From Desulfobulbaceae bacterium (GTDB lineage Bacteria > Desulfobacterota > Desulfobulbia > Desulfobulbales > Desulfocapsaceae), in contig WBUQ01000022.1 of NCBI GenBank assembly GCA_008933635.1, positions 1 through 39,970 on the forward strand: DNA of 39,970 nucleotides, given 5' to 3'. Below are positions 1 through 39,970 of this stretch, piece by piece (position 1 is the stretch's first letter; each line of letters begins with the position of its first letter). The notes below the pieces were generated by a model. It was not told the DNA's origin and did not search any database. It saw nothing but the letters and a program-made list of their open reading frames with translations. The translations under genes were made by a program, and so were the position numbers.

Positions 1-82
1 GGGCATAGCAGTCGTAAGGGGGGGCATAGCGGTCGCAGACAGGGGGGCATAGCGGTCGCACTAAGGGGGCATAGCGGTCGTA
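1..82. repeat. Four direct repeats (iteron-like), about 22-bp period
   Basis: The core GGGCATAGCRGTCG occurs four times in the same orientation, starting at 1, 22, 45 and 67, so the spacing is 21, 23 and 22 bp (two helical turns). The first copy starts at the window edge, so more copies may lie to the left. Such arrays bind replication initiators or regulators. They are also found as the multiple terminal repeats of IS21-like elements. The sequence alone does not separate these possibilities. Confidence 0.8.
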
Positions 83-105
83 ATCCTGTTTTTAGAAATC
101 CTCTT

Positions 106-128
106 AAATCCTTTACAGATAAGGATTT
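106..128. repeat. Perfect 8-bp inverted repeat
   Basis: AAATCCTT (106-113) and AAGGATTT (121-128) flank a 7-nt loop. It sits just after the direct repeats and about 85 bp before the first gene. It is followed by three TAATC motifs at 151, 161 and 172, about one helical turn apart, in an A/T-rich stretch. It may be an operator or part of an origin, but no function can be assigned. Confidence 0.5.
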
Positions 129-213
129 GCTGGGAGTGACGAAAACTGTCTAATCATCTTTAATCTTTTTTTAATCATAAAAGAAAGGCGAGAAGAAAAA
201 GCTCTGGTGAAAA

Positions 214-747
214 ATGAAAAGCTCAACCCAAAACAGTCAGCAAACAGACAACCGAGAGACATGGGAAATGGCCTTGCAATGGGTTTCCGCCCACCGCAAG
301 CTCATCCGCCAGATTGCATCGCCGTATATCCGGCACATGACGGCCGACAGCGACGACCTTTCCCAGGAGGCGGTAATTGCCGCCTTCAAGGCCCTTATAG
401 CTTCCCGGAAAAAGGAAAAACCAGGTCAGTTTATCCCGTTTTTTCGAGTCATTTTCAAAACCAACTGCATCAAGCTAGCATCCGGCGTCCAGGCGATGCA
501 CAACCTGGAAGACCACCACATTCCTTGTCCAGAAAGACCGGAGGTGCAGGAAGAGCCGGGAATCATCCGGATCGAAGAAGCATTGCAAGTGGTAAGCACT
601 CGACAACGGGAGGTTTGTATTTGGATTTTGCAACAACCGGAACCGGTAAGCACCCCTGAGCTTGCCAAGAAATTCAAGGTCAGCCGCCGTCATGCCTGCC
701 GTTTGATCAGTGACAGCATTCAGCGAATCTCCAGTCCGGTACTTTGA
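214..747 (+). CDS. Sigma-70-family-like regulator (ECF-sized)
   Basis: This 177-aa protein has the layout of a small sigma factor. A region-2-like segment lies at about residues 28-60, including the acidic stretch DSDDLSQEA and a following helix that resemble the core-binding and -10 helices. A region-4-like helix-turn-helix lies at about 127-172, with the TPELAKKFKVSRRHACRLI pattern. The start at 214 follows a purine-rich stretch but no strong ribosome site. The next gene begins within or 2 nt beyond its stop, so the two are probably co-transcribed. Its place at the head of the transfer operon suggests it controls transfer genes. It could instead be a sigma-like DNA-binding protein that has lost polymerase function. 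The family call is moderately sure; the role is inferred. Confidence 0.65.
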   Translation: MKSSTQNSQQTDNRETWEMALQWVSAHRKLIRQIASPYIRHMTADSDDLSQEAVIAAFKALIASRKKEKPGQFIPFFRVIFKTNCIKLASGVQAMHNLEDHHIPCPERPEVQEEPGIIRIEEALQVVSTRQREVCIWILQQPEPVSTPELAKKFKVSRRHACRLISDSIQRISSPVL

Positions 748-1166
748 ACATGATAGTCAGCGAATACGCCAGACACTCTCAAATCCCCCAACGTGTTCTC
801 CGCCTTTTGCAGCGCGAGGGGATCATCCACGATCCACTCTGCCGGGAAGACCTTCTCAACCTGCAATTCTTGGAAAAAATCTGGAGAAAGAAGGAAGTGC
901 TGCGTTCCCAACTGAGCCGGATGTCGATGAAGGCGCGCCTTAATTTTCTCAGGACTGCCGATTTGCCCTCCAAGTGGGAACGATACGCCTATACCCGCTT
1001 CCGCAACCGGGAACCGGGCAAGAAACTAACCATTCAGACCGTAGTCGAAGAAATCGAGACCACCTTCTGTTTTCGCCTGAAACGACAGCAAATACAACGG
1101 CTGTATCTTATCCGCAACCGAGCCCAGGTCGCACGGCACCGAGAAAAATATTCCTCACCAAATTGA
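744..1166 (+). CDS. Hypothetical protein, possible MerR-like helix-turn-helix
   Basis: This is a basic protein of 138-140 aa. The longest frame starts with TTG at 744, inside the stop of the preceding gene; an ATG at 750 is equally possible. The N-terminal 45 residues (SEYARHSQIPQRVLRLLQRE, then a region rich in D and L) resemble the start of a MerR-type winged helix, in which a helix-turn-helix is followed by a wing. The rest is rich in Arg and Lys and predicted helical. I do not recognise the family. The coupling to the sigma-like gene suggests the two work together in regulating the adjacent transfer operon, but that is inference from position only. Confidence 0.5.
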   Translation: MNMIVSEYARHSQIPQRVLRLLQREGIIHDPLCREDLLNLQFLEKIWRKKEVLRSQLSRMSMKARLNFLRTADLPSKWERYAYTRFRNREPGKKLTIQTVVEEIETTFCFRLKRQQIQRLYLIRNRAQVARHREKYSSPN

Positions 1167-1168
1167 GC

Positions 1169-1185
1169 CTGTAACTCTCTTACAG
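1169..1185. promoter_or_regulatory. Small inverted repeat before the transfer operon
   Basis: CTGTAA and TTACAG flank a 5-nt spacer immediately after the 140-aa gene and about 200 bp before the OmpA-like gene. It is not followed by a T-run, so it is a weak terminator candidate. It may be an operator for the tra operon. The rest of 1186-1385 holds no gene I can support. Confidence 0.35.
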
Positions 1186-1385
1186 AGCGCAAACAAATAA
1201 GTAATAAACAGCATTTATTGGCCATTTACCAAAAGGTCAAAACCACCTTGGGTTATCAAAAAAGCCGAAAAAAAGAACCGATCATCGGTCATACGATCAG
1301 GAAAAAGCAAATAGAGAGAAACGAGATCACTCCCTCCCAAGAGGAAAGGAACACGCCGCCCATCATTTTCACTATAACCCTGAAC

Positions 1386-1922
1386 ATGAAATATCTGATC
1401 GGATCGATACTCGTAGCTGGAATTCTGCTCTCGCCAACGCTGCCTCAGGCAATGGAGATCAGGCAGGAGATATACAGGTTTGCCATGAACATGACTCAGG
1501 AGGTTACCTGTGAAACCTTTGTAATAGACGAGTATCCGCCGTTCAAAACATCGCCAAGAGTCAGCTGTTCCCTTCCCGTGGGGCGTTTCGAGTTGGGAAG
1601 CGCAGTACTTTCTGCCGCTGCCGGTGAACGCATCGTCTCCGGCTTGAGACGATGCGGGATCTCGCAAGATGATCCCCTGGTTGTGACGGGACATACCTGT
1701 GAATTTGGCCCCGAGGAGCTGAACCAGACGCTTTCCCAGCAGCGCGCAGGAGCTGTAGCCGCTCTCCTCAGGAAAAATGGTTTTCATGTGGCAATGACAC
1801 AGGGAAAAGGGTCACAGGAGACCATTAGTCATGATTCCGGCAAATTCTCAGTCAACCGCCGCGTTGAGATAGCTTTGCAGCAACGTATCGCTCCTCTACC
1901 ATCGTTCCCACCGGCACATTAA
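1386..1922 (+). CDS. OmpA-like peptidoglycan-binding exported protein
   Basis: From the ATG at 1386 the product is 178 aa. It begins with a clear signal peptide (Lys-Tyr, then a hydrophobic run ending near PQA). The OmpA C-terminal fold follows: the FELGSAVL strand, the VTGHTCEFGPEELN turn that replaces the usual GHTD-x2-G-x5-N, LSQQRAGAVAALL, and the terminal NRRVEI. The frame is open back to 1218, but that stretch has no signal sequence. There is no strong ribosome site before 1386, so the start is not certain. OmpA-like proteins anchor envelope complexes to peptidoglycan. Sitting directly before the pilin gene, this one probably stabilises the transfer apparatus in the envelope. Confidence 0.8.
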   Translation: MKYLIGSILVAGILLSPTLPQAMEIRQEIYRFAMNMTQEVTCETFVIDEYPPFKTSPRVSCSLPVGRFELGSAVLSAAAGERIVSGLRRCGISQDDPLVVTGHTCEFGPEELNQTLSQQRAGAVAALLRKNGFHVAMTQGKGSQETISHDSGKFSVNRRVEIALQQRIAPLPSFPPAH

Positions 1923-1950
1923 CAAAGCAATTCAGCACAAGGAGAAAAAG

Positions 1951-2277
1951 ATGAAACCACCGCGCACAGAAAGATACCGGCAAACAAAAATCATCACAGC
2001 CTTGGCGGTTCTTACGGCCGCCTGCCTGCTGGCGGGAAACGCCATGGCCGTGACTGCCCCGGGGACCGGCACCTTTGCCTACGATCTTTTCGATATCGGG
2101 GTCAACCAGATCCTGAAAGGCCCAATCGGTTTTGTCGGCGGAGTCGCCTGCATGGTGCTCGCCGCTGTCCTGGCCGTCCGGCAGATGCTGCTGCCGGCTG
2201 TCTGTTCAGTGCTTGGTGGGGCCTTTCTGCTCAAGGCGGATAGCGTTGTGGAAACCATCGGCGCAATAATCTGTTAA
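1951..2277 (+). CDS. traA: F-type conjugative pilin precursor (TraA-like)
   Basis: This 108-aa protein has a long charged leader, a hydrophobic signal segment ending in AMA at about residue 33, then a short mature part with two membrane segments (about 57-77 and 80-95) separated by the basic loop RQ. This is the architecture of TraA/TrbC-type pilins, which are cleaved and held in the inner membrane before polymerisation. AAGGAGAAAAAG immediately precedes the ATG. Position directly before traL matches F-like operons. Pilins diverge quickly, so the call rests mainly on architecture and order. Confidence 0.75.
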   Translation: MKPPRTERYRQTKIITALAVLTAACLLAGNAMAVTAPGTGTFAYDLFDIGVNQILKGPIGFVGGVACMVLAAVLAVRQMLLPAVCSVLGGAFLLKADSVVETIGAIIC

Positions 2278-2296
2278 TTCCACACCTCTGTTCACC

Positions 2297-2578
2297 ATGG
2301 CCAAGAACAGCCTCACCCAACCTTTTCCGCAGTATCTGTCCAAACCGATCCAGGTCCTCTGGTTCGAGACGGACGAACTGGTGCTCGGCATGTTTTTCTT
2401 CGTCCTGGCCCTGGTGTACGGCAAATTCATGTGGTTGCTGTTTTTCGGATCGCAATACTTCTACATCCGCACCAAAAAGAAGAAACCACGCGGTTATCTC
2501 AAGCATCTGCTCTATGTACTCGGTCTGATAAAGATGAAAAACTACCCGGAATTCCTACAGAAGGAATATCACGAATGA
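2297..2578 (+). CDS. traL: Type IV secretion pilus assembly protein TraL
   Basis: This 93-aa inner-membrane protein belongs to the TraL family of F-type systems (the VirB3 counterpart). The conserved N-terminal pattern FPQYLSKPIQVLWFETDEL leads into one or two adjacent hydrophobic segments (about 29-55) and then a basic tail rich in Lys. It is about the length of F TraL (91 aa). The stop overlaps the traE start as ATGA, so the two are translationally coupled. TraL is needed for pilus assembly. Confidence 0.92.
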   Translation: MAKNSLTQPFPQYLSKPIQVLWFETDELVLGMFFFVLALVYGKFMWLLFFGSQYFYIRTKKKKPRGYLKHLLYVLGLIKMKNYPEFLQKEYHE

Positions 2579-3150
2579 GGACTGATATCTTTCTGCAAAA
2601 GGCCAGCAACCTCTTTCTCGAAAACAGATTGCTGAAGTTCGCCATCGTGGTTCTGGCCCTGGCTGTAGCCTTCAACTCGCTGTTTACTCTTCGAGCCGTC
2701 ACATACCAGCGGGTGGTGTTGATCCCACCCACGATGACAGGAACCATCGAATTTGTTCAGGGCAAACCGACCGATCAGTATATTCGCGACTTGACCAGGC
2801 AGGTCATCAACCTGAGCGCCACCTATTCGCCAGCCACTGCCAGGGCTCAATTTGACGAATTGTTGAAGTTCTACGCCCCGGAATCCTACCCGAAGGCATC
2901 CACCACTTGGTACGCACTGGCCGGCAGGGTTGAGGAAGCGCAGGTCAGTTCAGCCTTTTACCTCGAACATATCAAGATCGCCAAGAACGACAGTATTGAG
3001 GTCTCCGGTACTTCTCGCCAATTTGCCACCGATACCCCACTGGAGACCAAGAACAAGACCTTTGTCATCCAATTCAGGATTCAAGACGGCAGATTTTACA
3101 TCGTCACGCTCTCGGAAAAATTATCCCGCTGGCAGGAAAAGGAGAAATAG
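2575..3150 (+). CDS. traE: Type IV secretion assembly protein TraE
   Basis: From the ATG at 2575, which overlaps the traL stop, the product is 191 aa, close to F TraE (188 aa). A cytoplasmic N-terminus leads to one membrane segment at about 19-38 and a periplasmic domain of the VirB8 fold. The family pattern RAVTYQRVVLIPPTM after the membrane segment and the C-terminal pattern FVIQFRIQDGRFYI are typical. TraE scaffolds the inner-membrane complex. The longer frame back to 2431 overlaps traL and is not used. Confidence 0.93.
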   Translation: MRTDIFLQKASNLFLENRLLKFAIVVLALAVAFNSLFTLRAVTYQRVVLIPPTMTGTIEFVQGKPTDQYIRDLTRQVINLSATYSPATARAQFDELLKFYAPESYPKASTTWYALAGRVEEAQVSSAFYLEHIKIAKNDSIEVSGTSRQFATDTPLETKNKTFVIQFRIQDGRFYIVTLSEKLSRWQEKEK

Positions 3151-3152
3151 TC

Positions 3153-3896
3153 GTGCTGAAATACGCTCTCATTACTGCTGTTCTCATTGTTTTAGTGGCT
3201 ACAGAAATCAAGGCCGAAACGCTGGTGATTCCACCGGAGATACCGACCGCACTTGAGCTGTCCAACCGCGATATCAACCGGATCGTCTGTCCCGGAACGA
3301 TAAATGACCTGATTTTCTCCGAAGAAAAACGCATGACTGGCCATTTTTCCGGCAACAACGCCTTTATCAAGTTCAAGGTCGAACAGCTTGGTGAGAAAGA
3401 ATTTTCCTACGCGGATACCCCGAGCGAGTTGTTTGTCGTCTGTGACAACACAGTCTACACCATGATCACCACACCACAGGACATCCCCTCGGTCACCCTC
3501 CGGCTTACCCCGGCCCAAGGAAAAAACCTGCAGAAGAATATCGCCGATTTCAAGGAACTGCCGCTTGAAAAACGGGTACTGCAGGTGATCCATGAGGCCT
3601 ACAACGAGATCTTTCCCTCCAGCTACGGCGTCACCGATATGGGAGTCTCGGTGACTCTGACACCCGATCTTGAGATCAGACTGATACAGGTTGTTGATGT
3701 GGATGGCGTTGGCTTGAGACTGAAAAAGTATGCCGTAAAATCTCTTGTGCAGCATGAACTCACGGTCGAGGAAAAGACCTTTCTCACGCCACAGGTCAGT
3801 AATTCCATACTGGCTGTGGCCGTCGACACCCACAATCTGCAGGCCGGCGCCTCAACCCTGGCTTTTGTGGTGGAACAAAAGGAGCAAGACCAGTGA
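3153..3896 (+). CDS. traK: Type IV secretion outer-membrane-complex protein TraK
   Basis: This 247-aa exported protein starts at a GTG preceded by AAAAGGAGAAA. A signal peptide ends near IKA (about residue 22). TraK is the VirB9 counterpart and, with TraB and TraV, forms the core complex spanning periplasm and outer membrane. The N-terminal segment ALELSNRDINRIVCPG is the typical TraK start of the mature protein. The stop overlaps the traB start as GTGA, so the two are coupled. Confidence 0.92.
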   Translation: MLKYALITAVLIVLVATEIKAETLVIPPEIPTALELSNRDINRIVCPGTINDLIFSEEKRMTGHFSGNNAFIKFKVEQLGEKEFSYADTPSELFVVCDNTVYTMITTPQDIPSVTLRLTPAQGKNLQKNIADFKELPLEKRVLQVIHEAYNEIFPSSYGVTDMGVSVTLTPDLEIRLIQVVDVDGVGLRLKKYAVKSLVQHELTVEEKTFLTPQVSNSILAVAVDTHNLQAGASTLAFVVEQKEQDQ

Positions 3897-5047
3897 GCCT
3901 GAAAGAGCGATTCAACAACCTCAGTCCTGGCCAGAAAAAGGCCGTCGTCTGGTTGCTGATTGGGATAGTCATCCTGTTCTTTGTGATCTCCGGCTACAAC
4001 TCATCACGATCCGACCGAGCCGGCAGCCTTTTAGGGCAACAAAAGACCAGGGAAATCCAGATTGAACCTGATCTGATCCAGAAAACCCTGCTGCATGAGC
4101 AGCGACGGGAGTTGGACACCCTGAAAGAGGAAATCGACAAGTTAAAAAAAGTACCGGCATTAACTGACAGGGAAGACAGCTCAGTAGACAAAGAACAGAA
4201 AGATGAACTTCCGGTAATTCCAACTCCTGACCAGCTTGCCCAGAAAGCAGTTCCACCCCCTCCCCCAATTGTGATCCAGCCCAACCCCATCATGCCTGGC
4301 AAAACAGGGCAAGAGGGACCTCGGCTGATCGGCAATATCTCCGTCCTGTCGAACACTGTAGCGCCTGAAAATAACAGCGAGGAAAAGGATAAAAAAAAAG
4401 GCAGGACAGTCTATCTCCCGCCTTCTTTTATGGAGGCCAGCCTGCTGACCGGATTCGACGCTTCTACATCCGGCAACGGGCGGAGTAATCCGGAACCGCT
4501 GCTGCTGAGAATCCAGACCCCGGCAGTGCTCCCCAATGACGTCAAAGCCAATTTGCGGGGCTGTTTTGTCATCGCCGAGGCCGTGGGGAGACTGGACAAG
4601 GAACGGGCCGACGTGCGGCTGGTATCGCTGTCGTGCTTGAGCAACGAGGGCAAGGCTGTCATCGACACCCCGCTCAAGGGCTTTGTCACGGACTCCGACT
4701 CCAAGGTCGGTCTGTCCGGCAGAGTGGTCTCGAGAATGGGCGCGGCGACCGCCAGGACTATCGTCGCCGGCTTTTTCGGAGGTCTCGGCGATATGCTCAA
4801 GACCACGGCCACGACTCAATCGGTGTCGGCACTTGGCACAACCACCACTGTAGACTCCTCGCAGGTCGGCAAATATGCCCTCGGCGGGGGCTTGGCCGAA
4901 GGTTCACAGAGCCTGCGCGATTTTTACCTCGATCTTGCCAAACAAGCCACCCCGGTCATCGAGGTGGGCGCCACCAAAAAGATCACCGTCATTATATCCG
5001 AGGGCAAACACCTTGAAATCAGGGAGCTTGATAACGATGAACTTTAG
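3893..5047 (+). CDS. traB: Type IV secretion channel protein TraB
   Basis: This 384-aa protein starts at the GTG overlapping the traK stop. It is the VirB10 counterpart that bridges inner and outer membranes. In order it has an N-terminal membrane helix (about 18-35), a charged coiled-coil stretch (about 58-85), a Pro-rich segment (PPPPPIVIQPNPIMPG, about 120-137) and a C-terminal beta-barrel domain from about 170. The last contains LLRIQTPAVLPNDVKANLRGC, the usual TraB core. It is shorter than F TraB (475 aa), mostly in the linker. Its end overlaps traV by 11 bp. Confidence 0.93.
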   Translation: MSLKERFNNLSPGQKKAVVWLLIGIVILFFVISGYNSSRSDRAGSLLGQQKTREIQIEPDLIQKTLLHEQRRELDTLKEEIDKLKKVPALTDREDSSVDKEQKDELPVIPTPDQLAQKAVPPPPPIVIQPNPIMPGKTGQEGPRLIGNISVLSNTVAPENNSEEKDKKKGRTVYLPPSFMEASLLTGFDASTSGNGRSNPEPLLLRIQTPAVLPNDVKANLRGCFVIAEAVGRLDKERADVRLVSLSCLSNEGKAVIDTPLKGFVTDSDSKVGLSGRVVSRMGAATARTIVAGFFGGLGDMLKTTATTQSVSALGTTTTVDSSQVGKYALGGGLAEGSQSLRDFYLDLAKQATPVIEVGATKKITVIISEGKHLEIRELDNDEL

Positions 5048-5507
5048 CAAATTGATAGTCCTGGCCCTGACAGTGGCCTTGTTGTCCGGCTGCGGTCCCG
5101 TGCTCAATCCATACAAGGAAAATTTCAAATGCAAAACTCCCGGTGAAGACGGGAAGTGCGTCGATACACCCACGGCCTACAAGGATGCCCGATTCCCTGA
5201 AACTAAACTAACCGAAAAGCCTGAGACAAAACCCTGTGTGGAATGCGATAAACCAACCGGCTCGTCAACAACCGGAGAAAAGCCGGATCCCGGCCAGGAT
5301 ATCCTTGCCGCCCGTTACAAGATTTTATCGGAGCTGCTGAAAGAACCGAAGAAACCGCTGCTGCAGCCCCCCAAAATCCTGCGAGTATTGATGTTGCCCT
5401 ACGAGGGAGAGGGCAAGGAATTGTTCATGACCCGCTATGTCTATGTCCAGATGGAAAACGCCAGGTGGGTTCTTACCGATCAGCATGAGAAGGGGCTACA
5501 TCAATGA
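5037..5507 (+). CDS. traV: Type IV secretion lipoprotein TraV
   Basis: From the ATG at 5037 the product is 156 aa, with a lipoprotein signal (LLSGC, Cys at residue 19). TraV is the VirB7 counterpart, an outer-membrane lipoprotein that caps the TraB-TraK core. The family pattern NPYKENFKCKTPGEDGKCV follows the lipobox, with paired cysteines, and there is a second Cys-x2-Cys further on. F TraV is 171 aa. The next plus-strand operon gene, traC, lies 2 kb away because hipBA is inserted after traV. Confidence 0.92.
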   Translation: MNFSKLIVLALTVALLSGCGPVLNPYKENFKCKTPGEDGKCVDTPTAYKDARFPETKLTEKPETKPCVECDKPTGSSTTGEKPDPGQDILAARYKILSELLKEPKKPLLQPPKILRVLMLPYEGEGKELFMTRYVYVQMENARWVLTDQHEKGLHQ

Positions 5508-5613
5508 CTACGAAGATTTATAGAGAATTACTAATACTTGAATGATCAGATGCGATCGGTGGCTACGGAGCATTGGCAATGAAGAACAGCGCCTACATCT
5601 TGGCCATAGCATC

Positions 5614-6924
5614 TCACTGCCGCCTGAGACGATCCCGTGCCGCATGCAATCCCGCAAAAATAACGGCCACTATGTCCTCCGGGAATTCCGGCGGAAGATG
5701 CTGACCCACTTCTTCCATGACGGTTTCGGCCTGGTCGCAACATGCCTCGATAATCAGCTCCATCTCTTCCGGTGAGAAACGGCATTTACGGGCGGTCTCC
5801 AGCCAGTGCCGGCGGCTGATCATATCCCACCGGTAATGACTCTGTTTGCCATGCACCGCCATTGCCATGCTCACCTTCTGTCGATCGATCTGCCGGGTGG
5901 CGACAAGCGGATGCACGGAAATCACATCATAGAGTGGTGTCATGCGATAGAGCCCACCAGCCAGGTGAACGATGCTGAAATTCTTGGCATGGCGATCGAT
6001 TGCCGCCAGCATCCAGAACAACAGCTGCGCCTTCATGAAGGTCGCCCTGTCTTCCTGGCTGTTCAAAGAACCAAGGAGAATATCCATGATCTTCTGCATG
6101 CCGGGGCCGCCATCGGCCTCGTATTTGAGGCTGCCGGAAAGTCCTGACGCCTGGCACATATCCTCCTGCGGCAATCGCATCAGCCAACTGCCGTCTTGGG
6201 CCCAGCGCCGATCAAAACGCTCGACCACGAGTGCTTTCTGGTCGCCAAACGTGTGCATATCAGCCGGGGCTATCGGCAGACCGAAACCGGCCAGGATGCG
6301 ATGGCAGAGCCATTCGTTTTCTACACTGGTGCTCAGGTCGATGCCACTCCTGGCAAACTCACCAATCGGCAGTTTGAAGAGATGACTGGTAGGGGTCGCG
6401 CCTGCTGGTCGGCACCAACGACCATTGTGCAAGAGAAACGCTGTCTTCTCCTGGGCGCCAGCCAACGAGATCCGGAAATCGGCATCGAGATCGACTCCCA
6501 GCGGCATGGCTTGGTAATTCTTCAGAATGGCCGCGATGTCCATATCACTGAGAGGTTGGGCCTGCACCGTCCGGATGTCAACCTGCTCACCTTCCGGCAG
6601 CAACTGCAGAGCACCGATGCAATCCCTGCCGATCCGGGCAAGCAGGTCGAAACAGCGCCCGGATTCGGCCCTGGTTCGTACCTGCAGTCGGCTGCGGATT
6701 GGCTGACTGTCGGGTAGGAGATTGTCGAAATAGTTTTCGACAATCGGTCCGGTGTATTCACGACTAGCCAGAGGGAGCGACAGGGATATCGGCCTTCTCA
6801 GGTCGGAATCGAGCCATGAGGGCCCATAACGGAAGGTCAACACACCGCTGGCAGTGGAGCGCAGACTGCCCACCGACATACCGTTCATCAATACCTGGAG
6901 CACCGCGCTTCTCATTGCCATCAC
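5614..6924 (-). CDS. hipA: HipA-type serine/threonine kinase toxin
   Basis: This 436-aa protein has the full HipA layout: an N-terminal couple domain (about 1-110) and the kinase domain. ISLAGAQEKT (about 152-161) is the P-loop that carries the autophosphorylated Ser of E. coli HipA (Ser150 there, Ser153 here). HLFKLP follows, then the catalytic loop DRHAKNFSI and the metal-binding MTPLYDV. Known HipA kinases inactivate glutamyl-tRNA synthetase and cause dormancy; this substrate is assumed. The GTG start overlaps the hipB stop (an ATG at 6921 is an alternative), so it is translated after the antitoxin. It is intact and lies antisense inside the transfer operon between traV and traC, which suggests later insertion. 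Confidence 0.93.
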   Translation of the reverse strand: MMAMRSAVLQVLMNGMSVGSLRSTASGVLTFRYGPSWLDSDLRRPISLSLPLASREYTGPIVENYFDNLLPDSQPIRSRLQVRTRAESGRCFDLLARIGRDCIGALQLLPEGEQVDIRTVQAQPLSDMDIAAILKNYQAMPLGVDLDADFRISLAGAQEKTAFLLHNGRWCRPAGATPTSHLFKLPIGEFARSGIDLSTSVENEWLCHRILAGFGLPIAPADMHTFGDQKALVVERFDRRWAQDGSWLMRLPQEDMCQASGLSGSLKYEADGGPGMQKIMDILLGSLNSQEDRATFMKAQLLFWMLAAIDRHAKNFSIVHLAGGLYRMTPLYDVISVHPLVATRQIDRQKVSMAMAVHGKQSHYRWDMISRRHWLETARKCRFSPEEMELIIEACCDQAETVMEEVGQHLPPEFPEDIVAVIFAGLHAARDRLRRQ

Positions 6925-7169
6925 CAGACCTCTTGGCCGACGGGAGTTGATCCCATCTTGGGCTGTACCACCAGACCTGCCCCCAGGGCCGACAGGAGCC
7001 GGAACAAGCTGTCCACCCGGCAGTTGGGGTTGCCGTTCTCAATCAGGGAGACCTTCTTCTGATCGAGTCCGACCCTCTTGCCCAGCTCAGCCTGGCTCAA
7101 ACCCTGCTGCCGACGCATATCCCGTAATTTGGCGCCAATGTCGCCCGGTGAAACCAGTATCGTTTGCAT
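6921..7169 (-). CDS. hipB: HipB-type antitoxin and repressor
   Basis: This 82-aa protein carries an Xre/Cro helix-turn-helix at about residues 9-63 (LRDMRRQQGLSQAELGKRVG then KVSLIENG). I chose the ATG at 7169 because TAGGAGGTAC precedes it directly. The frame is open to 7196, but that extension lies over the operator and -10 region. HipB binds and neutralises HipA and represses the pair. The C-terminal tail is short and ends in Trp, as in HipB proteins where the C-terminal Trp affects stability. Confidence 0.92.
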   Translation of the reverse strand: MQTILVSPGDIGAKLRDMRRQQGLSQAELGKRVGLDQKKVSLIENGNPNCRVDSLFRLLSALGAGLVVQPKMGSTPVGQEVW

Positions 7170-7180
7170 AGTACCTCCTA

Positions 7181-7250
7181 ATGTCGATAGAGACATAATA
7201 GTGTTTTATGTCGAAATCGCAATAGAGTTTTTGTTTGTCGTTATCGACAT
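7181..7250. promoter_or_regulatory. Putative HipB operators (three ATGTCGAWA copies)
   Basis: ATGTCGATA occurs at 7181 on the plus strand, ATGTCGAAA at 7209 on the plus strand, and ATGTCGATAA on the minus strand at 7241-7250. The first forms a dyad, ATGTC-N6-GACAT (7181-7196). The last forms TGTCG-N4-CGACA (7236-7249). They flank and overlap the hipBA promoter. E. coli HipB also uses several dyads. Assignment to HipB is inferred from position. Confidence 0.6.
7195..7222 (-). promoter_or_regulatory. Predicted hipBA promoter
   Basis: On the minus strand TTGCGA (7217-7222) and TATTAT (7195-7200) are separated by 16 bp and lie 26 bp before the hipB start. Putative HipB sites overlap both sides of the -10 box, as expected for autorepression. 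Confidence 0.6.
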
Positions 7251-7368
7251 GCAAATTCCGTTTGATAGAGAGTATGACGGGGATCGCGATCCGAGCTATT
7301 CCGCACCTCTCTCAACCGCCATCAAAGGTTGTTTGCGAAGATGATCACGGTTGATAGAGGTCTGGAGC

Positions 7369-7479
7369 ATGGCAAACCAGCCTGCATTCGAAAATCTTGC
7401 CACTACAGGTCATACCAGCAGGAAAAAGAGAATAGAAAGAGCCCACGCATCAATCCTCTTGGAGGATCTCAAAGGCTAA
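7369..7479 (+). CDS. Possible 36-aa small protein upstream of traC
   Basis: An open frame of 36 codons starts with ATG at 7369, 8 nt after AGAGG, and ends 24 bp before traC. The product is basic and hydrophilic (KKRIERAHASILLEDLKG at the C-terminus) with no signal or membrane segment. It lies in the 334-bp stretch between hipB and traC that otherwise has no gene. It could be a true small gene, the remnant of a gene lost when hipBA inserted, or chance. No family recognised. Confidence 0.3.
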   Translation: MANQPAFENLATTGHTSRKKRIERAHASILLEDLKG

Positions 7480-7503
7480 CCAACACAAGGAAGGATTGCG
7501 ACC

Positions 7504-10044
7504 GTGATTGCCAGTTTTCTCAAACATCTTGTGCTCGGGCCAAGCCCCTCTCTGCAAAGAAGGGATTTAAAGAAGATGACCGGACGTCATCCCTTTTCGG
7601 CATTTCTGAATTACCTGGCCTACGATCCCGACACAAAGTTGTATCTGAATCAGGATAATACCATCGGTATGCTCTGGGAATGCTCACCGGTCATCTTTGC
7701 CGGGCCGAAAACCATCACGGCTCTGGAAGGTATGTTTCGGGCCGGTCTGCCCAAAGGCAGCATCATCCAACTAATCTTCCATGCCGACTCCCGCATCGAG
7801 CCTATCCTGAAACACTACGAACAGGATCGAGTCCGGGATAATCCCCTGGTCAGAACCAATACCGAGTCGGTGCTTGAATATCTGCGACGAGGCAAAAACG
7901 GTATTGAGGCCTGCAGTAATATCCCGGTGCGGCGATTTCGACTCTTTGTGACGGTGAAATTACCGGAACATGGTCCTGGCCTGCCAAAACCGGAAGAGCT
8001 GGGCGATGAGAGCAAACTCGCGCCGCTCCTCGATATCCGCCGCCAGATCAATGAGACCTTGAAAGCGGCGATGCTCTTTCCCCGCCAGGTAGGTGCAGAG
8101 GATCTGCTGGAGTGGAACCGCCGCCTGCTGAACTGTTACCCGGAAGGATATCCGGAACAGAACTTCAGTTCCTACGATTCGAGCCGGCCGCTGAGGAAGC
8201 AGATCATCAAAAGTGAGACGGTAATCCGAGAACGGGGCGATCATCTCCAAATAGGCGATAATTTCTTCTGTTGCACCACCCCTAAGGCCACACCCAAGGA
8301 AGTCGATTCCCTGCAGACCAACTCACTCTTTGGCGGGATATGGGGCGTTATATCGGATGCCGACCAGATCAAGACCGACTTTCTCTATACTTTGAACATC
8401 GTCTTCGAGGCCTTGGAGGCCAAACTCCATGCCAAGTGCAACCTGATCCTGAATCAGCAAGCCGTGGGTTCGTTATCTCCGTCCCTCAGGCGAAAGCAAC
8501 AGGAGTATCTGGCTGCCACCGACGCCCTGGAACGGGGTATCCAGTTCGTCAAGATCATGCCGGTTTTCTGGGTCTGGAACAGCGAACTCGACAAGGCTCG
8601 GGACTCCTGCGCCCGGGTGCGTCGATTATGGGAGAACCAGGGCTATGTCATGCAGCAGGAGAGTCTCATCCTCAAAATCCTGTTCCTGTCCTCCCTGCCC
8701 TTTGGTCTCTATACGGCAGGCCAGAATCTGGAAACGATGGAAAGGGATTTTGTCGCGCCGATCACCTCGGTTACACCGATCCTGCCGGTGCAGAGTGATT
8801 TCAGCGGCACCGGCGAGCCAAAACTTCTTTTCCTCGGTCGCAAGGGGCAACTGGTCACTCTCGATTTCTTTGACAAGGGTGCGGTGAACCATAACGTCTT
8901 CTGTTGCGCCTCATCAGGCTCGGGGAAATCGTTTCAGGTCAATTACATCGCTTTCAATTACTACGCCTGCGGTGCCCTGGTACGCATTATCGACATCGGC
9001 GGATCCTACAAGAAGATGGCGAACATGCTGGGTGCGCGCTACCTGGACTTCCATCCGGAGACCACCATTTCTCTCAATCCCTTCACCCATATCCGAGAGC
9101 CTGAAGAAGAATTGAAGAGCGTGGCGGCGGTCTTTGCCCAGATGGCCTATTCCAATTCCGACGACGCCATGATGGACGATACCGAGATGAATCTGATGCG
9201 CAACGCCGTGCGTTGGGCCTGGCAGCAGAAAGAAGAACAGGCTGATGCGGATACCGTCTATGAATTTTTGATGAAATTCCCCCATGTCCGGGATTCGGAT
9301 ATGGCAGAGCTTGCGGACAACGTAAAGCTTATCGAGATTTCGAGGAAGCTGGCCTTCAACATCCGTGAATTCACCAGCCACGGCTACCATGGCCGCTTCT
9401 TCACCGGCGAGAGTACCTTTGACATCCGCCACGATGAATTCGTGGTCCTGGAATTGGAAAACCTCAAGGTCCAGCCCGACCTCTACCGGGTCGTCACCAT
9501 GCTCGTCATCAACGCGGTCACCCAGGATCTCTATCTCTCGGACCGATCCCGGCCACGGCTCATCATCTTTGACGAGGCCTGGCAGTTTCTCGATAAGACC
9601 GCCATGCTGGCTCCCGTCATCAACGAGGGCTATCGCCGGGCCAGGAAATACAACGGCAGTTTCATGGTCATCACCCAATCCCTGCTCGACCTGGAAAACT
9701 TCGGCGAAGTCGGTAGCGTCATCAACAGCAACTCGGCCTTCAGGATCATTCTGGAATCGCCGGACTTCGATCTGGCCCGCAAGAAAGGTCTGATCGATTA
9801 CGATGAATTCACCATGAGGCTATTGAAAAGCGTCAAATCCAACCCGCCAAAGTACTCCGAAATCTTTTTCGACACCCCCTTTGGCGTTGGCATCGCCCGC
9901 CTGGCGGTGAACGATTATGCCTATTTTATCTACACCTCCAAGGCCGGAGAGATAGCGATGATCGAACAAATGGTGGGCGAAGGGAAAACCTATGATGAAG
10001 CGATACAGGAAATGGTCCGGCTCCGGCAGCAGGATGCTGGTTGA
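7504..10044 (+). CDS. traC: Type IV secretion ATPase TraC
   Basis: This 846-aa cytoplasmic ATPase is the VirB4 counterpart that powers pilus assembly; F TraC is 875 aa. The N-terminal VirB4-like domain spans about 30-430. The ATPase domain contains Walker A ASSGSGKS at about 469-476 and Walker B LIIFDEAWQFLD at about 685-696, followed by the sensor segment FMVITQSLLDL. The GTG start at 7504 follows AAGGAAGGA. It is the first tra gene after the hipBA interruption, so it needs either read-through from traV or a promoter in 7251-7503. Its end overlaps traW by 11 bp. Confidence 0.95.
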   Translation: MIASFLKHLVLGPSPSLQRRDLKKMTGRHPFSAFLNYLAYDPDTKLYLNQDNTIGMLWECSPVIFAGPKTITALEGMFRAGLPKGSIIQLIFHADSRIEPILKHYEQDRVRDNPLVRTNTESVLEYLRRGKNGIEACSNIPVRRFRLFVTVKLPEHGPGLPKPEELGDESKLAPLLDIRRQINETLKAAMLFPRQVGAEDLLEWNRRLLNCYPEGYPEQNFSSYDSSRPLRKQIIKSETVIRERGDHLQIGDNFFCCTTPKATPKEVDSLQTNSLFGGIWGVISDADQIKTDFLYTLNIVFEALEAKLHAKCNLILNQQAVGSLSPSLRRKQQEYLAATDALERGIQFVKIMPVFWVWNSELDKARDSCARVRRLWENQGYVMQQESLILKILFLSSLPFGLYTAGQNLETMERDFVAPITSVTPILPVQSDFSGTGEPKLLFLGRKGQLVTLDFFDKGAVNHNVFCCASSGSGKSFQVNYIAFNYYACGALVRIIDIGGSYKKMANMLGARYLDFHPETTISLNPFTHIREPEEELKSVAAVFAQMAYSNSDDAMMDDTEMNLMRNAVRWAWQQKEEQADADTVYEFLMKFPHVRDSDMAELADNVKLIEISRKLAFNIREFTSHGYHGRFFTGESTFDIRHDEFVVLELENLKVQPDLYRVVTMLVINAVTQDLYLSDRSRPRLIIFDEAWQFLDKTAMLAPVINEGYRRARKYNGSFMVITQSLLDLENFGEVGSVINSNSAFRIILESPDFDLARKKGLIDYDEFTMRLLKSVKSNPPKYSEIFFDTPFGVGIARLAVNDYAYFIYTSKAGEIAMIEQMVGEGKTYDEAIQEMVRLRQQDAG

Positions 10045-10678
10045 GAAGGTCATTGCCACCGCTGCCGTTGTTGCCCTGTTTCTCGCAGCTCCCGCCCTGG
10101 CAACGGTCAAGGATCTGGGGACGGTTGGCCGGACATATTCCGTTGTGGAACCGGACCCACTGGCTGAAATACAACAAACTTCTGAACGGATAAAGCAGAT
10201 CCAAGGGAAGCTTGTTGATCGGATCAAAAACTACCATCCTACCAATCTTCAGCCGCTGCCACGGGCAACGACGGACAGAACATTTCTCGTCGACATGACC
10301 TATACCCTTGACCAGGATCTGACCGACTCAGATGGCAAGGTGATATATCCCAAGGGATATACCTTCAATCCTCTCGATTACATCGCTCTGCCCGGTGGTC
10401 TGGTAGTTATCGATGGAAATGACCCGGACCAGATAAAATGGTTCGAGGCTTCCCAGTACTGCAAAAATCATCAGGCCAGACTTCTGCTGGCAAACGGCCA
10501 GGCGGCAGGTTTGACCGAGAAATTTAAACGTCCGACCTTCTATCTCACAGATGATATTGCAAAACGCTTGCATCTGGATGCTGTTCCCTCTGTTGTCATT
10601 CAAAAAGGTCACAAAGTGCAGGTCTCAGAATTTTATGTACCCGATAGAATTCAGGGGAACTCCGATGAAAGCGACTAA
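10034..10678 (+). CDS. traW: Pilus assembly protein TraW
   Basis: From the ATG at 10034 the product is 214 aa (F TraW 210 aa). A signal peptide ends at ALA (about residue 23), and the mature start VKDLGTVGRTYSVVEPD is the TraW signature. The C-terminal half carries YPKGYTFNPLDYIALPGGLVVIDG and a thioredoxin-like tail (WFEASQYCKNH, then VPSVVIQ). TraW acts in the periplasm with TraU and TrbC in pilus assembly. It overlaps traC upstream and traU downstream by 11 and 14 bp. Confidence 0.92.
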   Translation: MLVEKVIATAAVVALFLAAPALATVKDLGTVGRTYSVVEPDPLAEIQQTSERIKQIQGKLVDRIKNYHPTNLQPLPRATTDRTFLVDMTYTLDQDLTDSDGKVIYPKGYTFNPLDYIALPGGLVVIDGNDPDQIKWFEASQYCKNHQARLLLANGQAAGLTEKFKRPTFYLTDDIAKRLHLDAVPSVVIQKGHKVQVSEFYVPDRIQGNSDESD

Positions 10679-11597
10679 AGCCATCATGGTTTCCTTCCTG
10701 ATTTGCCTGCTGGTTTTTCTCGACCATAAGGCATCCGGCGCAAAATCCGGGGTTCCCTTCAATCCGGTCACGGATGTGCATTGGGATGAGATCAATTTTC
10801 AGGTTGAAGGAATCTGCATCTGCCCACGACCGCCCCCGGTTTTCTTTGAGACAGGCATGATTGTGAGCTATTGGGAACCTTTTCTGTTGGAGGATACTGT
10901 GTCGGTAGCCCACTACTCAGCAATGCTAGGCCAGGCAATGGGCTCCTCGGCAATCGATGAACTCGGCGGCAAAAACAAAAGTTCGGATGCGGTGGAAATC
11001 GCCAACGAATCCACCTTCGCCCAAGGTCACGCCTACCTGATCCCGATGATGGAAGGAATCTGCAAGAGAACCGATTACGGTATGTGGTGGAGTGAATTCG
11101 ATCCAATGTGGCAGAATGACGAACTCTCGATCCTCATTCATCCGGAAGCCGCACTTTTTGCCAACAAGGCCATGCAGATGGCCTGTATGCTTGACGCGGC
11201 GGCGGTAAACCTTGGCCATACCCTCGATTTCATGCCCTGGTGCGTGGGAAGTGGTGGATCGGCATACCCCATGACCGGCCATGTCGATAACGACAACATC
11301 GTCCAGGCGAATTCCACCGTTGCCGCCAGGCTGATCTACAAACTCTGCAGGATCGGGATGATCTGCGACCCGGCCGACAACCTGTGCGGATGCAACCCCA
11401 CTCCGATCTGGATCAAAAGCCACTACAAGCTGCACACCGCAAGGCCTGCCAACCGCTCGCCGGCCTATCCGATCGGCAAGAGCGCGAAATTTTACGATAC
11501 AGGCCTCAATCCACCCTTCCAGGGGGAACAAGGCTCAAACGATGAATTCTTATGGGTTGTCTACCGCAAACAACGCTGTTGTACCTGCTGCCAATGA
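10665..11597 (+). CDS. traU: Pilus assembly and DNA transfer protein TraU
   Basis: From the ATG at 10665 the product is 310 aa (F TraU 330 aa). It has a signal peptide and a Cys-rich periplasmic domain, including FQVEGICICPRPPP and a C-terminal CCTCCQ. Conserved TraU segments such as GICKRTDYGMWWSEFDPMWQ are visible. The many cysteines imply disulfide-dependent folding, for which TraF or host Dsb proteins would be helpers. TraU is required for DNA transfer more than for pilus growth in F. The start overlaps traW and the stop overlaps trbC as ATGA. Confidence 0.93.
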   Translation: MKATKAIMVSFLICLLVFLDHKASGAKSGVPFNPVTDVHWDEINFQVEGICICPRPPPVFFETGMIVSYWEPFLLEDTVSVAHYSAMLGQAMGSSAIDELGGKNKSSDAVEIANESTFAQGHAYLIPMMEGICKRTDYGMWWSEFDPMWQNDELSILIHPEAALFANKAMQMACMLDAAAVNLGHTLDFMPWCVGSGGSAYPMTGHVDNDNIVQANSTVAARLIYKLCRIGMICDPADNLCGCNPTPIWIKSHYKLHTARPANRSPAYPIGKSAKFYDTGLNPPFQGEQGSNDEFLWVVYRKQRCCTCCQ

Positions 11598-12364
11598 TGA
11601 AGCTGCCCCTACTCCTCCTCATTCTTGTCGCCGGATCATGCCTTGCCCAGGCCCGGGCAGACGAGACGATGCCTTTTCGGTTAAACAATCTCTCCTCCAT
11701 TATGGAGAGGGCTAGGGAAGACGCTCAACAAATGAAGCTGCCTACCAACAAGCATGCCGACAAAGGCCAGAAGGCGGCGCTACAAACCACCGACACCTTT
11801 CATTCTCCCGAGTTTCAGAAACAGCTTCAATGTGAACAGCAACGACTGGAGCAGGGAGTTTTTAAGGCTTACGCCCAGCCTTGGACAAGGCAAAAGCAAA
11901 AACCGACGCAAGAGCCGTCCGGTATCCTTCCTGCCACTGAAAAGATCTATCTCTTTTTCTCAAGCTCTGTACCGGAGGCAACCATTCAGCCTTACATCGC
12001 GGCAATTGCCGGCACTGGAGATCCCAATGTCATTCCGGTATTGCGTGGATTCCTCAAAGGCCTGGCCGACATGAAGGCCAGTGCAGAGTTCTTCAAAAGG
12101 ATCTTAAAAAAAGACCCGGATTGCCGGGATGAAATACATCCTCAGAAAATCTGCCAGCGGTTCCAGGTGGGAATCAAAGTGAACCCACTATTGTTTACAC
12201 AATACGGAATCACCCGGGTACCAGCCGTTGTGTATGCGCGGCAAACTGATGCCTTCATTATTCAGGGAGATGCAGGACTGGACTTCCTCCTGGAGCGAAT
12301 CAATCAGGAGGCGAAAAGTACAACCCTGGTCAGTCTGATCAAAACCATGCGAGGGAGAAAGTGA
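11594..12364 (+). CDS. trbC: Pilus assembly protein TrbC (F-type)
   Basis: The ATG at 11594 overlaps the traU stop. The product is 256 aa with a signal peptide ending near ARA. The C-terminal half is the F-type TrbC thioredoxin-like fold: KIYLFFSSSVPEATIQPYI, PVLRGFLKGL, KICQRFQVGIKVNPLLFTQYGITRVPAVVY. The redox CxxC is replaced by SSSVP, so it is a non-catalytic thioredoxin fold, as usual for this family. It works with TraW and TraU in the periplasm. F TrbC is 212 aa; the extra length is in the N-terminal charged region. Confidence 0.9.
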   Translation: MMKLPLLLLILVAGSCLAQARADETMPFRLNNLSSIMERAREDAQQMKLPTNKHADKGQKAALQTTDTFHSPEFQKQLQCEQQRLEQGVFKAYAQPWTRQKQKPTQEPSGILPATEKIYLFFSSSVPEATIQPYIAAIAGTGDPNVIPVLRGFLKGLADMKASAEFFKRILKKDPDCRDEIHPQKICQRFQVGIKVNPLLFTQYGITRVPAVVYARQTDAFIIQGDAGLDFLLERINQEAKSTTLVSLIKTMRGRK

Positions 12365-12687
12365 CTACAGAATCCGCCGATAAGAAAGTTCCCGCCAGCC
12401 CCGGATATCTGGAGATCATCGCCATTGCCCTGATTACCGCTGTTATCACTGCCACAATTATCACGGGAATCTATGACAGGCGGTTTTCCCAAAAGATCAA
12501 GGTTGTTGATTTGAAAAGCTATATCAAGACCCAGAAGGCCTTACTGCTGGCAGGCGAGAGAACGGAAGAGCAGTGGAAGGCAAGTCTCGATGTCCTGGAG
12601 AAAACCTTGAAGAACGAGCCGGCCAATCATGTCGTCATACTGAAAGAGGTAGTCCTCAGGAATGCCGACGAGATTAGCGTCAAATAG
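12361..12687 (+). CDS. trbI: TrbI-like F-type assembly protein
   Basis: This 108-aa protein starts at a GTG overlapping the trbC stop. A single membrane helix lies at about 18-40, followed by a periplasmic domain with KVVDLKSYIKTQKALLLAGE and a C-terminal NHVVILKEVVLRNADEI, as in F-type TrbI (128 aa in F). In F, TrbI lies between traC and traW and influences pilus retraction. Here it lies after trbC, an order seen in SXT-like elements. Its end overlaps the next gene by 26 bp. Short and divergent, so the name is moderately sure. Confidence 0.7.
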   Translation: MTTESADKKVPASPGYLEIIAIALITAVITATIITGIYDRRFSQKIKVVDLKSYIKTQKALLLAGERTEEQWKASLDVLEKTLKNEPANHVVILKEVVLRNADEISVK

Positions 12688-13177
12688 ATATCTCAGCAAA
12701 AGAGATGCCGCCATGGTGCTTGCCGGGCTGGCCTTTCTGCTGGTGGGATGGTGGCTGCCGCAACGCATCAGCGTCTCAACCAGTCCATCGCTGAATCACC
12801 GGGTATTCTTCCTGTCACCCATGTCGGATACCAACAGGATCACAACCGGAGACTACCTCGTTTTCAGGCATAAAGACCTGTTGCAGAGAGAAAAAGGACT
12901 GAACAAAGAGAATGACCGTTTCATCAAGATGGTGGGCTGTATCCCCGGAAAGAGACTGGCTACCTTTGCTGGGAGTTTTTCTTGCGAGGGAGTATTCCTC
13001 GGCATGGCTTTAACGAAAGACGGAAAAGGCAAAGCGTTGCCTCAATTTTCCTTTAACGGCACTCTCCCGCCGGGCAAATATTTCATGATCGGCCAACACC
13101 TACGGAGCTATGACAGCAGATATTTCGGATTCATCGATGGCCATGACATACTCTACAAAGCGCTGCCGCTCTGGTAG
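12662..13177 (+). CDS. trhF: Conjugation-associated signal peptidase (S26, TraF/TrhF type)
   Basis: This 171-aa inner-membrane protein has one N-terminal membrane helix (about 17-33) followed by the S26 serine/lysine protease domain. TSPSLNHRVFF carries the probable catalytic Ser43. TGDYLVFRH forms box C. RFIKMVGCIPG carries the probable general-base Lys89. The C-terminal pattern FMIGQHLRSYDSRYFGFID is the usual box E with GxxxxxSxDSRxFG. Such peptidases mature conjugative pilins, so TraA is the likely substrate. This gene is typical of SXT/IncHI-type operons and absent from F itself. Confidence 0.88.
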   Translation: MPTRLASNRYLSKRDAAMVLAGLAFLLVGWWLPQRISVSTSPSLNHRVFFLSPMSDTNRITTGDYLVFRHKDLLQREKGLNKENDRFIKMVGCIPGKRLATFAGSFSCEGVFLGMALTKDGKGKALPQFSFNGTLPPGKYFMIGQHLRSYDSRYFGFIDGHDILYKALPLW

Positions 13178-14075
13178 TTCAGGATGGCTAATTGCCTGTC
13201 TCGGCCTGCCGCTGCTGTTTATACAGATTGCCACCTCGTCTATGGCGGAAATGGAGAAGTTTCCTTTCTATGACACCGCCAAGCATGGCTGGTTTTGGTA
13301 TGAGGATCCACCGCCTGAAACTGAGCAAAAGAATGAGACACCGGAGAAACCGGCAAAGGAGACAACCCGTAAGATACCCTCGCTTTCGACATATACCATC
13401 GATGATGTCTGGAACATGCACCCGGACGACTTTCAGAAGCTCCTGGGGGATCTGCAGAAAAAGGCAGTCCAATATCCCACCGAACAAAATATCCTCGAAT
13501 ACCTGACCATGCAGGATATTGCCCGGCGCAAGGCTCTGGCCTATACCCATGCCGCTTCGTACGTGACCCAGAAATACACCGATATTTTTCATATGAATCA
13601 GGTATATCCAATTGCCGAACCAGGGGTTACGGCAAGGGTGCAATTGCAACAGGAGGAAATTGCCGACACTATCCGCGAGGGGAAAAACGATCATGCCCTG
13701 CTCTTTTTCACCAGCCCGAATTGCTCGTTCTGCAGCAAGCAACATCAGATCCTGGCCTATTTTGAAGAAAAATATGGCTGGCTGATCAGGACCGTCGATA
13801 TCAGCCAAAAGGTCGATGCGGCAGCGAGGTTCAACATCACTGTCACCCCGACTCTGCTCCTTATTAGGCGAGGGAAGCCTGATTCCATGCCTGTGGCAAC
13901 CGGCGTGATTTCTCTCTCCGAGTTGGAACGTAAACTCTACCAGGCCATCCGCTCACTGCGGGGCGAGACCACCGGCGACAACTTTATGGTCTATGATTTC
14001 CAAAAAGGCAGCTCTCTTGATCCGACCTCAATTCTACACACGGAAAAACAGCCATGGCAACAATCACCAAGATAG
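13137..14075 (+). CDS. traF: Pilus assembly thioredoxin-like protein TraF
   Basis: This product of about 312 aa starts at ATG 13137, or at 13143, inside the end of trhF. It has a signal segment, then the TraF pattern KHGWFWYEDPPP. The family helix IDDVWNMHPDDFQKLL is followed by a thioredoxin domain with NCSFC at about 195-199 and the cis-Pro segment ITVTPTLLLI. F TraF (247 aa) lacks the CxxC; here both cysteines are present, so this copy may be a working periplasmic disulfide enzyme for TraU, TraH or TraN-type substrates. It overlaps traH by 22 bp. Confidence 0.9.
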   Translation: MAMTYSTKRCRSGSSGWLIACLGLPLLFIQIATSSMAEMEKFPFYDTAKHGWFWYEDPPPETEQKNETPEKPAKETTRKIPSLSTYTIDDVWNMHPDDFQKLLGDLQKKAVQYPTEQNILEYLTMQDIARRKALAYTHAASYVTQKYTDIFHMNQVYPIAEPGVTARVQLQQEEIADTIREGKNDHALLFFTSPNCSFCSKQHQILAYFEEKYGWLIRTVDISQKVDAAARFNITVTPTLLLIRRGKPDSMPVATGVISLSELERKLYQAIRSLRGETTGDNFMVYDFQKGSSLDPTSILHTEKQPWQQSPR

Positions 14076-15532
14076 TGGAAATCCTCATGGTACTGACAAG
14101 ATTGGGCCTGATTGCCATGTTGACACTAATGATCCCGGCAACAGCATCGGCCGCCGGTTGGGTTGACGACTGGCTGGAACAGCGGACCATCAATTCGCCC
14201 GATTACTTTGCCGGCCAGCAGCGAGGCTATTATTCAGGCGGGAGTTTCAGCGCCAGGTGGCCGAGTCATACTGATTATCCGGTGACCGTAGAGATGCCGC
14301 GCATCAAGAGTGGCTGCGGCGGTATTGACGTTTTCATGGGGGGTTTCAGCTTTCTCAATAGCGATTATCTGGTCAGTAAACTCCAGTCCATCCTCGAAAA
14401 CGCCCCGGCTGTGGCCTTCGATCTGGCCTTGAAGACGCTCTGCGAACAATGCTCCAACACAATCAAGAACTTTGAGGCCCTGGCCGACAACCTCAACGGC
14501 TTGCAGCTCGACGAGTGCGCAGCGGCAAAAGAAATGGTCGGAGTGGTGATGGATGAGAACGGCTTTCATACCGGCGAGGTCATGCGGGAAAAACTCGGCA
14601 CGGCCATCAAGGAAAACAAGCTGAGCCAGGGCGTATCCGAGATGTGGGATATCCTCACCAAAGAGGACAAGGCCAATAACAATGTGCCGCAATCAGCAGA
14701 TATCGCCAGGGTGACAACCGGCTGCAATGCGGATATACGAAACACCTTCCTCACCGGTGGCTCGCTTCTGGAAAATGTCGGGGTATCAAAAATGGGTTTT
14801 CCGGCTGCCTATATCGATCTCATCCGGGGACTGATCGGCGATCTGAAACTGGAGGGACCGGCCAATGCCTACAAGGTCGCCTATGAACCGCCCTGTCCCG
14901 GAAACAATCCTGATGACATCAAGGCCTTTGCCAGCGGCGATGTGGTGGCCAAAAATACCAGTGGCGCCTGCAGCCAGATATCGGATGCCAACCGCGATCT
15001 GGTTGAATTCGTCCGGCACACCCTAGCCGAAATCGCCGACAAGATCGAAAGCAAGAGCGGCGCCTTGAGCGCGGATCAGGAAGAATTTCTGGCAAACAGT
15101 CCCCTGGCCCCTTTGCCGATCCTCAAGACCGCCGTCGGTACGGATATGAAAGAGGCTGTTATTGCCAGCCTTGCCGATATTACCGCCAAGGCCTACAGCC
15201 TGCAGATGTTGTCTGATCTCTATGTCCGGGCGGAGAGCGTGGCTGCCAAGGCCAAGGAGATGCTGGAGAAGCAGGCTGGGGCCAGCATGGGACAGCCTGC
15301 CGAAAACTGTTCGGCCGTCATCTTTGCCGAGAGCGCGGATCAGAACCTGACCAGGATGCTGACCAGAATCCACCGCTTACAGGATGCCGCTCGAGAAAGC
15401 TACGTGGCCTCCGCCAGAGAGATGGCCACCATCATGGAGTATCTCAACCATATGCAACGACTGGAATCGCAGATGATCGCCGAAATTACCCGACGCTACG
15501 GAAAGGATGTGGCGGCACGGATGAGCATGTAG
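14054..15532 (+). CDS. traH: Pilus assembly protein TraH
   Basis: This 492-aa exported protein (F TraH 458 aa) has a signal peptide ending near ASA. The family core MPRIKSGCGGIDVFMGGFSF lies near residue 77. Paired cysteines (TLCEQC, then DECAAAKE) and long helical C-terminal segments are typical. TraH is periplasmic or outer-membrane associated and is needed for pilus extension. The start lies in the end of traF; traG follows 7 bp later. Confidence 0.93.
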   Translation: MATITKIVEILMVLTRLGLIAMLTLMIPATASAAGWVDDWLEQRTINSPDYFAGQQRGYYSGGSFSARWPSHTDYPVTVEMPRIKSGCGGIDVFMGGFSFLNSDYLVSKLQSILENAPAVAFDLALKTLCEQCSNTIKNFEALADNLNGLQLDECAAAKEMVGVVMDENGFHTGEVMREKLGTAIKENKLSQGVSEMWDILTKEDKANNNVPQSADIARVTTGCNADIRNTFLTGGSLLENVGVSKMGFPAAYIDLIRGLIGDLKLEGPANAYKVAYEPPCPGNNPDDIKAFASGDVVAKNTSGACSQISDANRDLVEFVRHTLAEIADKIESKSGALSADQEEFLANSPLAPLPILKTAVGTDMKEAVIASLADITAKAYSLQMLSDLYVRAESVAAKAKEMLEKQAGASMGQPAENCSAVIFAESADQNLTRMLTRIHRLQDAARESYVASAREMATIMEYLNHMQRLESQMIAEITRRYGKDVAARMSM

Positions 15533-15539
15533 GCAAACA

Positions 15540-18500
15540 ATGAAGAAATCCCACCTTATCCTGGCCGCCTTCCTTTGCCTGCTCTTTGCCGATCAGGCCC
15601 TGGCCCTGGACATGGAGTTTTATACCTATGGCGGGTTTGCGCCGGTTACCGGGGCATTCAACAAGATCGCCCTGATTTTCAGCGATGCTTCCTACCAGGG
15701 ACTGATCTTTGTAGTGACGGTATTGGGCCTAGTGGCGGGGGTAATCACCTATTTGATGCGGGCCGTGACCGGCGCCAGGATCATTCCTTTTGTCTGGGCC
15801 GTACCTATTCTCATTGGCGCGGTGGTCTATCTCGGGGTGTTCGTGCCTAAGGGCCATATCACCGTCTATGATCCGATCCTCAACAGATTTCAGACCATCG
15901 GCGAGGTACCGGATGCCATTGTGTTCACAGCCGGTTTCCTCAACAAAGTCGAAAAAGGCATGGTCGACATCATCGATACCGCCGCCGTGCCGGAGGCCCA
16001 GTACCAGGCCAGCGCCGGCGGCATAGGTTTCAAGGCCCTGGAAGCCGTCCGGGACGCGGCCCCCAAGGATGCCCATGTCAAGGCCAGCATGACCAGGTAC
16101 ATCAAGGATTGCGTCACCTTTGAACTAACCAGACCCGGCACAACCCTGACGCTTGATGACCTGAAGAACACCAGCACGGATTTCCTGACTGATCTGAGCC
16201 AGGCCGTCAACCCGCTGGTCTACACCCTCTATTATGACGCCGCCAACCCGGAAGGGAAAAACGTCACCTGCACCGAGGCCTGGAGCAGGCTCAGACCCAT
16301 TTACGCCAATCCTGCTTTTTACGATGATGCCGTCAAGACCGTCTGCAGCAAGGCGTTTTTTGATCCGGCAAATCCTGCCGAAATCACTACCTGCAAGGCA
16401 TTACTCACCGATACCCTGCAGTACACCTCCGGGATTACCACAACCCCGGAAAAACTGATCCAGCAACGACAGATAGCAGAAATACTCTTCGATTTCTATT
16501 TCAAGGAGGATTACGAGACCGCCATGCTGATGGAGGCCGACCGCAAGATCGTCGCAACCGGTCTCGGAGTAGGGCTGACCATGAACGAATGGATCCCGAT
16601 TATGCGGGCAATTATGACCGCCGTGGCCATTGGTGTTATTCCGTTTCTGGTGTTGTTTCTGCCCACCCCCATTGCCGGCAAGGCTGCATCGGTCATGGCC
16701 GGCTTTTTCATCTTTCTCACCACCTGGGGAATCACCGATGCCGTCATTCATGGTGCTGCGATGGATTATGCCGTCAATATCTTTGAGGATATGCGCCAGT
16801 CTAATCTGGGTGTATATGGCAGTGCCGCCTTCCCCGCAATTTCGACCAAGCTCCTGGCTATGTTCGGGGTGATCCGCTCCGCCGGTATTATGCTCGCCAG
16901 TTTTTTCGCCATGATGCTCATTCGCTTCGGCGGTCATGCCCTGGCCATGCTGGCCGGAAACCTCAGCAGTATTGTCCAGAATGCCGGCACGCAGGCGGGT
17001 CAACTCCTCACTCCCGAGGGGATGTCAACGGCCTTGAATCAACAGATTCGGGCGGCAGGAATGCTGGAAGGCATAGCCGAGCATCGCTTCACCAACATGG
17101 CCTCGGCAGAGGCCTGGAACCGGCATCGTTCGGTTGGTGGATATACAGCGGCCATGAATGCCAAAGGGGCTTTGCAGGAACGCGGGCAGATTGGCCAGGG
17201 CGTGTCAAACGCCGACATGGCCACGATGATGGCTTCAGCCAGAATGAGTGTGGGAACATCCAGGGGGCCGGTAGAGATATCAACGGCTCCAGATGGACAT
17301 GGGACAAAGATGCAGTCAGAAACCGTCAACGCTGATGGTTCCTCCACCACCATGACGACCGGCACTGCCGGTACCGGCGTCGCCACGGATAAAACCGCCC
17401 ACGGCAACGCGACATACACCGCTGATGACAAAGGCCGTCTAACCACAACCCAGGCCACCGTCAACGGGCTTGATCCGGTCAAGGTCGGCGCCATGGCCCA
17501 GCATCAAAAGATCGCGGCCGCTTCAACACGGTTGGCCAGCGATACGAACTGGGACATGGCCTGGCAGCAGATACAAAAGGACAGCTCGACCAGCAGCGAG
17601 GCACGGTCCTTCAGCAACACGCTCAATAACCGGATAATTGAGAATTGGAAGCGGGCTATCAATGATCGGTCGAGTTTTGTTCACTCAATGGATGAATCAA
17701 CCAGAAACGCCTTCCAAACCTCAATAGGTGCCGGATTCAGCAAAATAATTGGAGTCAGTGGAAGCGGTACGATAACGGTAGAAGGAAAAGATGGCGAAAA
17801 GGTAGATTTCAATCTTTCAGAGGATACCGCACGGGGATTTTTGAAAGATCAGGCCAGAGTGCGCTCCGAGGCATTCAAAGAGACTTTGCAGGATTCGAAC
17901 AGCCTGGATTACATGACGCAGATGGCGAAAAGAATAGGTGCTACCGAGGCCTATTCCTTCCTCCAGGACGCAAAACATATCGAATCCTCAACTGAATCGT
18001 ATGGCGCCGATCTGACGACTGCTCTGGTTAGGAACTATGCCATGGAAAGGTATGGAAGTGAATCGCCAGAGAATATCCGGCACACCATCAAAGACTTCAA
18101 TGAGTTTCTCACCCAACAGGGCAGTCAGGGCGTCAATAATATGCAGGGCATCATCCGGGGATTTGTCAGCGGTGGCGGCTATGGCTGGGGTCGCACTGCC
18201 GACGAAGTACAGAGTTCCATTGATACTGCCAAAGGACGAATCAGCACAGGGATGACTAATTTGGCCGGCAGTGTGAATCAGGCTGCAGCAACGGCGGGCG
18301 CGTCGACTTCAGGTATCCGTCAGGGCAGTTTTGGCGAACCAAAAAGTGATATCGGAATGGATGAACCAACTGGAGATATGGCGTTGCGGGCCGCTGATCG
18401 AGTTCGTCAGTTCAACAGTATTGAAGAATCAGGCCAGGGCAGGATACGCACTACAACAAGCGGCATGATCAAAGAGGCCATAGGCCACGGACCTGTTGGT

Positions 18501-18674
18501 CTGGTTGATAGCCAGCCCGACAGGCTGGATAATGAGGCAATTTATTATGATACTCCAAGGGGTTCGGATGGCGTGACCATTCCTAAATCTGTGGTGATTC
18601 AGAGAGGAGCTTCTTCATTTGAGGAAGCTGTGGAAATGGAACGAAAAAATATCGGTACTATTAAGAAGGAATAA
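15540..18674 (+). CDS. traG: Mating-pair stabilisation and entry-exclusion protein TraG
   Basis: This 1044-aa inner-membrane protein (F TraG 938 aa) begins with a signal-like segment and the TraG start DMEFYTYGGFAPVTGAFNKI. It has several membrane helices in the first 480 residues (about 50-75, 80-105, 348-400 and 440-480). The long hydrophilic Gly/Ser/Thr-rich C-terminal half would face the periplasm. The N-terminal half supports pilus assembly; the C-terminal half in F contacts TraN and the recipient's TraS. It is the last gene of the operon. No terminator with a T-run is evident after the stop at 18674. Confidence 0.92.
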   Translation: MKKSHLILAAFLCLLFADQALALDMEFYTYGGFAPVTGAFNKIALIFSDASYQGLIFVVTVLGLVAGVITYLMRAVTGARIIPFVWAVPILIGAVVYLGVFVPKGHITVYDPILNRFQTIGEVPDAIVFTAGFLNKVEKGMVDIIDTAAVPEAQYQASAGGIGFKALEAVRDAAPKDAHVKASMTRYIKDCVTFELTRPGTTLTLDDLKNTSTDFLTDLSQAVNPLVYTLYYDAANPEGKNVTCTEAWSRLRPIYANPAFYDDAVKTVCSKAFFDPANPAEITTCKALLTDTLQYTSGITTTPEKLIQQRQIAEILFDFYFKEDYETAMLMEADRKIVATGLGVGLTMNEWIPIMRAIMTAVAIGVIPFLVLFLPTPIAGKAASVMAGFFIFLTTWGITDAVIHGAAMDYAVNIFEDMRQSNLGVYGSAAFPAISTKLLAMFGVIRSAGIMLASFFAMMLIRFGGHALAMLAGNLSSIVQNAGTQAGQLLTPEGMSTALNQQIRAAGMLEGIAEHRFTNMASAEAWNRHRSVGGYTAAMNAKGALQERGQIGQGVSNADMATMMASARMSVGTSRGPVEISTAPDGHGTKMQSETVNADGSSTTMTTGTAGTGVATDKTAHGNATYTADDKGRLTTTQATVNGLDPVKVGAMAQHQKIAAASTRLASDTNWDMAWQQIQKDSSTSSEARSFSNTLNNRIIENWKRAINDRSSFVHSMDESTRNAFQTSIGAGFSKIIGVSGSGTITVEGKDGEKVDFNLSEDTARGFLKDQARVRSEAFKETLQDSNSLDYMTQMAKRIGATEAYSFLQDAKHIESSTESYGADLTTALVRNYAMERYGSESPENIRHTIKDFNEFLTQQGSQGVNNMQGIIRGFVSGGGYGWGRTADEVQSSIDTAKGRISTGMTNLAGSVNQAAATAGASTSGIRQGSFGEPKSDIGMDEPTGDMALRAADRVRQFNSIEESGQGRIRTTTSGMIKEAIGHGPVGLVDSQPDRLDNEAIYYDTPRGSDGVTIPKSVVIQRGASSFEEAVEMERKNIGTIKKE

Positions 18675-18726
18675 TCACGGACGGATATGCAATCGGAAGG
18701 GGCTGGTGCTACCAAACCAACTAGGT

Positions 18727-19035
18727 TTAATCATCACCTGTTCCGTATGGATTCCCTTTTATATCTACTCCCTTCACCCCACCAAACCTGCCAATCATTG
18801 GTAGACCTGTCGCCGGGTTGATTTCAGTTATTTCTGTAATGTCTTTATCAGGGTGCAGAACAGCCTCACGGAACCAAGAGCCGATCCCGCCAATAAAAGA
18901 AGTGACTGAAATACTTCGAGCAAGGAGAGGTTCTTCTATCCATTTTCCGCAAGCTTTGCAAAACTCCAAATTTTCAGATTCGAAGCCGCAGTTTGGACAG
19001 ATATTATGGGTTGCATTTTGTTCTTCCGATGACAT
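18727..19035 (-). CDS. Small zinc-ribbon protein, function unknown
   Basis: This 102-aa protein is convergent to traG. The ATG at 19035 is preferred because GGAG lies 8 nt before it; a second ATG at 19041 sits too close. Residues 11-31 form a zinc ribbon with two CxxC pairs (CPNC and CKAC). A central region rich in aliphatic residues follows, then a C-terminal segment INPATGLPMIGRFGGVKGVD and GNPYG, a Gly-rich ending that I associate, from memory only, with several small uncharacterised bacterial proteins. Nothing indicates an enzyme. It may be a cargo gene of the element. Confidence 0.7.
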   Translation of the reverse strand: MSSEEQNATHNICPNCGFESENLEFCKACGKWIEEPLLARSISVTSFIGGIGSWFREAVLHPDKDITEITEINPATGLPMIGRFGGVKGVDIKGNPYGTGDD

Positions 19036-19621
19036 GGCCATTCTCCTTCATTTTACTGAAAGAAACACATATCCTCAACATTAGCTTTAGGAGACAACAA
19101 TTGACTGGTTATATTTGTTGTTCTGCAGCCTGTCAATGTCAGTAGAATTACCACTCAATCACACAATGTCAAAGTGTTCGCAATGTGTATGGAAGGCATT
19201 CGGCATGGAAGTGCCAAACACCCCTTTCAGTTTTTTCAATTCCCACTCAGTTACTTTTGCCCTCTCACAACTAAACTCTTCCCGGATATACTTCTCTGAC
19301 AAAAGAATAGCGCCGGCAGAGGTGTAGCATAAAAAACTTCGTGCTGTCCTCAAGTTAAAGTTAAGAGACTGCGTAATTTATTAATTCTTTCATGACCGTT
19401 ATAGATAGATAGGCTTGGACTTGATCTAACAAATACCAGTCAAAATTTAGGGGAGATATGTGGACTCCTGAACTTCGTATATACAGTAGAAACATTAAGT
19501 TTCATTAACTCCTGTTCACCATAGATTTTGATTGGCAAGATCAAATTTCGTATACGGAGATTTCATCAAGCCAGCTATGATTCGCTCCGTTATTGATCGG
19601 GGAGATGGCAGGATGCCGCAG
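19036..19621. other. Long A/T-rich gene-poor stretch between the transfer module and the betaine module
   Basis: No convincing gene is present in these 586 bp. Two short overlapping open frames (19115-19327 plus and 19159-19353 minus) lack ribosome sites, and I reject them. Composition is visibly richer in A/T than either side. It is the natural place for the edge of the mobile element, but I saw no tRNA and no clear attachment repeat. Confidence 0.6.
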
Positions 19622-21205
19622 TTAGTTATCAGAGGACTTCGTAATTTCGTAGGAAAAATCATCGTTCAACATTTTTATCGTAGTATAAAGGATGAAGAAC
19701 ATCACGATGGTGAACGGAAAGGCGCCAACAATGGAAGCCGTCTGTAAAGCCTTCAACCCTCCCATCACGAGAAGAATGCCGGCGGAACCGCCCATCGCAA
19801 CGCCCCAGAGGATTTTGATGCTGTTTTTAGGATCAGGATTACCGCCGCTTGATAGCATGCCCAGGACGATTGTGCATGAATCGGCGGAAACGACGAAGAA
19901 GGTGAAACAGACAAAAAGCAGGAGCGGTGCAATAATTCCGATCAACGGATACTGGTTAAAGAGGACATAGACCGCACTGGCCACGTTCTCCCCGATAGCC
20001 TTCCACAGGATGCCCTTGGTCGCTTGCGCCCTTTCCATGGCAATCGCCGATGAACCGAAGATGTCGATGAAAACGAAGCTAAAGGCTGTCGGCGCAATCA
20101 TGCTTGCCAGAACGAATTCTCGGATGGTCCGGCCCTTGGAAATCTTGGCGATAAACATGCCGACGAAAGGTGCCCAGGCGATCCACCACGCCCAGTAGAA
20201 GATCGTCCAGCTGCCCAGCCAACCCTTCTGCTCGACTGGGTCCATCCACAGGCTCATCTTGATGATGTTCTGGAGGTAAAGACCGGTGGCATTGACGAAG
20301 TTGTCGAGGATGTATTTGGTCGGTCCGACCAGGAAAAGGAAGATCATCAGCAGGATGCAGACAGTCATGCTGATATTCGAGCCAACCCTGATCCCCTTCG
20401 AGATAGGCAGGCAGGCCGAGGCTAGATAGCAGGCAACGACAATAACCAAGAGAATGACGTATAGGGAGGTGTCGATCGTCACCCCGTAATTGAAGTTGAT
20501 TCCGGCCGCAAGCTGCAGGACACCTAACCCGATGGTGGTGCACATGCCGAAAAAGGTGGCTACGAGGGTGATGATGTCAATCATTTTACCGATGGGCCCG
20601 TAGGTCCGTTCCTTGAGGATCGGGTAGAAGCAGGAACTGATCAAAGCAGGCAGCCCTTTTTTGAACATGACGATGCCCATGACGATACCAACGACAACAA
20701 AGGTCGCCCAGGCGCTCAGCCCCCAGTGGAAAAAGGAGATAGCCATTGACCACTCGGCTGCCTGGGCACTGCCTGGCGGGCCTGCATAACTCGGGCCTGA
20801 CAGGTAGTGGTACATGGGCTCGGCCACCGACCAGAAGATTAGGCCGACACCCATGCCGCAGCCAAAGAGCATCGAGAACCATGAAAAGTTTGAGTATTCG
20901 GGACAGTCGCCGGGAGTTCCTAGAACGACCTTACCGTATCGGCTACCGGCCATGAAGAAACAGAAACAGAGAAAGACGAAGACTCCGCCCATATACATCC
21001 AGCCGGCAGATTTGATGGTCCAGGCCAGGGCGGCATTGGACACGTCAGCGAGGCTTTCCGTGTCTATCACACCCCAGAGTGTAAAGCCGAAACAGATGAT
21101 TGCGGAAATGACAAATACCAGAGAGTCCAGTCTGCCTAGAAAACCCCAGTTCTGAGTGTGATGGGCAATGGTTGCAGGTGATGTCGCCTGTTTCGTATCA
21201 TCCAC
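19622..21205 (-). CDS. BCCT-family betaine/carnitine/choline transporter (first copy)
   Basis: This 527-aa, 12-helix transporter imports quaternary ammonium compounds, usually with Na+ or by exchange. The glycine-rich stretch GCGMGVGLIFWSVAEPM and the signature WTIFYWAWWIAWAPFVG, which supplies substrate-binding aromatics, are both intact. I prefer the GTG at 21205 because AAGGGG lies 8 nt upstream; the frame is open to a GTG at 21286 without a ribosome site. It is the last gene of the mtg cluster, 184 bp after the RACE gene, so it is probably induced with demethylation. The long-tailed substrate specificity cannot be told from sequence. Confidence 0.93.
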   Translation of the reverse strand: MDDTKQATSPATIAHHTQNWGFLGRLDSLVFVISAIICFGFTLWGVIDTESLADVSNAALAWTIKSAGWMYMGGVFVFLCFCFFMAGSRYGKVVLGTPGDCPEYSNFSWFSMLFGCGMGVGLIFWSVAEPMYHYLSGPSYAGPPGSAQAAEWSMAISFFHWGLSAWATFVVVGIVMGIVMFKKGLPALISSCFYPILKERTYGPIGKMIDIITLVATFFGMCTTIGLGVLQLAAGINFNYGVTIDTSLYVILLVIVVACYLASACLPISKGIRVGSNISMTVCILLMIFLFLVGPTKYILDNFVNATGLYLQNIIKMSLWMDPVEQKGWLGSWTIFYWAWWIAWAPFVGMFIAKISKGRTIREFVLASMIAPTAFSFVFIDIFGSSAIAMERAQATKGILWKAIGENVASAVYVLFNQYPLIGIIAPLLLFVCFTFFVVSADSCTIVLGMLSSGGNPDPKNSIKILWGVAMGGSAGILLVMGGLKALQTASIVGAFPFTIVMFFILYTTIKMLNDDFSYEITKSSDN

Positions 21206-21389
21206 TCCGAATTCCCCTTCTATTGACTCGATTGATATAGGTAAACTGCCCAGGTGTCGGTCTATCCGGGGCGGTTCATAATCCACGCGGTCGGCGGTGC
21301 CGGCCGGTGGATGAACAGGAAAATTCTTTGCACGTCTTTTACAACAATCTATCTGTTTCTCACAATAGGTCTAGTGCGTTACGGTTTGT

Positions 21390-23015
21390 TCAACTGTCGG
21401 ACTTTTCCGGTCGGGTGCTGTCTGGCGCCGGGAATTTCAGGCGGTCGATAAATCGCTGCTGGAAATCGGCATTGGCAGCCAGTTCAACGATCGCCAGCGA
21501 TGAGGCCAGCTCCATCGACTTTTGAAAAGACGCCGGCTCGCAGAGGGCCATGACTGTTCCACCACCGGCGGCGTTGCCGACATTTTCTATTCTGTCCTGA
21601 CCGATATGCGGCAGCATGCCGAGAGCGATCATGTCGCCGGCATCGATATGGGAGCCAAAAGCTCCGGCTATCAGAATCCGGGACGGTTCCTTTATCCCGG
21701 CCGTCCCGAGGAGATAATCGATACCGGCCCGCAAGGCGGCCTTGCCGAGTTGGACAGCACGAATATCCTTCTGGGTCAGGGTGATGGGTCGGCCGGTACC
21801 TGAGCGGTGGGCGGGAACGATCTGATAGCAGTGTGAGCCTGATTCGTCCCGGGTGAGCCCTAGGATTTCTCCCGAATGCAGGAAGGCCCCTGACTTCTCG
21901 ATGATGCCTGTCCGTAGCATTGCCGCCAGGAGACTGACCACACCCGAACCACATAGTCCGACTGGCTTAATGTCGCTTCTGTCGGCCTGGTCGCCGATGA
22001 GCCGGAGGCGGGGCGGAGCGTCCCTGCGGTCGATGGCCACCCGATCTATCGCCCCAGCTGCGGCCTGCATGCCACAGGAGAGGGTGGCACCTTCGAAGGC
22101 CGGGCCGGTGGCGCAGGAAGTGGCGAACATTCCGTCCTGGCCGGTCAGGACCAACTCGCCGTTGGTGCCCAGGTCGACAAGCAGTGTCCCGGCTGGCCGA
22201 GCCGCGATATCGATGGCCAGGACGGCTGCCAGGGTATCGGCCCCGATGAATCCGGAAACCAGGGGAAGGGTGCGAAGCCGGCACAGGCAGGATCTCAAGC
22301 CGAGTGCGTCAGTGCTTGTTTGTCGCGCTTCGGTAAAAGCGGGGCAATAGGGAGAGACGCCAATCGGCTCAGGGTTTTCTCCCAGCAGAATATGGATCAT
22401 TGTCGGGTTGCCGGCGACGACGATCTCGCTCACCGAGGCCGTATCAATGCCGGCAGTGGTGCAGAGGCGGTGGATGGCTTGGTCGATGAGGGCGAGGACG
22501 GGACGCTGCAACTCCTCTGTACGTCCTCCGGCGGCGGCAACGGCGCTGATCCGGTTCATTACGTCGTCTCCGTAAAATGCCTGGGGATTCCGCACAGCCA
22601 GCGAAGCCGATATTTCGGCGTTACCAAGCCGGCATAGGTAGAGACCGATGGTGGTAGTGCCGAGATCGATACCGACTCCATGACCTGATGGCGATCCAGA
22701 GCGCTGCATTCGCCGCCGAAATGTCTCCGGCAGAAACAGGGGGGCCTTGTCTACGATATAGGCCGGATAACGCGAGGAGGCAGGGATGTCGACGGTGAGA
22801 TTCCGATCAACGCGGAGTTGGCAGGCGTTGACCATGTCGGCGCCTCCCTCATTCCGGCCAATGGCCACCTGGCATTTTTTGCAGCGGCCGGTGCCGCCGC
22901 AGTCGCTGCGGAGAAAAATACCGTGGTCAGCCAGTCCGAGCAGTAATGTTTGGCCATAGGCGAAATCGAGATCCACACCGTCAGGTTGGAGCTGTATCCG
23001 GCAGGATTGGCGCAT
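21390..23015 (-). CDS. Corrinoid-protein reductive activator (RACE/RamA-like, ferredoxin plus ASKHA)
   Basis: This 541-aa protein has an N-terminal [2Fe-2S] domain with the cluster pattern SDCGGTGRCKKCQVAIG and a further Cys (about 39-65). A linker follows, then an actin-like ATPase core from about 112 (GIDLGTTTIGLYL, then LVDLGTNGELVL and ILIAGAFGSHIDAGD). This is the RACo/RACE architecture that uses ATP and low-potential electrons to return Co(II) corrinoid to Co(I). It lies 124 bp after the mtgA-like gene in the same orientation and so probably serves the adjacent corrinoid protein. It differs from archaeal RamA, which uses a C-terminal 4Fe-4S domain. Confidence 0.92.
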   Translation of the reverse strand: MRQSCRIQLQPDGVDLDFAYGQTLLLGLADHGIFLRSDCGGTGRCKKCQVAIGRNEGGADMVNACQLRVDRNLTVDIPASSRYPAYIVDKAPLFLPETFRRRMQRSGSPSGHGVGIDLGTTTIGLYLCRLGNAEISASLAVRNPQAFYGDDVMNRISAVAAAGGRTEELQRPVLALIDQAIHRLCTTAGIDTASVSEIVVAGNPTMIHILLGENPEPIGVSPYCPAFTEARQTSTDALGLRSCLCRLRTLPLVSGFIGADTLAAVLAIDIAARPAGTLLVDLGTNGELVLTGQDGMFATSCATGPAFEGATLSCGMQAAAGAIDRVAIDRRDAPPRLRLIGDQADRSDIKPVGLCGSGVVSLLAAMLRTGIIEKSGAFLHSGEILGLTRDESGSHCYQIVPAHRSGTGRPITLTQKDIRAVQLGKAALRAGIDYLLGTAGIKEPSRILIAGAFGSHIDAGDMIALGMLPHIGQDRIENVGNAAGGGTVMALCEPASFQKSMELASSLAIVELAANADFQQRFIDRLKFPAPDSTRPEKSDS

Positions 23016-23075
23016 GGTCTACAGGGATGGCGGAAAGTGGAGGCGCACGACTGACCTCTGGATAGACGGAATCAG

Positions 23076-23125
23076 GCGGGATGCCCCGACCTGTCGCGAA
23101 TGGCGATACGGTCTGAGCATCCCGC
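23076..23125. repeat. Inverted repeat between the mtgA-like and RACE genes
   Basis: GCGGGATGC (23076-23084) and GCATCCCGC (23117-23125) are perfect 9-bp arms separated by 32 bp, lying in the 124-bp gap. On the transcribed strand the hairpin is not followed by a T-run, so it is more likely an RNA-stability or processing element that separates upstream and downstream gene levels than a terminator. Confidence 0.55.
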
Positions 23126-23139
23126 TAGGGGGGGGTGGC

Positions 23140-23940
23140 CTATGCGACAATCTTGCCGGCACGAACCGCCTTGATGTACTTCATACAATAATTGTCGTTG
23201 CCCTTCACCATATCAGCGGTGGTCATCAGTGCCATGATATCCTTGTCGAGGGGATCCATGATAGCGGAATCGAAACCATGGGCGATCATCATCGCCAGGA
23301 AGCAGCGATTGATGATCCGGCGTTGCGGCAGGCCGTAGGAAATGTTGGAGAGTCCTCCGGTGATATGCACACCCGGCAGTTCGCTGACGATGGTCGCCAC
23401 CGCCTGCATGGCGATGCCGCCGTTCCTGATATCGACGCTCATCGGCTGGATCAGCGGGTCGATGAAGATGTCGTCCCGCTTGAAGCCGATCTTCTCGAGC
23501 TCGGCGACCAGGGAGCGGGCCCGGCCGACGATGTCGTCGATCGATTTCGGCATGCCGGAGTCGTCCATGCACAGGGCGATGATCCGGCAATCCTTGCCGG
23601 CGAGATAGCGCATCATAGACTCGAACCGGTCGCCCTCCAGGCTGATGGAGTTGATCAACGGTTTCTTGTTGACCAGTCCGTAAGCCATTTCGAGGATGTT
23701 CGGGTCGGGGCTGTCCAGGCAAAGGGGGAGCTGGGTGGCACTCTGCACAACCTCGAGTAGCCAGCGCATATCGGCCTCTTCATGGCCGATGCGGGCACCG
23801 GCGTTGACGTCGATGTAGGTTGCGCCCGCCGCATCCTGCTTTTTGACATCGTCGATGATATACTCGGCATTGCGCTCGGCAACCGCCGCCTGGACTTTTT
23901 TCAGGGTGGTATTGATCCGTTCGCCGATAACAGTAAACAT
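23140..23940 (-). CDS. mtgA: Methylcorrinoid:tetrahydrofolate methyltransferase (MtgA-like)
   Basis: This 266-aa TIM-barrel enzyme of the pterin-binding methyltransferase family moves a methyl group between the corrinoid protein and tetrahydrofolate. The start is typical (FTVIGERINTTLKKVQAAV), followed by ATYIDVNAGARIGHEE with the conserved Asp, LCLDSPDP, PLINSISLEGDRF and GGLSNISYGLP. The last holds the Asn that contacts the pterin N5 side in characterised relatives. The length matches stand-alone AcsE or MtgA proteins. AAGGAAGG precedes the ATG. It lies 29 bp after the corrinoid gene. The name follows the Desulfitobacterium glycine betaine system; the substrate there is folate, and the role here is by analogy. 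Confidence 0.9.
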   Translation of the reverse strand: MFTVIGERINTTLKKVQAAVAERNAEYIIDDVKKQDAAGATYIDVNAGARIGHEEADMRWLLEVVQSATQLPLCLDSPDPNILEMAYGLVNKKPLINSISLEGDRFESMMRYLAGKDCRIIALCMDDSGMPKSIDDIVGRARSLVAELEKIGFKRDDIFIDPLIQPMSVDIRNGGIAMQAVATIVSELPGVHITGGLSNISYGLPQRRIINRCFLAMMIAHGFDSAIMDPLDKDIMALMTTADMVKGNDNYCMKYIKAVRAGKIVA

Positions 23941-23969
23941 GGAAACCTTCCTTGTCGTTTAAGGGTTGA

Positions 23970-24605
23970 TTATTGCTGCAGCAGGCTTTTCGCGAGTTTG
24001 CTGGCCGCGCCGGCGTCCGGAGCATAGCCGTCGGCGCCGATCTCATCGGCGAAGGCCTGGTTGACTGGGGCGCCGCCGACGATGATCTTGAGGTTTTTGC
24101 GCAGACCGCTTTCCTCGATGGTCTGGATCGACTTCTTCATCATCGGCATGGTGGTGGTCAACAGAGCTGACAGACCGACGATGTCCGGTTTGTTGTCGAT
24201 GATGGCCTTGACGAAATCTTCAGGCGAGATATCGACGCCGAGGTCGATGATCTCGAAACCAGCGCTCTCCAGCATCATTTTCACCAGGTTTTTGCCGATG
24301 TCATGGAGATCTCCCTTTACGGTGCCGATGATCACCTTACCGACCACAGACGACTGGCCGTCGGCCAACAGCGGCTTCAGTATCTCCACCGACTCGCTCA
24401 TCGCTTGGGCGGCCATCAAGACCTCCGGGATAAACATGTCGCCGCATTCCATCTTCGCACCGACGATATCCATGCCGGAAATAAGGGCGTCGTTGAGGAT
24501 GGTGTTGGCCGGTATGCCGGCATCGAGGGCCTCCTGAACCAGTTTCTGCAATGCTTCGCCATCGCCGGAAATAAGAGTCTCTGTGATTGTGCTCAATTGT
24601 GACAT
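23970..24605 (-). CDS. mtgC: Corrinoid protein (MtgC/MttC-like)
   Basis: This 211-aa cobalamin-binding protein has the normal two parts. A four-helix cap (about 1-90) is followed by a Rossmann-like B12 domain with GDLHDIGKN (about 119-127, the cobalt-ligand His), GLSALLTTTM and GGAPVN. It carries the methyl group between the MttB-type enzyme and the tetrahydrofolate methyltransferase. AGAGGT precedes the ATG. It is 149 bp after mtgB and 29 bp before mtgA. Such proteins are named by partner (MttC, MtgC, MtpC), so the exact name depends on the substrate. Confidence 0.93.
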   Translation of the reverse strand: MSQLSTITETLISGDGEALQKLVQEALDAGIPANTILNDALISGMDIVGAKMECGDMFIPEVLMAAQAMSESVEILKPLLADGQSSVVGKVIIGTVKGDLHDIGKNLVKMMLESAGFEIIDLGVDISPEDFVKAIIDNKPDIVGLSALLTTTMPMMKKSIQTIEESGLRKNLKIIVGGAPVNQAFADEIGADGYAPDAGAASKLAKSLLQQ

Positions 24606-24754
24606 GATGTACCTCTTTTGGTAATAGATGTGAGTGAAATTGCGGCACTCGGGAGATCCGGCAGCGATTATAATCCGATGTGTTCCTGCCCAGCTCTCCC
24701 CAGTCCGGATTAAGTCCTCAATCGCATTTTTTAAGCCAGTTGAGTCCGTTCCCG

Positions 24755-26176
24755 TCAGCCCTGCTTTCTGCGGTTGACATATTCGGTCAGATCCTTTTCG
24801 ATGCCGGCATCGATATCGGGCTTCTCGTATTTGGCGAGACGCTGTGTCAACTTGTTATCGGCAATTTCATTGATCTTCTTCTTGCCGGCGGCCGACCAGG
24901 CATCGTAGTTGCTGCGCGACATCAAATCCGGCAGGAAGAATTCGGTACGGCACAGCTTGAAGGTCTTGGGATTGGTGAGGTACTGGCCGCCGGGACCGAC
25001 CTTACAGATCATCTCGACATCGATTGATTCGTCGGTGATGTCGATCGGTTTTAGCATCCGCCTGACCATGCCGCAGACCTCTTCATCGATCAGAAATTTT
25101 TCGAAGCTCATTGCAATGTAGCTGCCGAGGATGCCGGCTGCGTGCAATACGAAATTGATGCCGTTGCGAGCTGCGGTGTAGAGGGCCAGTGCTGATTCGG
25201 CCCCGGCTTGGGCGTCGGGATAGAGAGCGTCGGTCAGGCCGCCGCCGGATCGGCTGGGTAGGTTGTAGAAGCGAGCCATCTGCGCCGTGTAGTTGATGTT
25301 CTTCGAGAGCTCCGGGGCACCGATGGACAAGGCGCCGGTCTTCATGTCCATTGCCGAGGAGGTCGAACCATAGATGACCGGCACTCCCGGCCGGACCAGT
25401 TGTGCAAGGGCCAGGCCGGTGAGGATCTCGGCATTCTGCATAGCCAGTACGCCGGCCAGGGTAACCGGTCCGGAGGCGCCGGCCATGATCAGCGAGGCGA
25501 TGACCGTGGCCTGGCCATGCCGGGCCAGTTCGATAAGTGAACCAGCCATTTCCTCGGAAAACTGCAGCGGCGACAGAGAGTTGATCAGTGAAACGGTGAC
25601 GGGCTTTTCGACGATCCTGTCCTTGCCGCCCCAGGCGATGGCTGCCATTTCGATGCCGTCAATGGCCCCCTGTCGGGAAACCGGGCTGCCCATGAAGGGC
25701 TTGTCGCAGAGCAGGATGTTGGACAGGGTCATGTCGAGATGGACGGTTGCGGCCGGCATGTCTGAAGGTTCGACCATCATCCAGCCGTTCATGTCGATGT
25801 ACTTCGAGGTCTGGATGAGGCGGCAGAAAGTGTCGTAATCCTCCATCCGGGCCTCGCGCTGCGTGCCTTGGCCATCAATCACGTAGGGGGCACCATAGCC
25901 GGGCAGGAAGGCGAAATTGTCACCACCGATGGCCACGCTTTTTGCTGGATTACGGGCTTCGACAGTAAAGGTGGCGGGTGCGCTGGCCAGCGCCCCTCTG
26001 ATCTGCTGTTCGGTTGGGAATACCGTCTTATTTTCCACCCGATAGCCGTGCTTCTTGAAAATCGCGAGCGCCTCTTCCTCGTTCACGACGATGCCGGTCT
26101 TCTGGAGTATGGCCATGGAGGCGTCATGGATTTTTGTCATCTGATCGGAGTGTAGCTCCTGCATTCTGTCGTACAT
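24755..26176 (-). CDS. mtgB: Non-pyrrolysine MttB-superfamily methyltransferase (glycine-betaine type)
   Basis: The product is 473 aa from the ATG at 26176, preceded by AAAGGAGACCACA. It belongs to the trimethylamine methyltransferase superfamily, but the frame is continuous with no in-frame UAG, so it is a pyrrolysine-free member. Characterised relatives (MtgB, MtpB, MtcB, MtyB) demethylate glycine betaine, proline betaine, carnitine or butyrobetaine. Family segments include PGYGAPYVIDGQG, GVPVIYGSTSSAMDMKTGAL and the C-terminal YDAWSAAGKKKINEIA. The BCCT neighbours support a betaine as substrate. Glycine betaine is the most likely guess and the exact compound is not proven. A sigma-54 promoter lies about 205 bp upstream. 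Confidence 0.9.
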   Translation of the reverse strand: MYDRMQELHSDQMTKIHDASMAILQKTGIVVNEEEALAIFKKHGYRVENKTVFPTEQQIRGALASAPATFTVEARNPAKSVAIGGDNFAFLPGYGAPYVIDGQGTQREARMEDYDTFCRLIQTSKYIDMNGWMMVEPSDMPAATVHLDMTLSNILLCDKPFMGSPVSRQGAIDGIEMAAIAWGGKDRIVEKPVTVSLINSLSPLQFSEEMAGSLIELARHGQATVIASLIMAGASGPVTLAGVLAMQNAEILTGLALAQLVRPGVPVIYGSTSSAMDMKTGALSIGAPELSKNINYTAQMARFYNLPSRSGGGLTDALYPDAQAGAESALALYTAARNGINFVLHAAGILGSYIAMSFEKFLIDEEVCGMVRRMLKPIDITDESIDVEMICKVGPGGQYLTNPKTFKLCRTEFFLPDLMSRSNYDAWSAAGKKKINEIADNKLTQRLAKYEKPDIDAGIEKDLTEYVNRRKQG

Positions 26177-26380
26177 TGTGGTCTCCTTTGGCAAAGGGAA
26201 ATTCTGGCTGTTGTAACGGTCTGGCAGATGCCATTGACCGGCTGCAAGTAGCTTGCGACCGTGCTGACATCCGTTGGTCGCGCATGACACAGGGTGTGTG
26301 GAGCCCCGCATGCTGGCAGCGACGGGCAACCTCGCTGAAGGACTGCTCTCTGATAACGGTGTCAGTCTTGGGATCTAATT

Positions 26381-26397
26381 AGCAAAGCCTGTGCCTG
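26381..26397 (-). promoter_or_regulatory. Sigma-54 promoter of the mtg operon
   Basis: On the minus strand AGGCACAGGCTTTGCT gives the invariant GG (-24, 26394-26395) and GC (-12, 26382-26383) with exactly 10 bp between, plus CAC after GG and TT before GC as in the consensus. The start would be near 26370, leaving a 195-nt leader before mtgB. A sigma-54 activator is encoded just upstream. Confidence 0.75.
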
Positions 26398-26482
26398 AAT
26401 TGCAGTGGAACGAATTTGCTGTTCAGGATGCAGGAATGACTTGGAAAATTAGCCGCACTCGATTTTCTCGATATGTCTGTGG

Positions 26483-26500
26483 GAGAAAAATATTTTTCTC
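26483..26500. promoter_or_regulatory. Perfect 18-bp palindrome, candidate enhancer site
   Basis: GAGAAAAATATTTTTCTC is its own reverse complement. Its centre is about 120 bp before the predicted sigma-54 start of mtgB, a normal distance for an activator site. Similar A/T-rich GTGAAA-type half sites lie before the second BCCT gene. Binding by the adjacent activator is inferred. Confidence 0.5.
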
Positions 26501-26522
26501 TGAAAATAAAATTTACACGGGG

Positions 26523-26550
26523 AAAAAAGGGTGACAAAATATTTTCACCC
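26523..26550 (-). terminator. Intrinsic terminator of the sigma-54 activator gene
   Basis: On the minus strand GGGTGA and TCACCC pair across a 10-nt A/T loop (26529-26550) and run into six T residues (26523-26528). It lies 52 bp after the activator stop. The same dyad resembles the palindrome at 26483, so it may also serve as a protein site. Confidence 0.65.
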
Positions 26551-26601
26551 CGCATGGCCGGATATCCAATGGCAGGAGAGAGAATGAGGTTAGGATTGGA
26601 T

Positions 26602-28092
26602 TTACTCAAAGACCTTGCGGTCCAATCCATGCTTTTTCATCTTGTAGTTGAGGAGCTGGCGGGAAATTCCCAGCAATGAGGCCGCGCGACTGACGTTGCC
26701 GCCGGTTTCGTGCAGAGCGCGTTGCAGTGCGGTTTTTTCGAGGATGTTGTGCTCGGCCTGAAGATTGCTGGAGAAGCCGGACGATGGCTGCGGTTCCGGT
26801 GTCCCCGGATCGTGCTGCCCGATAGAGGGAGGAGAAGGAGCCGGAAAGACGGGGGGGAGCGGTTCATCGCCCAGGACATTGAGTGTCTCAAAAGCGGCGG
26901 AAAAGTGGCGGAGTTCGATAGTCTCGCTCAGGCCGACGATATTCATCGCTCCTTCAAGCAGATGTTCCAATTCGCGAATATTGCCTGGCCATGAGTAGCC
27001 GCTGAAAAGTTCCATGACTTCCGGGGAAACGTCTTGGACCTGGGTGCCGAAATTGCCGTTGAGGCGGCGCAGGAAGTGGCTTACCAGGCTGGGGATGTCG
27101 TCTTTCCGCTGGCGCAGGGAAGGTATTTTGACCATCACCACTCCCAGGCGATAGAACAGATCGGTCCGCAGTTCCCCGTCCCGGATCGCATCCCGGGGCG
27201 GTTTGCTCACCGAACTGATGATTTTGATATCGAACTCAATTTCTTTTTCGGCTCCCAGGCGACTGACCTTCTTTTCCTGCAGTACCCTGAGCAGCTTGGC
27301 CTGTAGGGGAAGAGGCATGGCCAGGAGTTCATCCAGAAACAGAGTGCTACCATTCGCCCGCTCAAAGAGGCCCGGCCGGTCTATTGCCCCGGTGAAGGCA
27401 CCCTTGACGGTACCGAACAACAGCCCCTCGAGCAGGTCGTTGGGGATGGCGGCACAATTGATCGCCACATATTTCTTGTCCTTCCGGGAGCTGTGATTGT
27501 GGATCGATTGGGCGAAAAGCTCCTTGCCTGTGCCGGTTTCGCCAATAAGCAGGACCGGGGATTTGGATTCTGCCGCCCCTTTCGCGGTGCTGATGGAGCG
27601 GACCATTTCCGGGTTGTCACCGATCATGTCGGCGAAGGTATAGCGGGTGCCATTCAGCTTTTGGGGCTTTTCCTCAGAAGATAGGGAGTGCGGGGTCTGT
27701 TCCTTGAGCAGCTTGTAGTCGCGGACAAAGCAGATCGCGCCGACGATCTGCTCGCCTTCGAGGAGAGGAAAGACGCTGTGGATGGTGTGGGCGATCTTGC
27801 CGTTGACGGTCTTGTAGAAGAATGTCCGGTGCCGTATCGCGCTCCTGGTGCGGATGCAGTGCATGATTAGGCTGGTCTCGCCTGATAGCTGATAGATGTC
27901 TGTGACCTTCCGGCCGATGACTCTGGTGCGGTCAAGGTCGTCGATGACGGCCTGGGCATGATTGTAATAGAGGATCTTGCCCTGGCAGTCGGCGATAATG
28001 ACTCCGTCGTCGAAGCTGTCGAGAACGGAAACGAAATCGATGTTGCCGATATCAGTAGGCTGGCGGAGGGAGCGATGGATGGGATGTTCCAT
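26602..28092 (-). CDS. Sigma-54-dependent transcriptional activator (PAS, AAA+, Fis)
   Basis: The 496-aa product starts at ATG 28092, chosen because AAAGGA lies 7 nt upstream; longer starts at 28098 and 28128 lack this. A PAS sensor domain spans about 15-130. The AAA+ domain has Walker A GETGTGKE at about 184, the sigma-54 contact loop GAFTGA at about 228 and Walker B STLFLDE. A Pro-rich linker leads to a Fis-type helix-turn-helix at the C-terminus (GNVSRAASLLGISRQLLNYK). There is no receiver domain, so the PAS probably senses a ligand. It sits beside two sigma-54 promoters and is very probably their activator. Confidence 0.93.
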   Translation of the reverse strand: MEHPIHRSLRQPTDIGNIDFVSVLDSFDDGVIIADCQGKILYYNHAQAVIDDLDRTRVIGRKVTDIYQLSGETSLIMHCIRTRSAIRHRTFFYKTVNGKIAHTIHSVFPLLEGEQIVGAICFVRDYKLLKEQTPHSLSSEEKPQKLNGTRYTFADMIGDNPEMVRSISTAKGAAESKSPVLLIGETGTGKELFAQSIHNHSSRKDKKYVAINCAAIPNDLLEGLLFGTVKGAFTGAIDRPGLFERANGSTLFLDELLAMPLPLQAKLLRVLQEKKVSRLGAEKEIEFDIKIISSVSKPPRDAIRDGELRTDLFYRLGVVMVKIPSLRQRKDDIPSLVSHFLRRLNGNFGTQVQDVSPEVMELFSGYSWPGNIRELEHLLEGAMNIVGLSETIELRHFSAAFETLNVLGDEPLPPVFPAPSPPSIGQHDPGTPEPQPSSGFSSNLQAEHNILEKTALQRALHETGGNVSRAASLLGISRQLLNYKMKKHGLDRKVFE

Positions 28093-28169
28093 GAACATAT
28101 CCTTTGCCGATGCTCGGAGGGAAGTCATTGCAGTGATTATAAAAACGACGGTATCACTCAGTCTGCGCC

Positions 28170-28198
28170 ATTATGCCACATCACCGTGATTTATTCAA
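28170..28198 (-). promoter_or_regulatory. Candidate sigma-70 promoter of the activator gene
   Basis: On the minus strand TTGAAT (28193-28198) and CATAAT (28170-28175) are 17 bp apart, about 80 bp before the activator start. A second TATAAT lies at 28136-28141 without a good -35 box. Housekeeping expression of the activator would fit its role. Confidence 0.45.
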
Positions 28199-28254
28199 AC
28201 GTGGCCCTGGGGCTCTTCCTGGACCGGGTAACCTGGAGCAATCCGGGATTCCGG

Positions 28255-31089
28255 TCAAGCTAGATCCGGAGTGCCGGTTAGATCGGCGGTGATGATCCGT
28301 TCTAGAAACAGGGGGACTCCCTGGGCGGTGTTGACTACCCGGTCGTCGATACTGATCCGCACCTCACGGTTGCTGGTGCCGGCTCTTACACCCTGATTGC
28401 GTACGCTGTACTGCAGATGTTCGACCGCCCATTTCTGGGCGGCGGCCAGATCGGTGAATGACCGGGTGCCGGCCACTCCGGAGACCACAAAGCCCCCCAA
28501 GTTTCCCGGTCGGATGACCAGTTTCTGATGGATGACGATCCGGCTGGTGATCGCTCCCACAGCGTTGGCGACATCGCCATCTACCGGAACGATCACTTGG
28601 GCGCCGAGAATTCTCTCCACTCCTGGCAGGAAAAACCCGATCGGGGCGCCGACCCCGATCACCGGGATATGCAGCCGGGCAGAGATCGTGTAGCGCGGGG
28701 AGAAGGACGGGTCGAGCAGGCATTCGATCAGGTGCTGAAGGACGGGTGATGCCGCCGACTCATCTGACGCGATCTGCCGCCGTTCCCGCTGGCCTGCGTC
28801 CCTGGCGTCCCGGAAAGCCAGATGTCGGACTAGTTCGAGGGCAAGCGCCTTCTCGATTCTGCCGAGCAGTTCGGTCACCAGTTCCAGGGTGTTCCTGCCG
28901 GCGGCGGCGCCCATCACCTCGAGCATCTTCCCTGCGGGGACGGGGTCCCAGCGCCGGTAAGTGCCGAGGATATGCAGGAGATCAGTCGGGGTGAGCCCTG
29001 AGCGCTGGACAAGGCCGCTCTCCGTCAACCGGTCCATCGGCAGGAAGCGGGACGAGACGAGTCCCAGGGCTTCGGCCAGATCCTCAGGCGTGTGCGGCCG
29101 ACTACGCAGCAACTCGACAATCCGCCGTTCGGCAGCGGACGGTGGAAAGGTCCAGTCGGCGCCTGGGGCGAGCAGACAGATGGTCTGTTCCTGATGGAGC
29201 AGGGTCTCGTGCTCCAGGTTCGCCAAAACCTGCAGAACTCCGGCGGGATCGATATTGCCGGCATAAACCAGCGGGACTACACGGTTCGGCCCGATCGTAA
29301 ATCCACTCTGCCGCCACTGGATGAGACTGTCGCCACCGAGGCCGACAGTCTGCATATCCAGAGCTTTGACATGGGTAAAGAATCCTCCCACTCGGGCTCC
29401 CCGCTCGCAGATCGTCACGGCACCATTGCTGATCTCGGCGATATCCGAGGTGGTACCTCCCATGTCGACCACCAAGGCCTCACTCAGGCCGGTTAGTAAG
29501 CGGGCTCCGGCAACGCTCGCAGCCGGCCCTGAAAGGATGGTTTCGACTGGCCGCTCCCGAGCCATTCTGGCCGAGACCAGAGTGCCGTCGCCCTTGACTA
29601 CCATGATCGGCGCAGTAATGCCAAGTGATTGGAGGATGGTTTCGATATCGGCGAGAAAACGGATCACCAGCGGGATGATTCGGGCATTGAGGACAGCTGT
29701 CTGGGCTCTGACCGTGAAATCGAGGAGATCGGAAAGCTCATGGCCACAGCAGACGACCATCCCCGTCTCCTGCTCGATAAACTCTTTGACCTGCAATTCA
29801 TGGATCGGGTTGACCGCGCCGGCAAAGCCGGAAACGGCGAAAGCCCGTACCCCGTCGCGGTCGACCATCTCGCGGGCGGTCCGGCGCACCTCCTCTTCGT
29901 CGACCGGTGCGATTTCCTGGCCATCGATATTGATGTAGCCTCCGATAAGCCGTTTCGGGGCATGGCTGATCAAGTCGCAGCAGGCCTTGCCGGAATTGTG
30001 CATGACCAGCAAGCCGGTCTTCTGGCCGTGGGATTCGACGATGGCGTTGGTGGCCAGGGTGGTCGACACCGAGACCATCGCCACCTGGGCCAGCAGAGTT
30101 TGCTCAAGGTCGGCCAGGGCCTGGCCGATGCCCTGAGAGAAATCCCATTTGGTGGTCAGGCTCTTGCTCTTACAGAGGACTCGCTGATCAGAGAAATCGT
30201 AGATGACGGCGTCGGTGTATGTGCCGCCTGCGTCGATGCCCAAGCCGTAGCGGATTTTGGGCCGGGTGTTGCTGGTATCTTCCAGGGGAATGACTGCCGC
30301 GGGCACTTCCGGTTGCTTCGGTCCAGTGGGCAAGGCTGTACCGGCAGCGGTGAGCGGGGCACAGTCGAGTCCGTCTATCAGCGCGGAATAGAATGTACAG
30401 TACCCTGGTGGTACGACGAGGATGTCGTCGCTGGACCACTCCTGGGTCAGCAACCGTCGCAGCAGACTGTCATCGCCGGTCAGCTGTTCGTAGCGCCAGC
30501 CATGTTCTTCGGCCATCTTCCTGGCTTGTCGGGCATATTTGCCGCTATGGTCGAGGCCGGTATCGATGAAGGCCGCCCGCTGATAGTTTTTCTGCCAGCT
30601 GGAAAAAAAGTCGATGATCCGTTCGGCGCCGCGTTCGCCGTACTGCGCCCGGAGGGCCTCGCTACCCATCGCCTCCGAGCCGACCCAGATCTTCCTGTCC
30701 TTGCCGGTGGCGGTCCCTTTCGCCAACTGCCAGCCGGCAGTCAGATAGAAGGTGCCGGGATACTGGGCGAACTGGGTTTTGTAGGCCTTATCGCTGCCGA
30801 GAAAGAGGGCGACGCAGTCGTGGACCCGGGGAAAGACAACCGGCACCGAGGTGGCATGAATGCCCACCGTGCCCCGGCCGCAGATGCCATATCCGACGAT
30901 GATCCGACAACAGTCATGATCCTCTGCTGCGCTGTCTATGGCGGCTTGCAGCCGCGTTTGCAATTCTTTCGGCTTGTCGTGCAAACCTGCCGGCAGAAAG
31001 GTCATCGTCAATTGCAATTGCAGATCGGCGGCGATCCTGTTCAGGTCGGTGGCGAGAACGCCGCAGCCTATCAGATGCACTGTCTTCAC
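28255..31089 (-). CDS. DUF1638 - hydantoinase/oxoprolinase (ASKHA) fusion protein
   Basis: The 944-aa product starts at GTG 31089, with GGGAG 7 nt upstream; the frame is open to 31140 without such a site. Residues 1 to about 230 match the DUF1638 family: IGCGVLATDLNRI near the start, then GLHDKPKELQTRLQAAID, GYGICGRGTVG, PRVHDCVALFLGS and YPGTFYLTAGW. A Pro/Thr linker leads to a hydantoinase-A-like ATPase module from about 283 (YGLGIDAGGTYTDAVIYDF, later VDMGGTTSDIAEI and the C-terminal GVGAPIGFFLPG). Stand-alone DUF1638 genes often accompany corrinoid methyltransferases. An ATP-driven helper or reactivator for corrinoid proteins is a reasonable inference. True hydantoin hydrolysis is not supported, since no HyuB is nearby. 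Confidence 0.85.
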   Translation of the reverse strand: MKTVHLIGCGVLATDLNRIAADLQLQLTMTFLPAGLHDKPKELQTRLQAAIDSAAEDHDCCRIIVGYGICGRGTVGIHATSVPVVFPRVHDCVALFLGSDKAYKTQFAQYPGTFYLTAGWQLAKGTATGKDRKIWVGSEAMGSEALRAQYGERGAERIIDFFSSWQKNYQRAAFIDTGLDHSGKYARQARKMAEEHGWRYEQLTGDDSLLRRLLTQEWSSDDILVVPPGYCTFYSALIDGLDCAPLTAAGTALPTGPKQPEVPAAVIPLEDTSNTRPKIRYGLGIDAGGTYTDAVIYDFSDQRVLCKSKSLTTKWDFSQGIGQALADLEQTLLAQVAMVSVSTTLATNAIVESHGQKTGLLVMHNSGKACCDLISHAPKRLIGGYINIDGQEIAPVDEEEVRRTAREMVDRDGVRAFAVSGFAGAVNPIHELQVKEFIEQETGMVVCCGHELSDLLDFTVRAQTAVLNARIIPLVIRFLADIETILQSLGITAPIMVVKGDGTLVSARMARERPVETILSGPAASVAGARLLTGLSEALVVDMGGTTSDIAEISNGAVTICERGARVGGFFTHVKALDMQTVGLGGDSLIQWRQSGFTIGPNRVVPLVYAGNIDPAGVLQVLANLEHETLLHQEQTICLLAPGADWTFPPSAAERRIVELLRSRPHTPEDLAEALGLVSSRFLPMDRLTESGLVQRSGLTPTDLLHILGTYRRWDPVPAGKMLEVMGAAAGRNTLELVTELLGRIEKALALELVRHLAFRDARDAGQRERRQIASDESAASPVLQHLIECLLDPSFSPRYTISARLHIPVIGVGAPIGFFLPGVERILGAQVIVPVDGDVANAVGAITSRIVIHQKLVIRPGNLGGFVVSGVAGTRSFTDLAAAQKWAVEHLQYSVRNQGVRAGTSNREVRISIDDRVVNTAQGVPLFLERIITADLTGTPDLA

Positions 31090-31175
31090 GTTGCCACTCC
31101 CGATGATTGATTGCGCCGCCCCCGATCCGGCTTGCGGCACGCAGGCTGATGGCCGGGCCCGGGTAAATTAGTGGT

Positions 31176-31223
31176 GAAAAGGGGCCAGGTCTCCTGCCGG
31201 CTGGCGCCGGCGGAGAAACCTGG
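31176..31223 (-). terminator. Strong hairpin after the second BCCT gene
   Basis: CCAGGT-CTCC-T-GCCGGC (31185-31201) pairs with GCCGGC-GGAG-AA-ACCTGG (31206-31223), allowing a small bulge. On the minus strand it is followed by CCCCTTTTC. It lies 19 bp after the transporter stop and before the DUF1638 fusion gene. This makes a moderate intrinsic terminator that would insulate or attenuate the fusion gene. Confidence 0.65.
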
Positions 31224-31241
31224 CTGGAATGCCTTGCCAGA

Positions 31242-32741
31242 CTATTTCCTGGCTCCGGAGTCTTCCCGGAAGGCGACGATGATGCTGTAACACATCACCA
31301 ACATGATAAGCATGAAGGGGAAAGCTGCCGCAATCGAGGCGGTTTGCAGGGCCTTGAGGGCGGCGGTGCCACCGACGAGAATAAGCATGATGGTAATCGC
31401 ACCTTGGGCTATTCCCCAGAAACCTCGTAACTTTTTGCTCGGATCCATGTCGCCGCCGGAGGTCAGCATGGCGAGGACGAAGGTAGCCGAGTTGGCAGCG
31501 CCGATGAAGGAGGCGACAATCAGGACGATTGCCAGCGGCCCGGTCAGCCAGTACATCGGCAGTTGCTTCAGAGTGACGAAGAAGGCCGTGGTGTAATCGG
31601 CGTTGACCGCTTCCTTGATCGCCCCGCCGCTTGCCTGGTCGAGTTGGAAGGCGGCGCCACCGTAAATCGCCAACCAGATGAAGGAGAAGCCGACCGGCAA
31701 CAGGGTGACGGCAAAGATGAATTCCCGGATCGACCGGCCTTTGGATACGCGGGCGACGAACTGACCGACGAACGGTGCCCAGGCGATCCACCAGGCCCAG
31801 TAGAAGATCGTCCAACCGGAAACCCACTTGATGTTGTCCATCCACAGAGTCTGACCGACAAAAGTCTGCAGGTAGGCGCCGAGAGTGCCGGTGAAGGTGT
31901 TGAGGATCCCGACCATCCCGCCAAAGAGGAAGATGAAGACCATGAAGCCGATTGACAGCCAGATCTTCAGATTGGCGGCGAACTGCATCGCCTTGTGCAG
32001 ACCGGAGATGGTCGCAAGGGTGAACAGGACGGTGATGACGGCGATAATGACGGCGATGGTTCCCGGCGTTGCCTCAATTCCCCAAAGGTAGTTAAGGCCG
32101 GTGGCGATCTGACTGGAACCGAGGCCGAGGCTGGTGGCGACGCCGAAGACGGTGGCGAACACAGAGAGTATATCGATTGCTTTGCCGATCGGGCCGTAGA
32201 TCTTATCTCCGATCAGCGGGTAGAAGGCTGAACTGACCAGGAAGGGCAGGCCGCGGCGGAACTGGAAATAAGCTAGGGCAAGACCGCAGATTGCGAAGAT
32301 GACCCAGGCGTGGATGCCCCAGTGGAAAAAGACAATGCGCATTGCGGTGGCTGCCGCTTCCGGGGTGCCGCCTGTTCCGACCGGCGGGCTGAGGTAATGC
32401 ATGATCGGTTCAGCGATCGACCAGAATACCAAGCCAATACCCATGCCGCCGCCGAAGAGCATGGCAAACCACTGAAAATTGGTGAACTCCGGCTTGTCTT
32501 CGTCTTTGCCGAGCTTCAATTCGCCGTAGCGGCTGAAGGCGATGCCGTAGGTGACGACGAGGAAAATGGCGACGGAGAGAAGATAGAGCCAGCCGAAATC
32601 AGTCGTCAGAAATGCGAATACCTTGTTCACGACGTCTGCGGTCTGTGTTGGCCAGAACATGCCGAGGACGACAAACAACAGTACGATAGATGAAGAAATG
32701 TACAGCACGAGATTTCCAGGTGAGGCTTTTGCTTGAGACAT
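31242..32741 (-). CDS. BCCT-family betaine transporter (second copy)
   Basis: This 499-aa, 12-helix transporter is related to the first BCCT gene but clearly distinct. It has GGGMGIGLVFWSIAEPIMHYL in the glycine-rich region and GWTIFYWAWWIAWAPFVGQF in the signature. It lacks the long hydrophilic N-terminus of the first copy and has a short C-tail, so osmosensing tails like those of BetP are absent. This points to nutrient uptake. AAGGGA precedes the ATG. A very good sigma-54 promoter lies about 195 bp upstream, so it should be co-induced with mtgB. Confidence 0.94.
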   Translation of the reverse strand: MSQAKASPGNLVLYISSSIVLLFVVLGMFWPTQTADVVNKVFAFLTTDFGWLYLLSVAIFLVVTYGIAFSRYGELKLGKDEDKPEFTNFQWFAMLFGGGMGIGLVFWSIAEPIMHYLSPPVGTGGTPEAAATAMRIVFFHWGIHAWVIFAICGLALAYFQFRRGLPFLVSSAFYPLIGDKIYGPIGKAIDILSVFATVFGVATSLGLGSSQIATGLNYLWGIEATPGTIAVIIAVITVLFTLATISGLHKAMQFAANLKIWLSIGFMVFIFLFGGMVGILNTFTGTLGAYLQTFVGQTLWMDNIKWVSGWTIFYWAWWIAWAPFVGQFVARVSKGRSIREFIFAVTLLPVGFSFIWLAIYGGAAFQLDQASGGAIKEAVNADYTTAFFVTLKQLPMYWLTGPLAIVLIVASFIGAANSATFVLAMLTSGGDMDPSKKLRGFWGIAQGAITIMLILVGGTAALKALQTASIAAAFPFMLIMLVMCYSIIVAFREDSGARK

Positions 32742-32934
32742 AGATATTTCCCTTTGGAAGAATCAACAAAGCGGCCCGGATGCGGGCCATTGTCTCGGTT
32801 TATTTTAAGGAAGCATCAATCGAACCAAAGGCGCAACTCAACTCTTCGGCAGAATGAAGCTACCGCCACAGGTTTCAGCAACCAGCAACGCACTTACAAG
32901 GTGAAATCGTCATGCGCATGACTTACTACTATTG

Positions 32935-32950
32935 AGCAATTGCTATGCCA
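32935..32950 (-). promoter_or_regulatory. Sigma-54 promoter of the second BCCT gene
   Basis: On the minus strand TGGCATAGCAATTGCT matches the sigma-54 consensus at nearly all positions: TGGCA at -24 (GG at 32948-32949) and TTGC at -12 (GC at 32936-32937), 10 bp apart. The start would be near 32924, with a leader of about 183 nt. Confidence 0.82.
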
Positions 32951-33505
32951 GACAACCAGCAGGCCGTAATCTCCTGGAAAGTATTGCCTTTAGCGGTAAG
33001 AATTCGCTAGCTTTCCGTTTATCCTGTCGGCAGGAGAGTAAAATTATTTTTCAGTGAAATTTTTTTTTCTTCTCTTTCGCATTGATCGAAAAAAAATTTT
33101 CATTGAAACGTAGCTGGAAGAGTTGCGAACTTGGGAGAAGTACCTCGGTAAGGTCTCGAAGCGGGACCAACAGTAGCATACCGGCAAGCCGATCGTTGCG
33201 ATTGAGATCGCGATAAATGCCTTGGAGCCTTGAGAGGCATAGCGGATATTCAAATCGGCAGTATAAAATTGATACCAGCGTTGCATTGTAGAGATTATTT
33301 CTGATTCTTTAGGACTGCGAAGCGGAGAACAGGGTTGCCGGCTCCATGCTGCAAGGTCGGTGATGAACGGTAGACATATAAGGGTTTGGAAATATTAAAG
33401 TTGTAAGATCTTTTAAATGGCAATATTCAAAAGCATCCAGGAAGTCGCGTTGCCTTTTAGGCTCCTCCTAATCAGCATTAGGTTGAAATTATTGGTAAAA
33501 TATTT
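32951..33505. other. Gene-poor stretch between the second BCCT promoter and the TetR gene
   Basis: No convincing gene is found here apart from the half sites described separately. The 80-codon minus frame at 33044-33286 has no ribosome site and a Lys/Arg/Phe-rich tail produced by the A and T runs. A small dyad, CCTAAT-N4-ATTAGG (33467-33482), lies just beyond the TetR stop and lacks a T-run. Confidence 0.55.
33052..33108. promoter_or_regulatory. Paired A/T-rich half sites upstream of the sigma-54 promoter
   Basis: CAGTGAAATTTTTTTTTC (33052-33069) and, on the other strand, CAATGAAAATTTTTTTTC (33088-33105) are near-identical and inverted, centred about 137 and 172 bp before the predicted start. 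Spacing and the TGAAA-T-run motif resemble the dyads before mtgB. They may be enhancer sites or one long hairpin. Confidence 0.45.
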
Positions 33506-34147
33506 TCAATTGCTCACACCTACAATTCGTAAAAATAAGTCGTATAGCCTTTTCGGGGTATCTTTTGCGCACTGTGTCCCAAGAATGGCCTCATCGCATC
33601 CGCCTCGAAAACTGTAAAACATGACCACTGCAGTCCAGTGTTCGTCATTAACAGTCCAAGCTCCCGCTTTGGCACCATCGCCAATCAACTTCTTAAGATG
33701 TTTTGTTATTTCAGCATCTGCCATTGCGTTTCGAAACGGCATGCCTGAACCATAGATTACTACGTCGTGAAGCTCATTTAATTCGAAATATGCATCAACT
33801 GCCCCTTCTATCCATGCCTTGATACGACCGTGCCAATCATCTCCATGGCATTTATCCACGCGTGACCGGATACGCTTCATCACCTCTGATTCGAAACCTT
33901 CCCTTAAGACCTGGAGCAGCTCAGCCTTATTGGAGAAGTAATGATACAGTGTACCTTTCGCGAAATTTGCCGCTGCTGCTATTTCATCCATTGTGGCAGC
34001 TTCGTAGCCTTTCTCAATAAATAGCTTGCCCGCAGCATCAATCAAAGCCGCTCGTCGCTGATCTGCCTTCCTTGGACCTGCAGGAGCTCCGCTTCGACGA
34101 GCAGTCGTGTCCTTCGATCTGTTTGCAATTGAAGCGGTCTTTTTCAT
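33506..34147 (-). CDS. TetR-family transcriptional repressor
   Basis: This 213-aa protein has a basic N-terminal extension and the TetR DNA-binding domain at about 30-78 (RRAALIDAAGKLFIEKGYEA, then MDEIAAAANFAKGTLYHYF). The C-terminal ligand-binding domain is unassigned. It is divergent from the molybdopterin enzyme gene. A perfect 14-bp inverted repeat lies in the gap 62 bp from its ATG, so it probably represses itself and the enzyme gene. The ligand is unknown. Confidence 0.93.
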   Translation of the reverse strand: MKKTASIANRSKDTTARRSGAPAGPRKADQRRAALIDAAGKLFIEKGYEAATMDEIAAAANFAKGTLYHYFSNKAELLQVLREGFESEVMKRIRSRVDKCHGDDWHGRIKAWIEGAVDAYFELNELHDVVIYGSGMPFRNAMADAEITKHLKKLIGDGAKAGAWTVNDEHWTAVVMFYSFRGGCDEAILGTQCAKDTPKRLYDLFLRIVGVSN

Positions 34148-34200
34148 GGTCTCTCCTCATTCTCAATTTCATCTGTATTGTCGCTGCCCATAAAATTTTT

Positions 34201-34239
34201 ATAGACTGACGGTCTATTTAAAATTGACCGTCAGTCTAT
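34201..34239. promoter_or_regulatory. TetR operator, perfect 14-bp inverted repeat
   Basis: ATAGACTGACGGTC (34201-34214) and GACCGTCAGTCTAT (34226-34239) are exact inverted copies with an 11-bp spacer. The left arm extended by three bases is itself a dyad, ATAGAC-N5-GTCTAT (34201-34217). The right arm overlaps the -35 box and spacer of the plus-strand promoter, where bound repressor would block transcription. Confidence 0.8.
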
Positions 34240-34252
34240 TTTAACATAAAAT
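34224..34252 (+). promoter_or_regulatory. Sigma-70 promoter of the molybdopterin enzyme gene
   Basis: TTGACC (34224-34229) and TAAAAT (34247-34252) are exactly 17 bp apart. The start would be near 34259, giving a leader of about 200 nt. The operator arm covers the -35 box. Confidence 0.7.
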
Positions 34253-34340
34253 AAATGTGATTGAAACGCCATATCGAGATCCTGATACTGTTAACTACCT
34301 GGAAAAATATAGAGTTGCCCATGTGTACAGGAGGTTTTTG

Positions 34341-34397
34341 ATGTGTGGTGCAAGTGTCTGGCATAGTGGGACGATGAGTAGGGATGCTTTCAATTGA
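34341..34397 (+). CDS. Possible 18-aa leader peptide
   Basis: An ATG at 34341 follows a perfect AGGAGG with 6-nt spacing and opens an 18-codon frame. Its TGA (34395-34397) overlaps a TTG (34394) that begins the longest frame of the enzyme gene. The peptide has one Cys and one Trp and no repeated codon typical of attenuation. It may couple translation to the downstream gene or simply be a chance frame. Confidence 0.35.
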   Translation: MCGASVWHSGTMSRDAFN

Positions 34398-34462
34398 GGC
34401 TGGTCAAGCCAAGGCTAAAAGGCCATTACCCGAAGTATGTTCAATTAGGTATGGAGGCTCAC

Positions 34463-36676
34463 ATGCAGGAAATTCGGAGAAGTTATTGTGGTCTTTGCCA
34501 TCCGCGATGTGGAACCCTGTTGCATTTGGAAAACGGCAAAGTTGTACAAGTCACAGGGGACCCGGATCATCCAATCACCAAAGGGGTCATCTGCGAACGC
34601 GGCCGATTAATGGTGGATCATCTCTATCATCCGGATCGCCTAAATTATCCTTTGAAGAGAGTTGGCAAAAAAGGAGCGGGGGAGTGGCGGCAAATCTCCT
34701 GGGAGCAGGCTCTGGACGAAGTTGCCGAGAAGTTATCAGGTTTAAGAAAACAATACGGGGCTGAGACACTTACGTTTACGCACGGCACGAAACGGACATA
34801 TCACTGGGACTGCCGACGGTTTTTCAATCTTTTCGGATCTCCAAATACCTGTGGCGTGAATACTATCTGCATGTGCCCCAGCTATGCCACTGAGTTTGCC
34901 ACCTATGGCGGCATGATCATGGGGAGCGAGGTGCCTGCTGCCAAGTGCGTTGTCTTATGGGGCTGCAACGCTTCCCAGTCTAGCCCGGTCAATCTCTCTC
35001 CCAAGCTGATTGCGGCACGTAAAAATGGTGCAAAGCTCATCATCATTGATCCAAGAAGAATTAATGAGGTGGGAAAGGCGGATCTATGGCTGCAGATTCG
35101 CCCAGGAACAGATCTTGCTCTTATGCTTGGTTGGATTCGTTTGATTATCACTGAAAATTTGTATGACAGTGATTTTGTATCCCGCTGGACTATTGGTTTT
35201 GAAGAATTGAAAGATGCGGTCGAACCATACACTCCGGAGAAGGTTTCGGAAATTACCTCTGTGCCTGCCGGTCTCGTTACGGAATCGGCAAGAATGTATG
35301 CGGCAAACAGCCCGGCTGTAATTCCTTTTGGGCTGGGGCTGGACAAACAGGGTGTCAATTCCACGCAGTGTGCGAGAGGTCGGGCAATTCTCCGGGCGAT
35401 TACCGGCAATCTGGAGGTTCCAGGTGGGGAGGTTTTTTCTTTGGCCGGTAATGTGGGGAAAATCAGGGATGCTGAATATTTCGAGTTGAACGAAATGCTC
35501 CCTGAGAGCCAGAGAATCAAACAGCTTGGCGTAGATCGATATCCGTTTTTTGGGTTTCCGGGATGGGAAAAAACCTCGGCTGCCAACAAGAAACTTCCCG
35601 AAGGATACATGGCCGCGCCTGAGGCATGGCATTCCAACCTGGCCCACGCCAGGGAGGTTATGAACGCCATTATTACCGGCAAACCATATCCGGTAACAGC
35701 CGCAATCACCCTCGCAAACAACCCGCTTCTTGCCTTACCCAATACTAAACGGGTATTTGAGGCTCTGCAGGCACTTCAGCTTTATGTGGTGGTGGATTAC
35801 TACATGACCCCGTCAGCGGCAATGGCTGATTATGTTTTCCCGGCAGCCTCTACGGTGGAAACATCTGAACTGTGGCTGACCGGAAGATTCTGTATGGCCT
35901 GCCCTCAGGGGATTGAGCCAATGTATGAACGGCGCAACAGCTATGACTTCTACCGTGGGCTCGGTATGCGGTTAGGCCAGGAAGAATACTGGCCATGGGA
36001 AAGGATTGAAGATGTATATGACCATTGCCTGGAGCCGATAGGACTGACGTTTGGCCAGATGGTAGACCAGTACGGAATATTTGGTGAGATGGAATATCGC
36101 AGGTATGAACGTTTTGGATTCGGCACCCCATCAGGCAAGGTTGAGCTGAAATCATCCATATTCGAAGATCTCGGGGCCGATCCTCTTCCTCAATACCGTG
36201 AGCCTGTCTGGAGTCCGGCGGGTAGTCCGGCACTGGCTGAGCAATATCCTCTGATTCTCATTACCGGAAGCCGCTTTATGCCCATGTATCATTCGGAGCA
36301 GCGTCAAATCGACAAGGCCCGAAAGAAAATGCCCGACCCTCTGGTCTCGATTCATCCCGACACCGCAAAACAATTGGGGCTGTCCGAGGGTGACTGGGCT
36401 GTGATATCAACCCCGCTGGGGTCGATACGCCAGCGGGTAAAAATCTCAGACGTCATGCATCCCAGAATGGTTGATATCCAGCATTCCTGGTGGTTTCCCG
36501 AACGGGGTGCAAAACTTCCTGAGCTATGTGGTGTTTTTGAATCAAACGCCAATATTCTTTGCCCGGATGACCCTGAATTCTGCAGTCCTGAAATAGGCAG
36601 CTGGCCACATTCGGCGTTGCTATGCCGGGTTGAAAAAGAAGTGGAGGATATGAACACGCTCAAGAGAAAGAGTTAA
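34463..36676 (+). CDS. Stand-alone molybdopterin oxidoreductase, acetylene-hydratase-like branch
   Basis: The product is 737 aa from ATG 34463, with GGAGG 5 nt upstream; a TTG at 34394 would add 23 residues. It is a DMSO-reductase-family enzyme with a 4Fe-4S site near the N-terminus (CGLCHPRCG, then a fourth Cys in GVICERGRL). A likely Mo/W-ligand Cys lies in ICMCPSYA. There is no Tat signal, so it is cytoplasmic. Segments such as DRLNYPLKRVGKKG, ISWEQALDEVAEKL and TPSGKVELKSSIFEDLG recall acetylene hydratase. However, the Asp of its CxxCD motif is His here, so that reaction is not supported. No partner subunit follows. Substrate unknown; repressed by the divergent TetR by inference. Confidence 0.85.
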   Translation: MQEIRRSYCGLCHPRCGTLLHLENGKVVQVTGDPDHPITKGVICERGRLMVDHLYHPDRLNYPLKRVGKKGAGEWRQISWEQALDEVAEKLSGLRKQYGAETLTFTHGTKRTYHWDCRRFFNLFGSPNTCGVNTICMCPSYATEFATYGGMIMGSEVPAAKCVVLWGCNASQSSPVNLSPKLIAARKNGAKLIIIDPRRINEVGKADLWLQIRPGTDLALMLGWIRLIITENLYDSDFVSRWTIGFEELKDAVEPYTPEKVSEITSVPAGLVTESARMYAANSPAVIPFGLGLDKQGVNSTQCARGRAILRAITGNLEVPGGEVFSLAGNVGKIRDAEYFELNEMLPESQRIKQLGVDRYPFFGFPGWEKTSAANKKLPEGYMAAPEAWHSNLAHAREVMNAIITGKPYPVTAAITLANNPLLALPNTKRVFEALQALQLYVVVDYYMTPSAAMADYVFPAASTVETSELWLTGRFCMACPQGIEPMYERRNSYDFYRGLGMRLGQEEYWPWERIEDVYDHCLEPIGLTFGQMVDQYGIFGEMEYRRYERFGFGTPSGKVELKSSIFEDLGADPLPQYREPVWSPAGSPALAEQYPLILITGSRFMPMYHSEQRQIDKARKKMPDPLVSIHPDTAKQLGLSEGDWAVISTPLGSIRQRVKISDVMHPRMVDIQHSWWFPERGAKLPELCGVFESNANILCPDDPEFCSPEIGSWPHSALLCRVEKEVEDMNTLKRKS

Positions 36677-36687
36677 AGGAGGGGGGC

Positions 36688-36819
36688 ATGATATTTCTCG
36701 AAGGTCTGCCACATTTGCATTGGCTCGATGGGACCTGTTGCTGGATCTCCCCGATTGCATGGCAGAACTTCAACTCAGATATCCTGCCTCTATCAATACC
36801 GTCTTCTAGTATTTGTTAG
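36688..36819 (+). CDS. Possible 43-aa small protein after the molybdopterin enzyme
   Basis: An ATG at 36688 follows AAAGGAGGGGGGC, a very strong ribosome site, 11 bp after the enzyme stop. The 43-codon product has two adjacent Cys (GTCCW) and several Trp, with no clear signal or known family. It could be a small accessory protein, or the start of a gene truncated by a frameshift or deletion. The spacing and ribosome site argue for translation. Confidence 0.45.
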   Translation: MIFLEGLPHLHWLDGTCCWISPIAWQNFNSDILPLSIPSSSIC

Positions 36820-36897
36820 TTTTAATAAATGAGAAAATCAGAGCATAGGGAGAAGATGTGGTCCTATACTTTTCATATCGACTTTATGGGCCTTCTT

Positions 36898-37380
36898 CTA
36901 TTCTGAATTTTTCATCGCATCCATAGTGAAGATAAATTCGTTTTCTGCTTCCGACTTGTGACAGGAGAAGCAACGGATGAGATTTTCTTGTGTATTTAAA
37001 GATTTGTCTGCATTAAAGGCCTGAAATTCCCATTCACCATTGCGCAGATCCGGAGGATAGTCACTCCCCCAACCTGATCGTTTCTCCATGACCACATATC
37101 TGAAAAGGGCGCCCTCCCTATAATCAACAAGGGTTATCACCGTGCCGCTGGGTATCGGCCGCCCAGCCTTGACCGCCTCAATTGCAGCGCGACTGGTATA
37201 GATATCTTCGGTAATTCCGCCGCGATGGACGGTAGTATATAGCACGCCTTCACGATATTTTTCTGGGAATTTGACAAGATCGCCATCTGCAAAAACGACC
37301 TCGGGTGTAGCAGTCATGAGTGTTGTAAACAACATGACATTTCGGGCAAAACTGATCTTCCATTCAATCGTATTGTTCAT
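36898..37380 (-). CDS. Cytochrome P460-family exported protein
   Basis: This 160-aa protein has an N-terminal signal segment ending near FAD and the P460 fold pattern: KYREGVLYTTVHRGGITEDIY, AIEAVKAGRPIPSGTV, VVMEKRSGWGSDYPPDLRNGEWEFQAF. The c-type heme motif CFSCH lies near the C-terminus, followed by EFIFT. Relatives are periplasmic monoheme cytochromes of the P460 and cytochrome c'-beta type that handle NO or hydroxylamine, but many members have unknown roles. Here the function is undetermined. It is last in a minus-strand operon, 40 bp after the cyclophilin-like gene. Whether the Lys-heme cross-link is present cannot be told from sequence. Confidence 0.85.
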   Translation of the reverse strand: MNNTIEWKISFARNVMLFTTLMTATPEVVFADGDLVKFPEKYREGVLYTTVHRGGITEDIYTSRAAIEAVKAGRPIPSGTVITLVDYREGALFRYVVMEKRSGWGSDYPPDLRNGEWEFQAFNADKSLNTQENLIRCFSCHKSEAENEFIFTMDAMKNSE

Positions 37381-37420
37381 AGGCTAAAGCTCTTCCTGAG
37401 TGCAGAACGGTAATCTTGGA

Positions 37421-38287
37421 TCATTGACCACTGCTTTTTTCAATCTGAATCTTACCGGACAAGTCCCGTACAAACTCACTCCCCGATACCGCCTCTCCCA
37501 GTTCATACAAGCCCGAGGCAGAACCGAATTTTTTATAGAACATGACAACGTCTCCCCAGGGTGCATAATACGCAAGTGTTCCCGCGTTGGCCTTCGCACT
37601 CGGGGTACCGGATGTATCCAGTTTTTCAGGAGGATAGAAGATCTTCTCCTTACCGCCGTAATCCTCCACCTCAATGGACATTGGCAGCTGTCTGTAGAGA
37701 GCCCTGGCTGCAGAACTGTTGTTGAGTTTGAAGACTGTGGTGTTGCCGTTTGATGTCACCTGTATATGCATGGCTGTGTCACCTGAGATTTGAGGTTCAT
37801 TCTTTTCAATGACTGCGCTGCCTGACATGCGGGCAATGTCATCTATTCCTGAGGTACCAATTCCCAGCCGGTGCATTTCGTCACCAGCGTAGAAGTCTTT
37901 GTACAACATGAAAACGTCACCCCATGGAGCGTAGTAACTGAGCTCTCCTTTTTTCCCGTCGTGATAAGCCTCGCCTTTTGTCACATTCAGCTTTTTTGGA
38001 GGATAAAGCATCCACTGGGCATCGCGAAAATTTTCGAGCTCCAATTGCAAAGGCAACTGATCGTAAAACTCGCTGGCGGCGGTTGTGTCGTACAGCTGAA
38101 ATGTTGCCATATGTCCCTGTGAAGTGATTTTGATATGCATTTCAGACAAACTCAGGCTATGTGGTTCGGCACCTTCGGCGAGAGCTTCTCTGCTATTTTG
38201 CATCCCAAGAGCGAACGTCAAAGTTATGATTCCAACGACAAAGGCTGACAAGACAGTTCGTATGCAGCATCTTGTTTCAACAATCAT
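37421..38287 (-). CDS. Exported protein with two cyclophilin-like domains
   Basis: The 288-aa product starts at ATG 38287, with GGAG 8 nt upstream. After a signal peptide it holds two tandem copies of a cyclophilin-like fold (about 47-150 and 172-275). Each follows the pattern MHI-x-TSNG-hydrophobic strand, then LPLQLELENF or LPMSIEVEDY, YPPKKL or YPPEKL, and SYYAPWGDV or AYYAPWGDV. The repeats arose by duplication. This family is usually single-domain and cytoplasmic, so an exported tandem form is less common. Function unknown. It lies 22 bp after the metallo-beta-lactamase-fold gene, which is co-transcribed. Confidence 0.8.
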   Translation of the reverse strand: MIVETRCCIRTVLSAFVVGIITLTFALGMQNSREALAEGAEPHSLSLSEMHIKITSQGHMATFQLYDTTAASEFYDQLPLQLELENFRDAQWMLYPPKKLNVTKGEAYHDGKKGELSYYAPWGDVFMLYKDFYAGDEMHRLGIGTSGIDDIARMSGSAVIEKNEPQISGDTAMHIQVTSNGNTTVFKLNNSSAARALYRQLPMSIEVEDYGGKEKIFYPPEKLDTSGTPSAKANAGTLAYYAPWGDVVMFYKKFGSASGLYELGEAVSGSEFVRDLSGKIQIEKSSGQ

Positions 38288-38309
38288 AAAAATGTCTCCA
38301 GCATGTTCT

Positions 38310-39458
38310 TCAGTAAGCAACTTGCGCTACTTTTTGCACAAATTCACCGGTCGACCACCACTCCGGACTCTGTGATGAAGGGTTGTCCAATGCCACAGGT
38401 TCTCCAATTTGCGGAATAACGAGCCGAAACGATGTGCTCTCGCTTGCCACCGTCAATCGCTGAAAGGGCTCATCCCAGGGATGATTGGCTATGGTGAATC
38501 GTCCGATATGAGCCGGAATGAGAGTTTTGGCACCGAGGTCCTGTGCTGCCGTCACTGCCTCTTCCGGTGTCATGTGGATATAGGACCAGCGAGGGTCGTA
38601 CTGACCGCAATCTAAGAGCACCAGGTCAAAGCCGTTGAATGCCTGTCCAATATCGGAAAAATGCGGACCATGGCCGCTGTCCCCGCTGAAAAAGATACGG
38701 CGATGTGAAGTTACCAGAGCAAACCCCGCCCACAGAGTCTTGTTCTTGGTGAAAAGTCGACCGGAATAATGCCTGGCAGGCAACAGGTGGACCGTGAAAT
38801 CCTTGCCTATTTCTACCGTATCACCCCAGTCTTCTTCACTGATCATCTTTGTTGGGAATCCCCAATGCTCGAAATAAGCACCGACCCCCAATGGGCAAAT
38901 CACCTGTTTCACTTTTGGCCTGAGCGCCTTTACCGTGGGGTAATCCAGATGGTCCCAGTGATCATGGGAAATGAGCAGAGCGTCTATTTCCGGCATGTCT
39001 TCCGGGGTGTAGACGCTGGTCCCGGCAAAAGCCCTGTTCATGAAAGGGAAAGGGGCAGCGTAGTCACTGAGTATGGGGTCAATGACAATTCTTTTGCCAT
39101 CAAGTTGGATAAACCAAGAGGAATGGCCGAGCCAGACCACAATGTTCTGCCGAGGGTCCAGAGCTCTCAGATCCGTTTTCATGGCAGGAAGCGGAGCTTC
39201 AGGAACAAGGCGCTCCTTTCTGGTGAACAGGCCGCTCCACAGCACGGAAAGCGTGCTGTCGTCCGTGGAGAAGAGCGGTGTCTGCTGCGGATTCTGGAAA
39301 TTACCATCCTTGTATTGAGGAGACTGATTGATGAGATCGAATCGTTCCTCTCCGGGCAGCTTGCCGAATCGTGGCTGACTCAGGATGACACAGCCTCCCA
39401 CGAACAAAAAGCCAACAGCAAACAAACAACTCAGGAAAATCAACATTCGTGTTTCCAT
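38310..39458 (-). CDS. Metallo-beta-lactamase-fold lipoprotein (UlaG/NAPE-PLD-like)
   Basis: This 382-aa protein begins with a lipoprotein signal (FVGGC, Cys at about residue 23). The metal-binding motif SHDHWDHLDY is intact, as are IVIDPILSDY, the ARHYSGRLF segment, FFSGDSGHG with the bridging Asp, and the C-terminal IPAHIGRF. These features match the UlaG/NAPE-PLD-like branch, which includes bacterial outer-membrane hydrolases of phosphodiesters or lactones. The substrate is unknown. The start overlaps the preceding EamA remnant by 19 bp, and AAGGGAAGAG precedes the ATG. Confidence 0.9.
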   Translation of the reverse strand: METRMLIFLSCLFAVGFLFVGGCVILSQPRFGKLPGEERFDLINQSPQYKDGNFQNPQQTPLFSTDDSTLSVLWSGLFTRKERLVPEAPLPAMKTDLRALDPRQNIVVWLGHSSWFIQLDGKRIVIDPILSDYAAPFPFMNRAFAGTSVYTPEDMPEIDALLISHDHWDHLDYPTVKALRPKVKQVICPLGVGAYFEHWGFPTKMISEEDWGDTVEIGKDFTVHLLPARHYSGRLFTKNKTLWAGFALVTSHRRIFFSGDSGHGPHFSDIGQAFNGFDLVLLDCGQYDPRWSYIHMTPEEAVTAAQDLGAKTLIPAHIGRFTIANHPWDEPFQRLTVASESTSFRLVIPQIGEPVALDNPSSQSPEWWSTGEFVQKVAQVAY

Positions 39459-39850
39459 ATTCTCTTCCCTTGATCGCGGCTTTGAGAGGTGTCATAGAGC
39501 TTTGGAAGTCTGTTCACAGAAACCAAGCACACCCCTGACAAAACCAGCAAAGCGGCCAACCCTTTTTTCAGGGTAATGACATCCTGGCCAATAGATATGG
39601 CAACAACGGAGGCCACAATTGGCTGAAGGTTCATGAAAATACTGACCGTCGCTGCCTCCAGGTTTTTCAAGGCCAGGGGCATGCAGAAAAAGGCCAGGGT
39701 TGTTGAAAACACCAAGGCAAACCCCAATAATGCGATGGAAAATGCCGTTATTTCGCCAGAATAAATGACTTGGAGAGGGAATTCCGAATAACTCACTGGC
39801 AGAAGGGCCAATGCTGAAACCAGAAACATCCACTTTGCAACGGTCTGAGA
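39440..39850 (-). pseudogene. EamA-family (drug/metabolite) transporter, C-terminal remnant
   Basis: Only the second EamA half remains: an open frame of 129 aa from ATG 39829, preceded in frame by about seven further residues (SSQTVAKW). It shows four to five membrane helices and the typical end QPIVASVVAISIGQDVITLKKGLAALLVLSGV. Complete transporters have about 300 aa and ten helices. Immediately upstream (from about 39844) the DNA belongs to a tyrosine recombinase in another frame, so the first half has been deleted or replaced. It probably no longer makes a working transporter. Confidence 0.8.
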
Positions 39851-39970
39851 AGAAGCAGAATCAGGGCCCGGTCACGAATGCCTGTAATTACGGCAAGAAG
39901 AGATCTGATATCTTGCGCAGGAATTGCTCGGGGAAGCAACTCTTCGGGTTTAATGCGGATTTTCTTATGC
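39844..39970 (-). pseudogene. Tyrosine recombinase (integrase) fragment, truncated at its 3' side
   Basis: Reading the minus strand from the window edge gives about 42 residues. They start HKKIRIKPEELLPRAIPAQD and continue into IRSLLAVI-TG-IRDRALILLLLR. This is the beginning of the catalytic domain of phage-type integrases (PRAIP, RDRALILLLLR). The next expected residues (TGxR with the first catalytic Arg) are missing, and EamA coding sequence begins there in a different frame. The remainder lies beyond the window, so the 5' extent is unknown. Confidence 0.8.

Follow-up and report, generated by a model that had tools for sequence, protein, structure and literature searches.

What does a protein do that carries DUF1638 and a hydantoinase-A-type (HYUA) ATPase module on one chain, and that is encoded in a cluster with a separate activator of corrinoid proteins? 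Corrinoid methyl transfer is central to how betaines, methylamines and methoxy compounds are used anaerobically and to part of methionine synthesis, and the RACE/RACo/RamA activators are ASKHA-type ATPases working on corrinoid proteins. We addressed this question for a 39,970-nucleotide contig of a Desulfobulbaceae bacterium (WBUQ01000022.1; hereafter the window), beginning with the gene itself and extending the analysis to its neighbours and relatives.

Gene and domain organization of the DUF1638-HYUA fusion

The join between DUF1638 and a hydantoinase-A-type ASKHA module, first pointed out in a preliminary description of the window, is real: both sets of Pfam domains lie in a single open frame (28255-31140, minus strand, 961 codons) that contains no internal stop, and the complete fusion is well modelled (mean pLDDT 90.1, pTM 0.79). 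DUF1638 matches residues 48-231 (E 2.3e-39; 135.3 bits against a cut-off of 27) over the whole PF07796 profile (positions 1-161 of 161). It is followed by Hydant_A_N at residues 300-458 (E 6.1e-30; 104.7 bits, cut-off 25.2) and Hydantoinase_A at residues 478-619 (E 3e-34; 119 bits, cut-off 22.9), the latter limited to profile positions 1-145 of 291. Since a GTG at 31089 is preceded by GGGAG and homologues start near the same place, 28255-31089 is the likely extent of the gene (Table 1). The linker between the two halves is probably flexible, judging from the model.

Table 1. Features of the fusion gene and of its cluster in the window.
Feature	Coordinates	Strand	Evidence and remarks
Second BCCT transporter	19622..21286	-	PF02028
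RACE (RACo-type reductive activator)	21390..23015	-	PF14574, PF17651
Pterin-type methyltransferase	23140..23940	-	PF00809; NF005719 over cut-off
Corrinoid protein, B12-binding and cap domains	23970..24605	-	PF02310, PF02607; best NCBIfam MtgC, under cut-off
MttB-family methyltransferase	24755..26176	-	PF06253, 501 bits; TIGR02369 under cut-off
-24/-12 site before mttB	26381..26396	-	One mismatch to consensus
Sigma-54 activator (PAS, AAA+, Fis-type HTH)	26602..28128	-	Pfam
DUF1638-HYUA fusion protein	28255..31089	-	944 aa; GTG start, GGGAG upstream
Hydantoinase-A-type ASKHA module	28258..30252	-	Residues 280-944 of 944; PF05378, PF01968
Winged-helix-like insert, LTPTD motif at end	28960..29142	-	Residues ~650-710; sub-threshold PF21476, PF17782
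Interdomain linker	30253..30354	-	Residues 246-279; pLDDT 48-76 in four blocks 241-280
DUF1638 domain	30355..31089	-	Residues 1-245 of 944; PF07796; two Rossmann-like lobes in model
BCCT transporter, glycine betaine type, directly before fusion	31242..32741	-	NF047988, 728 bits, cut-off 650
-24/-12 site before BCCT-fusion unit	32935..32950	-	Exact consensus match

Gene cluster and sigma-54 control

The preliminary description had placed the fusion next to a separate RACE gene. The two do share a strand and a cluster, but about 5 kb separates them, and this interval holds the genes for the regulator, MttB, the corrinoid protein and the pterin-type methyltransferase, all on that strand. The mttB frame is open without a stop; the listed ORF opens at 26329, and we chose the ATG at 26176 as its start. 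Small unlabelled ORFs can bridge runs when same-strand runs are counted. A near-consensus -24/-12 site precedes mttB in 13 of the 13 loci that combine a sigma-54 activator with mttB, against 0.24 expected; counted across whole loci such sites are not above chance, and it is the position-restricted test alone that is informative. Taken from sequence, sigma-54 co-control is likely in part of the fusion loci.

The DUF1638 half carries a conserved Cys/His set

In an alignment of 57 DUF1638 members, the window included, C9, H37 and C92 are invariant and C70 is conserved in at least 90%, a Cys/His set that we read as a probable mark of the family. Modelled alone, DUF1638 reaches a mean pLDDT of 91.1. 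The presumed geometry of the set is taken from the place of these residues after successive strands, and a Cys3His metal site is likely. The fold by itself returned no PDB match with E ≤ 0.001, and its best structural Z score was 8.6, near the usual background, with racemases, asparaginases and sugar-binding proteins listed and none prominent; for these reasons we claim no fold relative for DUF1638. Its profile likewise gave nothing above chance-level matches against solved structures.

The HYUA half is an ASKHA module without RACo domain matches

Both phosphate motifs of the ASKHA module (GIDAGGTYTD and VVDMGGTTSD) are present together with a GxGAP motif, and the ATP motifs are conserved. All six solved chains found by sequence match this half, and structure comparison of the model gave acetone carboxylase (5svc_B) as the closest fold (Z 29.4, rmsd 3.7, 515 residues aligned). 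Residues ~277-943 resemble acetone carboxylase beta, caprolactamase and N-methylhydantoinase A-type subunits in general (Z ~20-29), from which the fusion differs in having no HyuB partner in its loci, a winged-helix-like insert and a fused DUF1638. The insert, modelled as helices and a strand, was considered as a feature special to the fusion family and rejected as such, an insert with the TPTD motif being common to four short hydantoinase-A proteins; the loci of these four hold no labelled corrinoid gene.

The ASKHA core is also like that of the 2-hydroxyacyl-CoA dehydratase activators (1hux and 4eht; Z 17.7 over 225 and 236 residues), which carry out ATP-driven activation. Unlike these, the HYUA half has no conserved Cys set fit for a bridging cluster. 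A Pfam search at E 0.01 found no BcrAD_BadFG match in the fusion, and three long unfused relatives scored 13.7-16.5 bits, under the cut-off of 31.5. RACE, RACo and RamA have the RACo middle and C-terminal domains and an iron-sulfur domain in one protein, whereas at the same E value the fusion matches neither RACo domain (PF17651, PF14574) nor any ferredoxin domain in Pfam, but its DUF1638 half holds an almost invariant Cys/His set that may bind a metal.

Distribution and origin of the fusion

A single tblastn scan returned a match across both domains in 71 of the 80 named loci, and the join is therefore no artefact of assembly; the records come from at least seven phyla, and at three loci (L078, L137 and L140) the match is split over two frames. 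Among the carriers are Desulforhopalus singaporensis DSM 12130, Desulfospira joergensenii DSM 10085, Desulfofustis glycolicus DSM 9705, Desulfocicer vacuolatum DSM 3385 and, on a complete chromosome, Desulfosarcina widdelii PP31. The fusion is nonetheless sparse, occurring in 3 of 297 genomes sampled within the phylum of the window. Phylogenetic inference placed all 50 sampled fused modules inside one 52-row clade (SH-aLRT 100), and on this tree the fusion looks to be of single origin. Six exact peptide patterns from one protein, which reach only close relatives, found no relative in viral contigs.

A survey for unfused partners, also proposed in the preliminary description, did recover them. 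Of 12 genomes with a long unfused HYUA, 10 have DUF1638, and of 12 with the short unfused type, 1 does. One operon (L142) holds MttB, HYUA, RACE, DUF1638 and pterin methyltransferase, all as separate genes.

Genomic association with corrinoid methyl-transfer genes

To what extent is the fusion tied to corrinoid methyl transfer beyond the window? Across 49 genomes, the genes found near it are well above random placement: MttB was observed 14 times against 1.18 expected, the corrinoid protein 6 times against 0.64 and RACE 5 times against 0.42. At least one gene of the MttB, corrinoid, pterin, UroD or RACE type is present in 35 of the 76 fusion loci (in 34 when the 75 distinct loci are counted), as well as in 6 of 10 long unfused HYUA loci and 7 of 13 lone DUF1638 loci, and the fusion is found beside UroD-type and MttB-type systems alike. 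The preliminary description had named a predominant association with hyuB and amino-acid or hydantoin genes as one outcome that would speak against a corrinoid role; hyuB occurs in 0 of 76 fusion loci, which does not refute such a role.

The earlier suggestion that DUF1638 works with an ATP-driven partner on corrinoid proteins is partly supported, by the placement of the fusion, by the lack of hyuB near it and by the co-occurrence of the unfused partners. Against it, 41 of the 76 fusion loci contain no labelled corrinoid gene in the sequence covered. Short contigs do not account for all of these, since 22 of the 41 are loci of at least 14 kb. In an Omnitrophota locus the upstream genes belong to cell wall and division. 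Labelled corrinoid genes are also missing from all of another 12 DUF1638 loci, which come from genomes with the pair apart or the fusion elsewhere. The neighbour labels derive from profiles built on few seeds, so that divergent corrinoid genes are missed; a UroD-like gene beside one fusion (L080), unlabelled at the stricter limit, was labelled at a looser one and confirmed by Pfam.

At the level of whole genomes, B12-binding_2 is found in 49 and RACo in 47 of the 50 fusion genomes examined, leaving three without RACo. MttB is absent from 11 of the 50, of which 10 have B12-binding_2 and 8 have RACo. In Planctomycetota, 11 of the 12 genomes carrying the fusion have RACo, compared with 48 of the 148 genomes sampled. 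RACo also occurs in 56 of 58 relatives from the order of the window, and 9 of 14 control genomes have B12-binding_2; co-occurrence therefore says little there.

Relation to previous work

A functional link between DUF1638 and B12 has been published. In Phaeobacter, mutant fitness data showed DUF1638, beside a RamA-like protein, to be important for B12-dependent methionine synthesis (Price et al., 2018; PMC5764234). In the passages of that study on this family, methionine rescues the mutants whereas the genes for B12 synthesis appear to be essential, and no specific proposal is made for DUF1638 even though the mutants require methionine. The same passages single out the RamA-like protein and DUF1638 only, so that the ATPase half is not always required. 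Compared by description only, the DUF1638 proteins of Phaeobacter inhibens (PGA1_c13340) and Ruegeria pomeroyi (SPO2162) belong to the same named family as the fusion half and share a functional link to RamA/RACE-type reactivation, but are named without an ATPase half (PMC5764234, PMC12478193). A gene labelled "HydA, hydantoinase" is drawn in acetogen glycine-betaine clusters with the corrinoid protein, methyltransferases, BCCT and RACE, as for the fusion; in this comparison, again by description only, no DUF1638 fusion is named for those clusters, unlike in the window (PMC9768040). The open-access literature, as far as it was accessible, yielded no mention of a DUF1638-hydantoinase-A fusion. 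The link of DUF1638 to B12 reactivation was thus already in print; the new elements here are the fusion as such, the ATPase half that it brings and the Cys3His set.

Proposed role and alternative readings

On balance, we lean towards the fusion being an accessory factor that uses ATP to reactivate or maintain corrinoid methyl-transfer proteins beside RACE, without replacing it. We infer that it binds a metal, hydrolyses ATP and contacts the corrinoid protein, and that the step concerned is reactivation. The DUF1638 half would most likely meet the corrinoid protein and use three Cys and one His to hold a metal centre, and the HYUA half would bind and hydrolyse ATP and, through the flexible linker, drive a corrinoid protein that is inactive (oxidised or wrongly held) back into use. 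More tentatively, and with some doubt, the fusion might represent another type of ATP-driven activator of corrinoid proteins, apart from RACE. In this reading the Cys3His metal (perhaps iron-sulfur) centre of DUF1638 would work on the corrinoid itself, and the motor would be a hydantoinase-A-type ATPase, a module known until now for activating substrates; corrinoid proteins generally would be served, not those of betaine systems alone.

The same genomic evidence would also fit an ATP-using chaperone, with a metal or ligand site in DUF1638, that loads newly made corrinoid protein with its corrinoid or takes a damaged corrinoid out, and sequence does not separate such cofactor loading from reactivation. 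The presence of RACE in nearly all fusion genomes (by RACo) suggests a step that RACE does not perform; methionine rescue of the DUF1638 mutants (PMC5764234) counts against cofactor synthesis, though not clearly against loading. We regard loading as unlikely. Hydantoin catabolism was rejected as the main reading because hyuB (PF02538), found somewhere in 19 of the 50 genomes, is missing from all 76 fusion loci, and this absence also weighs against a metabolic enzyme whose HYUA half would phosphorylate or open an N-methyl amide or lactam from betaine breakdown while DUF1638 stood in for HyuB. The nearest folds, and the genes labelled as dimethylglycine-dehydrogenase-like by 19 of 76 fusions, speak for such an enzyme, but the fusion genomes lacking MttB, the occurrence beside UroD-type as well as MttB-type systems and the corrinoid-linked phenotype of DUF1638 elsewhere (PMC5764234) make it improbable. 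Least credible is a sensor or regulator in which ASKHA and winged helix read a metabolite or the corrinoid state, as in ROK repressors: the insert has weak HTH matches and a regulator gene adjoins the fusion, yet the insert recurs in the four short hydantoinase-A proteins whose loci have no labelled corrinoid gene, and the dedicated sigma-54 activator already accounts for control.

For the reading that we favour, reactivation or maintenance beside RACE, the natural ATPase fusion, the almost invariant metal-like site and the shared regulator offer a direct experimental handle on the role of DUF1638, and point to the presence, in some B12-using bacteria, of two different ASKHA ATPases for the upkeep of corrinoid proteins.

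Architecture of the fusion protein

The DUF1638-HYUA fusion, which joins DUF1638 to a hydantoinase-A-type, actin-like ATPase of the ASKHA type (HYUA), lies in a 961-codon open frame. A GTG codon at 31089 is preceded by GGGAG and agrees in position with homologues, so the limits of 28255-31089 (944 aa) assigned in the preliminary description are upheld. The Pfam match to the second hydantoinase-A domain is limited to its first half. The whole-protein model has a mean pLDDT of 90.1, with a low-confidence linker at approximately residues 246-279, and structure comparison of this model revealed that residues 277-942 resemble acetone carboxylase (5svc_B; Z 29.4, rmsd 3.7, 515 aligned) and its relatives. 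The HYUA phosphate motifs are conserved in both fused and unfused forms, and a conservation check of this half identified no conserved cysteine set suited to a bridging cluster.

Modelled alone (pLDDT 91.1), DUF1638 forms two Rossmann-like lobes, as judged from strand and helix order, and no relative in the PDB stands out. An alignment of 57 members shows no variation at C9, H37 and C92 and at least 90% conservation at C70; all four sit after successive strands of the first lobe. The ends of successive strands in such a lobe are the usual gathering place of ligands and active-site residues, and we infer that this Cys3His set binds metal.

Coordinates of the fusion and of other features observed in the window and in further loci
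Feature	Location	Strand	Evidence or remark
Fusion open frame	28255-31140	-	
DUF1638	frame residues 48-231	-	Pfam, over cut-off
Two hydantoinase-A domains	frame residues 300-458, 478-619	-	Pfam, both over cut-off
F-type conjugation genes (TraE, TraK, TrbI, TraC, TraU, TraH, TraG)	window 2431-18674		Pfam
TetR-type regulator, molybdopterin oxidoreductase gene	window 33506-36676		beyond the cluster
Second, unfused DUF1638	window's own genome, contig C83, L002 ~1450-3454		beside UroD-type methyltransferase and corrinoid protein
DUF6951 (small uncharacterised family)	L054:8265-8603		Pfam on this copy; labels also L075, L078, L159
Xylose-isomerase-like TIM barrel (AP_endonuc_2)	L109:9055-9978		labels also L084, L088, L090, L093, L094, L095, L127, L149

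Distribution and origin

Among the best 80 of 89 loci in the named-genome scan, the match covers both domains in 71; in L136, L143 and L146 it is cut by a contig end but retains the domain junction, in L142 it runs through the ASKHA module alone, and in L147, L148, L150, L151 and L152 it covers DUF1638 alone. By title or classification, records with both domains belong to Thermodesulfobacteriota, Planctomycetota, Omnitrophota, Kiritimatiellota, Verrucomicrobiota, Lentisphaerae and Spirochaetota; certain MAGs have a Deltaproteobacteria title but a Myxococcota classification, and L146 belongs to Abditibacteriota. The fusion is nonetheless sparse, with a both-domain match in 3/297 genomes sampled in the window's phylum, its own included. 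DUF1638 occurs in 20 of 58 relatives, only two of which (own included) carry it in a fusion-length frame with a strong match.

In an ASKHA-module tree generated with a quick method, without bootstrap, 50 sampled fused rows and two unfused ones form a single clade (SH-aLRT 100), and the nearest named rows are Desulfobacteraceae, Desulfocapsaceae and Desulfobulbaceae. Since the unfused rows, from genomes G132 and G304, are nested within the fused clade, one fusion event followed by two losses of the DUF1638 half would be the simplest account. G304 has a separate DUF1638; G132 has DUF1638 only within its fusion. Outside this clade, L142 presents the unfused state, with MttB (a methyltransferase family), HYUA, the RACo-type reductive activator RACE, DUF1638 and a pterin methyltransferase in one operon.

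Genomic context

In the window, a sigma-54 activator comes next after the fusion on the same strand, and then an MttB-family methyltransferase, the corrinoid protein, a methyltransferase of pterin type, RACE and a BCCT transporter; another BCCT transporter, of glycine-betaine type, precedes the fusion. The best NCBIfam match of the corrinoid protein is MtgC of glycine betaine systems; as it falls under the curated cut-off, betaine is a likely but unproved substrate. F-type conjugation genes directly adjoin the cluster, which may therefore travel with a mobile element.

Profiles built for this analysis were used to label the neighbours in 76 fusion loci (75 distinct), not counting the window. 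Genes of the MttB, corrinoid, pterin, UroD-type or RACE classes occur in 35/76, and in 28/50 of those spanning at least 14 kb. The usual hydantoinase partner, hyuB, whose company had been named in advance as arguing against a corrinoid role, was sought by profile label in the same loci and found in 0/76, leaving that proposal standing. In 49 fusion genomes, MttB lies beside 14 fusions (1.18 expected), a corrinoid protein beside 6 (0.64) and RACE beside 5 (0.42), the expectations assuming uniform placement and thus ignoring clustering and relatedness. A core gene shares a same-strand run with the fusion in 20/76 loci, window included. Corrinoid-type genes also accompany long unfused HYUA (6/10 loci) and lone DUF1638 (7/13), and none of five control loci with short-type HYUA.

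Counting against the link, the remaining 41/76 fusion loci, 22 of them spanning at least 14 kb, have no labelled corrinoid-type gene. Of the seven upstream genes scanned in Omnitrophota L109, six have cell-wall and division functions; the other encodes a TIM barrel resembling sugar isomerases, in a frame that overlaps that of the fusion. No corrinoid gene is labelled there. Twelve further DUF1638 loci likewise have none, and are mostly a divergent branch, as only 4/12 are recognised by the purpose-built DUF1638 profile. Other recurrent neighbours are the AP_endonuc_2 barrel (8/76 loci), an aldehyde ferredoxin oxidoreductase gene around five fusions (L090, L093, L094, L127, L133), and DUF6951, which either adjoins the fusion or belongs to the same corrinoid clusters.

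All loci that have both a sigma-54 activator and mttB (13/13, 0.24 expected; several are close relatives) carry, in the 350 bases ahead of the mttB frame, a -24/-12 site that departs from the consensus at one position at most. In the window, the BCCT gene preceding the fusion has an exact site ahead of it and mttB has one with a single mismatch; several Desulfobacteraceae loci have mttB and fusion in one run. On these sequence features, co-expression is likely.

Genome-wide co-occurrence

Across 50 genomes, of which 49 have the fusion and one has the split pair, the B12-binding_2 domain occurs in 49, the RACo domain of reductive activators in 47 and MttB in 39. B12-binding_2 is weak evidence for a corrinoid link, since 9/14 control genomes also have it, and RACo is uninformative in the window's order, where 56/58 relatives have it. 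In Planctomycetota, RACo occurs in 11/12 fusion genomes versus 48/148 others sampled (Fisher p 8e-5, relatedness not corrected). Of 11 MttB-less genomes, 8 have RACo and 10 have B12-binding_2, so the fusion is not linked exclusively to MttB-type enzymes. DUF1638 is present in 10/12 genomes with long unfused HYUA versus 1/12 with the short type (p 6e-4, relatedness not corrected); the ten include G132, whose DUF1638 is confined to its fusion, G397, which holds the adjacent pair of L142, and G337, whose match is partial. Several MttB genes in fusion genomes, e.g. G352, G359, G363, G369 and G396, contain exactly one in-frame TAG, the expectation for pyrrolysine.

A possible role in corrinoid maintenance

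A link of DUF1638 to B12 reactivation is already known from PMC5764234, and a hydantoinase gene in betaine clusters from a legend in PMC9768040. In the former, the fitness of Phaeobacter DUF1638 mutants correlates with methionine synthase genes, as for a RamA-like gene, and methionine rescues them; a proteomics study of Ruegeria places DUF1638 together with RamA under predicted reductive recharging (PMC12478193). On these grounds reactivation is preferred over cofactor loading, the other function proposed in the preliminary description. As the fitness study singled out DUF1638 and the RamA-like protein alone (PMC5764234), the ATPase half is not obligatory for DUF1638.

As far as our literature searches reach, several things are new: the fusion itself, which is broadly scattered and apparently arose once; its Cys3His set; the operon that holds the pair unfused; and the likely common control by sigma-54. 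On balance we lean, by a modest degree, towards a role in which the DUF1638 half would meet the corrinoid protein, the HYUA half would supply ATP-driven motion, and the two together would restore or maintain active corrinoid, working beside RACE.
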